Position numbers and translations under genes: made by a program. The notes below the pieces were generated by a model. That model saw only the letters and a program-made list of their open reading frames with translations, was not told the DNA's origin and did not search any database. Positions 1-64,000 of a DNA stretch of 64,000 nt are shown here, in pieces; the stretch's first letter is position 1; each line of letters starts with the position of its first letter. Source of the DNA: Crocinitomicaceae bacterium (GTDB lineage Bacteria > Bacteroidota > Bacteroidia > Flavobacteriales_D > Parvicellaceae); contig PBNK01000013.1 in NCBI GenBank assembly GCA_002723085.1, positions 62,001 through 126,000 on the forward strand. Direction: 5' to 3'.

Positions 1-1
1 A

Positions 2-1033
2 AACAATTGGATAAACAAAAAACTCAATGCCTTTTTAAAGAAAAGAGATTGGCTTGTTTCTGGGAGAGAAAATAATTTAAAAGCTCTAGCTAAAAATATA
101 TTATTCATTTTTTGTTGCATTTTATGGTTTTCTTTAGAAAAGTTAATCAGTGTAGCTTTTTCAATCAATAGAATAATGGATTTAGAAATCCTACCTAAAA
201 GTTGGTTTGGAAATAGTTCTATTCAATTTACTATTGGAAGTATTTTTTACATAATTATAATTATTGTTCTAGCTAAATTAGCTGTGAGCTTTTTTAGAAT
301 ATTAATTTATCGTTCAACAAAGTCTAAATCTTGGATTGACGAAGGCAGTAGATACACTATTGTTCAATTATCTAAATATTTTATATATACTATTGCTACT
401 ATTATTGCCCTTCAAGGTGGAATTGGGATTGATGTAACTTTTTTGGTTGCTGGGTCTGCTGCTTTATTTGTAGGAATTGGTTTTGGATTACAATCCATTT
501 TAGGAGATGTTTTTTCAGGTATAATTCTTCTTTTTGACGGAAGTATTAAAGTTGGAGATGTGGTGGAAATGCCTGGAGAAGAAATATGCAAAGTTGAATA
601 TATCTTTATTAGAACCTCACAACTAAAAACCATTGAGGGAAAGATGATTATTGTCCCTAACTCTGGATTAACTAAAGAAAATGTTGTGAATTGGTCAATA
701 AGCGACAAAGTGACTAGATTTCATATTGATGTAAGTGTTGCATATGGAACAGATACATCATTAGTAAAAGACACTTTATATAAATGCGCTTTAAAGCACC
801 CAATGGTTGACAAAAACAGAAACATACTTGTCCTTTTAGATGATTTTGGTGAATATTCATTGAAATTTAAAGTTTTTTTCTGGGTTAAAAACACTTGGGA
901 AATTATCAACATTAAAAGTGATATAAGATATATGATTGATCAAGATTTTAAAGAAAGTGGAATTAAAATACCATTCCCTCAAAGAGATTTGCATTTAATG
1001 TCAGATCAGAGAAAAGATAATTCTAATCATTAA
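2..1033 (+). CDS. Mechanosensitive ion channel (MscS family), 5'-truncated by window edge
   Basis: An inner-membrane tension-gated channel that releases solutes on osmotic downshift. The frame is open from base 2 to the stop at 1031-1033, and the residues before the first ATG (176) read as normal protein with a further hydrophobic segment (ILFIFCCILW), so the true start lies left of the window and 176 is internal. Visible are three hydrophobic segments, the Gly/Ala-rich pore helix (LVAGSAALFVGIGFGLQSIL) and the following beta domain with the family pattern GDVVEM...VPNSGL. The C-terminal cytoplasmic alpha/beta domain follows. The family call is firm; the exact subfamily is not. The 3' end overlaps convergent recJ by 11 bases. 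Confidence 0.9.
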   Translation, partial: NNWINKKLNAFLKKRDWLVSGRENNLKALAKNILFIFCCILWFSLEKLISVAFSINRIMDLEILPKSWFGNSSIQFTIGSIFYIIIIIVLAKLAVSFFRILIYRSTKSKSWIDEGSRYTIVQLSKYFIYTIATIIALQGGIGIDVTFLVAGSAALFVGIGFGLQSILGDVFSGIILLFDGSIKVGDVVEMPGEEICKVEYIFIRTSQLKTIEGKMIIVPNSGLTKENVVNWSISDKVTRFHIDVSVAYGTDTSLVKDTLYKCALKHPMVDKNRNILVLLDDFGEYSLKFKVFFWVKNTWEIINIKSDIRYMIDQDFKESGIKIPFPQRDLHLMSDQRKDNSNH

Positions 1034-2759
1034 CCACATTTACTTTAATGTCCTTAATCATGAGCTGAAGTTTTTCCATATTCATGTAAGTATTTGCTGA
1101 TAAGCTAGCCACTATGTTGAATGATTTTGCTTCTTTTATTTCTTTTAACATTTTAGCATTATTAAACCATATACCATCATAAAGTTTATTAAAATCTTTA
1201 TGCTTTAATTGTAATTTTAAATGTTTTTCACCTACTATTTTAGAGTTGCCACTATCCATTAAATTTTTAATTTCAAAATTAGGAGTTGGATTTGATGGTC
1301 CAAAAGGTGCCATTTGATCTATTAGTCTAAATAGTTTTGGCATTGAATAATTTTTCTTATCCCTTTTCAAATCTTCAAATGAAATTATATTATCAATATT
1401 TAATATTGGAATTAAATGTTCTTTAGAAATTTTCATTGACACTTCTTTTTCAAACCTAATAATAAATTCACTTAAGTTTTGTTTTGGCATTGTCAATCCA
1501 GCAGCATATTTATGCCCCCCAAATCTTTGAAAAAGATCATTCATATTATTAAGAATTTCATATACATCAAAACCTTTAACAGATCTAGCAGATCCCGTAA
1601 TTAAATCTCCATCTTTACATAAAACAACTGTTGGGCGATAATAAGAATCCATTAATCTAGAAGCTACTATCCCTACAACTCCTTTATGCCATTTTTCTCC
1701 ATAAACAACAGTAGTTACTTTTCCATTAATTTCTTTTTCAACTTTTAATAATGCTTCTTTTGTAATTTGTTCGTCAATCTCTTTTCTTTCATTATTTATT
1801 TTTTCAATAAATTGAATCTTTGGCTGTAACGTTTCTAAATTATCATCCATTAACATTTCAGTTGCTTTTGAAGCTATTGATAATCTACCGGCCGCATTTA
1901 TTCTTGGTGCTATTGCAAAAACTAAATCATTAGAATCAATTACTTTTTGACGTTTTGCATTAGAAAACATATTTTTAAAACACAATAAAGGAGATGTATT
2001 TAAGGCCTTTATGCCTAATTTAAGTATCCATCTATTTTCTAATTTTAAAGGAACAACGTCAGCCGCAGTAGCTATTGCAGCAAATTGAAGATATTCATCA
2101 AAATTAAATCTTAAATTATTTTTTTTTACATATGCTTGGATAAACTTAAATCCAATTCCACAGCCACATAGTTCCTTAAAAGGATAATTACAATCAGATT
2201 GTTTTGGATTTAAAATAGATAGCGCATCCGGAAGATGATCTCCTACCATGTGATGATCACATATAATTAAATCAATTTTATTTTTTTTTAGTTTTTTTGC
2301 CGCTTCGATATCTCTGATCCCGCAATCTAAGGCAATTATTAAATCAATTTTTTTTGACGTCATCCATTCAACACTTTTTAAAGAAATTCCATAACCTTCT
2401 TTATGTCTATCAGGTTGGTAAATATTTACATGTGATATAAAACTTTTTAAGAACCTTGCAAACATGGCTACTGAACAAGTTCCATCAACATCATAATCTC
2501 CATAAACAGCAATTGTTTGTTCTTTTTCAATGGCTTGCTGAAGCCTATCAACAGCCGTTGACATGCCTTTCATTAAAAATGGATCAAAAAAATCTTCAAG
2601 GCTAGGTCTAAAAAACTGCTTGGCTTGATTATAATCATATACCCCTCTATCAACTAGTAATAAAGCAACATTTTCAGGAATATTTAATGAATTTTGCAAA
2701 ACTTGACTTGTATTTTTATCTTGCGATTTGTATGTCCATTTATAATTCGATGTACTCAT
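1023..2759 (-). CDS. recJ: Single-stranded-DNA-specific exonuclease RecJ
   Basis: A 5'-to-3' single-strand DNA exonuclease of recombinational and mismatch repair. At 578 residues it matches the usual length (about 577 in E. coli). The DHH-phosphoesterase motifs are intact: DYDVDG at residues 88-93, a second Asp motif (ALDCGIRD, about 143-150) and DHH at 168-170, all Mn-binding. The DHHA1 part carries the GGHKYAAG signature, followed by a C-terminal OB-like region. The start at 2759 lies 31 bases from the divergent gene at 2791. The 3' end overlaps the mechanosensitive channel gene tail-to-tail. Assignment is by motif and length and is secure. Confidence 0.96.
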   Translation of the reverse strand: MSTSNYKWTYKSQDKNTSQVLQNSLNIPENVALLLVDRGVYDYNQAKQFFRPSLEDFFDPFLMKGMSTAVDRLQQAIEKEQTIAVYGDYDVDGTCSVAMFARFLKSFISHVNIYQPDRHKEGYGISLKSVEWMTSKKIDLIIALDCGIRDIEAAKKLKKNKIDLIICDHHMVGDHLPDALSILNPKQSDCNYPFKELCGCGIGFKFIQAYVKKNNLRFNFDEYLQFAAIATAADVVPLKLENRWILKLGIKALNTSPLLCFKNMFSNAKRQKVIDSNDLVFAIAPRINAAGRLSIASKATEMLMDDNLETLQPKIQFIEKINNERKEIDEQITKEALLKVEKEINGKVTTVVYGEKWHKGVVGIVASRLMDSYYRPTVVLCKDGDLITGSARSVKGFDVYEILNNMNDLFQRFGGHKYAAGLTMPKQNLSEFIIRFEKEVSMKISKEHLIPILNIDNIISFEDLKRDKKNYSMPKLFRLIDQMAPFGPSNPTPNFEIKNLMDSGNSKIVGEKHLKLQLKHKDFNKLYDGIWFNNAKMLKEIKEAKSFNIVASLSANTYMNMEKLQLMIKDIKVNVVND

Positions 2760-2790
2760 GCAAACAAATTAAGAGTATTTCTTCAATTTA

Positions 2791-3474
2791 ATGAAGAATA
2801 AAAAATTTATTATGAAAAAATGGATAATTGTAATTTTGTTTTTATGGATTTCAATCAGCTCAATTATTGGTCAAGAATCATTTAATTCTTTTTATTTTAA
2901 AGAACCACAACCTGTTGATAATAAATCATCTAAGAAATTTCCAAAAAAAATACAAGGATCATACTTTAAGCATAATGATTCGATTGTTCAAATTATTATT
3001 GAACCAGAAAGCATGTATACCACTTTTGCAATAGTAATGCCCATAAGCAATAAAGAGGTTCAAAAATCACATAATTTTTACACCAAAGACTCTCTATTTT
3101 ATGGAATTAAAGAAAATGAAGGAATACCATACAAAGAATTAAATGACACAACTTATGCCTTTTTAATTCAAAAAGATTTATTGTTTAAAATTGATTCTCT
3201 TAATGTTTTGAAAAAGTTTGGTGATGACTATTTCATTAACGAAAGAAAATCGAATGGATATTATTCTACTACAAGAATTCATAAAAATGATAGCATTTTA
3301 GAGATTTATGAGATTGATCCTTCAGTTAAAGATTTTCCAATTAAAGCTTTAAAATATTTTTCTTCTGAAAAAATTGATGATATCAACACTCTAATTGCTT
3401 TTCCTCCAAATAAAGAATTTAAAAATTTTATTGATTTAAATGGGTTTGTTGACACCACAAAATATCATCTATGA
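2791..3474 (+). CDS. Hypothetical exported protein
   Basis: I do not recognise a family. The 227-residue product begins with a Lys-rich start and one hydrophobic stretch (WIIVILFLWISISSIIG), then QES, which reads as a signal peptide cleaved near residue 28. There is no lipobox Cys, so a soluble periplasmic or surface location is likely. The rest is polar, rich in Lys, Asn, Asp and Ser, without cysteines or repeats. Two starts are possible: ATG 2791 or in-frame ATG 2812; the latter gives a more conventional signal peptide (MKKW). It overlaps the next gene by 4 bases (ATGA), suggesting translational coupling. Confidence 0.6.
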   Translation: MKNKKFIMKKWIIVILFLWISISSIIGQESFNSFYFKEPQPVDNKSSKKFPKKIQGSYFKHNDSIVQIIIEPESMYTTFAIVMPISNKEVQKSHNFYTKDSLFYGIKENEGIPYKELNDTTYAFLIQKDLLFKIDSLNVLKKFGDDYFINERKSNGYYSTTRIHKNDSILEIYEIDPSVKDFPIKALKYFSSEKIDDINTLIAFPPNKEFKNFIDLNGFVDTTKYHL

Positions 3475-3695
3475 ATAAAAATGAAATAAGTGACCTTAAA
3501 GAAGCCATTTTTGAAAACCAAAAAGAAGTTATTGGAAATTTATTAAGTATACTAAAAATTTATGAAATTGAAGAAGAATTATTTCAAAGGATGCTTCAAC
3601 ATTTAAGTGACTATTCTCAAAAAACTTTTAGATTAGCAAAAGCTCTTGAAAGTCAAGAAATTATAGATTATGTACTTACCAACAAACTGAAATAA
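3471..3695 (+). CDS. Small hypothetical protein
   Basis: A 74-residue, highly charged and probably all-helical protein with no signal peptide, membrane segment or cysteine, therefore cytoplasmic. I recognise no family. Support for it being real comes from its position: it starts inside the stop of the preceding gene (ATGA overlap at 3471-3474), ends 16 bases before the nitroreductase start, and its codon use matches the neighbours. It may be co-translated with the exported protein upstream, but nothing in the sequence shows a shared function. Confidence 0.55.
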   Translation: MNKNEISDLKEAIFENQKEVIGNLLSILKIYEIEEELFQRMLQHLSDYSQKTFRLAKALESQEIIDYVLTNKLK

Positions 3696-3711
3696 TTTCA
3701 ACAATTTAATA

Positions 3712-4335
3712 ATGGATTTAACAAAATTCTACAATTGGAGATACGCTACAAAAAAATTTGACTCTTCAAAAAATATTTCTAAAAAAGAAATGGAGATTCT
3801 TAAAGAATCGATTCGACTATCTCCAACATCCTATGGGCTACAATTGTTCAAAGTTTTCATTATTGAAGATGAAAATTTAAAGTCTAAACTTAAAAAAGTT
3901 TCTTATAATCAATCTCAAATTTCTGATTCATCTGCTTTATTTGTTTTTTGTAATTTTACTAAAGTCAAAGAATCAGATATAAATGATTTTATAAAATTAA
4001 AATCATCTATTCAAGGAATTGAGTTGTCAACACTTAATAAATATGGCGATTTTCTAAAATCAACTTTATTAAATAAACCAGAAAATGAAACTGCTGTTTG
4101 GACTGCCAACCAAGTTTACATTGCATTAGGAAATTTAATGACTTCATGTGCTGCACTTAAAATTGATTCTTGTCCTATTGAAGGTTTTCAATCTGAAAAG
4201 TATAATACAATATTAGGCTTAAAAAACATGAACTCTGCAGTTATTGCTGCCGTAGGTTATAGATCATCGGAAGACGAATCTCAAAATGAAAACAAAGTAA
4301 GAAAAAAGTCAAATTCATTGTTTTATCACATATAA
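3712..4335 (+). CDS. Nitroreductase family NAD(P)H-dependent oxidoreductase
   Basis: A flavin-dependent oxidoreductase of the nitroreductase (NfnB-like) fold, usually an FMN-binding homodimer that reduces nitroaromatics or quinones with NAD(P)H; the physiological substrate cannot be read from sequence. The 207-residue length fits. Features include the N-terminal RYATKKFD block that contacts FMN phosphate, the RLSPTSYGLQ segment, and a C-terminal part with the PIEGF and AAVGYR blocks typical of this family. It lies in a plus-strand run with the two small genes before it and the EamA transporter after it (11-base gap). Confidence 0.88.
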   Translation: MDLTKFYNWRYATKKFDSSKNISKKEMEILKESIRLSPTSYGLQLFKVFIIEDENLKSKLKKVSYNQSQISDSSALFVFCNFTKVKESDINDFIKLKSSIQGIELSTLNKYGDFLKSTLLNKPENETAVWTANQVYIALGNLMTSCAALKIDSCPIEGFQSEKYNTILGLKNMNSAVIAAVGYRSSEDESQNENKVRKKSNSLFYHI

Positions 4336-4346
4336 TTCAATAATAA

Positions 4347-5231
4347 ATGTTTGATTTATCTAAAAAACAAAACCAATATATTACCATTGTTTTTTTAGCC
4401 ATAATTTGGGGAAGCTCCTTTATTTTAATGAAAAAAGGGCTGATTAGTTTTACTCCTACAGAAATAACTTATTATAGAATATTTCTTGTTTTTATTTTAC
4501 TTTTTCCTTTTTCACTAAAGGGGATAGATTCAATTTCATTAAAAAAGTGGGGAGTTTTAACTTTATCTGGAATTGTTGGAAGTGCTGTTCCTTATTTTTT
4601 ATTTATTAAAGCTCAAACGAAAATTGACAGCTCTTTAAGCGGCATTTTAAATTCCATAACTCCTTTATTTACACTTGGATTTGCTTTTTTCATATTTAAA
4701 GAAAGGTTTAAATTAAAAGCAGTCTTTGGCATTATTATTGGCCTTTTAGGTGCATCAGGGTTGATTTTCTTTTCAAGTAAAGGAAAAGATTTTTCAACGT
4801 TTAGCATTTATGCTGGTTTACCAATAATAGGGTCTGCATGTTATGCTCTTAATTTAAACCTAATTAAAATCTATTTAAGTGAAATAAATTCGCTTAAAAT
4901 TACAGCTTGGTCTTTTTTGTTTATTGGCCCAATAGCTGGTTTTTTATTATTTAACAGTACTGATTTCCTTAACCATTTGTTTCATCATGAAAAAGGTTGG
5001 GAAAGCTTTATCTACATTAATATTTTAGGCCTTGTGGGGACAGCACTTGCTGTTTGGGTTTTTAACTTGCTAATAAAACATACCTCTTCATTATTTGCTT
5101 CTAGTGTAACTTATTTAATTCCAATTGTAGCTATTTTATGGGGTGTGGTTGATGGGGAAATCTTTAACTTGACAAAAATTATATTTACATTAATAATTCT
5201 TTGCAGCGTTTACCTGACAAATAAAACTTAG
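4347..5231 (+). CDS. EamA/DMT-family membrane transporter
   Basis: An inner-membrane drug/metabolite transporter superfamily protein of 294 residues with about ten hydrophobic segments, arranged as two five-helix EamA halves. The first half begins with the typical LAIIWGSSFILMKKGL helix and contains the SGILNSITPLFTLGFAFFIF block; the second half ends with LIPIVAILWGVVDGE. Substrate is unknown for most of this family and I do not assign one. Its stop (TAG, 5229-5231) is interlocked with the stop of the convergent M28 peptidase gene, leaving no room for a terminator between them. Confidence 0.9.
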   Translation: MFDLSKKQNQYITIVFLAIIWGSSFILMKKGLISFTPTEITYYRIFLVFILLFPFSLKGIDSISLKKWGVLTLSGIVGSAVPYFLFIKAQTKIDSSLSGILNSITPLFTLGFAFFIFKERFKLKAVFGIIIGLLGASGLIFFSSKGKDFSTFSIYAGLPIIGSACYALNLNLIKIYLSEINSLKITAWSFLFIGPIAGFLLFNSTDFLNHLFHHEKGWESFIYINILGLVGTALAVWVFNLLIKHTSSLFASSVTYLIPIVAILWGVVDGEIFNLTKIIFTLIILCSVYLTNKT

Positions 5232-6460
5232 ATTTTTTTTACGAAGCTTACCAACAAGCTATAAAGTTCTTTAAAATTATCAAGCGGAAGTGTTTGATGT
5301 ATATCATATATATCATGATAGGCCTTTATGCCTCCCATAGTATAAATAAATATTGCTGGAACCTCTTTTTGTGAAAACCAGTAATGATCGCTATTTGGAG
5401 CTTGTCCTCTAATTTTAACTTTACTAAAAAATTTATTTTTGTTATTTATTCGAATTAATTTTTTAACACTATTTTCTTGCTCTTTTGCATTTACTATTGC
5501 AATACCTTCAGAACCTGTTCCAACAATATCTAAGTTAATAACCAATTGAATTTTATTTAAATCAATAGAAGGATTATTAACAAAATAAGAAGATCCTTTC
5601 AAACCAACTTCTTCAGCAGCAAATCCAATAAACATCATAGAATATTTAGGTTTTTTTTTAGCATAATAATTGGCTAAAGAAAGCAACATTGCAGCCCCAC
5701 TAGCATTATCATTTGCACCAGGAAAAATAACGTCTCCCATCATGCCTAAATGATCGTAATGAGCTGAAAAAACTACATATTTATCTTTTCTACCTTTTAT
5801 TTCACCAATAACATTTTGAGTAGATAAATCATTAATAAACTTATTACTAATGTTTAATTGAATTTTCTGTTTATTTTTCAAATCAGAAGGTCTCATTTGA
5901 ATTACAGGATTTGGGAAAGCAAAACTAGAAACAGACCAAGTAAACTTATTCTTTGTCAACATAATTACTGGAAACACTTTAGCTATTTCATGTTTTAACT
6001 CTTCAAAAACTGATATAGAGTCAATATTTTTAACTTTAGAGACATCTAAAACTACAACGGTTTTAACAGGTAAGTCAAGTTGTTTTTCTATTGATAAATT
6101 AGGGTCAAATCTATATAAATCATAGCTTCCATAAGCAGAACCTGATTGTGGCTCCAAAATAAAATCTTTTCCTGTTTCCAAAATTTTATTATTTAATGAA
6201 ACCTGTATTTTATTGGGGAAAGTATTTACATTAATATTAAAACCTTGAAAAAAACCATTCTCGTTATAGGGTTTCAACCCATAATTGCAAAACTCCTTTG
6301 ATATATAATTAGCTGCAATATTATGGCCTTCTTTGACATATCCTCTGCCATACATTTCATTGCTAGATAAATTAGCAATATGCTTAGATGCAATTTCTTT
6401 TTGAGCAGATATTTGAAAACAAATACATAATAAATAATAAAATAAAAACCTGTTTATCAT
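5228..6460 (-). CDS. Secreted M28-family zinc metallopeptidase
   Basis: An exported aminopeptidase-type metallopeptidase of 410 residues. A signal peptide (residues 1-20, ending ISAQ) precedes the catalytic domain. The five family zinc ligands and the catalytic Glu are all present: H234 in AHYDHLG, D251 in GANDNASG, E283/E284 in AAEEVG, D311 in NLDIVG and H359 in NSDHYW. This predicts an active dizinc peptidase in the periplasm or at the cell surface; no T9SS sorting domain follows. It starts inside the stop of the upstream minus-strand hypothetical gene (4-base overlap at 6457-6460), so the two are probably one transcript. Confidence 0.92.
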   Translation of the reverse strand: MINRFLFYYLLCICFQISAQKEIASKHIANLSSNEMYGRGYVKEGHNIAANYISKEFCNYGLKPYNENGFFQGFNINVNTFPNKIQVSLNNKILETGKDFILEPQSGSAYGSYDLYRFDPNLSIEKQLDLPVKTVVVLDVSKVKNIDSISVFEELKHEIAKVFPVIMLTKNKFTWSVSSFAFPNPVIQMRPSDLKNKQKIQLNISNKFINDLSTQNVIGEIKGRKDKYVVFSAHYDHLGMMGDVIFPGANDNASGAAMLLSLANYYAKKKPKYSMMFIGFAAEEVGLKGSSYFVNNPSIDLNKIQLVINLDIVGTGSEGIAIVNAKEQENSVKKLIRINNKNKFFSKVKIRGQAPNSDHYWFSQKEVPAIFIYTMGGIKAYHDIYDIHQTLPLDNFKELYSLLVSFVKKI

Positions 6461-7116
6461 TGCATATATCTTCTTTCAACAAGATTAACAAATTCTTTAA
6501 ATTGCTTTGATTTAGTATTCCAATTGTATTTTAAAACTAATGTTTCGTTTATATGCTCTAATGCCTTAGATAAATCATTCTGTTGATTTAAAATACCAAC
6601 ATGTTCAATAAAATCTTCTGAACTTCCATTAAATAAGTCATTGGTAAATAAAAATTTTTCATTTATTCCAATAGCTGAAATTAAATCCTCTACAGGTTTT
6701 TTTCGTAATTTATCTGCTAAAGAAAAATCTGAATTAGAAAATGCATCATTTAATGACAGATTCATTTCATTTTGATTTTCAAATGGCAACTCACCATTTA
6801 CAGAATCTTTTTTTTCCTCCTCTTCGTCTATTGCATCCAATAAATTTATTTGATTTTTCTCATCATCTTCAATCTTTTCAGAGGATATTTGTTTTTTCTT
6901 TTTATCGTTAGATGGATTAACAACTATATTTTCTTTTTGGTCTGACTGTTTTAAAAAAAGATATTGTATAATCGATATTCTTTCATGTAAGAACCTAGCA
7001 TCACCAAGCAATAAGTTCATTTCATCAGTTGATATTTTCCCTTTTTTTATTTTTTTAAGGCCCTTTTCTAATGATTTTACTAAATCTTCTAGTTTTTTAT
7101 AATTTATCTCTTTCAT
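6457..7116 (-). CDS. Conserved Bacteroidota hypothetical protein, acidic linker
   Basis: A cytoplasmic protein of about 219 residues with no signal peptide. It has an N-terminal helical part (MKEINYKKLEDLVKS...), a low-complexity acidic middle rich in Glu, Asp, Lys and Asn, and a C-terminal block running from SLADKLRKKPVEDL through AIGINEKFLFTNDLFNG to the end. That C-terminal block is familiar to me from many Bacteroidota proteins of unknown role; I assign no function. The frame also permits an ATG at 7146, but the ATG at 7116 removes an odd hydrophobic leader (KFVLLITKF) and is preferred. It overlaps the M28 gene downstream by 4 bases. Confidence 0.72.
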   Translation of the reverse strand: MKEINYKKLEDLVKSLEKGLKKIKKGKISTDEMNLLLGDARFLHERISIIQYLFLKQSDQKENIVVNPSNDKKKKQISSEKIEDDEKNQINLLDAIDEEEEKKDSVNGELPFENQNEMNLSLNDAFSNSDFSLADKLRKKPVEDLISAIGINEKFLFTNDLFNGSSEDFIEHVGILNQQNDLSKALEHINETLVLKYNWNTKSKQFKEFVNLVERRYMQ

Positions 7117-7229
7117 AAACTTGGTGATTAACAATACAAATTTCAATATTTTTAGCCTCTCATAGTAAATTTAATATTGAATTTATTAACATAAGAGATT
7201 GATTAAATAAACGTTACTTATTAATAAAC

Positions 7230-7237
7230 TATTTTTG
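7230..7237 (+). promoter_or_regulatory. Possible Bacteroidota -7 element (TATTTTTG)
   Basis: The octamer matches the Bacteroidota -7 consensus TAnnTTTG and lies 10 bases before the TTG start of murF-alr. No TTG sits at the usual spacing upstream, and the implied leader would be only a few bases. In AT-rich DNA this may be chance. Confidence 0.25.
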
Positions 7238-7247
7238 ATTAAAAAAA

Positions 7248-9641
7248 TTGCTAATTAACCAAACATATAAGCTCTCTTCTCTTTTAAAAATATCTAAAGG
7301 ACTTATCAAAGGTAATTACGACTGTCAAATAACAAATATTTGTTTTGACTCAAGACGATTTATGGGCGATAAATTCCATTTATTTATTGCAATTGAAACC
7401 CAAAAAAGAGACGGTCATGATTTTATTGAGGACGCATATAATAAGGGAATAAGACTTTTTTTAATTCATAAAAAATTAAAAACATATCACCATGATGCTA
7501 GTTATTTAATTGTGAATAATTCTTTAGACGCCCTTCAATCCTGGGCTACTTTTCATAGAAAACAATTTAAAATTCCTGTTTTGGCAATTGCTGGAAGCTA
7601 CGGAAAAACAATTGTTAAAGAATGGATTTATCATTTTTTAAGACATGACTTCAATATAACAAGAAGCCCAAAAAGTTACAATTCAACTCTAGGAATTTCT
7701 CTATCTCTTTTGTCAATTAATAAATCGCATGACTTGGCTATTATTGAAACTTCAGTTTCAGGACCAGGAGAAATGAGAAAAATAAAAGAAATGATTAACC
7801 CTACTCATTCTATTTTAACGTCATTAAAAATGAATTTTATTAAAAAATTTCAATCTGAACTAGCTTTAGAGAATGAATTAAACATACTTAGTTCTAAAAC
7901 AAAGACATTTTCACCTTCTAATAAAAAAGGAAATAACATTAACAGCCATAGACTTATTAGCTCTGAAAAATTAAGTAAAAATCAAAAAATAATTCTTTCA
8001 ATAAATAAAAAACCCTTTGAGTTTATAATTCCCTACAAAAGTAAAATTGCATTGGATAATTTTACTTCATGTGTTAATTTTTTAACCAATTGGGGCGTCC
8101 CAATAAATAAAATTCAAAATTTATCTAAAGTTTTACCAAACATTGCTTTAAGACTTGAAACTACTAAAGGAATTGACAACAGCACAATCATTAACGACAA
8201 CTATAATGCTGATTTGTCATCTATTAAAATTGCATTAGAAGCCCTTAAATCAGAAAGTCAAAACAAAAAAACAATCTGTATTTTATCTGACATTTCAAAA
8301 GACGCTGTGTCTTCCAGAAAAATATATCAGCAAATAGGCATGTGGATTGATGAATTTAAAGTTGACAACTTTTATGGAATAGGAAATGAAATAAATAAAT
8401 ACAAAGGTTGTTTCAATAAAAATTCTACTTTTTTAAAAAATTCAAATCAACTTTTAAAAAATCTTAAAAACAAAGACCTATCTAATAAAGCTATTTTAAT
8501 AAAAGGAGCAAAAGAATTTAAATTTGATGAAATTGTTGATTATTTAGGAGAAAAGAATCACGAAACTACACTTAAAATAAACCTTAACAATCTTTATAAA
8601 AATTATAATTTTTTCAGACAAAAAACCCCAAAATCAACTAAAATTCTAGTAATGATTAAAGCAGCTGCCTATGGGACAGGACTTTCTAAAGTTGCCAAAA
8701 AACTTTCACAACTAAATGTTGATTTTTTAGGAGTTGCCTATACTGATGAAGGAATGCAAATTAGACGCAAAAAAATTGAAACTCCCATTTTAGTAATGAA
8801 TGTTGAAAAAAAATCTGTCAATGATTTAATCGACAATAAGTTAATTCCAGCTATATATAACATTGAACAATTAGACCATTTTACAAGAGCATTAATTAAT
8901 AAAAACATCACTTCATATCCAGTTCATATTAAATTAAACACTGGAATGAATAGACTTGGATTTGATAAAAATGAATTAGAGGATCTAATGAATTATATTT
9001 CATCACAACCTGAAATTAGGGTTGCTGGTATTTTTAGTCACTTATACAATAGCGATAATAAAAGAAAATGTGAATTGACTTTATCACAAATTGAAAAATT
9101 TAATTCTTCTTCTAAATACATTGAAAATAGATTAGGCTATTCTACAATTAAACATATTCTTAATTCTGCAGGTATTGAAAGATATACTGAAGCTTGTTTA
9201 GATATGGTGAGGTTAGGAATTGGAATTTACGGAATCTCTTCAAATCAAATCCTTAACAATGTAGCTACTCTTGAAACTAAAGTTTCTCAAATCAGAGATG
9301 TTTCAAAAAACGAAAATATTGGTTATGGAATTAATCCAACAAATAAAGATACTAAAGTAGCAATTATCCCTATTGGATATGCTGATGGTTTTAGAAGATC
9401 TTTAGGAAACGGTAAAGGCAATGTTTTGATAAATGGGACTTTAGTTCCCACAATCGGAAATATTTGCATGGATATGACAATGATAGATATTTCAAATGCT
9501 AATGTTGACATTGGAGACAAAGTTGAAATTTTTGGAGAAAATCGTAAAATAGAAGACTTAGCATGTGAAATGAATTCAATACCATATGAAGTTTTAAGTT
9601 CAATTTCAGAAAGAGTAGTTAGAATTTATACTGAAGATTAA
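7248..9641 (+). CDS. Fused MurF-like ligase / alanine racemase
   Basis: The 797-residue protein fuses a Mur-ligase-like half (about 1-430) to a PLP alanine racemase (about 435-797), a fusion typical of Bacteroidota. The racemase makes D-Ala for peptidoglycan and looks intact: PLP lysine K471 in IKAAAYGTG, the GYGINP block, GYADGF and ICMDMTMIDI. The ligase half looks degenerate. Its P-loop reads AGSYGKT, with Y118 where GSNGKT is usual (K120 kept), and the region expected to hold the GEAH-type motif reads TSLKMNF (191-197); the NDNYNAD block (316-322) is kept. Start is TTG at 7248: an in-frame TGA at 7236 excludes a longer protein and the first internal Met is at residue 39. Confidence 0.9.
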   Translation: MLINQTYKLSSLLKISKGLIKGNYDCQITNICFDSRRFMGDKFHLFIAIETQKRDGHDFIEDAYNKGIRLFLIHKKLKTYHHDASYLIVNNSLDALQSWATFHRKQFKIPVLAIAGSYGKTIVKEWIYHFLRHDFNITRSPKSYNSTLGISLSLLSINKSHDLAIIETSVSGPGEMRKIKEMINPTHSILTSLKMNFIKKFQSELALENELNILSSKTKTFSPSNKKGNNINSHRLISSEKLSKNQKIILSINKKPFEFIIPYKSKIALDNFTSCVNFLTNWGVPINKIQNLSKVLPNIALRLETTKGIDNSTIINDNYNADLSSIKIALEALKSESQNKKTICILSDISKDAVSSRKIYQQIGMWIDEFKVDNFYGIGNEINKYKGCFNKNSTFLKNSNQLLKNLKNKDLSNKAILIKGAKEFKFDEIVDYLGEKNHETTLKINLNNLYKNYNFFRQKTPKSTKILVMIKAAAYGTGLSKVAKKLSQLNVDFLGVAYTDEGMQIRRKKIETPILVMNVEKKSVNDLIDNKLIPAIYNIEQLDHFTRALINKNITSYPVHIKLNTGMNRLGFDKNELEDLMNYISSQPEIRVAGIFSHLYNSDNKRKCELTLSQIEKFNSSSKYIENRLGYSTIKHILNSAGIERYTEACLDMVRLGIGIYGISSNQILNNVATLETKVSQIRDVSKNENIGYGINPTNKDTKVAIIPIGYADGFRRSLGNGKGNVLINGTLVPTIGNICMDMTMIDISNANVDIGDKVEIFGENRKIEDLACEMNSIPYEVLSSISERVVRIYTED

Positions 9642-11110
9642 TGAAAAAAAAATTTGTTTCTAATTTAATTCTAGTTCTATTTTTGAATTTATTAATCAAA
9701 CCTTTTTATATACTTGGGATTGATGCAGAAGTTTTAAAAATTACTGAATTAAATAATCCTGGATCTTATGGGAATTACTTTTCATTACTTAGCCTAACTT
9801 TTATATTAAACATTTTCTTAGACCTTGGCGTAAATAATTTTAACACTAGAAACATTGCTCAAAATTCTCAGTTAATAACCAAACATTTTTCAAGAATATT
9901 TTCCTTGCGACTTCTTTTAGGAGGTATATATTTATTTATCTTATTAATCATAGGCTTTTCGCTTAATTACTCCAATTATCAAATCAAATGGTTGATTCTT
10001 TTAGGTTTTAATCAAATATTAATTGCTATAATTTTATTTTTCAGATCAAACCTTTCCGCACTTCTTAAATTTAAAGAGGATAGTATAATTTCTGTTACAG
10101 ACAGATTGTTATTAATAATTTTTTGTGGTTTAATTTTATGGGGACATGTTTTTGAAAATAAAATAACCATTGAAATTTTCATATTAACACAAACTTTAGC
10201 TTATTCATTGACAGCTATAATCTCATTTGTTTTAGTCTATAGGCACGTTCGTATTTTTAAACTTAGTTGGGATGTTCCGTTTTTTTTAATGATCATTAAA
10301 AAGAGTTTCCCTTTTGCTTTATTAATTTTTTTAATGTCAATATATTATTATTCTGATGCTGTAATGCTTGAAAGAATTCATCCTAGGGGAGATGTTGAGT
10401 CGGCCTCTTATGCCCATGGATACAGATTTTTTATGGCGTTTAATATGATAGGTTTTTTATTTGCTAGCTTACTTTTACCAATTTTTTCAAAAATGCTTAA
10501 AAACAAAGAAGATATAAAATCAATAACCTGGCTATCATTTAAATTAATTTTTTGTTTTTCTATAATAATTGGTATTTCGGTTTGGTTTTTTAGCAATGAT
10601 ATTTTGAACTGGAGATATCAACTTATAAATGAACAACTATCACATTCATCAAAGTCTTTTGAATGGTTATGCTTGTCTTTTATTGCTATATCATGCACTT
10701 ATATTTTTGGGACATTATTGACCGCTAAAGGTGAAATGAAATTTCTAAATATATTAGCTGGAATTGGAGTCCTAATAAATATTATTTTAAATATTATATT
10801 AATCCCAATTAATGGCGCTGAAGGAGCGGCTTTTGCCAGTATGATTACCCAATATTTTACACTTATTTTTCAACTCATTATTTTTATTAAGTTGTTTGGT
10901 TTAAAATTAAAATTTGAAAAATTATTTCAAATTTTAATTTTCTCCATTGTTTGTTGTATTACACCTTTATTTTATAGTCTTTTTGAAATGAAATGGCCAT
11001 ACTCCTTTATCTTAAGCATAATATCTATGAGTGCATTTGCGTTTATAATTCAATTAATTAAAATAAAAGATAGTTTAAAATTATTACAACAATACCGCTC
11101 TAAGTTGTAG
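9641..11110 (+). CDS. Polysaccharide flippase (Wzx/MATE-like oligosaccharide transporter)
   Basis: An integral inner-membrane protein of 489 residues with about 12-14 hydrophobic segments, of the MOP superfamily that flips lipid-linked oligosaccharides to the periplasm. Supporting features are the even helix distribution, the N-terminal loop about 35-50 residues in (NNPGSYGNYFSLLSLTF) and the late NGAEGAAFASMITQY block, which resembles the conserved flippase motif near helix 11. The ATG overlaps the murF-alr stop by one base (TAATG), so translation may be coupled. The next two genes encode a chain-length regulator and an O-antigen ligase-like protein, supporting a role in surface polysaccharide. 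Confidence 0.88.
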   Translation: MKKKFVSNLILVLFLNLLIKPFYILGIDAEVLKITELNNPGSYGNYFSLLSLTFILNIFLDLGVNNFNTRNIAQNSQLITKHFSRIFSLRLLLGGIYLFILLIIGFSLNYSNYQIKWLILLGFNQILIAIILFFRSNLSALLKFKEDSIISVTDRLLLIIFCGLILWGHVFENKITIEIFILTQTLAYSLTAIISFVLVYRHVRIFKLSWDVPFFLMIIKKSFPFALLIFLMSIYYYSDAVMLERIHPRGDVESASYAHGYRFFMAFNMIGFLFASLLLPIFSKMLKNKEDIKSITWLSFKLIFCFSIIIGISVWFFSNDILNWRYQLINEQLSHSSKSFEWLCLSFIAISCTYIFGTLLTAKGEMKFLNILAGIGVLINIILNIILIPINGAEGAAFASMITQYFTLIFQLIIFIKLFGLKLKFEKLFQILIFSIVCCITPLFYSLFEMKWPYSFILSIISMSAFAFIIQLIKIKDSLKLLQQYRSKL

Positions 11111-11135
11111 CCTAAGTAACTATAACTTACATTTG
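11105..11135 (+). promoter_or_regulatory. Bacteroidota-type promoter (TTG-N20-TAnnTTTG)
   Basis: A TTG at 11105-11107 is followed after 20 bases by TACATTTG (11128-11135), matching the Bacteroidota primary sigma-factor promoter (-33 TTG, -7 TAnnTTTG). It overlaps the last codons of the flippase gene and ends 20 bases before the ATG of the Wzz-like gene. It would let the Wzz-like and ligase genes be transcribed independently of murF-alr and the flippase. Confidence 0.6.
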
Positions 11136-11155
11136 CAACTTTAAAATTTATTTAC

Positions 11156-12142
11156 ATGGATAATTCTAATAATGTTGAATTCAACTCATTTGATTTGATA
11201 ACATTTATATGGCGTAAGAAAAAATATTTTATCGTTATTGGAGTTTTGGCAGCAATTGTATCATCCATTGCTTCCTTAATGATTGAAGAGAAATATGAAT
11301 CAACTGTAACTCTATACCCTGCTAAATCTAGTTCTGTAACCTTTAATGAGGTAATAACTGAAGACCAAAGTGTTTCAAAATTTGGTGAAGAAGATGAGGC
11401 TGAGCAAATGCTTCAAATTCTTGAATCTGGAGTTATTAGAAATCAAATAATAAAAAATTACAACCTTATAAATCATTATAAAATAGATACCTCTTCCAAA
11501 TATGTTTTAACAGAATTAAATGAAACATATGCTGAAAACATTAAATTCAAAAGGAATAATAATGGTGCTGTTTTAATAACTGTATTGGATATAAATCCGG
11601 ACACAGCAGCCTTAATTGCCAATGATATTGCATCACTATTTGACAGCACTAAAAATGCTATGATTCATGAAAGAGCTCAAACTGACTTTAATATTAAAAA
11701 ACGAAAATTGGTTAAACTTAAAAATGAAATGCAAATTTTAAGAGACACCATGTCTAAATTAAGCAGTATGGGTGTCGTAACTGATGATGCTTATAATGCA
11801 TTGACTGAAGCATTTATTCTATCCAAGGAAGCTAAAACAAAAAATGAATTTGAACAAAAAATGAAAATGACTGAAAAATATGGATCTGTTTTAAAATCAT
11901 TTCAAATTGAAATTGAATTTCTTTCTGAAAGATTAGCCACTATGGAGACATCGTATGAACAAGCAGAAAGTGATGCAAATAGTTTTTTATCTCATAAATT
12001 CATTGTTGAAAAAGCATCTCCATCTGAGAAAAAAGCTTATCCTGTTAGATGGCTAATTGTAGTAATGTCAACACTTTCTGCAATCGCTTTTCTTCTAATA
12101 ATTATGCTTTTTTCTGAAAAAATTAAGCGTATTTCCACTTAA
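11156..12142 (+). CDS. Wzz-type polysaccharide chain-length determinant
   Basis: A 328-residue polysaccharide co-polymerase. It has two inner-membrane helices, one near residues 24-42 and one near 300-322, flanking a large periplasmic coiled-coil-rich domain. The Wzz hallmarks are visible: an N-terminal FDLITFIWRKKK lead into the first helix, the EEKYESTVTLYPA segment just after it, and a Pro-containing motif before the second helix (SEKKAYPVRW). No cytoplasmic kinase domain is present, so this is the short form without an autokinase. A good promoter lies directly upstream, and the next gene overlaps its stop by one base (TAATG). Confidence 0.88.
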   Translation: MDNSNNVEFNSFDLITFIWRKKKYFIVIGVLAAIVSSIASLMIEEKYESTVTLYPAKSSSVTFNEVITEDQSVSKFGEEDEAEQMLQILESGVIRNQIIKNYNLINHYKIDTSSKYVLTELNETYAENIKFKRNNNGAVLITVLDINPDTAALIANDIASLFDSTKNAMIHERAQTDFNIKKRKLVKLKNEMQILRDTMSKLSSMGVVTDDAYNALTEAFILSKEAKTKNEFEQKMKMTEKYGSVLKSFQIEIEFLSERLATMETSYEQAESDANSFLSHKFIVEKASPSEKKAYPVRWLIVVMSTLSAIAFLLIIMLFSEKIKRIST

Positions 12143-13584
12143 TGAAGACACTATTTATTTCTAAAGCTGGTATTCTTTTATCCTCATTAGTTTTTATTAT
12201 TTTAAATGCAATATTACTAGTCAATGAGTTTTATTTTTTGTTGCCATTTCCTATTTTACTGTTTATATTGTATTTGGGTGTTTTTAGATTAGACACACTG
12301 CTTTTATTAATTGTATTCTGCACACCTTTATCATTTAATTTTGAAGATTTATCTATAGGTGGAATAGGTTTTTACTTTCCTACTGAACCATTGCTTTTTA
12401 TTTTAATGTTGATTTTTATTGGTAAATCAATTCTTAAAAATGATTGGTCAAAACATTCACCACATTTATTACATCCTATTTCTATAATTATATTTTTTCA
12501 ATTACTCTGGATTTTGATCACATCCATATCAAGTGAATATCCTTTAGTATCATTTAAATTTTTTCTTTCAAGATCATGGTTTGTTGTTCCTGTTTATTTT
12601 TTTTCTATTCTAATCTTTAAAAAAAATCTTGAAAAAGTTTATCAATTTTTATTAGCGTTTGTCATTCCTCTTTATTTTGTTCTTTTAATTACATTATTTA
12701 AACATGCTAGCATGGGATTTAGTGAAGAAGCTGGGCACTGGGTAATGTGGCCATTCTTTAAAGACCATACGTCATACGGAGCAATAATTGCTCTTTTCAT
12801 TCCCATTATATTAGGATTAATAACATATTATAAAAACTCTTTTACTGTTAAATTTTTTCTTAGGGCTGCTTTAGTTATTTTTTTAATTGCTCTATACTTC
12901 AGTTACACAAGAGCGGCATGGCTGAGTGTTGTTGGTGCTCTTTGTGTATATATTTTATTTTATTTTAAAATTTCATTCAAGTGGATTGTTTTGTTATTGA
13001 GCGGTGTTGCAATTGCATTATTAATTAATTCAACAGAATTAGAATATTTATTACAAAAAAATAATGCTGAACACACTACAGAAAATTTTTCTGAAAGACT
13101 TGAATCAATGTCAAACATTTCATCTGACGCTTCGAACTTAGAACGTTTAAATAGATGGAATTGCGCCATTAAATTGTTTAAAGAAAGACCCATACTTGGT
13201 TGGGGGCCTGGGACCTATTCCTTTGTTTATGCACCTTATCAAGATGCTAGTGATTTAACCATTATTAGTACAAATTTTGGCGATGGGGGGAATGCACATA
13301 GTGAATATTTAGGTCCTTTAGCTGAACAAGGAATATTAGGAATGATTTTGATGATTTTAATGTTGATTTTCTTTTTCTACAGAGCAAGTTGGCTATACAT
13401 CAAAACTGAAAGTCAAAAATTAAAAGGAATAATAATGATGATTATATTATCCCTTGTAACTTATTTTTCTCATGGAGTATTAAATAATTATCTTGACACC
13501 GACAAAGCATCAGTTCCAATTTGGGGGATGCTCGCTATTTTTGTTGCTGTAGATTGCTATCATTCAAAAACTAAAACTTCATAA
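12142..13584 (+). CDS. O-antigen ligase / Wzy-type polymerase family protein
   Basis: A polytopic inner-membrane protein of 480 residues with about 11-12 hydrophobic segments and a large periplasmic loop. The loop carries the family signature RPILGWGPGTYS and a downstream His motif (GNAHSEYLGPLAEQGILG), as in WaaL ligases and Wzy polymerases. Sequence alone does not separate ligase from polymerase. It is translationally coupled to the Wzz-like gene, and with the flippase it completes an export/assembly trio; no glycosyltransferase genes are adjacent in this window. Confidence 0.88.
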   Translation: MKTLFISKAGILLSSLVFIILNAILLVNEFYFLLPFPILLFILYLGVFRLDTLLLLIVFCTPLSFNFEDLSIGGIGFYFPTEPLLFILMLIFIGKSILKNDWSKHSPHLLHPISIIIFFQLLWILITSISSEYPLVSFKFFLSRSWFVVPVYFFSILIFKKNLEKVYQFLLAFVIPLYFVLLITLFKHASMGFSEEAGHWVMWPFFKDHTSYGAIIALFIPIILGLITYYKNSFTVKFFLRAALVIFLIALYFSYTRAAWLSVVGALCVYILFYFKISFKWIVLLLSGVAIALLINSTELEYLLQKNNAEHTTENFSERLESMSNISSDASNLERLNRWNCAIKLFKERPILGWGPGTYSFVYAPYQDASDLTIISTNFGDGGNAHSEYLGPLAEQGILGMILMILMLIFFFYRASWLYIKTESQKLKGIIMMIILSLVTYFSHGVLNNYLDTDKASVPIWGMLAIFVAVDCYHSKTKTS

Positions 13585-13631
13585 AACAACAACATATTTA
13601 AAATACGAAGTTATGTTTTAGCTTTATTATT

Positions 13632-14981
13632 ATGAATAAAACAAAATCAATTTACAGTTGTCAAAATTGTGGTGCACAAAGTCCAAAATGGCTTGGGAGA
13701 TGTTCAAGTTGTAATGAATGGAATACGTTTATTGAAGAAGTAGTTAGCAAAGAAAAAAGCAAGAATCCTTTAATTACAAAAATAAACCATCCTTATCTAA
13801 TAAAAGATATCCCTATTCAAAATGAAAGCAGAATAAAATTTTTGGATAGCGAATTTAATAGAGTTTTAGGTGGAGGAATCGTAGCTGGATCTGTTGTTTT
13901 ATTAGCCGGTGAACCCGGCATTGGAAAATCAACTCTTTTATTAAAACTTGCATTAACCATTAATAAAAAAGTACTTTATGTTTCTGGTGAAGAAAGCGCT
14001 GATCAAATAAAAATGAGAGCAGAAAGGTTAAAATCAGAAAGTAATAATTGTTACATTTTTAATGAAACTCAAATTGCCTCGATTTTTAATCAGGCAGAAA
14101 AATTAAATCCTGAATTAATAATAATTGATTCCATACAAACATCTTATTCTGATAATATTGATTCATCTCCTGGAAGTGTCTCGCAAATTAAAGAATGTGC
14201 TAATCAATTTATTAAATATGCTAAAACTAAATCTATACCGATAATTATTATTGGCCATATTACAAAAGAAGGAGCAATTGCAGGACCAAAAGTATTAGAA
14301 CATATGGTAGATACAGTTCTTCATTTTGAAGGAGATAAAAATTATCTATTCAGAATTGTGAGAAGTATAAAAAATAGATTTGGAAACACTAGCGAGTTAG
14401 GTATTTATGAAATGAGTGAAAAGGGATTAATTGAAGTTAAAAACCCTAGTCAAGTTTTAATTTCTGAAAACAAAGAGCAATTGAGTGGCGTAACTATTGG
14501 TTGTATGATAGAAGGAAATAGAGCAATTATGTTAGAGGTTCAAGCGTTAACTTCACCTGCCACCTATGGCAACCCTCAAAGATCTGCAACAGGGTATGAT
14601 TTAAGAAGATTAAATATGCTACTAGCCGTTTTAGAAAAAAGGGCAGGTCTAAAACTTAATCAAAAAGATATTTTCTTAAATATTACTGGTGGTATAAAAC
14701 TAATTGACCCTGCTGCTGATTTATCAATAATATGTGCTATTTTATCTTCAAATTTTGATCTATGTATCTCTTCAAAAACTTGTTTTTCTGGAGAAATAGG
14801 ATTAAGTGGTGAGGTTAGACCTGTTTCACGAATTGATCAAAGAATAAAAGAAGCTGAGAAACTTGGAATGAAGAAAATATTAATTAGTAAGTACTCCAAA
14901 ATAGAAACTAAAAAATCAAGCAACATTAACATAGTTAAAATTGGAAAAGTTCAAGAACTGGTTCAATATCTTTTTAAATAG
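13632..14981 (+). CDS. radA: DNA repair protein RadA
   Basis: A RecA-like branch-migration ATPase that processes recombination intermediates. The 449-residue protein shows every landmark: an N-terminal C4 zinc finger (C10, C13, C24, C27), Walker A GEPGIGKST (93-101), the RadA-specific KNRFG motif (247-251) and a C-terminal Lon-like domain starting near residue 290 with the GNPQRSATGYD block. It is the first gene after the polysaccharide trio, 47 bases downstream, and 62 bases precede sufE. Length and motif order match the family; the call is secure. Confidence 0.97.
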   Translation: MNKTKSIYSCQNCGAQSPKWLGRCSSCNEWNTFIEEVVSKEKSKNPLITKINHPYLIKDIPIQNESRIKFLDSEFNRVLGGGIVAGSVVLLAGEPGIGKSTLLLKLALTINKKVLYVSGEESADQIKMRAERLKSESNNCYIFNETQIASIFNQAEKLNPELIIIDSIQTSYSDNIDSSPGSVSQIKECANQFIKYAKTKSIPIIIIGHITKEGAIAGPKVLEHMVDTVLHFEGDKNYLFRIVRSIKNRFGNTSELGIYEMSEKGLIEVKNPSQVLISENKEQLSGVTIGCMIEGNRAIMLEVQALTSPATYGNPQRSATGYDLRRLNMLLAVLEKRAGLKLNQKDIFLNITGGIKLIDPAADLSIICAILSSNFDLCISSKTCFSGEIGLSGEVRPVSRIDQRIKEAEKLGMKKILISKYSKIETKKSSNINIVKIGKVQELVQYLFK

Positions 14982-15015
14982 ACTTAGACAACTAAGAGTA
15001 TTTAAACATCTATTT

Positions 15016-15023
15016 TATATTTG
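15016..15023 (+). promoter_or_regulatory. Candidate -7 element for the sufE operon (TATATTTG)
   Basis: TATATTTG matches TAnnTTTG exactly and sits in the radA-sufE gap, 20 bases before the GTG start of sufE, a spacing seen for real Bacteroidota promoters. No TTG is found at the normal -33 distance, so support is partial. Confidence 0.4.
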
Positions 15024-15043
15024 CATATATAATATTACAGGCT

Positions 15044-15466
15044 GTGGAAATTAAAAAAGCTGAAGAAGAAATACTTGAAGAGTTTAGTTTGTTTGATAAC
15101 TGGATGGATAAATATGAATATATCATTGAATTAGGAAAAGATTTACCTAAGATTGATTCAAAATTAAAAACTAACGAAAACTTAATAAAAGGGTGTCAGT
15201 CTCAAGTTTGGTTATATGCCGTTTCAGACAACAGTTTATTAAAATTTACTGCTGACAGTGATGCAATTATAACAAAGGGAATTATTGCTTTATTAATAAG
15301 AGTTCTAGATAACCAAAGTCCCCATGAAATTTTAAATGCTAAATTAGATTTTATTGAGAAAATTGGGCTTAAAAGCCACCTATCACCAACAAGAGCGAAC
15401 GGACTTTTAGAAATGGTAAAACAAATGAAAGCTTATGCATTAGCATATTCCATAAAAGAAAATTAA
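15044..15466 (+). CDS. sufE: SufE-family cysteine desulfurase sulfur acceptor
   Basis: SufE takes persulfide sulfur from the cysteine desulfurase SufS and passes it to the SUF Fe-S assembly machinery in the cytoplasm. The 140-residue protein has the hallmark loop IKGCQSQVW with the acceptor cysteine at C51, the same number as in E. coli SufE, and the C-terminal LSPTRANGL block. The start is GTG at 15044: an in-frame TAA at 14993 and no intervening ATG leave no better choice. It leads a tight run sufE - sufT-like - HMG-CoA synthase - DUF2480 with gaps of 14, 9 and -1 bases, so Fe-S assembly and mevalonate synthesis may share a transcript. Confidence 0.95.
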   Translation: MEIKKAEEEILEEFSLFDNWMDKYEYIIELGKDLPKIDSKLKTNENLIKGCQSQVWLYAVSDNSLLKFTADSDAIITKGIIALLIRVLDNQSPHEILNAKLDFIEKIGLKSHLSPTRANGLLEMVKQMKAYALAYSIKEN

Positions 15467-15480
15467 GTCCACTATACATA

Positions 15481-15807
15481 ATGACAACAAATAATATTGA
15501 TAAAAAGAAAATTGAAACTAAAATAATCAATGTGTTAAAAGCAATTTTCGATCCCGAAATTCCCGTTGACATTTATGAACTTGGATTGATTTATGAGATT
15601 AAAATTGACGACCAATGTAATGTTGGAATTGACATGACATTAACTTCTCCTAATTGTCCAGTAGCTGAAAGCCTTCCTAAAGAAGTAGAAGACAAAGTTG
15701 CTTGTGTTCATGATGTCGCTTCCTCAAAAGTAACAATAGTATTTGACCCTCCATGGGACAAAGACATGATGAGTGAAGAGGCAAAATTAGATTTAGGAAT
15801 GCTATAA
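15481..15807 (+). CDS. SufT-like DUF59/MIP18-family Fe-S assembly protein
   Basis: A 108-residue cytoplasmic protein of the DUF59 (MIP18) family, which aids maturation of Fe-S proteins. The conserved parts are DPEIPVDIYELGLIYEI near the N-terminus, the TLTSPNCPVAESLP motif carrying the family cysteine, and the late VFDPPWDKDMMSEEAK segment. Placement directly after sufE supports a role in SUF-dependent assembly. It is the single-domain form without the longer N-terminal extension of some SufT proteins, so the symbol sufT is plausible but not certain. Confidence 0.9.
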   Translation: MTTNNIDKKKIETKIINVLKAIFDPEIPVDIYELGLIYEIKIDDQCNVGIDMTLTSPNCPVAESLPKEVEDKVACVHDVASSKVTIVFDPPWDKDMMSEEAKLDLGML

Positions 15808-15816
15808 ATTGACATT

Positions 15817-17190
15817 ATGAAAACATTTGGAATCGAAGCTATAGACTATTACATACCACCTATCTCACTTCCAATTGAAGAATTAGCTAGTGCAAGAAAA
15901 ATTGAAGCGGCCAAATTAGAGTTTGGTTTAGGTTTAAAACATATGTCTGTCCCTGATGTTGATGAAGATACAGCATCAATGGCAGCAAATGCATTGTACC
16001 GATTAATACAAAACAATAATATTGATCCAAGAAAAATTGGAAGAATTTATCTTGGAACTGAAAGTGGTCTTGACGCATCTAAACCATCTGCTACATATGC
16101 TGTAGGTGCTGTTGAAGAAAAACTCAAAAATAAATATGGGGAAAGGTGCTTTAAAAATTGTGATGTAGTTGATTTAACTTTTGCTTGCATAGGAGCTGTC
16201 GATGCTCTTCAAAATTGTTTAGATTGGGTAAAAAACGGAGATAAAAGAAAAGCAATTGTATTGGCTTCTGATGTTGCTAAATATGAATTAAACAGCCCAG
16301 GAGAATACACTCAAGGTGCAGGTGCAATAGCGCTACTCATTAATGAAAACCCAAGTATCTTAGAAATCAAAGATCAATGGGGTATAGCCATGGAAAGTGT
16401 TGGAGACTTCTTTAAACCCAGAAGGTTGTTAAAAAATAAAGACTTAAAAAACATAAAAATTAATGATTTCATTAATTCTGAAAAAGAAGAAATTGAAATC
16501 TATTTTGAGGAACCTGTTTTTGACGGATATTATTCAAATGAGTGTTATGAAAATAGAGTAATTGAAGCTTTAGAACACTTTAAAAGCATTTCTGAAATAA
16601 ACTATTTAAAAGATTGGGACCATTTAATCTTCCATTTGCCTTATGCTTTTCATGGAAGAAGAATGATTTTGGACTTATGGATGAATTGGTTGAAAGAAAA
16701 CAACCTTTTTTCTACTCTTGAAAATGAAATTGGTTTTTACACAGAAGAAGATAAATCTACATGGAGAAAATCTGCAGCGAAATCTAACTTATTTAAAACA
16801 TTTATTAAAAATAAAATTAAGGCTGGAGAAAAAGCCTCTTCAATGATTGGAAATATGTATACGGCCTCAATATTTATGTCACTTCTAAGTTTTCTAATTG
16901 AAAGTGGGAAAAACAATTTGAAAATTGAAAACAAATATATTGGCTTTTTAAGTTATGGAAGTGGTTCAAAATCAAAAATTTTTCAAGGTCAGATTCAAAA
17001 AAAATGGAAATCAAAAATTAATCATTTATCTCTTTTCAAAGAGATTGACAATAGGTATAATATTGATTTTATAACCTATGAAAAATTACATAATAAAACA
17101 ATTAAAGAACCCATTTTTAAAAAAGAAACTATTTCGTTAAAAAGCGTAGAAGTTAAAGAGAATAAATCTGGATATAGAATTTATAATTAA
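15817..17190 (+). CDS. Hydroxymethylglutaryl-CoA synthase family protein
   Basis: A thiolase-fold enzyme condensing acetyl-CoA with acetoacetyl-CoA to HMG-CoA, the entry to the mevalonate route to isoprenoids. The catalytic triad is visible: E82 in GTESGLD, C124 in LTFACIGA and H279 in YAFHGRR, together with the C-terminal GFLSYGSGSKSKIFQG block. At 457 residues it is longer than bacterial MvaS (about 390), the additions being mainly in the C-terminal half, which is typical of the Bacteroidota branch. Conserved position next to SUF genes and DUF2480 fits this lineage. A different acyl substrate cannot be excluded. Confidence 0.9.
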   Translation: MKTFGIEAIDYYIPPISLPIEELASARKIEAAKLEFGLGLKHMSVPDVDEDTASMAANALYRLIQNNNIDPRKIGRIYLGTESGLDASKPSATYAVGAVEEKLKNKYGERCFKNCDVVDLTFACIGAVDALQNCLDWVKNGDKRKAIVLASDVAKYELNSPGEYTQGAGAIALLINENPSILEIKDQWGIAMESVGDFFKPRRLLKNKDLKNIKINDFINSEKEEIEIYFEEPVFDGYYSNECYENRVIEALEHFKSISEINYLKDWDHLIFHLPYAFHGRRMILDLWMNWLKENNLFSTLENEIGFYTEEDKSTWRKSAAKSNLFKTFIKNKIKAGEKASSMIGNMYTASIFMSLLSFLIESGKNNLKIENKYIGFLSYGSGSKSKIFQGQIQKKWKSKINHLSLFKEIDNRYNIDFITYEKLHNKTIKEPIFKKETISLKSVEVKENKSGYRIYN

Positions 17191-17690
17191 TGGAAACTAT
17201 AGAAAATAAAGTAGCTAAAAGCGGTTTAATTAACCTTGAAATGAAAAGTTTTAAGGGTGAACAACAGAGATCTGAAATTGATATTAAAAATTGGCTTTTT
17301 CAAGGATTAATTTTAAAAGAGAAAATATTTAGACAAAAAATTAAATCTCATGATTGGAGTCAGTATAAAAACCATTATGTATCCATTTTCTGTAGCGAAG
17401 ACACTATAATTCCAGTATGGGCATATATGTTAGTAGTTTCAAAATTACAACCCTTTACAAAAAACAACATTTTAGGAGACAGAAAAGAATTAGAAAAATT
17501 CATTTTTAACATGAATATTAAAAATATGGATACCTCTATATATCTAAATAAGAGAGTATTAATTAAAGGATGTAGTGAAACCTATATCCCTGATGAAAGT
17601 TTTATCACAATTGTAAATGTTTTATCTGAAAAAGTAAAATCAATAATGTTTGGTGAAGCTTGTTCTAATGTCCCCATCCTGAAGTCTTAA
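17190..17690 (+). CDS. DUF2480 family protein
   Basis: A 166-residue cytoplasmic protein that I recognise as the DUF2480 family of Bacteroidota, with no known function. Landmarks are the N-terminal VAKSGLINLEM, the DIKNWLFQGLILKEK..DW block, HYVSIFCSEDTIIPVWAYMLV, and a C-terminal CSETYIPDESF and MFGEACSNVPI pair. Four cysteines are present but no obvious metal-site spacing. Its ATG overlaps the HMG-CoA synthase stop by one base (TAATG), so it is the last gene of the sufE run; the context suggests an accessory housekeeping role rather than a surface one. Confidence 0.85.
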   Translation: METIENKVAKSGLINLEMKSFKGEQQRSEIDIKNWLFQGLILKEKIFRQKIKSHDWSQYKNHYVSIFCSEDTIIPVWAYMLVVSKLQPFTKNNILGDRKELEKFIFNMNIKNMDTSIYLNKRVLIKGCSETYIPDESFITIVNVLSEKVKSIMFGEACSNVPILKS

Positions 17691-17735
17691 TTATTGTAAA
17701 CAAAACACTAATCATTTTATTTTTTTTGTAATTTG

Positions 17736-17768
17736 AAGGAGTTTAGGATTAAAAACTTCTAAAACCTT
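17736..17768 (+). other. Possible leader hairpin before the subtilisin-like gene
   Basis: AAGG (17736-17739) can pair with CCTT (17765-17768) and TTTAG (17742-17746) with CTAAA (17759-17763), giving a 9-bp bulged stem with a 12-base loop, ending 8 bases before the ATG at 17777. No T-run follows, so it is not a terminator. In AT-rich DNA this may be chance. Confidence 0.25.
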
Positions 17769-17776
17769 ATTACATT

Positions 17777-20700
17777 ATGAAAAAAATTTACCTGAGAATA
17801 TTAATTATTAATCTTATTATATATTGTTTTAATTCACCAGCTATTTCTCAAACTGTTTACGAATCTTATCAAGACGGTGTAGTGGTTTTTCAATTAAAAA
17901 AGAATTCTTTTTTAAGTGTTAAATCTAAAAATAGATCAATTAATGTAGACGATGTGGCTTTTGTAAGAAACTTAAAAGACTTTTATAACATAAAGTCATT
18001 GACTCAACTTCACCCTAACCATAAAAACTTTAACCTTTCTAGAACTTTTCAAATTAATTTCACTAAAATTAAATTAGTTGATCAACTCATTGAAAATTTA
18101 TCGTCTGTTTCTGATATAGAGTATGCTGAAAAAAAAGAATTACACAAAAGTTTTCTAACACCAAATGACCCTGGATATACAAATTCAACTAGTAATGGGC
18201 AATGGGCACTTTTTAAAATAAATGCATCTCAAGCATGGGATTTATCAACCGGTAACTCCAATGTAGTTGTTGCTGTAACTGATAATGCAATAAATGTAAA
18301 TCACCCTGATTTAGTCAATAAAATGCTTACTGGTTATGACGCAGTGGATCAAGATAACGACCCTACGGGATGTGGGTCAAATGACGGATTTCATGGTTCT
18401 CATGTTTCGGGAATTGTTGGAGCAGAAACCAATAATAATTCTGGAATTGCATCTATTGGTTATGACGTTAGCATTCTTCCCGTAAAAATCGGGAATTGTA
18501 GTGGCTCTCTAGTTGCTGGATATGAAGGCATTATTTGGGCTGCTGATAATGGAGCTGATGTAATAAACATGTCTTGGGGAGGTTCTGGTTATAGCAATTA
18601 TGGACAGAATGTTTGTGATTATGCTTCTAACGCTGGAAGCATATTGGTTGCCGCAGCTGGTAATGACAATGTTAGCTCTATTTTTTATCCTGCTGGATAC
18701 AATAATGTTATTTCCGTAGCTTCTACTACAACAAATGATGCAAAATCAAGTTTTTCTAATTATGGTTCTTGGATTGATATCTCAGCGCCTGGATCTAGCA
18801 TTTTAAGTTGCAACGCTTCAACAGGATATCAAGTTACTCAGGGAACATCTATGGCATCTCCTTTAGTTGCTGGGCTAATGGGACTTATGAAATCTTACGC
18901 TCCAAATGCTTCCAATCAAGATTTGATAAATTGTTTGTATTCAAGCGCTACAAATATTGATGGTGCAAATTCAAGTTATGTTAATCAATTAGGTGCTGGA
19001 AGAATTGATGCCTATCAAGCTTTAGTTTGTTTAAACGCCTTTTCATATGCTTTAGACGCAGCTATTACTGATGTAAATTCTCCTTCTAATAGTATTTGTG
19101 GAACTACCATTTCTCCTGAAGTTACATTACGAAATTTTGGAAGCACAACCTTGACCAGTGTTGATATTGTCTATCAAGCTGGTAACAATGCTTCACAAAC
19201 ATTTAATTGGTCTGGAAGTTTAGCATCTGGGCAATCTGTTTCCGTTACTCTTCCTTCTCAAACTTTTGGGGCAGGTAGTTACTCATTTACTGCATCAACA
19301 AATAATCCAAATGGAGGTACAGATCAAAACGCTTCAAATGATCAAGAAACATCGAACTTCACTATTGTGCCTAATGGAGACAATCTTAACGTATCGATAA
19401 CAACTGATTGCTATGGAGATGAAATTACTTGGCTAATCCAAGACGCTAGTGGAAATACTTTAATAAGTGGAGGTCCATACACTCAAAATTCCACAAATCA
19501 AACTTACAACACACCTGTATGTTTAACGCCTGGATGTTATGACTTTTTTATAAATGACACATATGGTGATGGAATGCATGGTAGCCAATGGAATAATTGT
19601 TCAGTCGATGGAGATTATAATATTCAAAATTCGAACGGGACAAATTTAGTTCAAATGACTGCGCCTAATGCCGATTTTGGCAATGGAACTTCTCACAATT
19701 TTTGTGTTGTGAACCCTAACATAACAAATGATGCAAGTTTAGAATCGGTTTCAAGTCCAAATGGACCAACATGTAGTAACTCAGTTAGTCCAATTATTAC
19801 ATTGGCTAACTATGGAAGTCAAAATCTTTCTTCTTTAGATATAAATTATGGTTTTAACGGAAGTGCTATTCAAACATTTAACTGGACTGGTAATTTAAGT
19901 TCTGGACAAACAACTAATGTTACTTTACCAAATTTAACAATTACAGGTAATCCTCAATCTTTTATGGTCTACACGACAAGTCCAAATGGTAGTTCAGATC
20001 AAAATACCTCAAACGATACCATAACAAATCAAGTAATTTACTTTCCAAATAGTTTAACTCTTCCTTTTTTAGAAGATTTTGAAACAAACTCATTTTCAAC
20101 AAATTCTTGGTTAGTTGAAAACCCAGATAACAGCATTACTTGGGATATTGTAACTAGTTCTGGAACAACCCCTGGAAATAAATCTGCTAAACTCAACTTT
20201 TACCAATATACTCAACTAGGGCAAAGAGATAGGCTAATAAGTTCTCCGATTAATTTTAATGGCTACACTAGTTTGGATTTATCTTTTGAACATGCTTATA
20301 GAAGATTTGATCAAAACAGTACCGACTCATTAATCGTATCAATTTCTACTGATTGCGGTCAAAGTTTTGTAAGATTACTTGAACTTGGAGAAAATGGAAC
20401 AGGAAGTTTTGCAACGGCATATACAAACACCAATGATTTTACTCCATCTCAATCTAGCGATTGGTGTATGGGATCTGTTGGAGCCAGCTGCTTTTCTGTA
20501 AACCTTGATAATTACATCGGTAACTCAAGTGTTATTATAAAATTTGAAGGATATAATGCCGGAACAAACGGGAATAATCTATTTATTGATAATATTAACA
20601 TCAACGGTAATCCAAGTTTAATACCTCCAACTTCAGACTTTAACAGCTCTAGCACTAACTTATGTGTTGGTGACATTGTTAATTTCACAGATCTTTCAAC

Positions 20701-22912
20701 GCCTAATATCAATTCATGGTTATGGGATTTCGGTGATGGAAATACCTCTACTCAGCAAAACCCATCGCATACTTATACTTCAGCTGGAAACTATTCCGTT
20801 TCACTTACTGTAAATAATGCTGTTGGTTCTAACTCTGCAACAAAAACCAATTACATTACAATTAACAATATTGATCAAGCAACTATAGGAAATATTGATC
20901 CAGTATGTATAAGCAACTCATCAATAACTTTAACTAGCAGCAACTCAAATGGAGTGTGGGCTGGAGCTGGGATAAGTAATCCAAATTCAGGAACTTTTGA
21001 CCCTATTTTAGTTGGTGTTGGGAATCATAATGTATCATTTACAACCAATGGAGCATGTCCTTTTACAGATTCGGCAGTTGTCACAGTAATTGATCAAGCT
21101 GATGCTACCATTTCAAATAGTAGCCCAATTTGTATTTTAGATGGAGTTGTAACTCTTTCAGCTGTATCAACTGGTGGGGTATGGTCTGGTAATGGAATTA
21201 CTGACCCTTCAAATGGAATTTTCGACCCTTCTTCTGCTGGTGTTGGAGCACATACCATAACATATAATATTTCAGGTACTTGTGGTGACAATGATCAAAC
21301 AACTGTAAACGTTGTATCATTTATTGACCCTACCATTACTCCAACTTCGCAAATGTGTAGCAATGATCCTGTAATATCATTAAACGCTGCATCAACTGGA
21401 GGATTATGGTCTGGCAATGGCATTACTGATCCAAATAATGGAACATTTGACCCTAGTTTAGCAGGTAGTGGAAGTCATGTTATTACATATACTGTATCTG
21501 GTTCATGTGGTGGAACTGATCAGGAAACTATTGTTGTCAATAATGCTCTAGACCCAACCATTACACATATTGACACGATTTGTGTAAACAATACACCAAT
21601 AATTTTGACAGCAGCATCAGCCAATGGAATATGGTCTGGCAATGGCATTACCGATCCAAATAATGGAACATTTGCTCCATCTATAGCTGGAATAGGAAGT
21701 CATTTAATTCAATATAATATAGCTGGATTATGCCCTACAAATGATCAAATTATAATTGTGGTTGAAGGTTCTATTGACGCAACTATCTTTCCCAATAACC
21801 CAATATGTATTAATAATGGCACCATAACTTTAAATGCAGCTTCGCCAAATGGAGTTTGGGCTGGAAATGGAATAATAGACCCTACAAATGGTATTTTTGA
21901 CCCAGCATTAGCTGGTATTGGAAGCCATAGCATTTCATATACTATTAGCGGTGTTTGCGGAAATTCTGATCAAACTATAATTCAAGTTGATGATGTTCAA
22001 AACAGTACAATAAATAGCGTTAATTCTTTATGTATTGATAATGGAAATATTACTCTTACAGCTGCATCTAGCGGTGGGATTTGGTCTGGTAATGGAATTA
22101 TTGATCCACAAAATGGAATTTTTGATCCTGCTCAAGCTGGTCAAGGAAATCATGTAATTACATATGCAATAACAGGTTATTGTGGAAGTGTTTCAACTCA
22201 AAATATTTCTGTCATAGAAAATATTGCAACTTTTGTTTTTCCTTATGACACATTGTGTTCAAATAGTGGAAGTTTAACAATTACTCCCTCTCAACAAGGT
22301 GGGATTTGGTCTGGTAACGGCATAAACCTTAATGGTGTTTTTAATCCTAATGTAGCTGGATCTGGCACTCATAATATTACTTACAGTTTCTCTGGATTAT
22401 GTCCTACATCTCACACAGAATCTGTGGTTGTATTGGATAAAATTATTGCTTCTATAAATTATATTGAACCTCTTTGTGTATATGATAGCTTAATAAATTT
22501 AATAGCATCTCCATCTGGAGGTACTTGGAGTGGGAATGGTGTTTTAAATGCAAGCAACGGTTTATTTAGCCCAAGCAATGCTGGGGTTGGAATGCATGGA
22601 GTAACTTATGTTGTCTCAGGAGTTTGTGGTGATGATGATGTTGCTTATATTAATGTTGATGAATGCACTAATATAAATGAATCATCATCATTTTTTGAAA
22701 TTTATCCAAATCCAAACAGTGGTGTTTTTACAATTAATTATAATGTAACCTCTACAAAAAATAAACTTGAAATATATAATTCAATTGGTGAAATTGTTTA
22801 TAAAGATCTCCTATTTGGAAATGGAATAAACACAATTAAATTAAATCAATTAGAAAGCGGGATGTATATTATAAAACTAGATAAGATAATTAAGAAACTT
22901 GTTATTAATTAA
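17777..22912 (+). CDS. Secreted subtilisin-like (S8) protease with PKD and tandem repeats, T9SS sorting domain
   Basis: A 1711-residue cell-surface or released serine protease. In order: signal peptide (about 1-25, ending AISQ); an inhibitor-I9-like propeptide (about 30-125); the S8 domain with triad D169 (VTDNA), H206 (HGSHVSG) and S358 (GTSMASP); a first CARDB-like domain from 432; a segment with a YGDG motif at D594; a second CARDB-like domain from 652; an anchor-J/MAM-like domain (about 760-950); a PKD domain (about 955-1032, WDFGDGNTS); eight repeats (1033-1627); and a type A T9SS sorting domain (FEIYPNPNSG to the end). The catalytic residues predict activity. Its stop is interlocked with convergent purF. 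Confidence 0.93.
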   Translation: MKKIYLRILIINLIIYCFNSPAISQTVYESYQDGVVVFQLKKNSFLSVKSKNRSINVDDVAFVRNLKDFYNIKSLTQLHPNHKNFNLSRTFQINFTKIKLVDQLIENLSSVSDIEYAEKKELHKSFLTPNDPGYTNSTSNGQWALFKINASQAWDLSTGNSNVVVAVTDNAINVNHPDLVNKMLTGYDAVDQDNDPTGCGSNDGFHGSHVSGIVGAETNNNSGIASIGYDVSILPVKIGNCSGSLVAGYEGIIWAADNGADVINMSWGGSGYSNYGQNVCDYASNAGSILVAAAGNDNVSSIFYPAGYNNVISVASTTTNDAKSSFSNYGSWIDISAPGSSILSCNASTGYQVTQGTSMASPLVAGLMGLMKSYAPNASNQDLINCLYSSATNIDGANSSYVNQLGAGRIDAYQALVCLNAFSYALDAAITDVNSPSNSICGTTISPEVTLRNFGSTTLTSVDIVYQAGNNASQTFNWSGSLASGQSVSVTLPSQTFGAGSYSFTASTNNPNGGTDQNASNDQETSNFTIVPNGDNLNVSITTDCYGDEITWLIQDASGNTLISGGPYTQNSTNQTYNTPVCLTPGCYDFFINDTYGDGMHGSQWNNCSVDGDYNIQNSNGTNLVQMTAPNADFGNGTSHNFCVVNPNITNDASLESVSSPNGPTCSNSVSPIITLANYGSQNLSSLDINYGFNGSAIQTFNWTGNLSSGQTTNVTLPNLTITGNPQSFMVYTTSPNGSSDQNTSNDTITNQVIYFPNSLTLPFLEDFETNSFSTNSWLVENPDNSITWDIVTSSGTTPGNKSAKLNFYQYTQLGQRDRLISSPINFNGYTSLDLSFEHAYRRFDQNSTDSLIVSISTDCGQSFVRLLELGENGTGSFATAYTNTNDFTPSQSSDWCMGSVGASCFSVNLDNYIGNSSVIIKFEGYNAGTNGNNLFIDNININGNPSLIPPTSDFNSSSTNLCVGDIVNFTDLSTPNINSWLWDFGDGNTSTQQNPSHTYTSAGNYSVSLTVNNAVGSNSATKTNYITINNIDQATIGNIDPVCISNSSITLTSSNSNGVWAGAGISNPNSGTFDPILVGVGNHNVSFTTNGACPFTDSAVVTVIDQADATISNSSPICILDGVVTLSAVSTGGVWSGNGITDPSNGIFDPSSAGVGAHTITYNISGTCGDNDQTTVNVVSFIDPTITPTSQMCSNDPVISLNAASTGGLWSGNGITDPNNGTFDPSLAGSGSHVITYTVSGSCGGTDQETIVVNNALDPTITHIDTICVNNTPIILTAASANGIWSGNGITDPNNGTFAPSIAGIGSHLIQYNIAGLCPTNDQIIIVVEGSIDATIFPNNPICINNGTITLNAASPNGVWAGNGIIDPTNGIFDPALAGIGSHSISYTISGVCGNSDQTIIQVDDVQNSTINSVNSLCIDNGNITLTAASSGGIWSGNGIIDPQNGIFDPAQAGQGNHVITYAITGYCGSVSTQNISVIENIATFVFPYDTLCSNSGSLTITPSQQGGIWSGNGINLNGVFNPNVAGSGTHNITYSFSGLCPTSHTESVVVLDKIIASINYIEPLCVYDSLINLIASPSGGTWSGNGVLNASNGLFSPSNAGVGMHGVTYVVSGVCGDDDVAYINVDECTNINESSSFFEIYPNPNSGVFTINYNVTSTKNKLEIYNSIGEIVYKDLLFGNGINTIKLNQLESGMYIIKLDKIIKKLVIN
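20873..22657 (+). repeat. Eight tandem about 74-residue Ig-like repeats within the S8 protease gene
   Basis: Residues 1033-1627 are eight consecutive units with the core pattern C, TLxAxS, GGxWSGNGI, DPxNGxFDP, AGxGxH, ITYxxSGxC. Each unit holds two cysteines: in seven of the eight exactly 49 residues lie between them, and in unit 7 there are 47, because of a two-residue deletion after WSGNGI. At DNA level the units are clearly diverged, so the array is old rather than a fresh slippage product. The likely role is a stiff stalk or ligand-binding region between protease and sorting domain, possibly with one disulfide per unit. Confidence 0.9.
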
Positions 22913-24819
22913 TAAGCCCTTTTATTTACCCCTTCTATATAGTTAATAAATGATTTATTAACTACTTTATTTCCTCCAGGAGTTGGGTAATTTCCAGTAA
23001 AATACCAGTCTCCAGTATTACCAGGACAAGCTTCATGTAAATCTTCTACTTTTTGGAAAATAATTTGAACTCCAGCATTTATGTCTTTATGAGTTAACAA
23101 TGCTGAAACTTTATCGGACACTTGCTGATAAGCAAATGGTTCGTATATCCTTTTAACAAAGTTTTCACTTTTAAGGGTTCCATTTTTTTCTGCTTCTTTA
23201 CAAAGCTTATACACCTCATCAAGTAACCCTTGCTTTCCTGTTTCTTTAATCAATGCAATGGCTGCTTGAAAAGCAATAAAGTCACCTAGTTTAGCCATGT
23301 CAATTCCATAGCAATCAGGATATCTAATTTGAGGAGCAGACGATACAATTATAATTTTCTTAGGCTCTAAGCGATCTAAAATCCTAATGACACTTTGTTT
23401 TAACGTTGTTCCTCTTACAATAGAATCATCAATAACTACAATATTGTCTTCATGTCTTCTGATTGAACCATAAGTAATATCATATACATGCGCCACCATT
23501 TCGTCTCTAGAATCATCTTGAGTTATAAATGTTCTAAGTTTAGCATCTTTTACCATTATTTTCTCAGCCCTTGTGCTTATTGAAAGAATATCCTTAAGCT
23601 TATTCTCTTTTTCAGGATCATTTTCATTCAGCTCAGATATTTTCTTAAGCTTAACATCTGTCAAATATTTTTCCGTGGCCTTTACCATCCCATAATAAGA
23701 CATTTCTGCAGTATTTGGTATAAATGAAAACACTGTATTTTTCAAATCATAATCAATTGCTTTAAGAACATGGGGAGTAACAAGACTTCCAAGTTTTTGT
23801 CTTTCAAGATAAATGTCTTTATCTGTTCCTCTTGAAAAATATATTCTTTCAAATGAGCATTTAGCTAAATTATTAGATTCAATTATTTTTTCTTCAATCG
23901 CTGTATTTTCGTTTTTCTTAATAACTAAGGCGTAACCTGGACTAAGCTCATTTATTGACTCCCATTTAACATTAAATGCTGTTTGAATAACTGGCCTTTC
24001 TGATGTAACAACAAGAACCTCATCATCTTCATACCAAAAAGCAGGACGAATTCCATTAGGGTCTCTTAATACAAAAGCATCACCATGACCAAATAATCCA
24101 GCCATTACATAACCCCCATCCCAGTCCATAGCTGAATTTTGGAGAATATTTTTGATATTTAATTGATTTGCAATTAATGATGAGATTTCTTTATTAGAAT
24201 AATTTTCTTTTGAAAACTTCTCAAACAACCTTTGATTTTCTTGATCTAGAAAGTGTCCTATTTTTTCAATTACAGTAATTGTATCCGACTTTTCTTTTGG
24301 ATGTTGTCCAATATTTACTAGTAAATCGAACAAATCATCCACATTGGTTAAATTAAAGTTTCCTGCAACCACTAAATTTCTAGTCATCCAATTGTTTTGT
24401 CTCAAAAATGGGTGACAATTTTCAATGCTATTTTTACCAAAAGTTCCGTAACGTAGGTGTCCTAAAAACAATTGCCCCATAAAAGCTTCATTGTTTTTTA
24501 AATAATTAGCGTCTTTTAATTTTTCAGGAGAAGAATTGTGTAAATCTTGAAATCTTTTATTGACGTAAGAAAATAAATCTTTAATCGGTTGAGGGTCTAC
24601 GCTTCTATACCTTGAAATATATCTTGTTCCCGGATCAATATCATATTTAATATTAGCTAATCCAGCACCGTCCTGTCCTCTGTTATGTTGTTTTTCCATC
24701 AACAAATACATCTTATTGATACCATACAAAGCACTGCCATATTTTTCAATATAAAATTCTAATGGTTTTTTAAGCCTTAGAAGCGCAATTCCACACTCAT
24801 GTTTTATAGCATCACTCAT
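22909..24819 (-). CDS. purF: Amidophosphoribosyltransferase (long Bacteroidota form)
   Basis: Transfers glutamine-derived ammonia to PRPP, the first committed step of purine synthesis. The N-terminal glutaminase has its nucleophile at C9 (KHECGIALL), so a short propeptide of eight residues must be removed, and the RGQDGAG block is present. The C-terminal phosphoribosyltransferase half carries the PRPP loop VVIDDSIVRGTT. At 636 residues it exceeds the 500-residue E. coli enzyme through insertions in the glutaminase half and a C-terminal extension (LHEACPGNTGDWYFTGNYPTPGG), a form I know from Bacteroidota. Its 3' end is interlocked with the protease gene; 78 bases separate it from the divergent adhesin gene. 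Confidence 0.93.
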   Translation of the reverse strand: MSDAIKHECGIALLRLKKPLEFYIEKYGSALYGINKMYLLMEKQHNRGQDGAGLANIKYDIDPGTRYISRYRSVDPQPIKDLFSYVNKRFQDLHNSSPEKLKDANYLKNNEAFMGQLFLGHLRYGTFGKNSIENCHPFLRQNNWMTRNLVVAGNFNLTNVDDLFDLLVNIGQHPKEKSDTITVIEKIGHFLDQENQRLFEKFSKENYSNKEISSLIANQLNIKNILQNSAMDWDGGYVMAGLFGHGDAFVLRDPNGIRPAFWYEDDEVLVVTSERPVIQTAFNVKWESINELSPGYALVIKKNENTAIEEKIIESNNLAKCSFERIYFSRGTDKDIYLERQKLGSLVTPHVLKAIDYDLKNTVFSFIPNTAEMSYYGMVKATEKYLTDVKLKKISELNENDPEKENKLKDILSISTRAEKIMVKDAKLRTFITQDDSRDEMVAHVYDITYGSIRRHEDNIVVIDDSIVRGTTLKQSVIRILDRLEPKKIIIVSSAPQIRYPDCYGIDMAKLGDFIAFQAAIALIKETGKQGLLDEVYKLCKEAEKNGTLKSENFVKRIYEPFAYQQVSDKVSALLTHKDINAGVQIIFQKVEDLHEACPGNTGDWYFTGNYPTPGGNKVVNKSFINYIEGVNKRAY

Positions 24820-24897
24820 AAAGAAAATTTATCTTACACAAGATTACAACCTTTCTATCAATTATACGTTTTCAAAATGTAGTAATTTTAAAAATAC

Positions 24898-26283
24898 TTG
24901 AAACACGTAATTAACATAACATCAATAAATAATATAGTTTTCATTTTTGGATTATTGTTTTCTTTATCTCTGACAGCAAACGATAATTCAAATGCATTTT
25001 TCATAAAAAATAATGGTCAATTTAATAAAAATGTAGAATATAAACTTACTGTAAATGCGGGTGAAATTTTCTTTGAAAGAAATAAAATAACATTTAATTT
25101 ATTTCAAAAAGACCATTTAGATGATATTAAACATTTAAAAATAAGTAATAAAAAAGAATTAAAAGGGCATGCTTATCAAATAAATTTTATCAATTCCCTA
25201 TTAAGCAATAAAAGTCCATATGGACTAAAAAAGCACAGCGCTTATTCTAATTACTTTTTGGGTAATGATACGTCTAAATGGCGATCTCATGTTCCTTTAT
25301 TTGAACAATTGCACTATGAAAATCTATACCAAGGAATAGATTTAAAATATTATGAAAAAAATGGCAAATTAAAATATGACTTTATAATACAACCTAATGC
25401 AGATCCATCAGCAATTAAAATGTCCTATAACGGATTGGATTCTATTTATAAAATAAGAGGAAACCTAATCCTAAAAAATTCATTAGGAAATGTTATTGAG
25501 CAAAAACCCTATGCTTATCAAATTAAAAACGGAAAAAAAATTGAAGTTCCTTGTTCATTCCTTATTAAAGGAAGTAATGTTAGTTTTATTTTCCCTAAAG
25601 GTTATAATAAAAAATTACCCTTAACAATTGATCCAGTATTAATATTTTCTACATATTCTGGGTCAACAGCTAACAATTGGGGCCAAACAGCTACATATGA
25701 CAACGATGGAAATCTATATGCAGGAAGCATTGCTTTTGCTCTTGGCTACCCAACTACATTAGGTCCTTTCCAGGCTTTTTATCTTGGGGGTCCAACAAGC
25801 AGTTGGGGATCAGACATTTGTATTTCTAAATTCAACAGTACAGGAACTAATTTAATTTACAGCACCTATTTAGGTGGAACAGGAAATGAAAACCCACATA
25901 GTTTAGTCGTTAACAACAATGATGAATTATTAGTTTTTGGCAGCACTGGATCTGGTGATTTTCCAACTACTATAGGATGCTATGACAATACATTTAATGG
26001 AGGCAATTCTTGGGCCTTTCTAGGAATAATTGATTACTCAAATGGAATTGATGCTTTTGTTACAAAATTTTCGAGTTCTGGAAATAGTCTTGTAGGATCA
26101 ACATATATTGGGGGCTCTGGAAATGACGGAATAAATGTAACTGGTCTAGTAGCTAATTATGCCGATGAATATCGTGGAGAAATAATAATTGATAGTACAG
26201 GAAATTGCTGGGTAGCCACATCAACTACATCTACAGATTTTCCTTTAATAAATCCTGTACAAAATAATAACGGAGGAAATTAA
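24898..26283 (+). CDS. N-terminal fragment of the split SBBP-propeller adhesin
   Basis: 461 residues beginning with a signal peptide (residues 1-27, ending SLSLTAN) and an N-terminal domain starting FFIKNNGQF, the usual opening of Bacteroidota proteins that carry SBBP propellers. The LTIDPVLIFSTYSGS block then starts the propeller, with repeat units such as LIYSTYLGGTGNE and STYIGGSGNDG. The protein stops in mid-propeller at NNNGGN. The start is TTG at 24898: an in-frame TAA lies at 24889, the signal peptide begins immediately after, and the next Met is far inside, so no ATG start is available. Confidence 0.65.
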   Translation: MKHVINITSINNIVFIFGLLFSLSLTANDNSNAFFIKNNGQFNKNVEYKLTVNAGEIFFERNKITFNLFQKDHLDDIKHLKISNKKELKGHAYQINFINSLLSNKSPYGLKKHSAYSNYFLGNDTSKWRSHVPLFEQLHYENLYQGIDLKYYEKNGKLKYDFIIQPNADPSAIKMSYNGLDSIYKIRGNLILKNSLGNVIEQKPYAYQIKNGKKIEVPCSFLIKGSNVSFIFPKGYNKKLPLTIDPVLIFSTYSGSTANNWGQTATYDNDGNLYAGSIAFALGYPTTLGPFQAFYLGGPTSSWGSDICISKFNSTGTNLIYSTYLGGTGNENPHSLVVNNNDELLVFGSTGSGDFPTTIGCYDNTFNGGNSWAFLGIIDYSNGIDAFVTKFSSSGNSLVGSTYIGGSGNDGINVTGLVANYADEYRGEIIIDSTGNCWVATSTTSTDFPLINPVQNNNGGN

Positions 26284-26286
26284 GAT

Positions 26287-28779
26287 GTGGTTGTTTTTAA
26301 ACTTAATAATAACTTAACAAATTTAGAATGGAGCACCTACTTTGGAGGAAATGGCGATGAAGCTGGTTATTCTATTCAATTAGATAATCAAAACCAACCT
26401 GTTATCACTGGTGGAACAGAAAACTCTTCTCTCCCTACAACTAACAATGTCATTCATACTACATCTCCAGGAGGAAAAGATGGGTTCTTAACAAAATACA
26501 ATACCACATTAAACTCTATTCAATATTGTACTTATATTGGAACTAGCTCATACGATCAAGCTTATTTTGTTCAACTAGACGATCAGGATAATATTTATTT
26601 ATTTGGACAAACAGGTGGAAACTATCCTGTAATCGGAAATTCTGTTTATTCCAACACATTAGGAACTCAATTTATCCACAAATTAAATCCAACTATGGAC
26701 ACCACCATTTTTTGCACTGTGTTTGGAAGTGGGAATCTTCAAGTTAACATTTCTCCTTCTGCTTTTTTGGTATCTAATTGTGGTTTAATTTACATTTCTG
26801 GTTGGGGAGGTACAGTCAATCAATCGGGAAATACAAATAACATGCCTATTACTTCTAATGCATTTCAATCAAACACTGATGGAAGTGATTTTTATCTGGC
26901 TGTTTTTGATAACAATGCTCAGTCGCTTTTATATTCAACCTATTTTGGGGGTGGACAAAGTAGCGAACATGTTGATGGTGGAACAAGTAGGTTTGATAAA
27001 AATGGGAAAATTTATCAAGCTGTTTGTGCAGGATGCTTTAATAACTCTGACTTTCCAATATCTCCTGGAGCATATTCTTCTCAAAATAACAGCAGTTGTA
27101 ATTTGGGAGTTTTCAAATTTGCTTTTGAAAACATTGTCCCTTCAATAAGTGTACCCCAATCTTATGTTTGTTTACCCAATTCATTTCAATTTTCTAATCA
27201 ATCTCAGGGTGGGAATACATACAGTTGGAATTTTGGTGATGGAACAACTTCCAATCAGTTTTCACCCTCTCATGTTTATACTGATACTGGAACTTATGAT
27301 GTTACATTAATTGTTTCTGATTCTATTTCATGCATAAATTCTGATACTGCACAAATTCAAGTAAATGTATATGCTCTTAACAATGCCTCTATTGTTGGAA
27401 ATGACACCATTTGTTTAGGGGATTCAACATTATTAATTGGTTATGGCGGAACAGATTACTTATGGTCCCCTTCATCATATTTAAGCAATACTACATCTCA
27501 ACAAGTATATGCTAATCCAACATCAAATATTGATTACACATTAATTGCAACAGATAGTTGTGGGGTAGATTCAGCCACAATATCCATTGCAGTTATAATT
27601 GATAATTATCAAATAAGTCCTGATACAAGTCTTTGCATTGGAGATTCTATTCAAGTAAATGTTTCTGGAGGGATTGATTATTATTGGTATAGTTTAGGGG
27701 GGCTTATTTATCCAGATAGTTCAAGCCCATATTTGTTTCCTGTTAATGACCAATATTATTATGTGGAGATTACAAGCCTATTCAATTGTGTTTTTAAAGA
27801 CTCTATACTTGTAGAAGTTGATTTTTCTAATCCTCAAATTAACCTTGTAAATGATACATCTTTATGCATTGGAGATTCTATTTTTTTCTCCTTAAACAAT
27901 TTAACAAATGCTACTTGGAGTCCTAATCAATTTTTAAGCCATGCAAACAGTACAAACACCTGGGCTTTTCCTATTAACAATATGACGTACTATGTAAGTT
28001 CTACAAATCAATGTGGAACAGCTATTGACTCCGTTCAAATTGAAATGTTTGGATCATCAGGTATTTCCTATGGAGACACTACAATATGTCAAGGAGACAC
28101 TGTTCAATTAAGTGCTGAAATGGGGGAAACTTATATTTGGGTACCTCAAAATAGCTTATCTCATCCAGATAGTTCTATAACAAGTGCATTCCCTAGTTCA
28201 AGCACGGTATATAACGTTACAATAACCAATAACTTAGGCTGTGATGTCACCTTACAAGTAGAAGTAATTGTTAATCCATATCCTTATGTAGATGCTGGAG
28301 CTTCTCAATGGGCAACTTTTGGAAATATGACTACTCTTATGGGAAATACAGATGCTTCAATTTTTTATTGGGACAACAATGAATGGCTATCATGTTACGA
28401 CTGTTTAACCCCTCTAGCAGCGCCATCACAAAACACTTATTATGTGCTAAATGCTACTGATAGTTTAGGGTGCTATAATTCTGATACTACTTATATAAAT
28501 ATGGAAGGGTTTATATATGTTCCCAACACATTTACTCCAAATAATGATGGGATAAATGATGTTTTTGAAATAAAAGGAGAATACATAAATGAATTCAATT
28601 TATGGGTTTTTAATCGATGGGGAGAACAAATATATTACACAGACAAACAAAATAATTTTTGGGACGGAACTTATATGAATGAAGATTGTAAAATAGATGT
28701 TTATGTATGGAAAATTGAGTATTTAGATGCTCGAAACAACTTAGGAAAACTTAAAGGGCATGTAAATCTTTTACGCTAA
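26287..28779 (+). CDS. C-terminal fragment of the split adhesin, with PKD and gliding-motility C-terminal domain
   Basis: About 830 residues in frame with the preceding fragment. The first GTG after the stop is an ordinary Val of the propeller (DVVVFKLNNN) with no signal peptide, so it is a doubtful start. Contents: remaining SBBP propeller repeats (WSTYFGGNGDEAG, LLYSTYFGGGQSS), a PKD domain (WNFGDGTTS), four or five Ig-like units of about 85 residues opening with patterns such as DTSLCIGDSI, and a gliding-motility-associated C-terminal domain (YVPNTFTPNNDGINDVF, FNRWGEQIY, WDG). That end is a type B T9SS signal normally joined to the cell surface. Its stop is interlocked with the convergent dioxygenase gene. 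Confidence 0.65.
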   Translation: MVVFKLNNNLTNLEWSTYFGGNGDEAGYSIQLDNQNQPVITGGTENSSLPTTNNVIHTTSPGGKDGFLTKYNTTLNSIQYCTYIGTSSYDQAYFVQLDDQDNIYLFGQTGGNYPVIGNSVYSNTLGTQFIHKLNPTMDTTIFCTVFGSGNLQVNISPSAFLVSNCGLIYISGWGGTVNQSGNTNNMPITSNAFQSNTDGSDFYLAVFDNNAQSLLYSTYFGGGQSSEHVDGGTSRFDKNGKIYQAVCAGCFNNSDFPISPGAYSSQNNSSCNLGVFKFAFENIVPSISVPQSYVCLPNSFQFSNQSQGGNTYSWNFGDGTTSNQFSPSHVYTDTGTYDVTLIVSDSISCINSDTAQIQVNVYALNNASIVGNDTICLGDSTLLIGYGGTDYLWSPSSYLSNTTSQQVYANPTSNIDYTLIATDSCGVDSATISIAVIIDNYQISPDTSLCIGDSIQVNVSGGIDYYWYSLGGLIYPDSSSPYLFPVNDQYYYVEITSLFNCVFKDSILVEVDFSNPQINLVNDTSLCIGDSIFFSLNNLTNATWSPNQFLSHANSTNTWAFPINNMTYYVSSTNQCGTAIDSVQIEMFGSSGISYGDTTICQGDTVQLSAEMGETYIWVPQNSLSHPDSSITSAFPSSSTVYNVTITNNLGCDVTLQVEVIVNPYPYVDAGASQWATFGNMTTLMGNTDASIFYWDNNEWLSCYDCLTPLAAPSQNTYYVLNATDSLGCYNSDTTYINMEGFIYVPNTFTPNNDGINDVFEIKGEYINEFNLWVFNRWGEQIYYTDKQNNFWDGTYMNEDCKIDVYVWKIEYLDARNNLGKLKGHVNLLR

Positions 28780-29303
28780 ATAAATCTTTCATCTGCCTCC
28801 ATAACCTCTCCTGATATAGGGCAGGTCCTTAACTTCTCATCGCTATAAAACTTTCTAAATACAGGTAAAAAATCTTTTTCGATATTCGTCAAATGAAAAT
28901 ACTCATCATACAAAAGAGCATTTTCTTTGTCAGAAAACCACATAAGACCATCTTTATGATGAGGTTTTCTTTTTCTTTCAATAACAAGACCCACTGAATT
29001 TTCTGACCTTATTGGTGAATGTGGAATTTTAGCAGGCAATAAAAACATTTCCCCCTCTTTAATATGTACATCAACACATTTCCCATTTTGTTGTGTTTTA
29101 ACTAAAATATCACCTTCTAATTGAAAAAACAACTCTTCTGTTTCATTATAATGATAATCTTTTCTTGCATTTGGTCCCCCAACAATCATAACAATATAAT
29201 CGCCAGAATCAACATATAAATTTTTATTTCCAACTGGTGGTTTTAGTAAAGAACGATTATCTTCGATCCATTTGAAAAGGTTAAAAGGTTTTGGAATACT
29301 CAT
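28776..29303 (-). CDS. 3-Hydroxyanthranilate 3,4-dioxygenase
   Basis: An extradiol-type cupin dioxygenase that opens 3-hydroxyanthranilate to the precursor of quinolinate, in the kynurenine route to NAD. The 175-residue length fits the bacterial enzyme. Active-site residues are in place: R47 in PNARKDYHYNE, Fe ligands H51, E57 and H95, and substrate-binding R99 and E109. Many bacterial homologues end in a rubredoxin-like four-cysteine site; here only one cysteine remains in the tail (RTCPISGEVM), so that second metal site is absent. It follows the acpH-like gene by 47 bases. No other kynurenine-pathway gene is in the window. Confidence 0.93.
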   Translation of the reverse strand: MSIPKPFNLFKWIEDNRSLLKPPVGNKNLYVDSGDYIVMIVGGPNARKDYHYNETEELFFQLEGDILVKTQQNGKCVDVHIKEGEMFLLPAKIPHSPIRSENSVGLVIERKRKPHHKDGLMWFSDKENALLYDEYFHLTNIEKDFLPVFRKFYSDEKLRTCPISGEVMEADERFI

Positions 29304-29350
29304 GTTTTTTTTTTCGAAATATATGAATTTTTTGTTTTAAGAATACTTTA

Positions 29351-29917
29351 TTAAAAAATACGTGATTTTATATCTTGAAAAAAAGCATTGAATTCTTTAT
29401 TAAAACTTAATTCATTCATTTTATAAACTTCAAAACTTTTTTCTAAATCATTAGAATAATTGATTCTACGACCAATACCGTGCAAAGCTCGTTTTATGCC
29501 CTTTTCATTTTTATAATTATTTAGCCAATCATCTCTCTTCATGTACCTATACATGAATCTAATTTTGGTAGGCATTTCATTTTTAAGTCGATCTAAAACA
29601 TTATAATACCTAATGATTTCTTTTTCAAGATTAAGAGATTTAGTATTTAGTTCATATTGCCATAATAAATAATCATAAATAATATCATTTACAACCCCCC
29701 CCATTTTAGGAAAACCTTCATAAAACCTTCTTTTACCTGCTAAATAATGTGAATTAGTATCAGTAAAATTATCTATGAAGCGGTGCAATAAAATTCCCTC
29801 TTGCACCTTTTTTGAGAAATCTAAATAATCGTTTCCTTTTACTGCATCTGCAATAAAATTGCCAAACAATACTTCATTATCATTTCCTGACAACACCAAA
29901 TGACCTAAGTAATTCAC
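29351..29917 (-). CDS. Acyl-carrier-protein phosphodiesterase-like protein (DUF479)
   Basis: A 188-residue cytoplasmic protein of the AcpH/DUF479 family, whose E. coli member removes the 4'-phosphopantetheine arm from acyl carrier protein. Conserved HD-like features are the opening MNYLGHLVLSG, the GNFIADAVKG block, LLHRFIDNFTDTNSHY and the DIIYDYLLWQY segment; the His and Asp residues there probably bind the metal. Activity in Bacteroidota homologues is inferred, not proven. It starts 4 bases after hemCD ends and is almost certainly in the hemA-hemCD transcript. Confidence 0.87.
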   Translation of the reverse strand: MNYLGHLVLSGNDNEVLFGNFIADAVKGNDYLDFSKKVQEGILLHRFIDNFTDTNSHYLAGKRRFYEGFPKMGGVVNDIIYDYLLWQYELNTKSLNLEKEIIRYYNVLDRLKNEMPTKIRFMYRYMKRDDWLNNYKNEKGIKRALHGIGRRINYSNDLEKSFEVYKMNELSFNKEFNAFFQDIKSRIF

Positions 29918-29921
29918 CGTA

Positions 29922-31475
29922 TTAAATTAAGGATAAAACTGAATCAGCCAACGAGAGTTCAGAACTTTCATAGGCTTGATAAACAAAGCCAGCTCCAGCA
30001 TTTTTTAAAGCATTAGTAGTGCTAGATCCTATGCTAATTATTTTTTCGTTTTGAAATTTATTGAAAACTAAAAAAGCAGCAACATTGCTTGGACTTGTAA
30101 AAACCAAGAAGTCTTGATTATCAATTGAAGCAGTGTTAAATGTGGTTTTGTAAGTAATTTTAACGATTTTATTTACATCTGAAATTTTTTCTTGGACTGA
30201 ACCCAAACTAACATCAGATGACGGAAAGAAAACCACATCATCAGAAAGAATTGAATTGGCAAAAGATTTAGCTACATTTTCCGGTGTTCCTTCGCCAACA
30301 AAATCAACCTTAATTCCATTTTTCTGAATGTGTTTAGCCGTTGCTTTTCCAAAAGCCGCTATTTTTTTTGTCTTAAAATATAATTTTAAATTGATTATTG
30401 AATCTAATGCAAAAGCTGAATTTATAAATATCCAATCACAGTTTGGCAAACTATCTTGTTTAATTATTTTCTTATCAATAAGAGACTTCCCAACAACTTC
30501 AATTCCTAAATCTGATAATATCTTTTTGAAAACACTGCCTTCTTTTAAAGATCTTGATATCCAGATGTTTTTATTCTTAAAAGATGTTTTAAACTTTGCG
30601 ATAATTGAGCTTACATCATTAGAATTAGTAGCAAACCTATAAGGAGTTTCTTCAACTTTATTTGCAAAAGTTACCCATGTATTTCGTTCACCATTTTGGT
30701 TTAATTTAGAATATGCTCCAAAAGGAGAATGACAACCTCCCCCTATTCCATTCAAAATATTTCTTTCAAAATTTACATTTTCATTAGTGTTGGGGTCATT
30801 AAGTTTTGATATGATTTTTTTCAATGAGTGATCATTATCTCTAATTTGTAACCCCAGCGCTCCTTGTGCAGGTGCAGGGATAAAATGCTGAGGGAGTAAA
30901 TCAACCACAAAAAATGATGACAAATCTAAATCTAACCTATTTAATCCTGCTTTGGCAAGCAATATGCCATCATATTCTCCATTGCTTAATTTATTAACTC
31001 TTGTTGGGACATTTCCTCTTAAATCTTTAATTTTTAGATCTTCTCTAAACAGTAATAATTGATTTTTTCTTCTTGCTGAAGAAGTGCCAACAATTGCATT
31101 TTTCTTGATGTTTAATTCTTTAGACTCATCAAAAGCATCCTTATTAATTAATAAACAATCTGAAGGGTTTTCTCTTTTTGGGACAGCACCTAAACAAAGA
31201 CCCTCTGGCTGATTAGTTTCTAAATCTTTCAATGAATGGACAGCTAAATCTATTTCATCATCTATTAATGCTTTTTCAATTTCTTTTGTAAAAAAACCCT
31301 TGCCTTCAATTTTATCAAAACTCAAATGCTGAATTTTATCCCCTTTAGTTTTAATAATTTTTATTTCAACATTAACTCCAAGATTTTCCAATTCTTTTTT
31401 CACATAATTAGCTTGCCAAAGAGCTAATTTACTTCCTCTTGACCCTATAATAATGTGAGATTTATAATTTGACAT
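29922..31475 (-). CDS. Fused hydroxymethylbilane synthase / uroporphyrinogen-III synthase
   Basis: One 517-residue polypeptide carries two successive haem-pathway steps. Residues 1 to about 295 are HemC, joining four porphobilinogens to hydroxymethylbilane: the IGSRGSKLALWQA opening, the AHSLKDLE and VGTSSARR blocks, and the dipyrromethane-cofactor cysteine C248 in GGGCHSPFGAY. Residues from about 300 to the end (IWISRSLKEG... FTSPSNVAAF... IGSSTTNAL) are HemD, which closes and inverts ring D. Fusion would allow the unstable linear product to pass directly. It lies 3 bases after hemA. Both halves look complete, though HemD is a weakly conserved family. Confidence 0.93.
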   Translation of the reverse strand: MSNYKSHIIIGSRGSKLALWQANYVKKELENLGVNVEIKIIKTKGDKIQHLSFDKIEGKGFFTKEIEKALIDDEIDLAVHSLKDLETNQPEGLCLGAVPKRENPSDCLLINKDAFDESKELNIKKNAIVGTSSARRKNQLLLFREDLKIKDLRGNVPTRVNKLSNGEYDGILLAKAGLNRLDLDLSSFFVVDLLPQHFIPAPAQGALGLQIRDNDHSLKKIISKLNDPNTNENVNFERNILNGIGGGCHSPFGAYSKLNQNGERNTWVTFANKVEETPYRFATNSNDVSSIIAKFKTSFKNKNIWISRSLKEGSVFKKILSDLGIEVVGKSLIDKKIIKQDSLPNCDWIFINSAFALDSIINLKLYFKTKKIAAFGKATAKHIQKNGIKVDFVGEGTPENVAKSFANSILSDDVVFFPSSDVSLGSVQEKISDVNKIVKITYKTTFNTASIDNQDFLVFTSPSNVAAFLVFNKFQNEKIISIGSSTTNALKNAGAGFVYQAYESSELSLADSVLSLI

Positions 31476-31478
31476 TTA

Positions 31479-32747
31479 TTAGTCTGCAGATTGTTTTAGC
31501 AAAATATCTTTAGCTAATACCATTGGGACACTTATGTATTTTTTTTCCATGTATTGAATGAACTTATCCAATACTTCTCTTGAATTGTCATCCATTCCTT
31601 CCAACTCTTTAACAAAAACTTCATCATAAGCTTTTTGCTTTATGTTTTTGATGCTCTTTGGAACAGCACTTAGAGCTCTTTCAAGCTGTCTTTCTTTCTC
31701 AGCAATATCATAATTCACCATTTGCTCTTTAATAATTTCAAGACAAACATTAATTTCTTTTTCTCTATGCTTAAGGTTTTTCTTAGCCGTTATTTTTAAA
31801 TCTTTAACTGTAATTAGTTCTAGAAAATGATTTTTTGAAATTTCATCTGAAACATCATTTGGGACTGCTAAATCAACAATAATTTTTTTCTTTTTGTCAT
31901 CTCCAATTATACGATTATAAATTTCTTTGGTTAAAACAACTTTTTTCGCGCCTGTACAAGAAACAATTAAATCAAAATCTTCTTTTTTTGAACCTAAATC
32001 GGATAATAATTTAACTTCTGCGTTAAGGTTTAAATTATGGCTTAATTTCTTAGCATTTTCTAAAGTCCTGTTATAAATGGTGTATTTGTGTAAAAGACCT
32101 TTGCTTATAAATTTCAACATTGAAGTAATTGATTTTCCTGCTCCAATTACTAAAATATTTTTAGAAGAATGAAGATGTTTTTGAAGTTCTAAATATGAAA
32201 GAGAAACTATTGAAACAGGCTTTTTTGCAATATTACTTTCAGTATAAATTTTCTTAGCTGTATGAAGAGTATGTTGAATAAAAACCCTCAAAACATCTCC
32301 ACAAACTCCATAATCTTTACAATCCTCATAAGCTCTTCTTACTTGAGTTATAATCTCTCTTTCTCCTAAAACTAAAGAGTCAAGAGATGATGCAACCGAA
32401 AAGAGATGTTGAACAGCAGATTCATCAGAAAAAAACTCTAAACGATCAACAAAGCCTTTAATTTTAGATATTGTAAAATCTTTATTTATAAGTTGAATAA
32501 ACTTTTTTAGAAATCCGCTATCAACTATTTTAGTATCAGAAATAATAAATTCAACACGATTACAAGTAGATAAATAGATTAGCTCATCAATATTAAGTTG
32601 TTTTTTTATATGATTTAGCTTTATGTTTCTTTCTAAATCATCAATATGAAATAGCCCTATTTCATCAAAATCGAATTTTTTATGAGTAAATGCTATTATA
32701 CTTAACAAATTGCTTAATTTTTTATAAACACAAATTTCAATTAGCAC
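31479..32747 (-). CDS. hemA: Glutamyl-tRNA reductase
   Basis: Reduces glutamyl-tRNA to glutamate-1-semialdehyde, the first step of C5-pathway haem synthesis, in line with the hemCD fusion directly downstream. The catalytic cysteine is C62 in LSTCNRVEF. Other hallmarks are SLVLGEREIITQVR, the NADPH-binding region (VIGAGKSI) and the C-terminal dimerisation helices. The start is uncertain: GTG at 32747 is the furthest, but in-frame TTG at 32708 gives MLSIIAFTHKK and puts the cysteine at 49, close to C50 of E. coli. No ATG fits. Length (422 or 409) is normal. The promoter should lie in the 132-base divergent gap, where I find no clean consensus. Confidence 0.94.
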   Translation of the reverse strand: MLIEICVYKKLSNLLSIIAFTHKKFDFDEIGLFHIDDLERNIKLNHIKKQLNIDELIYLSTCNRVEFIISDTKIVDSGFLKKFIQLINKDFTISKIKGFVDRLEFFSDESAVQHLFSVASSLDSLVLGEREIITQVRRAYEDCKDYGVCGDVLRVFIQHTLHTAKKIYTESNIAKKPVSIVSLSYLELQKHLHSSKNILVIGAGKSITSMLKFISKGLLHKYTIYNRTLENAKKLSHNLNLNAEVKLLSDLGSKKEDFDLIVSCTGAKKVVLTKEIYNRIIGDDKKKKIIVDLAVPNDVSDEISKNHFLELITVKDLKITAKKNLKHREKEINVCLEIIKEQMVNYDIAEKERQLERALSAVPKSIKNIKQKAYDEVFVKELEGMDDNSREVLDKFIQYMEKKYISVPMVLAKDILLKQSAD

Positions 32748-32879
32748 TCCTTACTAATTGTCATTAAATTGTCATTGATTATTAGAATTAATCTATTTAA
32801 GAGATTATTGAAGTAAATTAAGATTAAACAAATTCAAATGGTTATTATTAGTATTTTTACGACCCCAATAAATTTATAG

Positions 32880-34169
32880 ATGAAATATTTACCAATCGAT
32901 CGTGAATTATTTATAAACAACCGAAAAAGGTTTTGTAATCAAATGAAGGAAAAAACTGTTGCTGTTTTTAACTCAAATGACATTTTTAGTACTGGTGCAG
33001 ATAGCACTTTACCTTTTGTTCAACATAGAGATATTTTTCACCTTTCAGGTGTTGATCAAGAAGAAAGTATTTTAATTCTATTTCCTCAGTGCCACGAACC
33101 TAAACACAGAGAAATTTTATTTTTAAAAGAAACTAATGAACATATAGCTGTTTGGGAAGGTGAAAAGCTAACAAAAGAAAAAGCATTTGAAGTTTCAGGT
33201 ATCAAAACCGTTTATTGGTTAGATCAATTTGAAACTATTTTTAATCAATTGCTTTCAGAAAGTGAAGCTATTTATTTAAACTCTAATGAGCATTTAAGAG
33301 CAAACACAGAGGCAGAAACTAGAGAGGATCGTTTTATTAAAAATTTCAAGATAAAATATCCACTCTTAAAAATTGAGCGAAGTGCCCCTATTATGCATAA
33401 CATAAGGTCAATAAAACACTCTATTGAAATTGACCTAATGCAAAAAGCTTGTGACATTACAAATAAAGGTTTAAGAAGAATCTTATCTAAGATTAAACCT
33501 GGAATAATGGAATTTGAAATTGAAGCAGAACTCATGCATGAATTTCTTTCAAATAGGTCTAAAGGTTTTGCTTATACACCTATTATAGCTTCTGGATTAT
33601 CTGCATGTGTACTTCATTACATAGAAAACAATAAAAGATGTAATAGTGGTGAAGTTATTTTGCTTGATTTTGGAGCTGAATATGCTAACTATGCATCTGA
33701 TCTTACAAGGTGTATTCCTGTAGATGGTAAATTTACAAAACGTCAAAAAGAAGTATATGCTGCTGTTCTTCATGTAAAAAATGAAGCAACTAAATTATTA
33801 AAACCAGGAATTACACTTAAAGATTATCATGTTCAAGTTGGTTTACTTATGGAAGAGCAATTGGTTAAATTAAATCTCATTTCAACTAATGACATTAAGA
33901 AACAAGATTCTTCTTGGCCTGCTTACAAAAAATATTTTATGCATGGGACATCTCACTACATTGGATTGGATACTCATGATGTAGGGTCATGGATTAATCC
34001 AATTAAAAAGAATATGGTTTTCACAGTAGAGCCAGGCATTTATATTCCAGAAGAAAACCTGGGAATTCGACTGGAAGATGATGTGGTTGTCAAAGAAAAT
34101 GGAGAGCCTTTTAATCTGATGAGAGAAATCCCTATTGAACCTGAACATATTGAAGAATTAATGAATTAA
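32880..34169 (+). CDS. Xaa-Pro aminopeptidase (M24B)
   Basis: A cytoplasmic Mn-dependent peptidase that removes N-terminal residues preceding proline. The 429-residue protein has an N-terminal aminopeptidase-P domain (about 1-170) and a C-terminal pita-bread domain. Metal ligands are recognisable: D263 and D274 ([14 protein letters not shown]), H359 ([14 protein letters not shown]), the Glu in FTVEPGIY and the Glu in [10 protein letters not shown]. Length and motif order match PepP. No signal peptide is present. It starts a plus-strand run with the acyl-CoA carboxylase gene 4 bases downstream, an unremarkable pairing for which I see no functional reason. Confidence 0.94.
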
Positions 34170-34173
34170 TATT

Positions 34174-35712
34174 ATGTCTAAAAACCAATTTTTACATGAA
34201 AAAATAGCCGAATCTAAATTAGGAGGAGGAGAAAAAAGAATAGATGCTCAGCATGCTAAAGGGAAACTTACAGCAAGAGAACGAATTGAACTTTTATTGG
34301 ATATAAATAGCTTTGAAGAAATTGGAGGCCTTGTAACTCATCGTTCAACTAATTTCGGTTTAGAAAAAACTAAAATTTTGGGGGATGGAGTAGTTACTGG
34401 ATATGGAACAATTGAAGGAAGGTTAGTTTATGTTTTTTCACAAGACTTTACTGTATTAGGTGGATCTCTAGCGGAAGCTCATGCGGAAAAAATCTGCAAA
34501 TTAATGGATTTATCTCTAAAAAATGGAGCACCGTTGATTGGTCTTAATGATTCGGGTGGTGCTAGAATTCAAGAAGGCGTAGTTTCTTTAGGAGGTTATG
34601 CTGATATTTTTTACAAAAACACTAGAAGTTCAGGTGTAGTTCCTCAAATTTCTGCAATCATGGGGCCATGTGCCGGTGGTGCTGTATACTCTCCAGCATT
34701 AACTGACTTTATTTTCATGGTAGAAAACACATCATACATGTTTGTAACTGGGCCAAATGTTGTAAAAACTGTTACTAATGAAGAGGTTACTGCTGAAGAA
34801 CTTGGTGGTGCTGATACTCATAGCTCAAAATCTGGTGTAACCCATTTTTCTTGCCAAAATGAGTTACACGCAATCAATTCAATCAAAAAACTTTTATCTT
34901 ATATACCTCAAAATTGCGAAGAAACTCCATTTAATAAAACTTATTCAATTCATCATGAAAAAAGAATTTCTCTTGAAAAAATTATTCCAGAAAACCCAAA
35001 TCATCCATATGACATTAGAAAAATTATAAATGAAGTTGTAGATAAAGAATCTTTTTTTGAAGTTCATGAAAATTATGCACAAAACATTGTAGTAGGTTTT
35101 TCAAGAATTGCTGGAAGGTCTGTTGGTATCGTAGCAAATCAACCTTCAGTTCTAGCTGGTGTTCTTGATGTAAATGCTTCTAAAAAAGGAGCTAGGTTTG
35201 TAAGGTTTTGCGATTCATTTAATATTCCCTTAGTTGTATTTGAAGATGTTCCTGGGTTTCTACCTGGAACTGATCAAGAATGGAATGCTATAATTACAAA
35301 TGGTGCTAAATTATTATATGCCTTCTGTGAAGCAACTGTTCCAAGAATCACTGTAATTACTCGAAAAGCATATGGGGGAGCTTATGATGTTATGAACTCA
35401 AAACATATTGGAGCTGATATGAATTTTGCATGGCCAACAGCTGAGATCGCAGTAATGGGTGCTAAAGGAGCTGCGGAAATTATATTTAAAAAAGAAATAA
35501 AAAGCGCGAAAGACTCTGATGCTGTATGGCAAGAAAAAGAAAAAGAGTATGCCGATTTATTTGCAAACCCCTATAACGCAGCCGCCAGGGGATATGTTGA
35601 CGAGGTGATTTTTCCATCTGATACAAGAATAAAACTTATAAAATCTCTTAAAATGCTTGAAAACAAAGTAGATAATTTACCTAAGAAAAAACACGGCAAC
35701 ATTCCTTTATAA
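34174..35712 (+). CDS. Acyl-CoA carboxylase carboxyltransferase (beta) subunit
   Basis: The carboxyltransferase subunit of a biotin-dependent propionyl-/acetyl-CoA-type carboxylase, or of a decarboxylase of the same family. The 512-residue protein has the two crotonase-like halves: N-terminal [13 protein letters not shown], the acyl-CoA pocket [14 protein letters not shown] and [16 protein letters not shown], and the C-terminal [16 protein letters not shown] with the biotin-side AYGGAYDVM block. No biotin carboxylase or biotin carrier gene is adjacent, so partners must lie elsewhere, and propionyl-CoA versus other substrates cannot be told from this sequence. It sits 4 bases after the aminopeptidase gene. 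Confidence 0.93.
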
Positions 35713-35784
35713 TCATGTGTTAAATTCTGTTAACATTAAACGAATTAAGGTGAATCATTATTAGTTTAGATGATTGACTAATAA

Positions 35785-37215
35785 TTGAAAAAGCAAAATA
35801 AATATATTCAACTCATAATTATTCTAAGTGCATCAGCACTATTAGGGTTTTCAGTAATTCAATTTTATTGGTTAAGAAAATCTTTTCAGGAAAAAAAATC
35901 TAATTTAGAAAACACCATTGGTCTTTGTACAAATGATATTTCTCATGAAATATTAGAATATGTTTTAAATAAAAAACAACCAAGTCTAGAAAAATGGAGA
36001 AATTCAATAATTGATCCTTCTTTTGAACTTTTTAGCCCCAAAGAATATGAACTATTCATTAAGGATAGTCTTAATTTATTATTAGAAGAATGTGAAAATC
36101 AATCTATAAAATTTAAAAAACAAAGACTAAAAAGCGTCTTTCAAAGATTCTTCCCATTTGATTTCTCCTTACATATAGAGGAACAAATATCAAATAATAA
36201 AATTGCTGAAATAGTTAAAAATAATTTAATTAAGCATGATTTAAATTTCCCATACCATTATTCACTAAGCAATACTAAAGGAAATATTCTTTTTAGGAAT
36301 TTCGAAAATAATGACAATAATGAAGTAAATAATGAATTAAGTTTTAGCACTAATTTGACTCTTGATCATGAATACAGTTTTACATTATTTATTAAAGACG
36401 AAACCTCTTTTATTCTAGATTCACTAAAATATATTTTCTTCATATCAATTTTTCTTCTATTAATTGTAATCGGAACTTTTTTATTTACAATTAAAATTAT
36501 TTTTAATCAAAAACGAAATTCAGAAATTAAAACTGATTTTATCAATAACATGACTCATGAACTAAAAACTCCAATTTCTACAATTGGGTTAGCTTCAGAA
36601 GCTTTGCTTGATAAAGATTTATTAAAAAATGAAAAGACTAAAAATAAATTCATCAATACCATAATTGATGAAAACAAGAGATTAAGTTCATTGGTAGAAA
36701 ATGTACTTCAAAGTGCTGTTTCTGAAAAACAAAATCTTGAACTCAAATTAGAATTGTTTTCAATTGATCAAATCATTGAAAAAGCAATAAAAAACTATCA
36801 ACTTCAACTAAAAAAAACAAAAATTAACATATCAACTAACTTAAATGCTTTAAATAAATTGGTTGAAGTGGATAAATTTCATATTACCAATGTAATTCAA
36901 AACTTAATCGATAATGCCATAAAATACAGTGATAATAGTCCTGTAATTAAAATCGAAACCCAGGATGTAATTGGAGGAGTTATTATTAGGGTTATTGATA
37001 ATGGCATAGGAATTGCTAAAGAAAATCATATGAGAATATTTGAAAAACTTTTTAGAGTCCCAACTGGTAACATTCACAATGTAAAAGGTTTTGGATTAGG
37101 TCTTAGTTACGTTAAATCTATATTGGACCTTCATAATGGAACTATAAAAGTTGAAAGTAACATTGGAAAAGGAAGCACATTTATTGTTTTTCTTAAATCC
37201 TCTAAAATTGAATAA
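35785..37215 (+). CDS. Sensor histidine kinase (RprX-like)
   Basis: A membrane-bound two-component sensor of 476 residues. One helix at about 9-29, a periplasmic sensor region to about 212, a second helix at about 213-236, then the kinase core: H-box with phosphoacceptor H258 (MTHELKTPI), N-box IQNLIDNAIKYS, G1 box VIDNGIGIA and G2 box GFGLGLSYVKS. The signal is unknown. Pairing and sequence of its partner suggest the RprX/RprY system described in Bacteroides. The start is TTG at 35785: an in-frame TAA at 35779 blocks any longer form and the first helix begins at once. The regulator gene begins 3 bases after its stop codon. Confidence 0.93.
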   Translation: MKKQNKYIQLIIILSASALLGFSVIQFYWLRKSFQEKKSNLENTIGLCTNDISHEILEYVLNKKQPSLEKWRNSIIDPSFELFSPKEYELFIKDSLNLLLEECENQSIKFKKQRLKSVFQRFFPFDFSLHIEEQISNNKIAEIVKNNLIKHDLNFPYHYSLSNTKGNILFRNFENNDNNEVNNELSFSTNLTLDHEYSFTLFIKDETSFILDSLKYIFFISIFLLLIVIGTFLFTIKIIFNQKRNSEIKTDFINNMTHELKTPISTIGLASEALLDKDLLKNEKTKNKFINTIIDENKRLSSLVENVLQSAVSEKQNLELKLELFSIDQIIEKAIKNYQLQLKKTKINISTNLNALNKLVEVDKFHITNVIQNLIDNAIKYSDNSPVIKIETQDVIGGVIIRVIDNGIGIAKENHMRIFEKLFRVPTGNIHNVKGFGLGLSYVKSILDLHNGTIKVESNIGKGSTFIVFLKSSKIE

Positions 37216-37217
37216 TT

Positions 37218-37910
37218 ATGAATAATAAAATAAAAATTTTACTTGTTGAAGATGATCAAAATCTTGGTTCAATTTCCTCAGACTATTTAAATGCCAAAGG
37301 CTTTGAATGCATATGGGAAACTAATGGTGAAGCAGGATATCAAAGGTTTTTGAAAGATAAATTTGATGTGTTAATATTTGATGTAATGATGCCAATTAAA
37401 GATGGTTTTTCACTAGCTAAAGATGTAAGGGGAGTAGATAAAAAAACACCTATTTTATTTTTAACCGCAAAATCAATGAAAGAAGACACATTAAAAGGTT
37501 TTGAGTTAGGAGCTGATGATTATGTAACAAAACCTTTTAATATGGAGGAACTTATAGCTAGAATAAAAGCCATAGTTAATAGAACTAAAGAAAATATTAA
37601 TCACTTTGATGACATTTCTATTGGCTCTTTTTTATTTAATAGTAAAACACAAATACTAAAATCAAAGGATAAATCTATAAAACTCACTACTAAAGAAAGT
37701 GAATTATTAATCTTATTATGCAAAAATAAAAATGACATCCTTGAAAGAAATTTTGCTTTAAAAGCTGTATGGGGAGACGACAATTATTTCAACGGTAGAA
37801 GTATGGATGTATACATTGCCAAATTAAGAAAGTACTTAAAAGAAGAAACCAACATCCAGATTATAAATGTACACGGGAGGGGGTTTAAACTTTTAGAAGA
37901 AAAAGCTTAA
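37218..37910 (+). CDS. OmpR-family response regulator (RprY-like)
   Basis: The DNA-binding partner of the upstream kinase, 230 residues. The receiver domain (1 to about 120) has the acidic pair in LVEDDQN, phosphoacceptor D55 in IFDVMMP, the switch Thr in FLTAK and K105 in VTKPF. The C-terminal winged-helix domain (about 130-228) ends with the VHGRGFKLL wing. The receiver closely resembles what I remember of RprY from Bacteroides (ADDY.TKPF.MEEL), hence the tentative name. Targets cannot be inferred here. Its stop is interlocked with that of the convergent SDR gene. Confidence 0.94.
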   Translation: MNNKIKILLVEDDQNLGSISSDYLNAKGFECIWETNGEAGYQRFLKDKFDVLIFDVMMPIKDGFSLAKDVRGVDKKTPILFLTAKSMKEDTLKGFELGADDYVTKPFNMEELIARIKAIVNRTKENINHFDDISIGSFLFNSKTQILKSKDKSIKLTTKESELLILLCKNKNDILERNFALKAVWGDDNYFNGRSMDVYIAKLRKYLKEETNIQIINVHGRGFKLLEEKA

Positions 37911-38710
37911 AGAGATTTAGTTCTTCCACCGTCAACAGGTAGATTTATACCGTTGATGTAGCTAGCAGCAGGAGAGGCTAAAAAAGCAATAGCAGAAGCA
38001 ACTTCATGAGGTTCAGCAACCCTTAACATTGGCACTTCATTAGCCATTGCAATAGCGATATCTTTAGCAGTTTTTCCTGTTTTATTTGCTTTTGAATCTA
38101 TTATTGATTGAAGTCTACCAGTGCTGGTAGCTCCAGGCAATACATTATTAACAGTTATGTTGTCCTTACCCAATTCATTAGCAAGCGTTTTTCCCCAACT
38201 AGCTACTGCTCCTCTTATGGTATTTGAAACCCCTAACCCATTTAAAGGTTGTTTTACTGAAGTTGAAATCACATTAATAATTCTACCATAACCAGTAGAT
38301 TTCATTTTTGGCAATATAGCTTGAAGAATCTCATGATAAGAAATTAAATGAAGATTCATGGCAGAAATAAATTCCTTTGAATTGGCATCAACAATCTGTC
38401 CACCAGGAGGACCTCCAGTATTATTAATTACAATATGAATGGGATTGCTTTTAGATATGTAATCAGAAACCGTTTCTTTTACTTGGTTTGGATTTGAGAA
38501 ATCAGCAACTATAAAAGAATGATTTTGATTTTCTTTTTGAGGCAACTCTTTAAGTTTTGTTATTAGTTTCTGTTTATTTCTTGCCAAAAGAATAACATTA
38601 CAACCTAACGATGCTAGTTCTATTGCAGTCGCCCAACCTATTCCATCAGTTCCTCCACCAACAAGAGCATTTTTATCTGTTAAATCTAAATTCATTTTTA
38701 TTTTAATCAA
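37907..38710 (-). CDS. SDR-family oxidoreductase lacking the canonical YxxxK
   Basis: A Rossmann-fold short-chain dehydrogenase/reductase-like protein of 267 residues. The NAD(P) loop reads GGGTDGIG, NNTGG stands for the NNAG motif, and a Ser is at 149 (ISTS). Where the catalytic Tyr and Lys should be, the sequence reads V161-S-N-T-I165, so both residues are replaced. I recall an SDR subfamily with SNT at this place, annotated as 3-oxoacyl-ACP reductase; the true reaction is open. The second ATG (38695, MNLDLTDKNALV) may be the real start, as families usually begin there. It is convergent with the response regulator gene. Confidence 0.85.
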   Translation of the reverse strand: MIKIKMNLDLTDKNALVGGGTDGIGWATAIELASLGCNVILLARNKQKLITKLKELPQKENQNHSFIVADFSNPNQVKETVSDYISKSNPIHIVINNTGGPPGGQIVDANSKEFISAMNLHLISYHEILQAILPKMKSTGYGRIINVISTSVKQPLNGLGVSNTIRGAVASWGKTLANELGKDNITVNNVLPGATSTGRLQSIIDSKANKTGKTAKDIAIAMANEVPMLRVAEPHEVASAIAFLASPAASYINGINLPVDGGRTKSL

Positions 38711-38807
38711 TTAAAAACTAATACGAAAGTAATCATCTAATCTGTAGAAATGAATCTTTTTTTTAAAAAACAGTTAACAAAAATTAACTTTTTCACAAAA
38801 AAAAAAC

Positions 38808-38815
38808 TATTTTTG
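38808..38815 (+). promoter_or_regulatory. Candidate -7 element for the first YGDGW gene (TATTTTTG)
   Basis: TATTTTTG matches TAnnTTTG exactly, 46 bases before the ATG at 38862, in the 151-base gap after the divergent SDR gene. No TTG sits about 20 bases upstream (the sequence there is TTAACTTTTTC), so the -33 part is weak. A start of transcription near 38820 would give a leader of about 40 bases. Confidence 0.45.
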
Positions 38816-38861
38816 AGACTACTATAAATTTTAATCACTAAATATTCACTAATAAAAAAAC

Positions 38862-41800
38862 ATGAAAAAATTAATTACTTTATTATTAACATTCATGGGT
38901 TTGACATACGCTAATGCCCAGTGTAATCATACCTTTAGAATGGCTGATTCTTATGGAGACGGGTGGAACGGAAGTACCGTTGACGTCACTGTAAATGGAA
39001 TTACAGTTCTTTCTGCTCAGGAACCAGTTTCTGGAGATCCCGCTGAGGACGTATTTTTTACTGCTTCTACTGGTGATGCTATTGCTCTTTCTAACTGGAC
39101 AACTGGTTCATGGACTTCCGAAGTTTCTTGGGAGATTCTTGATGGTGCTGGAGCTGTAATTGCATCTGGCGTTCATAATGACAGTACTGGCACCGTTGGT
39201 AATTGTCCTGCTTGTAACCCTCCAAATACATTAGCAGTAGCAAACGTTACTACTACAACTGCTGACTTTAGCTGGGTTGCTGGTGGAACTGAAACTGCTT
39301 GGAACGTTGAGTACGGTGCTGCAGGGTTCACTCAAGGTTCTGGAACTACTGTTCCAGTTACAGCTGCTTCTTACGCAATGACAGGATTAACAGCTAATAC
39401 AGCTTATGACGTATACGTTCAGGCAGATTGTGGTGCCGCGCAAAGTGTTTTTGCTGGTCCTCTATCTTTCACAACTCCATGTGCCACTGTTTCTTCTCCT
39501 TTTGATGAAGGATTTGAAAATGCTGGTGCTTTACCAGCTTGTTGGTCATTAGGTGGTGGTGAAAACTGGTTATTTAACACTTCTGGACCAAATCACGTTG
39601 GTAATGGGGGTACCCTTACAGGATCTACAACTACTGGCAACTACTATGCTGTAGTAGATGCTTCTGGTTATTCTGGAGCAGGTGGAAGTGCCACATTAAC
39701 TACTCCTAACATTGATGTTTCTACATTAGCTTCAGCTCAATTATCTTTCTTCTTAATTAGTGATGAAGAGGGAACCGGATACAGTTCTACTTTAACTGTT
39801 ACTTGTAATGGTGATACTGTTGGATCATATACTGGTAATACTCCTGGTTGGGAACAAAAATTTATTGACCTAAGTGCATATACAGGAACGGTTCAAATTA
39901 CATTTGCTTTTTCTGAACAATCAACTGCTAGTGCATACTTTGACGATATCGCTATTGATGATGTATCTGTTGGTGAAGCACCTTCATGTGCACAACCTTC
40001 AGGACTTGCAACTGCGAACTTGACTGATGTTTCTGTTGATTTAAGTTGGACAGCTGGTGGTTCTGAAACTGCTTGGAACATCGAATATGGTGCTGCTGGA
40101 TTCACCCAAGGTTCTGGAACTATTGTTGCTGCAACTTCCACAACTTATTCATTTACTGGATTAACGCCCAGTACATCATATGACATGTATGTTCAATCTG
40201 ATTGCGGTGCATCAGGAACAAGCGCTTGGGTTGGCCCAATTTCGGCTACCACTAACCCATCAGCTGGAACTTGTGGATATTTTACTGTTGAATTAATTGA
40301 CACTTATGGTGATGGATGGAACGGAAACTTTCTAGAAATTGTAATCAACGGTGCCGTTTTTGACTCGCTAACTATTGTTAGTGGTGCTGGTCCAGAATCA
40401 ACATTAGTTCCTGTAAATATTGGAGACGTTGTTGATGCTAACTATTTAGGCTTAGGATCTTATCAAGGTGAAAATGTATTTAACATTTATGATCATAATG
40501 GAATTGTAATAGCTGCTGAAGCTGGAAGTGCTGCTGGACCACCTAACAGTGCTCTTGGATTAACTGCTTGTCCTTCATGTACAGCTCCAAATACACTTAC
40601 TGCTACTAACCTAACTACATCATCTGCTGATCTTGGATGGACAGCCGGTGGTTCTGAAACTGCTTGGAATATTGAATATGGTGTTACAGGATTTGCACAA
40701 GGTTCTGGGACTGTTGTTGCAGTAACGTCAAATCCATACACATTATCTGGTTTAACTGCTGCTACTGGTTATGATTACTACATTCAATCTGATTGTGGTG
40801 GTGGTGACACAAGTATTTATGTTGGTCCATACACATTTGGGACATTATGTAATGACGATGTTGCTCCTTATTTTGAGAACTTTGACACTGGTCTTTCAGT
40901 ATGTTGGTCTAATCCAGGTATCCCTACATTTGGTTGGACACTAAATAGTGGTGGTACTACATCTTCAACTACTGGTCCATCAGATGATATGACAGGTGGT
41001 GGAAATTACATGTATATAGAGACTTCGAGCCCTAGAGCTCCTGGTGATTCAGCATTCTTAATTTCTTCAAACATTGATATTAGTGCATTAAGTGCCCCAG
41101 AACTAAGGTTCTTTAGCCACATGTATGGTGCATCTATTGGTGAATTATCAATCCATATTGTTACCGCAGCTAATCCTACACCAACAATGATTTGGCAAAA
41201 ATTAGGTGATCAAGGTAACCAATGGGATGAAAGAACTGTTGATTTAAGTGCATACGCAGGTGGAACAGTTCAATTCATAATCTTAGGTGTTGTTGGAGAT
41301 AACGGTGCTGGTGTCCAATATTGGGGAGATGTTGCAATTGACAACTTCCAAGTTAGAGAAATGCCTGGTGATGACTTATCTTGCCTTGGACTTTCAACTA
41401 GTGCTGTAACTGGTTGTGACTTAACTGCAACTGAAACAGTTACAATTACTGTTTATAACAATGCACAAAACCCACAAAGCAACTTCCCTGTATCTTATGG
41501 GGTAAATGGTAGTACACCTACTGTTGAAACAGTTGCTGGTCCATTAAATGGAGGTGACACTGTTTCATACACATTTACACAAACTGTAGATATGAGTGCT
41601 GATGGCACATATGACATTGCAGGTGCCGTTAGTTTAGCAACAGATCAAGATACAACTAACAACGCAGCAAGTGTTTTAGTTGAAAACCAAGCTGCTGGTT
41701 CTGCTCCGACTACAATGGGTGACTCTATTTGTAATGGAGATACAGCAATGGTATCAGCATCTTCAACTGGTGCAATTACATGGTACGATGCTATGACAGG

Positions 41801-42737
41801 TGGTAATATGTTAGGAACTGGTTCTTCTTTAAGTGTTAGTCCTTCAACAACTACTTCATATTATGCAGAAGCTTTAAGTGGAAGCTCTTATTTTGAGAAC
41901 TTTGATTCTTACAATAACGGTGATTTAATTGCTCAAGTATCTAACGATTGGGGAACGTGGTCTTCACCAACAGGTGGTGGAGCTGATGATGCTGAAGTTT
42001 CTAATGCACAAGCAGTAAGTGCTCCTAACTCGCTTAACATTAGTTACGCTAACGGAGACGACATTGTATTCCCATTTAGTACATTATTTAGTTCAGGTAC
42101 ATTTAAAGTTGAATTTGACATGTATTACACATCGTCTGCTTACTTTAATTTACAAGCTGATACTATAATAGGAAATGCATGGGCATTTAGCTGTTTCTTT
42201 GATACTGCTGGATTCTCTGTAGAAGGCCTAACTGGTGCTAATCCTGTTGGTTCTTGGTTCCACTTTGAATTAGTTGGAGATCTTAATGCTGGTGTTTGGG
42301 AAGTGTTAATTGATAGTGTTTCTGCTGGAACATTCAATAACACAAATCCTGTAGCTTCAGTTAACTTCTACGGAAATACTGGAAACGACTATTACATTGA
42401 TAATGTTTCTTACAGTTCACCAGCAATAGGATGCCCAGGCCCAAGAGCTGAAGCTTCTGTTGTTGTCAATGACTGTTCAAACATTAACGAAAATGGATAC
42501 AATGAATTTTCAGTATATCCTAACCCAAATAATGGATCATTCTTTATTGAAAACTTAGGAAACAGCACTGCTGCTACAGTTTCAGTAACAGATGTTCAAG
42601 GTAAAGTTGTATATACTACATCTTTCAACACTAATAACAGAATTAACATAAACATGAGCAACCTTGAAAAAGGAATGTACATGGTTACTGTGAAATCTGA
42701 AAATGGTGTTCAAATTGAAAACATTATTGTTCAATAG
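38862..42737 (+). CDS. Large secreted YGDGW/FN3/MAM-like protein, T9SS type A sorting domain
   Basis: A 1291-residue exported modular protein; I know of no assigned function. Order: signal peptide 1-20 (ANAQ); YGDGW domain (D29 to W35, to about 117); FN3 from C118; anchor-J/MAM-like (about 213-375); FN3 from C376; second YGDGW domain from C471 (D480-W486); FN3 from C573; second MAM-like (about 670-835); CARDB-like (about 838-945); Ig-like (about 948-1007); a LamG-like region (about 1010-1190); sorting domain from about 1210 (FSVYPNPNNG). Codons are much richer in GC than in neighbouring genes, suggesting strong expression. It has a candidate promoter and a clear terminator, so it is probably monocistronic. 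Confidence 0.88.
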   Translation: MKKLITLLLTFMGLTYANAQCNHTFRMADSYGDGWNGSTVDVTVNGITVLSAQEPVSGDPAEDVFFTASTGDAIALSNWTTGSWTSEVSWEILDGAGAVIASGVHNDSTGTVGNCPACNPPNTLAVANVTTTTADFSWVAGGTETAWNVEYGAAGFTQGSGTTVPVTAASYAMTGLTANTAYDVYVQADCGAAQSVFAGPLSFTTPCATVSSPFDEGFENAGALPACWSLGGGENWLFNTSGPNHVGNGGTLTGSTTTGNYYAVVDASGYSGAGGSATLTTPNIDVSTLASAQLSFFLISDEEGTGYSSTLTVTCNGDTVGSYTGNTPGWEQKFIDLSAYTGTVQITFAFSEQSTASAYFDDIAIDDVSVGEAPSCAQPSGLATANLTDVSVDLSWTAGGSETAWNIEYGAAGFTQGSGTIVAATSTTYSFTGLTPSTSYDMYVQSDCGASGTSAWVGPISATTNPSAGTCGYFTVELIDTYGDGWNGNFLEIVINGAVFDSLTIVSGAGPESTLVPVNIGDVVDANYLGLGSYQGENVFNIYDHNGIVIAAEAGSAAGPPNSALGLTACPSCTAPNTLTATNLTTSSADLGWTAGGSETAWNIEYGVTGFAQGSGTVVAVTSNPYTLSGLTAATGYDYYIQSDCGGGDTSIYVGPYTFGTLCNDDVAPYFENFDTGLSVCWSNPGIPTFGWTLNSGGTTSSTTGPSDDMTGGGNYMYIETSSPRAPGDSAFLISSNIDISALSAPELRFFSHMYGASIGELSIHIVTAANPTPTMIWQKLGDQGNQWDERTVDLSAYAGGTVQFIILGVVGDNGAGVQYWGDVAIDNFQVREMPGDDLSCLGLSTSAVTGCDLTATETVTITVYNNAQNPQSNFPVSYGVNGSTPTVETVAGPLNGGDTVSYTFTQTVDMSADGTYDIAGAVSLATDQDTTNNAASVLVENQAAGSAPTTMGDSICNGDTAMVSASSTGAITWYDAMTGGNMLGTGSSLSVSPSTTTSYYAEALSGSSYFENFDSYNNGDLIAQVSNDWGTWSSPTGGGADDAEVSNAQAVSAPNSLNISYANGDDIVFPFSTLFSSGTFKVEFDMYYTSSAYFNLQADTIIGNAWAFSCFFDTAGFSVEGLTGANPVGSWFHFELVGDLNAGVWEVLIDSVSAGTFNNTNPVASVNFYGNTGNDYYIDNVSYSSPAIGCPGPRAEASVVVNDCSNINENGYNEFSVYPNPNNGSFFIENLGNSTAATVSVTDVQGKVVYTTSFNTNNRININMSNLEKGMYMVTVKSENGVQIENIIVQ

Positions 42738-42756
42738 AACATAATTTTATAACTGT

Positions 42757-42789
42757 AAAGGGGAGGCATTAAAGCCTCCCTTTTTTTTT
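42757..42789 (+). terminator. Intrinsic terminator after the first YGDGW gene
   Basis: GGGAGGC (42761-42767), loop ATTAAA, GCCTCCC (42774-42780), followed by nine T (42781-42789). The stem can extend with AAAG (42757-42760) against TTTT. It starts 19 bases after the stop at 42737. This is the only textbook rho-independent terminator I found in the window. Confidence 0.92.
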
Positions 42790-42861
42790 GAAAAATGTTT
42801 TTTATATAATATAAAATGATAAAAAAATGTTTTAGAAATCAAAATTTTATAGTAATTTGAC

Positions 42862-42889
42862 TGGGTAATTATTCTATAATCAATACCCA
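42862..42889 (+). other. Hairpin abutting the start codon of the second YGDGW gene
   Basis: TGGGTA (42862-42867) pairs perfectly with TACCCA (42884-42889), with an inner ATT/AAT 3-bp pairing around a CTAT loop. The 3' arm ends on the base before ATG 42890, so the folded leader could block initiation. There is no T-run, so it is not a terminator. Confidence 0.35.
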
Positions 42890-45800
42890 ATGAAAAATCT
42901 TTTTTTTACTATATTTTTATCTTTATTTTTAATTTCAGCTCAATCTCAATGCGACTATACCATTAACATGCAAGATAGTTATGGAGATGGTTGGAACGGC
43001 GCTAGTGTTGATGCAACAGTTAATGGAATTTCTGCTGGAAGCTTTACTTTCACCACAGGATCATTTAGTGCGGGAACTTTACCAACCTACACTGGTGATG
43101 TTGTTCAATTTTATTTTACTTCAGGCACATTTGACAATGAAGTATCATTTGATATAATAGATCCTTCTGGACAAACAATTGGTTCTTATGTTCCAAATCC
43201 AACTGCACCATTTCATCAGGTAGGACTTTTTTTAACAGACACATCAACATCATCATGTGCTGTGCCTAATTGCTTACCTCCAAATACACTTTCTACATTA
43301 AATTTAACAGGTATATCAGCTGATTTAACCTGGGTTCCTGGTCAAGCAAATCAAACAGCTTGGAATGTTGAATGGGGACCATTAGGTTTTGCACAAGGTA
43401 CTGGGAATACAGGAAATACAACATCTCCGAGTTATTCGATTTCAGGACTTTCTCCTTTAACTTCATATCAATTTTATGTGGAAGGCGATTGCGGGGGAGG
43501 AAGCATAAGTTCATGGGCAGGACCTTATACTTTTACAACAACTTGTGTTGCGCTTATTCCTCCTCAAACAGAAGACTTTTCTGCTGGCTTCCCTCCTTCT
43601 GCTTGTTGGGATCAAGCCAATGATGGAGATCCTGGAACTGGCCCACTTATGATAGGTACAAGTTCATGGACAACTGACGGATTTGGAAATAACACTACAA
43701 CTGGAGCGGTAAAAATAAACATGTATACAACTGGGAAAAGCGATTGGGTTTTATCTCCTCAATATGATATAAGTACTGGAGGTCCATTCCAAGTTGAATT
43801 TGACTTTGGGGTATTTGCCTGGAATCAAACTACTCCAGGAAACCTGGGGTCTGACGATCGTGTTGAAATTCTAGCATCAACAGATGGTGGAGCAACATGG
43901 ATTGGACTTAAAAACTTTAATAGTTCTTATAATACTGCAAATAATGGAAATCATGAAATAGTTTCATTATCAACTATTTCAGGAACAACTGTTCAATTTG
44001 GATTTTGGGCTTCTGAAGGAAGTATTGATGATCCTGAAGATAACGACATCATGATTGATAATTTTGCTGTTGTACCAGTTCCTAACTGTCCTCAACCTTT
44101 AAATTTAAATGCTTTTAACATTTCATCTAGCTCTGCAGACTTAACTTGGACACCTGGTGGTACAGAAACGTCTTGGTTGCTTTATTTGGTTCCTAATGGA
44201 GGAAATTATTCAACTGTTTCACCTACAGTAGTAAGTAACGATACAGTAACTGTAAACAGCTTAAGTCCAAATGCGTATTATGAATATTATGTACAAGCAC
44301 TTTGTTCAACAGATAGTAGTTTTGTTTCTGGGCCATACAGCTTTACTGTTTTGTGTAGTGTAAGCGGAGTGCCTTATTTTGACAATGTTGAAGGACATAC
44401 TCCAACAACTACTTTAGGGCTTTCAAATTGTTGGAATGCCTATGGCTCTGGATTCGATTGGAACATTGATAATTTAGGTTCTACACCGTCAACTAATACT
44501 GGTCCAAGCGGAGCATACAGTGGAACAAATTATTTTTATGTTGAGGCTTCTGCTGGAGCAATTGGTGCTACTGCATCGCTTGAATCTCCATTAATTGATA
44601 TTTCATCATTATCCACTCCACAATTAGATTTTTATTATCACATGTATGGTGCGACTATGGGAAATCTATTTATTGAAGTTAATGATGGAACTGGGTGGGT
44701 TACTGTAGATAGCATTATTGGACAACAACAATTAGCTGACACAGACCCTTGGTTGAATAGAATAGTTCCGCTTAATTCATTTATTGGAGACACCATTCAA
44801 ATTAAATTTACTGCAATTAGAGGCAGCTCATTTACTAGTGACATTTCACTTGATGATATTAGAGTTGGAGAAGCACCTACTTGTCCTCAACCTCTGGGTC
44901 TAAACATTTATAATATAGGAGCTACAAGTGCTGATTTTAGCTGGATTCCTGGAGGAAACGAAACCTCTTGGAATGTTTATGTTGTTCCATCTGGAAATCC
45001 AATAACTGGAGTAACTCCAACAGTATCATCTAATGACTCAATAAGCATTACTGGTTTAAGTCCAAATAGTTCTTATGATTTTTATGTGGAAGCTATATGT
45101 AGCAGTGCAAATAGTTACATATCTGGCCCTGTAAGTGCAATTATGTTATGTAGTGTTAGTGGAACACCATTTTTTGATGATGTTGAAGCTCACACTCCTA
45201 CAACTTCACTTGGTTTATCAAACTGCTGGAATGCATATGGAACTGGTTTTGATTGGAATATAGATGCATTGGGGTCTACTCCATCTTTAAACACTGGGCC
45301 GACTGGCGCATTTAGTGGAACAAATTATTTTTACACTGAAGCATCTTCAGGAACTGCTGGAGCTATCGCATCTCTTGAGTCTCCATTAATTGATTTGTCT
45401 AATTTAAATGTCCCTCAGATAAGTTTTTACTATCACATGTTTGGGGCAACCATGGGAAATTTAGCTATTCAAGTAAATAATGGTTCTGGATGGGTTACAG
45501 TGGATAGCATTTCTGGTCAACAACAATCATCAGATAGTGATCCATGGCTTAATCGTATAATTCCAATATCATCCTATGCTAATGATACTATACAAATTCG
45601 TTTTACTGGTTATAAAGGAACCTCTTTCACAAGCGATATATGTGTTGACGACATTAGTGTAGGAGAAGCTCCTTCTTGTCCTCAACCAAGTTTACTTAAT
45701 GTTTTAAACATTACAGCAAATAGTGCTGATTTAACTTGGACAGCTAACGGATCTGAGACTTCTTGGAATTTATTTTTAGTTCCTTTTGGATCATCTATAA

Positions 45801-47770
45801 GTACTGTAACGCCTCAAGTTGTTACAAATGACACGGTAAATATAAACACCCTTTCTTCTGATTTTAGTTATTCTTTTTATGTGCAAGCTATATGTGGAGC
45901 TGGGGATAGTAGCGCAGTTTCTGGACCATTTAGTTTTGTAACACCTTGTTCATCAATTGCAGCACCATATTTTGAAAGTTTTGATTCAACATCAATAGCT
46001 AGATGTTGGCAAATTGCAACAACTCAAGGAAGTGGATGGGTTTTTAGTGGCAATCCTGGCTATGCTGCTGCTGGTGCTGGTGACCACACAGGAAATGGTG
46101 GGTCTTTTGCTTGGATAGATTTTTCATCTCCTGTAGATATAGGTGCCATGCTAATTAGTCCTGAAATTGATGCTTCAACATTAATTAGTCCAGTTTTAGA
46201 GTTTTTCTTTTACTCTCAAAATACAAATAATACTACATTAAATGAATTGTTTGTTGAATATTGGGATGGCAGTGGATTTTCTATCATGGATACCATTCAA
46301 GAAAACAATACTGCTTGGAAAAAATTTACTTATAATTTATCAAATGCTACTTATGGAAATAATATGATTAAAATAAGATTTAGAGGGGAAGCAAGTACTG
46401 GGGCATCTCCATTCTATAATGATTTGTTATTAGATGATTTTTCCATAAAAGAAGCACCAATGAACGATATTGGAACTGTCTCAGGAACTGTTGACTCTCC
46501 TTTTGTCGGATGCGATTTAGATAGCTCGAAAGTAACAATAGATATATTTAACTATGGATTTTCTCCTCAAGTAGGTTTTGATGTACAATATACTGTGAAT
46601 TCTATTCCAATAATTGAAACCATTACTGACACATTATATCCTAATGACTCCATGTCGTATGATTTTAATGCTTCATTAGATTTGAGCGTTGATGGAACTT
46701 ATATAGTTGATTTCAAAACCAATTTAACTAATGATGTTGATACAACTAATGATTTTTATGGAACATTTACTTTTGAAAACCTTCCTGCACCAAATGGTCC
46801 AATAGGATTTAACGATACCATTTGCTTAAACTCTGGTGATACACTAATGCTTACAGCAAATAGCCCTGATGGTACTGTTAGTTGGTACGATGCTCAATCC
46901 GGGGGGATACTTTTAGCAAGTGGAGATACCTTATATTCAAATGCAAATAGCACCACTACTTTTTATGCTTCTGTTAGTAATTCTTTAAATGATTCATTAG
47001 AAACAACAAATGTTGGCGGGAATGGTTATCAAGGAAATGTATTTAATATTACAAATACAACCGGAAATCCATTAACTATTACAGGTTTTGGACAAGGTGG
47101 AACATATAATACTGCAAATGTAGTTATGGAGGTATGGATGTATGAAGGCGATTATACAACGGTTATTAACAGCTCTGCTGGTTGGGTACAAGTTGGTAGT
47201 GATACCGTTACTTTAATATCAGGCATAGCAAGCGGTTATGTAGGAGTTTCTGGAGCTGTAATACCAACAGGTGCAACCTATGGATTTAGAGTTGGAGCAG
47301 TTTCATCAAATGTTGCCTACACAAACGGAACAGGAACTCCAGGGGTTTCTCCTTGGGCATCAAATTCTGATTTAACAGTTACAGAAGGACATGGCGGAGC
47401 TTATCCATATTATGCAAATAATAACCCTCGAAATTGGAATGGCGTAGTTCATTATTTATCGGAAGGTTGTTCAGGAGTGACACCTGTTATTGGAGTTGTT
47501 GAAGATTGTAGTAACCTAATTGAACTTGGGTTGGTTGGAATAAAAATATATCCTAATCCAAATAATGGGAATTTTACAATTGAAAACAACAGTGAATCTG
47601 AACTAATATCCGTAAAAGTAACTGACATGAATGGCAAATTAGTTTATAGTTCAAATATTAATAATGATAAAATAATTAATGTAAATCTTGAAACTCTAAA
47701 TAGAGGAATTTATCTAGTTTCAATTGTTTCTGAAAAAGGAATTCAGAACAAAAACATTATTATTCATTAG
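42890..47770 (+). CDS. Giant secreted YGDGW/FN3/MAM-like protein, T9SS type A sorting domain
   Basis: A 1626-residue exported protein from the same parts list as its upstream neighbour. Signal peptide 1-20; one YGDGW domain (D29-W35); FN3 from C128; MAM-like (about 225-398); then FN3 plus MAM-like from 400, the same pair again from 665, and a third FN3 from 930 with a more diverged MAM-like domain; CARDB-like (about 1195-1300); Ig-like; an unassigned beta-rich region with aromatic residues (about 1365-1525); sorting domain (IKIYPNPNNG to the end). The two central FN3-MAM units are each exactly 795 bases. Codons are AT-rich as in most of the window. No function is known to me; adhesion or matrix building is inference. 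Confidence 0.87.
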   Translation: MKNLFFTIFLSLFLISAQSQCDYTINMQDSYGDGWNGASVDATVNGISAGSFTFTTGSFSAGTLPTYTGDVVQFYFTSGTFDNEVSFDIIDPSGQTIGSYVPNPTAPFHQVGLFLTDTSTSSCAVPNCLPPNTLSTLNLTGISADLTWVPGQANQTAWNVEWGPLGFAQGTGNTGNTTSPSYSISGLSPLTSYQFYVEGDCGGGSISSWAGPYTFTTTCVALIPPQTEDFSAGFPPSACWDQANDGDPGTGPLMIGTSSWTTDGFGNNTTTGAVKINMYTTGKSDWVLSPQYDISTGGPFQVEFDFGVFAWNQTTPGNLGSDDRVEILASTDGGATWIGLKNFNSSYNTANNGNHEIVSLSTISGTTVQFGFWASEGSIDDPEDNDIMIDNFAVVPVPNCPQPLNLNAFNISSSSADLTWTPGGTETSWLLYLVPNGGNYSTVSPTVVSNDTVTVNSLSPNAYYEYYVQALCSTDSSFVSGPYSFTVLCSVSGVPYFDNVEGHTPTTTLGLSNCWNAYGSGFDWNIDNLGSTPSTNTGPSGAYSGTNYFYVEASAGAIGATASLESPLIDISSLSTPQLDFYYHMYGATMGNLFIEVNDGTGWVTVDSIIGQQQLADTDPWLNRIVPLNSFIGDTIQIKFTAIRGSSFTSDISLDDIRVGEAPTCPQPLGLNIYNIGATSADFSWIPGGNETSWNVYVVPSGNPITGVTPTVSSNDSISITGLSPNSSYDFYVEAICSSANSYISGPVSAIMLCSVSGTPFFDDVEAHTPTTSLGLSNCWNAYGTGFDWNIDALGSTPSLNTGPTGAFSGTNYFYTEASSGTAGAIASLESPLIDLSNLNVPQISFYYHMFGATMGNLAIQVNNGSGWVTVDSISGQQQSSDSDPWLNRIIPISSYANDTIQIRFTGYKGTSFTSDICVDDISVGEAPSCPQPSLLNVLNITANSADLTWTANGSETSWNLFLVPFGSSISTVTPQVVTNDTVNINTLSSDFSYSFYVQAICGAGDSSAVSGPFSFVTPCSSIAAPYFESFDSTSIARCWQIATTQGSGWVFSGNPGYAAAGAGDHTGNGGSFAWIDFSSPVDIGAMLISPEIDASTLISPVLEFFFYSQNTNNTTLNELFVEYWDGSGFSIMDTIQENNTAWKKFTYNLSNATYGNNMIKIRFRGEASTGASPFYNDLLLDDFSIKEAPMNDIGTVSGTVDSPFVGCDLDSSKVTIDIFNYGFSPQVGFDVQYTVNSIPIIETITDTLYPNDSMSYDFNASLDLSVDGTYIVDFKTNLTNDVDTTNDFYGTFTFENLPAPNGPIGFNDTICLNSGDTLMLTANSPDGTVSWYDAQSGGILLASGDTLYSNANSTTTFYASVSNSLNDSLETTNVGGNGYQGNVFNITNTTGNPLTITGFGQGGTYNTANVVMEVWMYEGDYTTVINSSAGWVQVGSDTVTLISGIASGYVGVSGAVIPTGATYGFRVGAVSSNVAYTNGTGTPGVSPWASNSDLTVTEGHGGAYPYYANNNPRNWNGVVHYLSEGCSGVTPVIGVVEDCSNLIELGLVGIKIYPNPNNGNFTIENNSESELISVKVTDMNGKLVYSSNINNDKIINVNLETLNRGIYLVSIVSEKGIQNKNIIIH
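44087..45676 (+). repeat. Tandem duplication of an FN3 + MAM-like module, 2 x 795 bases
   Basis: Unit 1 runs 44087-44881 (residues 400-664) and unit 2 44882-45676 (665-929); both open with TGTCCTCAACC and are exactly 265 codons long with no net insertion or deletion. Shared protein blocks include CPQP at the start, LGLSNCWNAYG, FDWNID, SGTNYFY and DPWLNRI. A third copy of the opening (CPQP at 45677) is followed by a different MAM-like domain. Equal length but many substitutions point to an in-frame duplication that has since diverged. Confidence 0.92.
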
Positions 47771-47844
47771 AATTATATTTTTCTGATTTTAGTTTGGTTT
47801 TCTTGTAAAAAATCTGAGAAGAAACAAATGTTTGTATTTATTAA

Positions 47845-49638
47845 ATGAGAATTCTAATATATATAGTAATGTTAGTTGGAGTTTCATTTTCTGGTAAAAC
47901 TCAATGTCATTATGTATTAGACATGAATGATAGCTGGGGGGACGGATGGAATGGAGCAAGATTAGATGTCACCATGAATGGCGTTTTTGTTGGAAGCTTC
48001 GAATGTTTTGGCAGTTCAACTATTGATTCTGTATATTCATTTACAGGATCTCAAATGGATTTCACCTTTTATTCAGGTACTTATGATAACGAAATAACTT
48101 TTAGTATTGAGGACCCTCAAGGAAACGTCTTATATAATGGTTCTGCTCCAAGCAATCTGGATAATATTTTACATACTTCTAATTCCTCTTGTCCACCTTC
48201 AAGTTCATGTGTTAATCCTATTTCTTTAAACGCTTATAATATTACTTTAAATTCAGCAGATATTGGATGGTCTCCAGGAGGCTTAGATAGCGTATGGAAT
48301 TTAGAATGGGGATTAAGTGGATTTTTACAAGGAAATGGGAACAACTTAAATAGTTTGAATTCAACATCTGTAACCTTGAATGGATTAAACTCATTTACAT
48401 CTTACGACTTTTACGTTCAGTCTGATTGTGATACAAATGGATTAAGCATTTGGTCTGGGCCACACACTTTTACTACTAGTGCAAGTTCTGGGACATGTGG
48501 TTTTTTTCAAATTGAATTAAATGACACATATGGTGATGGATGGGATTTAGCAAGTTTAGATATAGAAATTAATGGAAATATAATTCAATCCATCACATTA
48601 CTTAATGGTTTTGGACCAGATGCATACTCTTTTCCTGTGGATTCTGGAGATGTAATCCATTTACTTTATAACCCAGGTGATTATCCAGAAGAAAACTGGT
48701 ATGAGGTTTTTGATCATAATGGCACTTCAATTTATTTTCAATTTTCTTCAGGGAACAATGGACCACCAAGTACCTACGGGGTAAAAGCATGTCCTAATTG
48801 TTTAAAACCTAGTAATTTAAGCGCTAATAACATAAGTTCAAATTCTGCCGATTTACAGTGGAATACCTCAATTTCTGGAAACTTAAGTAATATAGAATGG
48901 GGGAATTCTGGTTTTACACTTGGTTCGGGGACTTTTGTTGGCAACATCACTAGTTATTTACTTACTAATTTAAATTCAAATACAAACTACGAATTTTATG
49001 TTCAAGAAATTTGTAGCCCCTCAGACCTAAGCTCATGGGAAGGGCCATTTTCATTTAAAACTTTACCCAATCCTGGTTCATGTGGGATGTTTGAAATTGT
49101 TTTAACCGATACTTATGGCGATGGATGGAATGGTGGATTTATCAACATAATAATAAATAATATAAACTATTCTTCAATAACCATGAGTACCGGATTTGGA
49201 CCTGAAACAATACTATTTCCTGTGGATTCTGGAGATGTTGTAGACCTTCTTTACAGTGAAGGAGATTGGCCGGAAGAAAATGCATATGAAGTATACGACA
49301 ATAACAATTTATTAATCGCTTCAGAAGCTGGTTCTGTGAATACTGGTCCTAACAGTACATATGGATTAAAATCATGTCCTGACTATTCAAACATTATAAA
49401 AACACCTTTTGATGGAATTAAAATTTTCCCAAACCCGAGTAACAAAATCATAAATATTAATACAAATTCTAAATTACAAAGAGTTACCTTATCAAATTTA
49501 TTAGGAGAAGTTATTTATGATTCAAAAACAATGTCTAAAAACAATGAAATAGATGTTTCTAATTTTCCTCCAAATGTTTATATACTAAAACTTTACAATG
49601 GGCATGAGTACTTTTTCAAAAAAATAATTATTGAGTAA
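47845..49638 (+). CDS. Secreted protein with three YGDGW domains and two FN3 domains, T9SS type A
   Basis: A 597-residue exported protein alternating YGDGW and FN3 domains: signal peptide 1-20; YGDGW 1 (D29, here DSWGDGW); FN3 from about 129 (CVNPISLN); YGDGW 2 (D230); FN3 (CLKPSNLS, about 320); YGDGW 3 (D422); then a type A sorting domain (IKIFPNPSN to the end). It lacks the MAM-like, CARDB and Ig-like modules of the two larger genes. The first domain is close to that of the next gene (FTFYSGTYDNEITFSI against FTFYSGSWDNEITFTI), so these two are a tandem pair. Its stop overlaps the next gene's TTG start by 8 bases. Confidence 0.87.
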   Translation: MRILIYIVMLVGVSFSGKTQCHYVLDMNDSWGDGWNGARLDVTMNGVFVGSFECFGSSTIDSVYSFTGSQMDFTFYSGTYDNEITFSIEDPQGNVLYNGSAPSNLDNILHTSNSSCPPSSSCVNPISLNAYNITLNSADIGWSPGGLDSVWNLEWGLSGFLQGNGNNLNSLNSTSVTLNGLNSFTSYDFYVQSDCDTNGLSIWSGPHTFTTSASSGTCGFFQIELNDTYGDGWDLASLDIEINGNIIQSITLLNGFGPDAYSFPVDSGDVIHLLYNPGDYPEENWYEVFDHNGTSIYFQFSSGNNGPPSTYGVKACPNCLKPSNLSANNISSNSADLQWNTSISGNLSNIEWGNSGFTLGSGTFVGNITSYLLTNLNSNTNYEFYVQEICSPSDLSSWEGPFSFKTLPNPGSCGMFEIVLTDTYGDGWNGGFINIIINNINYSSITMSTGFGPETILFPVDSGDVVDLLYSEGDWPEENAYEVYDNNNLLIASEAGSVNTGPNSTYGLKSCPDYSNIIKTPFDGIKIFPNPSNKIININTNSKLQRVTLSNLLGEVIYDSKTMSKNNEIDVSNFPPNVYILKLYNGHEYFFKKIIIE

Positions 49639-51100
49639 AAATTACATTTTGAATTATAATATTTACAATATCATTCTTTTTATAAAGTTTTTATTAATAG
49701 GCAACTTTTACTTTGGACAATGTCATTATATAGCTACTATGTATGATAGTTATGGTGACGGTTGGAACGGGGCTTACTTAGAAGTTAAAAGAAATGGTGC
49801 TTTTGTCAAAAACTTACAGTGTTTTGCCAGTTTTTATGTAGACTCTATATATTCTCAAACTGGTGATAATATAGAATTTACTTTTTATTCTGGAAGTTGG
49901 GACAATGAAATCACATTTACTATTAAAGATCCACAGGGGAATGTTCTAACTAGCGGACCTGCTCCAAATAATTTAGATAATTTAGTTCATTTATCTAACT
50001 CTTTTTGCGCCCCTTCAGCTCCATGCACACAGCCAAATGGATTAGACACATTAAACATCACAAGTAATTCTGCAGATATAATTTGGGTGCCAGGAGGGAA
50101 TGAATCAAAATGGAATGTTCAATATGGATCAAATGGTTTTCTTTTGGGTAATGGAACTATTATTAATGGGGTAAACAACCCAACTTTACAAGTTACAGGA
50201 TTATCTCAAAGTAACTTATATGATTTTTATGTCCAAGCAAATTGTGATTCTAATTACAATGTTAGTTCATGGGTTGGCCCTTTTACGTTTGAAACAAAAT
50301 GCTCTATTGGAAGTTGTGGGGTATATAGTTTAAAATTGTACGATAGTTATGGTGATGGTTGGGGTGATGGCTATATTCAAGTTAAAATTAATGGAATTAC
50401 CCTAAGGAATTTCACTCTAGATAATGGTTCTGGACCCGAAACGCTTTTATTTGGAGTAGATTCAAGTGATGTTATTGATTTAATTTACTATGGATCTAGT
50501 TCAGGCGACATATATCGTTTATATGATGAAAATGGATTATTAAAGGTATTTCAACAAGGCACCCCAAGCAGTTCTCCGTCAAGTACTTTTGGGATTTTAG
50601 CTTGTCAAGAAACCATAACTCCCTCATGTGGAGAACTTATAATTGAAATGTATGACGACTTTTGTGATGGATGGGCTGTTTATGGTGCATCCATTGATGT
50701 AAATATTAACAATGTAAACTCTACAAATATTTTATTGCCATTAGGTTGTGGTCCTCAGTCCGTTAACATATCTATAGATTCAGGTGATATTGTTGATCTT
50801 GTTTATTCTACATTTTATCAAAACGAACACTCATATATAGTATACGATCAAAATGGAGTTCAAATTGCATATGAAACTTCTTTTGATAATGGAAATAATG
50901 GCCCTAAAAGTACTTATGGAATTCAATTGTGCCCTATATCAACGGGATACGTTAAAGATGATTTTGTTCGAAAGAAAAAATTAATCGGTATTTATAATAT
51001 TTTAGGGGAAAAGATAAATGAAAAAACCAATAAAAATCAGATTTTAATCTATTTATATGATGATGGTAGTTATTTGAAGAAGTTTAATCCTGCTTTTTAA
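49631..51100 (+). CDS. Secreted protein with three YGDGW domains and a non-standard C-terminal signal
   Basis: A 489-residue exported protein: hydrophobic signal (about 12-30, ending NFYFGQ); YGDGW 1 (D39); one FN3 domain (CTQPNGLD); YGDGW 2 (D238); a relaxed third copy DDFCDGW (D342-W348), where Tyr-Gly is replaced by Phe-Cys. Instead of the YPNPN sorting domain it ends in KLIGIYNILGEKIN...ILIYLYDDGSYLKKF, which resembles a variant T9SS-type tail I have seen in other Bacteroidota proteins. Start is TTG at 49631: in-frame TAA at 49625, no ATG before the first domain. The TTG lies within the preceding gene, so translation may be coupled. Its stop interlocks with the metallo-hydrolase gene. Confidence 0.82.
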   Translation: MSKNYILNYNIYNIILFIKFLLIGNFYFGQCHYIATMYDSYGDGWNGAYLEVKRNGAFVKNLQCFASFYVDSIYSQTGDNIEFTFYSGSWDNEITFTIKDPQGNVLTSGPAPNNLDNLVHLSNSFCAPSAPCTQPNGLDTLNITSNSADIIWVPGGNESKWNVQYGSNGFLLGNGTIINGVNNPTLQVTGLSQSNLYDFYVQANCDSNYNVSSWVGPFTFETKCSIGSCGVYSLKLYDSYGDGWGDGYIQVKINGITLRNFTLDNGSGPETLLFGVDSSDVIDLIYYGSSSGDIYRLYDENGLLKVFQQGTPSSSPSSTFGILACQETITPSCGELIIEMYDDFCDGWAVYGASIDVNINNVNSTNILLPLGCGPQSVNISIDSGDIVDLVYSTFYQNEHSYIVYDQNGVQIAYETSFDNGNNGPKSTYGIQLCPISTGYVKDDFVRKKKLIGIYNILGEKINEKTNKNQILIYLYDDGSYLKKFNPAF

Positions 51101-51738
51101 CGTAAAAAAGGATTTGTGTTAACTTCACTACCAATAGTTGTTTCAGGACCGTGGCCACAGTAAACAACTGTTGAAGATGGCAGTGTAAATAACTCTTTCC
51201 TAATGCTGGACAATAATGTTGCATGATTTCCACCCGGAAGATCTGTTCTTCCAATGCTTTGATAAAACAAACAATCGCCATTGACAACAAATTGTTCTTC
51301 TTTAGCAAAGAAAATAACATGACCCGGAGCGTGTCCTGGCACAAAACGTATTTCTAAATGACTATTTCCAAACGAAAAGCCATCATTTAAAGAATATAAT
51401 TTATACGATTGAGGCAACGAATGTCTTATTGGAATTCCGTACATAGAACATACTTTTTCAAAGGAATTATAAGTAATAATATCGTCTTTGTGTATCCAGA
51501 TATTAACTTTGAATAAAGATGCAAAATAACCTGATGAAAAACAGTGATCTAAATGGCTATGAGTATGTAAAATTGCATTTATTTGAATGTTATTATTTTT
51601 AATAAATTCCAACACCTCTTTTTCCTCTTCAACAGTATAACATCCAGGGTCGATTAAAACTCCTTCTCCATTATCATCCCACAGAATATATGTGTTTTCT
51701 TGGAATGGATTAACAGTAAATTTTTGTATTTGTATCAT
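51097..51738 (-). CDS. Metallo-beta-lactamase-fold hydrolase (glyoxalase II-like)
   Basis: A cytoplasmic MBL-fold metallo-hydrolase of 213 residues. The zinc motif is H60-S-H62-L-D64-H65, with the later His in PGHAPGH, the Asp in NGDCLF and the final His in YCGHG, so both metal sites are complete. Overall layout resembles the hydroxyacylglutathione hydrolase-like YcbL group, which lacks the C-terminal glutathione domain of true glyoxalase II; the substrate is therefore open. It stands alone on the minus strand, its stop interlocked with the last YGDGW gene. Confidence 0.9.
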   Translation of the reverse strand: MIQIQKFTVNPFQENTYILWDDNGEGVLIDPGCYTVEEEKEVLEFIKNNNIQINAILHTHSHLDHCFSSGYFASLFKVNIWIHKDDIITYNSFEKVCSMYGIPIRHSLPQSYKLYSLNDGFSFGNSHLEIRFVPGHAPGHVIFFAKEEQFVVNGDCLFYQSIGRTDLPGGNHATLLSSIRKELFTLPSSTVVYCGHGPETTIGSEVNTNPFLR

Positions 51739-51817
51739 TTTTATTTACAATTGAATGCTTATCAAACAGATATAATGGGGCTAATTTACATATCTTTACA
51801 AGATATAATATTTTCTA

Positions 51818-54800
51818 TTGAAACAAATCTTAAGCATAGTACTTGTATTGTCAGCAGTATATTTTAATGCTCAATATTACAATGGATCAAATATTAACTT
51901 TGGGCAAAACAGAGTACAGTACAATACATTTTTATGGCAATCTTTTGATTTTGAAAGATTTAAAATGCACTTTACAAATCAAGGAAAAAAACACGCAATA
52001 TATGCTGCACGAACTGCTCACAGTTATTTAGGAGATTTAGAAAAGTTTTTTGATTATCCCATTTCTGAAAAAATTCATTTTATAGTCTACAGTTCACAAG
52101 GAAAATTTAGGCAAAGTAATATTGGTTTAACAAACAATTTAAATTCAAACATTGGAGGTACGGCAAACATAGATGGGAACAAAATTTTTTTGTATTTCAA
52201 CGGAGACCATAGTTCATTTAATAATCAAATAAAATCAGGACTTTCAGAACTTATAATAAATAAAATTCTTTATGGGAATGACTGGAAACAAACAATAAAA
52301 AACTCCTCCTTTACCAATCTTCCTTTTTGGTTTAAAGAAGGACTAGTTGATTATATGGGAAAAGATTGGAATACTACACTAGACAATCAACTTAGAGATC
52401 TTATTTTAAGTGGCGATGCTAAAAAATTTAATAAACTATCAAATGATGAATCAAGATTGTTAGGGTTTGCTATGTGGCTTTATATTGAAGAAATATATGG
52501 TAAAGCAATGATTCCTAATTTACTTTACATGACTAAAGTCAGTAAAAATATTGAAAGTGGTTTTATTTATGTTTTAGGAGTTTCAATTGATATGATTCAA
52601 AATGACGTTTTTTCATATTATTCACAAAGATATAATGAGGAAAAATTAAATAGAATTCCTATTAAAGGTGAAAACATAAAAATAAGATCTCGAAAAGATA
52701 GAGTTTATAGGTCATTTAAAATAAGCAGTAATGAAAAATACTTGGCCTACGTACAACACTATATGGGTCAATACAAAGTTAAACTTTTAGACACTTCCAA
52801 AAGAAGGAAAAAAACAATTTTAAAAGGCGATTATAAATTAAATAGAATCTCTGATTTTTCGCATCCAAATTTAGCTTGGCACCCTAATGGAAAAGTCTTA
52901 GCAATGATTGAGGAAAAAAAGGGAGATGTAGTTTTGAATTTATATGATACAGAAATAAATAAAAAAAATAAAATAACTCTAATTGATATTGAAAAAGTTT
53001 TAAGTTTATCGTATAACGAAAAAGGAAATAAAATTGTTTTTTCTGGTGTGAAAAATGGCCAAACTGACCTCTTTTTATATTCTGTTTTAGGGAATAGTCA
53101 AGTTCAAATCACTAATGATGTATGGGATGATTTCACTCCCAAATTTGTTCCAAATTCAAAAGAAATTATTTTTTCATCCAATCGAGTTCATCAAAAAGAT
53201 CAAAAACCAACTCCTCCCTACAATAATGCTTTTGATTTGTTTACTGTGTCTTTTTCAGGAGACATCACTCCATTAACAAATACGCCAATTATAAATGAAA
53301 TTTCACCAAACCCCATAAATAAACTTTCATATCATTTTTTAAGCGATGAAAATGGGATTTACAATCAATATCTTGCCACAGTTGATAGCACTATTAGTCA
53401 TATTGATACAGCAATACATTACAGATACATTAAAGTTAAACATAGGCAATCTAATTTTGACAGATGTCCTGAAGAATTTAATTTTGAACCTAAAGCAAAT
53501 TCTTCAACAATTCTTATTAAAAGAAATAGAAAGTTTGAATTTTATACATTAAAAAAATCAAATGAAATTATTTATGAAGATAAAGTAAGCTCTACTCACT
53601 TTAGAATTGAATCAGGATTAATTAATTCCAATTCATATCAAAACAATAATGATTCAAAAAATAATCAAACCTTAATAAACGTATATAATTATCAATTTGA
53701 AAAAGATAAATTTTCTGAAAATGAAAAAATAAACAAGGAAAAGAAAAAAGATAGTCTATCTAAAAAATACAAGCTTCCTCTTCAAGAAATTTATCAGGTA
53801 AATTATTCAATTGGTGAATTTATTATGCAATTAAACCCAACATTCAACAACCAGGCATATCAACGTTTTTCAGGTGGTGGATTTCAAAATGCTGGTTTTG
53901 ATGGGTTTACTATGATTGAAGCAAAAGATGTTTTTGAAGACTATAAAATTACTGGTGGGTTTAAAGGCCCAGTTCAACTAAATAATACTGGATATTTAGT
54001 AATGTTTGAAAACTTAAAAGACAGATTAGATAAAAAAACTTTAATTTCTCGTCAAACATTTGAAGAAAGAGCCATTAATGATGAAATCATAAAAACCACT
54101 ACTTATGATTTAAAACATCAAGTTTCTTTTCCATTTAGTGATGTTAGTAGCCTTAGACTTACTGGTAATATAAGATATGACCGAAATGTGTTTTTAAGCA
54201 CTTCTCCTGTATCACTAGTTAAAGAAAACAACAATTATTACAATGGTGGTGGGATATTAGAGTATGTTATAGATGCTACTAGACCTTTAGGTTTAAATAT
54301 TTTAAATGGATTTAGATTAAAACTTTGGGGAGAAGCATATCATGAATTAAACAAGGCGAATACTGATTTTTTTGTGCTAGGTATTGATGTTAGAAATTAT
54401 CAGAAAATTCATAGAAATATAGTTTTTGCATCGCGATTTGCAGCAAGTACTTCTTTTGGGAGTCAACGTTTGGTTTATTATATGGGCGGAGTTGACGGAT
54501 GGTTATGGCCCCAATTTGACCCAACAATAGTTCCTGATCCAAACCAAAACTATCAATTTCAAACCATTGCAACTCCTATCCGTGGTTTTTTTCAAAATGC
54601 TAGGAACGGGAATTCTTTTGCATGCTTAAATAACGAATTAAGAATTCCTTTATTTAGCTACTTTTCAAATAAACCATTACAATCTGATTTTTTAGAAAAC
54701 TTTATGATAATTGGTTTTGGAGATATTGGAACTGCTTGGACAGGAAAAAACCCATATTCTTCTGATAATTCTTTTAATACCTCCATAATAAATGGTCATA

Positions 54801-54970
54801 ACTACAACATTACCATTCAAAATCAGAAGGAGCCTTTAATTTATAGTTACGGATTTGGAATAAGATCTCGAATATTTGGTTATTATGTAAGATTGGACTG
54901 GGGTTATGGAATTGACGATCATATAGCTATGCCTTCATTAAAACAATTATCTTTATCGTTAGATTTTTAA
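51818..54970 (+). CDS. TolB-like propeller protein with peptidase-MA-like and beta-barrel regions
   Basis: A 1050-residue envelope protein. A signal peptide (1-19, ending YFNAQ) is followed by a peptidase-MA-like region (about 40-260), a beta-propeller of TolB/DPP-IV type (about 285-530), a Lys-rich linker, and a C-terminal outer-membrane barrel-like part ending in Phe (LSLSLDF), as porins and BamA-like proteins do. The helix expected to hold HExxH reads KSGLSELIINKI (139-150), so it is probably not a protease. Similar Bacteroidota proteins are annotated as TolB translocation protein; the role is unproven. Start is TTG 51818: in-frame TAA at 51806, and the signal peptide starts there. One base separates it from the TauE gene. 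Confidence 0.8.
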   Translation: MKQILSIVLVLSAVYFNAQYYNGSNINFGQNRVQYNTFLWQSFDFERFKMHFTNQGKKHAIYAARTAHSYLGDLEKFFDYPISEKIHFIVYSSQGKFRQSNIGLTNNLNSNIGGTANIDGNKIFLYFNGDHSSFNNQIKSGLSELIINKILYGNDWKQTIKNSSFTNLPFWFKEGLVDYMGKDWNTTLDNQLRDLILSGDAKKFNKLSNDESRLLGFAMWLYIEEIYGKAMIPNLLYMTKVSKNIESGFIYVLGVSIDMIQNDVFSYYSQRYNEEKLNRIPIKGENIKIRSRKDRVYRSFKISSNEKYLAYVQHYMGQYKVKLLDTSKRRKKTILKGDYKLNRISDFSHPNLAWHPNGKVLAMIEEKKGDVVLNLYDTEINKKNKITLIDIEKVLSLSYNEKGNKIVFSGVKNGQTDLFLYSVLGNSQVQITNDVWDDFTPKFVPNSKEIIFSSNRVHQKDQKPTPPYNNAFDLFTVSFSGDITPLTNTPIINEISPNPINKLSYHFLSDENGIYNQYLATVDSTISHIDTAIHYRYIKVKHRQSNFDRCPEEFNFEPKANSSTILIKRNRKFEFYTLKKSNEIIYEDKVSSTHFRIESGLINSNSYQNNNDSKNNQTLINVYNYQFEKDKFSENEKINKEKKKDSLSKKYKLPLQEIYQVNYSIGEFIMQLNPTFNNQAYQRFSGGGFQNAGFDGFTMIEAKDVFEDYKITGGFKGPVQLNNTGYLVMFENLKDRLDKKTLISRQTFEERAINDEIIKTTTYDLKHQVSFPFSDVSSLRLTGNIRYDRNVFLSTSPVSLVKENNNYYNGGGILEYVIDATRPLGLNILNGFRLKLWGEAYHELNKANTDFFVLGIDVRNYQKIHRNIVFASRFAASTSFGSQRLVYYMGGVDGWLWPQFDPTIVPDPNQNYQFQTIATPIRGFFQNARNGNSFACLNNELRIPLFSYFSNKPLQSDFLENFMIIGFGDIGTAWTGKNPYSSDNSFNTSIINGHNYNITIQNQKEPLIYSYGFGIRSRIFGYYVRLDWGYGIDDHIAMPSLKQLSLSLDF

Positions 54971-54971
54971 A

Positions 54972-55370
54972 ATGGACGCTACAACATTTATAATATTATT
55001 ATTTATAGGTTTATTTGCAGGAATTGCAAGCGGATTTGTAGGTATTGGTGGTGGGATTATTATTATCCCTTGTTTAATATATTTTTTAAAACTTGATCAA
55101 TACCAAGCTCAAGGAGTTTCCCTAGCCTTAATGCTTCCTCCCATAGGAATTTTAGCATTTTACAGTTATTACCAAACCGGTCATATATTAAAAATACATA
55201 TTTTTTATGCCTTAATAATGGCTGTGTTTTTTGTTATTGGCGGGGGGTTAGGTTCTAAATTATCTTTTAGAACACCTGTTCATATTGTAAAATTGATTTT
55301 CGGAATATTAATGTTATATGCATCATATAAAATGATATATAGTGGAATAACACATTATTTTCAAAAATGA
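54972..55370 (+). CDS. Half-size TauE/SafE-family membrane transporter
   Basis: A 132-residue inner-membrane protein of the TauE/SafE (sulfite/organosulfonate exporter) family with about four hydrophobic segments and the family motif GFVGIGGGIIIIP near residue 23-35. Family members usually have about 250 residues built from two such halves; this is one half and, if functional, must act as a dimer. The coding frame is closed by a clean stop that overlaps the next gene by 4 bases (ATGA), and no second half follows, so it is a stable short form rather than a truncated fragment. Substrate unknown. Confidence 0.85.
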   Translation: MDATTFIILLFIGLFAGIASGFVGIGGGIIIIPCLIYFLKLDQYQAQGVSLALMLPPIGILAFYSYYQTGHILKIHIFYALIMAVFFVIGGGLGSKLSFRTPVHIVKLIFGILMLYASYKMIYSGITHYFQK

Positions 55371-56545
55371 TTTCTAAAGTCAAATTATTAGCAGATAAGT
55401 ACTTTAATGAAATTTTAGAGATTAGGCGTCATTTGCATAAACATCCTGAACTTTCTTTTAAAGAATTTAAAACTTCAGATTATATTCAAAAATTTCTTGA
55501 AAGCAAAAATATACCTTTCACTTCAGGGCATGTAAAAACCGGAATTATAGCAAAAATAAAAGGGTTAAACCCAGATAAAAAGAAAATTCTTTTAAGGGCT
55601 GATTTAGATGCGTTGCCTATTCATGAAGAAAACGAAATTAGTTATAAATCAGTTAATAAAGGAGTAATGCATGCTTGTGGGCATGATGTTCATACATCTT
55701 CTTTATTGGGAGCAATGCTAATTCTTAATGATTTAACTAATTCTTTTGAAGGAACTGTTGAATGCGTTTTTCAACCTGGTGAAGAATTACTTCCTGGAGG
55801 AGCAAAATTAATGATTGAAGAAGGATTGCTTGACTCAGCGCCTAGCTGTTGCCTTGCTCAGCATGTATTTCCAGACTTAGAAGCTGGAAAAGTAGGTTTT
55901 AAATCAGGAATGTACATGGCTTCTACAGATGAAATTCATGTGAAAGTTAAAGGTAAAGGTGGACATGCTGCACTTCCAAATAAATTAATAGATCCAGTAT
56001 TAATGGCTGCTCAGTTAATTACTAATATACAGCAAATTATAAGTAGAAATAATCAACCTACTGATCCTTCTGTGTTATCTTTTGGATATATAAAAGCAGA
56101 TGGAGCAACTAATGTTATTCCTGATGAAGTTCATATAAAAGGCACTTTTAGAACTTTTAATGAAAAATGGAGAAAAGAAGCGCATGCTAAAATGAAAAAA
56201 TTAGCTAATTCTATATGCGTTGGAATGGGAGGTGAATGTGAATTTATTATTAAAGAAGGATATCCGTTTTTAAAAAATGATTCTACAATTACTGAAATAG
56301 CAAAAATTGCTGCCCAGAAATTTTTAGGTGAAGAAAATGTTGTTAATCTTCCTTTAAGAATGACCGCTGAAGATTTTTCTTATTTTTCTCAAGTTTCTCC
56401 TTCTTGTTTTTATAGATTAGGAACAGGAAATAAAAACAACATTCAAAACCTGCACACATCTACTTTTAACATTGATGAATCTGCTCTTAAAACAGGAATG
56501 GGATTGATGAGTTTTATCGCTTTAGAACAACTTGTTAAGTTGTAA
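55367..56545 (+). CDS. M20-family amidohydrolase (N-acyl amino acid type)
   Basis: A cytoplasmic zinc amidohydrolase/carboxypeptidase of 392 residues, of the group hydrolysing N-acyl or amide derivatives of amino acids (hippurate hydrolase, IAA-amino acid hydrolase). Metal and catalytic residues: C104 and H106 in MHACGHDVH, E139-E140 in PGEE, H166 in AQHVFPD and the late His in NLHTSTF. The dimerisation lid domain starts about residue 185 (HVKVKGKGGHAALP). The exact substrate is not determinable. The start overlaps the TauE-like stop, making a coupled pair with a membrane transporter. Confidence 0.92.
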   Translation: MISKVKLLADKYFNEILEIRRHLHKHPELSFKEFKTSDYIQKFLESKNIPFTSGHVKTGIIAKIKGLNPDKKKILLRADLDALPIHEENEISYKSVNKGVMHACGHDVHTSSLLGAMLILNDLTNSFEGTVECVFQPGEELLPGGAKLMIEEGLLDSAPSCCLAQHVFPDLEAGKVGFKSGMYMASTDEIHVKVKGKGGHAALPNKLIDPVLMAAQLITNIQQIISRNNQPTDPSVLSFGYIKADGATNVIPDEVHIKGTFRTFNEKWRKEAHAKMKKLANSICVGMGGECEFIIKEGYPFLKNDSTITEIAKIAAQKFLGEENVVNLPLRMTAEDFSYFSQVSPSCFYRLGTGNKNNIQNLHTSTFNIDESALKTGMGLMSFIALEQLVKL

Positions 56546-56623
56546 AGAATAAAATATTAACACTATTTCATTACAAATATAAATTAACGTATATTAGACA
56601 ATAAGACATTTTACTTAAACACA

Positions 56624-58822
56624 ATGCTTACATCTGAAGTTAACTTAAAGTCCTCACTAAGTAAATTTTTTGGTTTCAATAATTTCAAAGGTGAACAAGA
56701 AGCGGTTATTGCTAATCTTTTAAAAGGCAATAATACTTTTGTTATAATGCCTACTGGAGGTGGTAAATCTTTATGTTATCAACTTCCTGCTTTAGCAAGT
56801 AAAGGAACTGCTATTGTTGTCTCTCCTCTAATTGCATTAATGAAAAACCAAGTTGACTCAATTAGACAAGTTAGTGAAGAAGATGGGGTAGCACATTTTT
56901 TAAATTCCTCTTTAAATAAAGGAGAAATTACAAGAGTTAAATCAGATGTAAAAAATGGGGTTACAAAATTATTATATGTTGCCCCTGAATCTTTAACTAA
57001 ACAAGAGAATATTGATTTTTTAAAGAATATTTCTATTTCTTTTTTTGCTATTGATGAAGCACATTGTATTTCTGAATGGGGGCATGATTTCAGGCCTGAA
57101 TATAGAAGACTTAAGCCTATTATTAATGCCATTGATGATGTGCCAATAATTGCTCTTACTGCTACGGCAACTCCTAAAGTACAGGCAGACATTCAAAAAA
57201 ACTTAGGCATGACAAATGCCACACTATTTAAAGCTTCATTTAATAGAGTAAATTTATTTTATGAAGTAAGACCTAAAAAAAATGTTCAAAAAGAAATAAT
57301 TCGTTTTATAAAAACAAGAACTGGAAAATCTGGAATAATTTATTGTTTAAGCAGAAAAAAAGTTGAGGAAATTGCTCAATTACTTCAAGTTAATGGCATA
57401 TCTGCCTTACCGTATCATGCAGGTTTAGAAGCTAAAACTAGAGCCAAACATCAAGATATGTTTTTGATGGAAGAGGCTGATGTGATAGTAGCTACAATTG
57501 CTTTTGGTATGGGAATTGATAAACCAGATGTAAGATTTGTTATTCATCATGATATTCCCAAATCATTAGAAAGTTATTATCAAGAGACCGGTCGAGCCGG
57601 AAGGGATGGTGGTGAAGGTCATTGTTTAGCTTTTTATAGCTACAAAGACATTGAGAAACTAGAAAAATTTTTACATGGTAAACCGCTTGCAGAACAGGAG
57701 GTGGGACACCAACTATTACAAGAAGTAGTTGCTTACTCTGAAACAAGTATAAACCGAAGAAAATTTCTATTGCATTATTTTGGGGAAGCTTTTGATGAAA
57801 TTAATGGCCCTGGAGCTAGCATGTGCGATAATTCACAAAATCCTAAAGAAAAAATGGAAGGCATGAATGAAGTGGTTATTGCTATCCAAACAGTTATCGA
57901 AATTAAAGTTAAACACAAAGTTAAATACTTTGTTGACCTTATAACTGGAAATAATACTGCTGAAATTAAAACTTATAAAGGAAATAACTCTAAATTTTTT
58001 GGAACTGGGAAAGAACATGATGAACACTTTTGGCATGCTGTTTTTAGACAAATTATTGTTGCTGGTTTAATAGCAAAAGAAATAGAAAGTTACGGAACAT
58101 TATACAGCACTCCCAAAGGAAGAGAGTTTGTTAAAAACCCTTCTTCATTTATGTTAATTAAAGAACACGACTTTAGTGATACTGATGATATTGATGATGT
58201 AATAATAAATCAAAAAGGTGGCGGTGCTCTTGATGACAAATTGTACAGTATGCTTAAAGACTTAAGAAAAAGCATTGCTAGTAAAAAGAAAATTCCTCCT
58301 TTTGTAATTTTTCAAGACCCTTCATTAGAAGAAATGACCAATCAATATCCTGTTTCAATTGATGAATTACAAAAAATTAGCGGTGTTGGCGTTGGTAAAG
58401 CTAGAAGATATGGAGTTCCCTTTATTGACCTCATTTCTAAATATGTTGAAGAAAATGATATTGATCGCCCTCAAGATTTTGTAATGAAAAGTTTAGTTAA
58501 TAAGAGTGGTCAAAAAGTTAATATTATTACCAACATTGATAGAAAGCTTCCTTTAGAAGATATAGCTAAAAGCCAAGGAAAATCTTTAGAAGATTTAATT
58601 CTTGAAATTGAAAACATTGTTGCGTCAGGAACTAAAATAAATATTGACTATTATATAAATAGCATTTTAGATGAAGACGCACAAGAAGAAGTTTATGATT
58701 ATTTTATGGAAGATGCTGAAACAGATGAAATAAAAGAGGCGTTTGATGAGTTTGATGGAGATTACAGTGAAGAAGAGCTTCGCTTAATGAAAATCAAATT
58801 TATGAGTGAGATGGCAAATTAA
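56624..58822 (+). CDS. recQ: ATP-dependent DNA helicase RecQ (zinc-site-less form)
   Basis: A 3'-to-5' SF2 helicase for recombination and fork repair, 732 residues. Motif I is TGGGKS (44-49), motif II DEAH (144-147), then LTATATP, the FGMGIDKPDVRFVIHHD block and ETGRAGRDG. The RQC region follows, but the four zinc cysteines typical of RecQ are not there: the segment reads ASMCDNSQNPKEK, with C401 as the only cysteine. An HRDC domain (about 545-620) and an acidic tail complete the protein. The longer length and missing zinc site match a RecQ subgroup I associate with Bacteroidota. Gene stands alone, ending 4 bases from a convergent T9SS cargo gene. Confidence 0.94.
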   Translation: MLTSEVNLKSSLSKFFGFNNFKGEQEAVIANLLKGNNTFVIMPTGGGKSLCYQLPALASKGTAIVVSPLIALMKNQVDSIRQVSEEDGVAHFLNSSLNKGEITRVKSDVKNGVTKLLYVAPESLTKQENIDFLKNISISFFAIDEAHCISEWGHDFRPEYRRLKPIINAIDDVPIIALTATATPKVQADIQKNLGMTNATLFKASFNRVNLFYEVRPKKNVQKEIIRFIKTRTGKSGIIYCLSRKKVEEIAQLLQVNGISALPYHAGLEAKTRAKHQDMFLMEEADVIVATIAFGMGIDKPDVRFVIHHDIPKSLESYYQETGRAGRDGGEGHCLAFYSYKDIEKLEKFLHGKPLAEQEVGHQLLQEVVAYSETSINRRKFLLHYFGEAFDEINGPGASMCDNSQNPKEKMEGMNEVVIAIQTVIEIKVKHKVKYFVDLITGNNTAEIKTYKGNNSKFFGTGKEHDEHFWHAVFRQIIVAGLIAKEIESYGTLYSTPKGREFVKNPSSFMLIKEHDFSDTDDIDDVIINQKGGGALDDKLYSMLKDLRKSIASKKKIPPFVIFQDPSLEEMTNQYPVSIDELQKISGVGVGKARRYGVPFIDLISKYVEENDIDRPQDFVMKSLVNKSGQKVNIITNIDRKLPLEDIAKSQGKSLEDLILEIENIVASGTKINIDYYINSILDEDAQEEVYDYFMEDAETDEIKEAFDEFDGDYSEEELRLMKIKFMSEMAN

Positions 58823-58826
58823 ATAA

Positions 58827-60863
58827 CTAATAATCTGCTTTTGTAAATTTTTTACAAATCACATCATTGTCCAAATAAACAATTAAAGTATAAATTCCCT
58901 TTTTTAATTCACTGACATCTATATTTTGTTTAGGTAAAACACCTGAAATATCTTTTACCATCTGACCCATCGCGTTAAATATTTTTATATCAACTTTTTC
59001 ATTATTGGCACCTTTTAAATAAACATTTAAATTATCAGATGCTGGGTTAGGGAAAATAATAGTTTGTATTTCATTATTTATTTCATTAATGTTCGCTACC
59101 ATATTTGCCGTAGCCGATTGTAAAATGTATTTACTGTCATCATCTTGAATCCATACAATAACTCCAAGATTTTGAAAATCTTCAACGGAATGCTCTATAA
59201 GATGATCAATTGGGGAAGATGCATCAAGCGGGATATTATACGCCCCATTGAATTCATAGTTTAGATTTAAACTGAAAGCAGGATTATTTGGGCCTGACAA
59301 TACAGGCAATGATGTACCATTTTCATCAGGCAACATTTTTTTCATAATGTTATAAAATTCTATTTCTCCATTAGTTGAAACATTATTATAGGTAGTATAT
59401 TCAAAAATAGCTGTATGAAGAGTAAGGTTATCCCATATTCCTGCAGTATTACATAGCGAATTGATCTCCACATTAATGTCTACCTTCTGTCCCCCAACAG
59501 AATAAGTAGCGTCAAGATTTAAAAATGAATAAAGTTGGTAGGCCTCATCAAACTCTTGCTGAGTAAATCCAATGGGATTGTTTTGATTTACACCATTCAT
59601 AACTAATCTAGGAACTGTATTTATACTATAGAAATATCTTCTTTGGGCAGCTTCATTTGTAAAATATGGATCTCCAGGAGAAGGCCAACTCATTGGGTAT
59701 TTTAATAATGAATAATTATCGGGGTTAGCATATAATATTGCCAACAAATCTGTATTGCCAGTTACTGAATAATTACTTGTTGAACTAGCAAACATTTCTA
59801 ACATAGGTTTTCTTTGAGTTGTTGTTGCAAAGACATGAAGGGGTTGAGTAACGGTATCGTTAACAGTATTCATATCCATTGATCCGTTAATATTGGTGGC
59901 CCAAACTGAAATATCATAAGAATCATCTAGTGTCGGAATCCATGGTGTGGCATGAGAAAACGTATCAGTATCATATGGAGCAATAGATAATCCTGAAATG
60001 GATTGTGTTGCAATTGTACCGCCATTAGCAGAATAATTTAAGTCAAAAGAACTTACTGTATCTGTTCCTAAATTATTTAAAACACATTCTATTGAAAAAG
60101 GAGCATCTGAAAGTTTTAAATAAGGATACGTAATTAATTCGACTCCAGACATATCAATTGCATTTTGCTGCCCAAAAATAAATTCATAATAATAATTATC
60201 TGCCGGAGTAGGATCAGTTCCGGCAACATTACTTAATTGTGGGGAGCCAGTTACCATTATCGCAGTACTATTATCTATTTGAATACCTGCGGTAACTTGA
60301 GGAGATGCATTTGAACTATGTCTTTGATCTACAATATAAATTTTATCAGATCCTTCTTCAAGAACAATTGACCAATAACTCCAACTGCCTCCTGCCTCAT
60401 AAGAAGCAAAAAAAACCCAATGTTGTTGAGCCCCAGGAATACCAAATGTTTTGGTGACAATTTCATCATTAGAACCAACACCCTGAATACCCCATATCAT
60501 AATTGAATTATTTGGGATTACAGGATCTGGAATTGACGCGTTTGAATAAAAAGGAACTACCCCTGCTGAAGTTGTGAAAGTTAAAACACCAGAAGATGAG
60601 ACTTTATATTGAGTGACTAAATTTCCATTGAAATTGAAATTAAAAGGAATTGTTTCAATAGATGACCATGTTGGAGAAGCATTACTTCCAGGTAAAATTG
60701 TAGTCCAGCCCGAAGAAAAAGAATTAGAACTTGAAGGATATTCATTGTCATTATTTAACCCTCCAGGATTACTTTGTGTAAAGTTAGGTGTATAATAATA
60801 TTGTGCATTAAAATTTATTGTGAAAAAATAAAAAGACAATATAAAAAGGAAGCATTTTTTCAT
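58827..60863 (-). CDS. Secreted Omp28/thioredoxin-fold-like protein with T9SS type A sorting domain
   Basis: A 678-residue exported protein. Signal peptide 1-20 (ending NFNAQ); an N-terminal beta-rich region (about 25-235) resembling Bacteroidota surface domains, with TPAD and YYYEFIFGQQNAIDM near its end; a CARDB-like stretch (ECVLNNLGTDTVSSFDLNY); then an Omp28-like thioredoxin-fold part with the TVPRLVMNG cis-proline-type motif but no CxxC, so it is not a redox protein; and a type A sorting domain (IIFPNPASDNLNVY to the end). Function unknown; the fold is inferred from remembered families. It has its own 48-base gap upstream. Confidence 0.85.
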   Translation of the reverse strand: MKKCFLFILSFYFFTINFNAQYYYTPNFTQSNPGGLNNDNEYPSSSNSFSSGWTTILPGSNASPTWSSIETIPFNFNFNGNLVTQYKVSSSGVLTFTTSAGVVPFYSNASIPDPVIPNNSIMIWGIQGVGSNDEIVTKTFGIPGAQQHWVFFASYEAGGSWSYWSIVLEEGSDKIYIVDQRHSSNASPQVTAGIQIDNSTAIMVTGSPQLSNVAGTDPTPADNYYYEFIFGQQNAIDMSGVELITYPYLKLSDAPFSIECVLNNLGTDTVSSFDLNYSANGGTIATQSISGLSIAPYDTDTFSHATPWIPTLDDSYDISVWATNINGSMDMNTVNDTVTQPLHVFATTTQRKPMLEMFASSTSNYSVTGNTDLLAILYANPDNYSLLKYPMSWPSPGDPYFTNEAAQRRYFYSINTVPRLVMNGVNQNNPIGFTQQEFDEAYQLYSFLNLDATYSVGGQKVDINVEINSLCNTAGIWDNLTLHTAIFEYTTYNNVSTNGEIEFYNIMKKMLPDENGTSLPVLSGPNNPAFSLNLNYEFNGAYNIPLDASSPIDHLIEHSVEDFQNLGVIVWIQDDDSKYILQSATANMVANINEINNEIQTIIFPNPASDNLNVYLKGANNEKVDIKIFNAMGQMVKDISGVLPKQNIDVSELKKGIYTLIVYLDNDVICKKFTKADY

Positions 60864-60911
60864 GGTTTTAATTTTACCTTAAAATATGAAAAATTATACT
60901 TATTGAAAAAC

Positions 60912-61844
60912 TTAATTAGAAAAGATAGATAGTTTATATCTTTTTTCGAACCCATTTATCCCTGCTAGACCTCCTGAATGTAAGGCTATGATTTTTTTTT
61001 GTTTTTGATTATTTTCTTTTAACAATTTATGAACTAAAGCGTAAAATAATTTACCTGAATAAATTGGATCAGTTTTAATTCCAGTCCTCAAATAAAATAA
61101 ACGCATAAAATCAATGAGTTTTGAACTGTATTTAGCATACCCCCCCATATGATAATCGTGAACTAACACAGATTTTGGATTTATTTTTTTTGAAAAAATT
61201 TGTTTATACTCATTTTCCAAGTTAGTTTTAATTTTTTCAGCGCCTTTTAAAACAACTACTCCAATAAGATTTTGATTTTTTTTTAATGCTGCCTCAATTC
61301 CCATAAATGTTGCACCAGTACCTACCTCACAATATATTTCATCAAATTCTTCTTCAATTTCTTCAATTATTTTAGCACAACCCAATATTCCTAATTCATT
61401 CGCCCCTCCTTCTGGAATAAAAAAAGAATTTTGATAATTTTTGATAATAAAATCATTTACCCATGCTTTATCTGAATAATGTTTTCGTTCTAAAAAAACA
61501 AGATTGGTATTATATCTTTCACAAGCTAGGAGAATGTCATTTAACTTTTTAGGTTTTTCCCCTCTTACAAACAGGGTGTTATGAATTTTATATCTATTAC
61601 AAATATAAGATACGGCTAATAAATGATTTGAAAAAGCCCCCCCCATTGAAATAATATGGGAATTAGAGCTATCTAAAAAAGAATCAATATTTAATTTTAA
61701 TTTTCTCCACTTATTTCCAGAAATAACTGAATGAATTAAATCATCCCTTTTAACCCAAACTTGATGATTTTTTACACCAAAACTTGAAAGATCTAACCTG
61801 TGAAGAGGGCTAGGTATATTTATAAAATCATTTGCTTTTAACAT
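60912..61844 (-). CDS. PLP-dependent D-cysteine desulfhydrase / ACC deaminase family enzyme
   Basis: A fold-type II PLP enzyme of 310 residues in the family of 1-aminocyclopropane-1-carboxylate deaminase and D-cysteine desulfhydrase. The PLP lysine is K45 in SGNKWRKLK, the FSNHLLA block follows, GGANELG is the substrate-loop motif and VGTGATFMG the phosphate-binding Gly-rich segment. In bacteria such proteins mostly degrade D-cysteine or deaminate related amino acids; which one applies here is open. The start overlaps the end of the DUF4286 gene by 17 bases, so it is the last gene of the TPR-DUF4286 transcript. Confidence 0.88.
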   Translation of the reverse strand: MLKANDFINIPSPLHRLDLSSFGVKNHQVWVKRDDLIHSVISGNKWRKLKLNIDSFLDSSNSHIISMGGAFSNHLLAVSYICNRYKIHNTLFVRGEKPKKLNDILLACERYNTNLVFLERKHYSDKAWVNDFIIKNYQNSFFIPEGGANELGILGCAKIIEEIEEEFDEIYCEVGTGATFMGIEAALKKNQNLIGVVVLKGAEKIKTNLENEYKQIFSKKINPKSVLVHDYHMGGYAKYSSKLIDFMRLFYLRTGIKTDPIYSGKLFYALVHKLLKENNQKQKKIIALHSGGLAGINGFEKRYKLSIFSN

Positions 61845-62145
61845 GGCTTACAACTTCTAAAATTGTTCTAAAAGCAACAAATTTATTAGCGTATTTTTCA
61901 GCATGTTCCTTTTGAAGTTCATCTGCATATTCTTTAACATAAAGATTGTAATCTTCCCAGTTATTTAAAAGGTATTGTACACTGTAAGATTTTCCACCGT
62001 CTTCTTCGGCATGAATTTTACAAAGCTTACTATCAATAAAAAGACCTGTATTCATAACATCTGGAATGTGAACATTTTTCATCCAATCTAGCCACTCATC
62101 ATGAACAGCATAATCAATATTAATTGTTACGTTATACAAAACCAT
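61828..62145 (-). CDS. DUF4286 family protein
   Basis: A 105-residue cytoplasmic protein that I recognise as the DUF4286 family, ferredoxin-like in predicted fold, found widely in Bacteroidota and of unknown function. Conserved parts are YNVTINIDYAVHDEWLDWM, HIPDVMNTG and the SVQYLLNNWEDY segment. It lies 2 bases after the TPR gene and overlaps the desulfhydrase-like gene by 17 bases. The arrangement suggests co-transcription; nothing indicates a common pathway. Confidence 0.85.
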   Translation of the reverse strand: MVLYNVTINIDYAVHDEWLDWMKNVHIPDVMNTGLFIDSKLCKIHAEEDGGKSYSVQYLLNNWEDYNLYVKEYADELQKEHAEKYANKFVAFRTILEVVSHVKSK

Positions 62146-62147
62146 AT

Positions 62148-64000
62148 TTATGAATTTTTCTTAATTACTTCATTAGTGTTTCCAGAAAGCTTTCTAAACC
62201 TTTTTCTTGCTTCAACAACAAATAAACTTCCCGAATAATCAAACAATAAAGATTTATAGTATTTTTTTGCTTTCTCTAAATCTTTGATTTTATTCTCATA
62301 AATATCACCTAGCTCAAATAAACTATTATCAATTAATAAGGAATTCGGATAGTCATTAATGATTTTTTCAAGGTTTTTAATGGCTTCAGTATAATTATAT
62401 CTTGAAATATTTATTTCTGCTTTTCGAAATAAAACATCATCATTTAAGCTATGGTTTTTATAATTGTTAATTATAGAATCGTAATAATTTATTGCTTTAT
62501 CAAATTGATATTGTGACTTATACATGTCAGCTTTAGCAAAAATTTGCATGGTAGATTCTGTGGTATCCATATTGTAATTATCAGTAATTAATAACGAAAG
62601 TTCCAAGGCGTCATTAGCAATTAATTTTGAAGTTGAAGCTTTTAGCACATCCAATTGAGCTTGACACCAATCAAATTCACCTGTGTAATAATATATTTTT
62701 GCATTACTAAATTTTGCTTGATGCCCAATTGGATCATCACTAAATTTTTTTTCAAGCTTCATATACAACAAAGAAGCTTCCCATATATTGTCCTGAAGAA
62801 CCAAAATATCAGCCAATTCTAATTTCATCTCACCTATTTTAGAAACATCAATACCAGGTAAGTTTATTGCTTGTTTAATGTGTAAATTAGCTGCAGAATA
62901 ATCATTTAGATAATGAGCTTCTAAATCTGAAAGTTGTTTTAATACATCAAACTTCATTTTGTTTAATCGCCCTTGATCTCCCTTTGAATTATATTGATTT
63001 AATAGTCCCAAATAATTATTCTTTAAATCAACCAATTCTTCATTATTAATCTTAACCCCATCAATAATTTTCCTTTTGAAGGTGAGCAATCGTTTATTTT
63101 GTGCATCATATATTAATTCCTTATCAGATGAAGAAGATATTACCTCATCAAAACATTTAACAGCAACATCATATTCATTATTATTTAAAGCAGTAATGCC
63201 TAATTCCATTATTTTATGACCATTTTTACCCAATTTTTTATCAATTGCCCTTACTTGTATTAGTGCGCTTTCATAATTGGATTCAAGCGTGAAAAACCAA
63301 GCTAATAGCTCAGTATAAACAATTTTTCTTGGGTTAAGTTGTGCTTGCTTTAGTAATGATTTTCTAAGCAATTCTTTTTCTTTTAAATTGCTCTTAAAAT
63401 CTATACAATTTGAAAACCCACTTTGAACAACAGAAAGAAAACCTTCACTTTGCTTAATTAAAGCTAAAAAAGTGTTAATCATTTTTTGAGTTTCTCCCTG
63501 TTTATTATAAATGTATCCTAGCTTTTGATGAAAGACATATGGATTTGAGGTGTTAAATTTATTTCCAGCATTATATACTAATATTGCAAAATCTAATTGT
63601 CCTATTTTTTCAAATGCCAATCCTAGTGAAGAAACTTGAGAATAACTGGTATTGTTTTGAATTTGCTCAATGGCTTTATTGAATTGTTGTTCTTTTTTTT
63701 GAGGTTTTCCCCAATAGTTATAAACTAATCCTAAATCGATATTTAAAGCCAAATTTTCTGGAGACTTTTTTATTCTTGTCTTACATAGTTTTTCAGCATC
63801 TTTAAATCTTTTTAACTCAATAAGACTCAACCTGTAATAATTATATATTTTATTTATTGAATTTTCATCATTACTTATTTTATCAAAATACATAGCCGCC
63901 TTTTCATAATCCCCAGATAAAAAGTAATTGTTAGCTATTCTAATATCTTGTGTTAATTCTTGTGAGAAAATGCTTAAATGAAATAAAAAAGCGAAGAAAA
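62148..64000 (-). CDS. TPR-repeat exported protein, 5'-truncated by window edge
   Basis: A periplasmic or surface tetratricopeptide protein, at least 617 residues long. The frame stays open from the ATG at 63891-63893 to the edge, and the extra residues read as a signal peptide end (FFAFLFHLSIFSQ, then ELTQDIRIANNYFLSGDYEKAA) leading straight into the first TPR, so 63893 is internal and the true start is just beyond base 64000. TPR-like units with W/Y/G/A-x-A patterns recur throughout, for instance DYEKAAMYF and YNYTEAIKNLEKII near the C-terminus. Partners are unknown; it heads a transcript with DUF4286 and the desulfhydrase-like gene. Confidence 0.87.
   Translation of the reverse strand, partial: FFAFLFHLSIFSQELTQDIRIANNYFLSGDYEKAAMYFDKISNDENSINKIYNYYRLSLIELKRFKDAEKLCKTRIKKSPENLALNIDLGLVYNYWGKPQKKEQQFNKAIEQIQNNTSYSQVSSLGLAFEKIGQLDFAILVYNAGNKFNTSNPYVFHQKLGYIYNKQGETQKMINTFLALIKQSEGFLSVVQSGFSNCIDFKSNLKEKELLRKSLLKQAQLNPRKIVYTELLAWFFTLESNYESALIQVRAIDKKLGKNGHKIMELGITALNNNEYDVAVKCFDEVISSSSDKELIYDAQNKRLLTFKRKIIDGVKINNEELVDLKNNYLGLLNQYNSKGDQGRLNKMKFDVLKQLSDLEAHYLNDYSAANLHIKQAINLPGIDVSKIGEMKLELADILVLQDNIWEASLLYMKLEKKFSDDPIGHQAKFSNAKIYYYTGEFDWCQAQLDVLKASTSKLIANDALELSLLITDNYNMDTTESTMQIFAKADMYKSQYQFDKAINYYDSIINNYKNHSLNDDVLFRKAEINISRYNYTEAIKNLEKIINDYPNSLLIDNSLFELGDIYENKIKDLEKAKKYYKSLLFDYSGSLFVVEARKRFRKLSGNTNEVIKKNS

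Follow-up and report, generated by a model that had tools for sequence, protein, structure and literature searches.

What domain is repeated along four neighbouring genes of a marine Crocinitomicaceae bacterium, how did these genes come to stand together, and what might their products do at the cell surface? In the window, that is, the whole 64,000-nucleotide stretch of DNA that was analysed, positions 38862-51100 hold four consecutive plus-strand ORFs with nine copies of a Cys-bounded domain of about 97 residues with the motif DxYGDGWNG (the YGDGW domain). The initial annotation read the four genes as a family of secreted proteins, expanded by tandem duplication and domain exchange. The features of the array are as follows, with the source of each assignment in brackets.

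38862..42737, plus strand: gene 1, 1291 aa; order signal peptide, YGDGW, FN3, MAM-like, FN3, YGDGW, FN3, MAM, Ig_7, T9SS type A sorting domain (ORF list, Pfam, local FN3/MAM/YGDGW models)
38922..39206, plus strand: YGDGW copy at D29 of gene 1, island-type clade (motif scan, tree, HMM)
40272..40571, plus strand: YGDGW copy at D480 of gene 1, internal-type clade, probably acquired by exchange (motif scan, tree, HMM)
42757..42784, plus strand: strong hairpin of intrinsic-terminator type after gene 1, 11 pairs and then a T run (consensus match only)
42890..47770, plus strand: gene 2, 1626 aa; order signal peptide, YGDGW, four FN3 alternating with MAM-like, Ig_7, T9SS type A sorting domain (ORF list, Pfam, local models)
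42950..43258, plus strand: YGDGW copy at D29 of gene 2 (motif scan, HMM)
47845..49638, plus strand: gene 3, 597 aa; order signal peptide, YGDGW, FN3, YGDGW, FN3, YGDGW, T9SS type A sorting domain (ORF list, Pfam, YGDGW model)
47905..48192, plus strand: YGDGW copy at D29 of gene 3, its domain D1 (motif scan, HMM, AlphaFold2)
48496..48792, plus strand: YGDGW copy at D227 of gene 3 (motif scan, HMM)
49081..49377, plus strand: YGDGW copy at D422 of gene 3, its domain D3 (motif scan, HMM, AlphaFold2)
49631..51100, plus strand: gene 4, 489 aa, TTG start; order signal peptide, YGDGW, FN3, YGDGW, relaxed YGDGW, short atypical tail (ORF list, Pfam)
49721..50008, plus strand: YGDGW copy at D39 of gene 4 (motif scan, tree, HMM)
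50315..50605, plus strand: YGDGW copy at D238 of gene 4, which lacks the Glu conserved at the putative metal site (motif scan, HMM)
50627..50932, plus strand: relaxed copy at D342 of gene 4 (DDFCDGW), counterpart of the last domain in the four-copy protein of relatives (motif scan, tree, HMM)

The recurrence of the domain was confirmed by an HMM built from 78 sequences, none of them from the window, which found all nine copies (whole-protein E values between 5e-76 and 4e-31, small database) and gave no hit in control proteins with reversed sequence; the copies are far beyond chance. The motif scan returned the annotated positions D29 and D480, D29, D29 and D422, and D39, D238 and the relaxed D342 in genes 1 to 4, while the copy placed at D230 of gene 3 in fact lies at D227. 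Among the accessory modules, Pfam agreed on FN3 in genes 1-4 (below the cut-off in gene 4) and on MAM and Ig_7 in genes 1 and 2, and CARDB, which had also been named, gave no match at E<=1. Gene 4 begins inside gene 3, with an overlap of 8 bases, and promoter-like matches did not rise above the level in shuffles.

The earlier view of these products as secreted surface proteins is borne out by their signal peptides and by the T9SS sorting domain (TIGR04183/PF18962), which is above the cut-off in genes 1-3; gene 4 gave E 0.68 and did not reach it. SprA, the T9SS translocon, is encoded in the same genome (2376 bits against a cut-off of 200). With a signal peptide, a modular ectodomain and a C-terminal sorting domain, the proteins resemble T9SS type A cargo with FN3/MAM modules, but they differ from it by the unnamed shared domain and by the short atypical tail of gene 4. 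This tail (KKLIGIYNILGEK...YLYDDGSYLKK) is closer to the short tail found in the 184-aa viral proteins described below than to a standard sorting domain, and it is possibly a variant secretion signal. Gene 1 is very acidic, with 122 Asp+Glu against 15 Lys+Arg. Elsewhere in the window (24898-28779), a CHU_C-type surface-protein gene is apparently interrupted by one in-frame TAA (26281-26283), with ORFs of 461 and 830 aa that share one frame, which may represent a pseudogene, an assembly error or a real arrangement.

Is the domain already known? A profile comparison with Pfam had been proposed as the check, and no family was matched; the search of Pfam-A, NCBIfam, PHROGs and the PDB sequences gave no convincing match, so that the domain would count as unnamed as far as these collections go. 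The strings YGDGW, YGDGWNG, DSYGDGWNG and SYGDGICC were not found in print in the open-access papers searched. PDB entry 4qrk was marginal for the first profile (E 0.0045), fell to 0.13 with the larger alignment and was rejected.

For scanning, the nine-copy alignment was too variable as a pattern and the three N-terminal copies were used instead. The genome of the window itself holds 12 copies. At E<=0.001 the ordinary form was found in 44 of 60 relatives and in 19 of 395 genomes sampled across the phylum, and a scan of a public genome collection gave 165 confirmed stretches. The best 80 of these 165 are almost all from Bacteroidota, the closest being Crocinitomicaceae-labelled and other Flavobacteriales MAGs. 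The host proteins are diverse: they include T9SS proteins with FN3, MAM, PKD, SprB, GEVED or CotH-kinase domains, many of which carry a single YGDGW domain at the N-terminus, and short lipoproteins. A 635-kb record of an uncultured jumbo phage (LR745206.1; L170, 5110-8730) also has a gene for a 1207-aa protein that combines Reelin-like, YGDGW and PKD domains with a T9SS sorting domain of the CHU_C type.

The genomic setting was then compared among relatives. The two genes that border the array are:

37907..38710, minus strand: SDR-type oxidoreductase, left border of the island (family name by reading, without a family search)
51097..51738, minus strand: MBL-fold hydrolase, right border of the island (family name by reading, without a family search)

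In related genomes the gene order is carboxylase, histidine kinase, response regulator, SDR, a variable block, MBL hydrolase and four further genes. One long YGDGW gene makes up the variable block in G021; G029 has two such genes there, and G012 has many ORFs. In G036, G016, G019 and G007 only parts of the island are seen, because the contigs or retrieved stretches stop inside it. Because the same flanking order encloses variable T9SS surface-protein genes in relatives, genes 1 and 2 belong, in this genome, to a T9SS-cargo island that is old, conserved and family-wide. The reading as a private tandem array is rejected, the island being common to related genomes, and an expansion private to one family is not supported either: genes 1-2 are part of this island, genes related to 3 and 4 are found at other genomic positions, and the domain occurs widely in Bacteroidota. 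These relatives of 3 and 4 are about 720 or 1042 aa long (L175, L178, L183, L184, L186). In G036 the relative of this 1042-aa multi-copy protein (L178, 7442-10432, minus strand) is broken by two in-frame stops, TAA and TAG.

The two processes put forward in the initial annotation fared better. In a tree of 60 domain copies, the opening YGDGW domains of genes 3 and 4 group with that of the four-copy protein of relatives (100/100), and D342 of gene 4 groups with the final domain in two of the relatives' proteins (100/99). The two copies of gene 1 fall into two different well-supported clades, D29 in the island clade (99/99) and D480 in the internal-domain clade (98/99). As far as short alignments with some long branches allow, the tree supports duplication for genes 3 and 4 and exchange for gene 1.

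A further copy had been described as a weaker one in the protease:

19391..19705, plus strand: circularly permuted YGDGW domain, residues 539-643 of a T9SS-tagged subtilase (17777-22912)

The motif is indeed present at D594, but the YGDGW domain there is circularly permuted and not degenerate. In this copy and in many others, the Glu-bearing half (GDEITW...) stands ahead of the DxYGDG half. A scan with half-profiles counted 227 pairs in the ordinary order and 15 in the reversed order. Reversed copies form in-register repeats in L061 and stand alone after the signal peptide in 184-aa viral proteins, and therefore they are not mere tail-then-head readings of neighbouring domains. When 29 distinct reversed copies were rotated at the junction, their mean score against the ordinary model rose from 25.3 to 32.6 bits and the coverage from 33 to 68 columns, with 23 of the 29 improved, a figure that is blurred by a few tail-to-head joins of ordinary domains in the set (L028, L144, L178, L181); random rotations left the mean at 25.3 bits. 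The junction is often C-LPDG-C, in which a four-residue linker joins the C-terminal Cys of the ordinary form to its N-terminal one, and it is C-LTPG-C in the protease copy. The Cys at both ends suggests that the termini lie side by side, which would fit ends that can be joined.

A reversed-form model, built without window sequences, matched protease residues 537-637 at 1e-17 and found matches in 53 of 390 genomes of the phylum, some of them partial matches to ordinary copies, which makes a comparison with the ordinary form (19 of 395) indicative only. What is new here is that the protease copy is a permutant with its halves reversed and that this permuted form is widespread in the phylum. Both forms occur together in a 2107-aa protein (L121, 7917-14237), which has ordinary copies around residues 29 and 136 and permuted ones in the region from about 700 to 1030. 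Similar secreted proteins of about 184 aa with one permuted domain are encoded on IMG/VR contigs (L159, L160, L163-L169), and they end in a short LGREV...SDG...RKVYI tail after the domain.

Predicted structures were used to look for distant relations. AlphaFold2 gave pLDDT values of 95.9 for D422 and 93.4 for D29 of gene 3, both modelled as eight-strand sandwiches with the same strands. Foldseek against the PDB returned nothing at E<=0.001 for either model. The most notable of the weak matches are Ca-dependent carbohydrate modules, first vCBM60 (probability 0.84-0.98, E 0.15-0.2, TMq 0.47-0.50); in the first search it had a probability of 0.93 and the highest TM-score among the matches listed (0.50), and in the second it had the highest probability among those listed (0.98), with CBM36 next (0.95). 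C2, TNF-like and lipase sandwiches were listed too. Of the viral models searched, four matched at E<=0.001, all from environmental viruses, one of them annotated with a secretion sorting domain. The D422 model also matches BFVD entries A0A5J6VM39 and A0A7D3UU47, giant-virus proteins (Megaviridae, Fadolivirus), and the domain may by these models occur in viruses of eukaryotes too.

Conservation points to a possible metal site. Among 205 distinct copies, D10, D14 and E66 are all kept in 178 and all changed in 12, several of the latter being orthologues of each other, and the remaining 15 show mixed states, some of these copies being truncated. Joint loss is the pattern expected of a shared metal site, and a calcium site at D10, D14 and E66 is plausible on this count. 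The scan patterns included DS[YW]GD and GWNGA, so that conservation there is partly ascertainment, while E66 is free of this bias.

The nearest families with a known Ca-dependent function were then considered. CBM60 and CBM36 are small beta sandwiches, as the YGDGW domain is predicted to be, and are the best-scoring relevant fold neighbours of both models, but the TM-score is only 0.4-0.5 and no significant sequence or profile relation was seen. The Pfam CBM60 family (PF16841) matched 4 of 87 members (best E 0.00099), and the one member inspected scored 17 bits against a gathering cut-off of 28.2. An hhalign comparison of A3 with the 2xfd sequence gave a probability of 3.1% over 19 columns, with low power as this is a single CBM60 sequence. 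Membership in CBM60 was rejected at the Pfam gathering cut-off and in the profile comparison alike. A search of 247 genomes of the phylum, and of plasmids, detected no CBM60, and no aromatic sugar-binding platform was identified in the YGDGW domain. According to the title of PDB entry 2xhh, CBM60 is linked to another Ca-dependent family by circular permutation. Lectin domains of the LecB/PA-IIL family and of EclA, which bind sugars through Ca2+ on a beta sandwich, also appeared among the weak fold matches, but with a TM-score of 0.42 or lower and no sequence relation found. The partner family of CBM60 in the permutation is CBM36. In the C-terminal lectin domain of EclA, sugar binding on a beta sandwich is Ca-mediated (PMC11875179).

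The lipoprotein hosts provide the functional context. In Flavobacteriaceae and one Saprospiraceae MAG, the YGDGW domain lies at the end of lipoproteins of about 300 aa, and among the short hosts a SusD match was found in the locus in 22 of 26 cases and a SusC match in 21 of 26. The lipoprotein gene is directly downstream of SusC/SusD, immediately after SusD in the order seen, and Pfam confirmed the TonB plug and SusD-like_2 in one locus. An arylsulfotransferase-like protein, FG-GAP/UnbV proteins and, on one side, fusA/rpsG are conserved neighbours. Because the fusA/rpsG flank is shared, most of these loci are one inherited orthologous locus and are not independent. The neighbours scanned included no glycoside hydrolase. 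Directly after SusC and SusD, the SusCD-linked YGDGW lipoproteins stand in the same place as the surface glycan-binding lipoproteins (SusE/SusF type) of such operons. They differ from the SusE/SusF type in that those scanned match no Pfam family and in their arylsulfotransferase-like and FG-GAP/UnbV neighbours; the window proteins, in contrast, are T9SS cargo and not SusCD partners.

The vCBM60/CBM36 fold matches, the joint loss of D10, D14 and E66 and the SusC/SusD-adjacent lipoproteins are the reasons for which we favour YGDGW as a Ca-dependent surface ligand-binding domain, probably for glycans, a reading to which we give an even chance. The products of the four genes have signal peptides and mostly T9SS tags; they are highly acidic surface proteins of several domains, whose shared unit would be a compact eight-strand beta sandwich with its ends probably stapled by a terminal disulfide. 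The two Asp of the DxYGDG loop and one distant Glu would most likely bind one Ca2+, and the domain would bind, in a Ca2+-dependent manner, most likely glycans or glycosylated particle surfaces, with the FN3, MAM and Ig-like modules as stalk and spacing. The genes lie in the conserved island, a place of duplication, fusion and exchange of T9SS cargo genes, and the proteins might serve in adhesion or capture; the adhesin role suggested initially is one reading among several.

The main rival takes YGDGW to be a Ca2+-rigidified structural spacer, like the extender domains of RTX adhesins, with binding carried out by the MAM and Ig-like domains only. Repeated copies alternating with FN3 would suit a spacer, as would the fact that no proven binding family is matched significantly in fold or sequence. 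A spacer makes little sense, however, for single terminal domains such as those at the N-terminus of T9SS proteins and at the C-terminus of the SusCD-linked lipoproteins, and we regard this explanation as rather unlikely.

Proteins or peptides could also be the ligand, for example other surface proteins or the substrates of the protease with the permuted copy. The domain does occur in a subtilase and beside MAM domains, and SusCD-type systems are also able to import peptides. But none of ten further hosts scanned is a peptidase and the closest Ca-dependent fold neighbours are sugar binders, which makes such a ligand improbable to us. A surface or biofilm matrix layer formed by self-association of YGDGW domains, suggested by the multiple copies per protein and the very acidic chains, is very improbable given the single-domain lipoproteins of other families.

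We are confident that these are T9SS surface proteins with an unnamed recurrent domain, in a conserved but variable island, shaped by duplication and exchange, and that a circularly permuted sister form exists. Ca2+ binding and Ca-dependent capture of ligands, most probably glycans, are likely but unproven. Only tentatively do we propose the broadest version, a new superfamily of Ca2+-dependent ligand-binding, probably glycan-binding, domains in Bacteroidota and some viruses, with two permuted forms, used in T9SS arrays and in a SusCD capture lipoprotein. If true, it would supply a function for numerous surface proteins of marine Flavobacteriales that are now labelled "hypothetical". Next to CBM36/CBM60, the domain would be the second small metal-site sandwich seen to have spread in two circularly permuted forms, and it would point to what marine Flavobacteriales hold or import at the cell surface.
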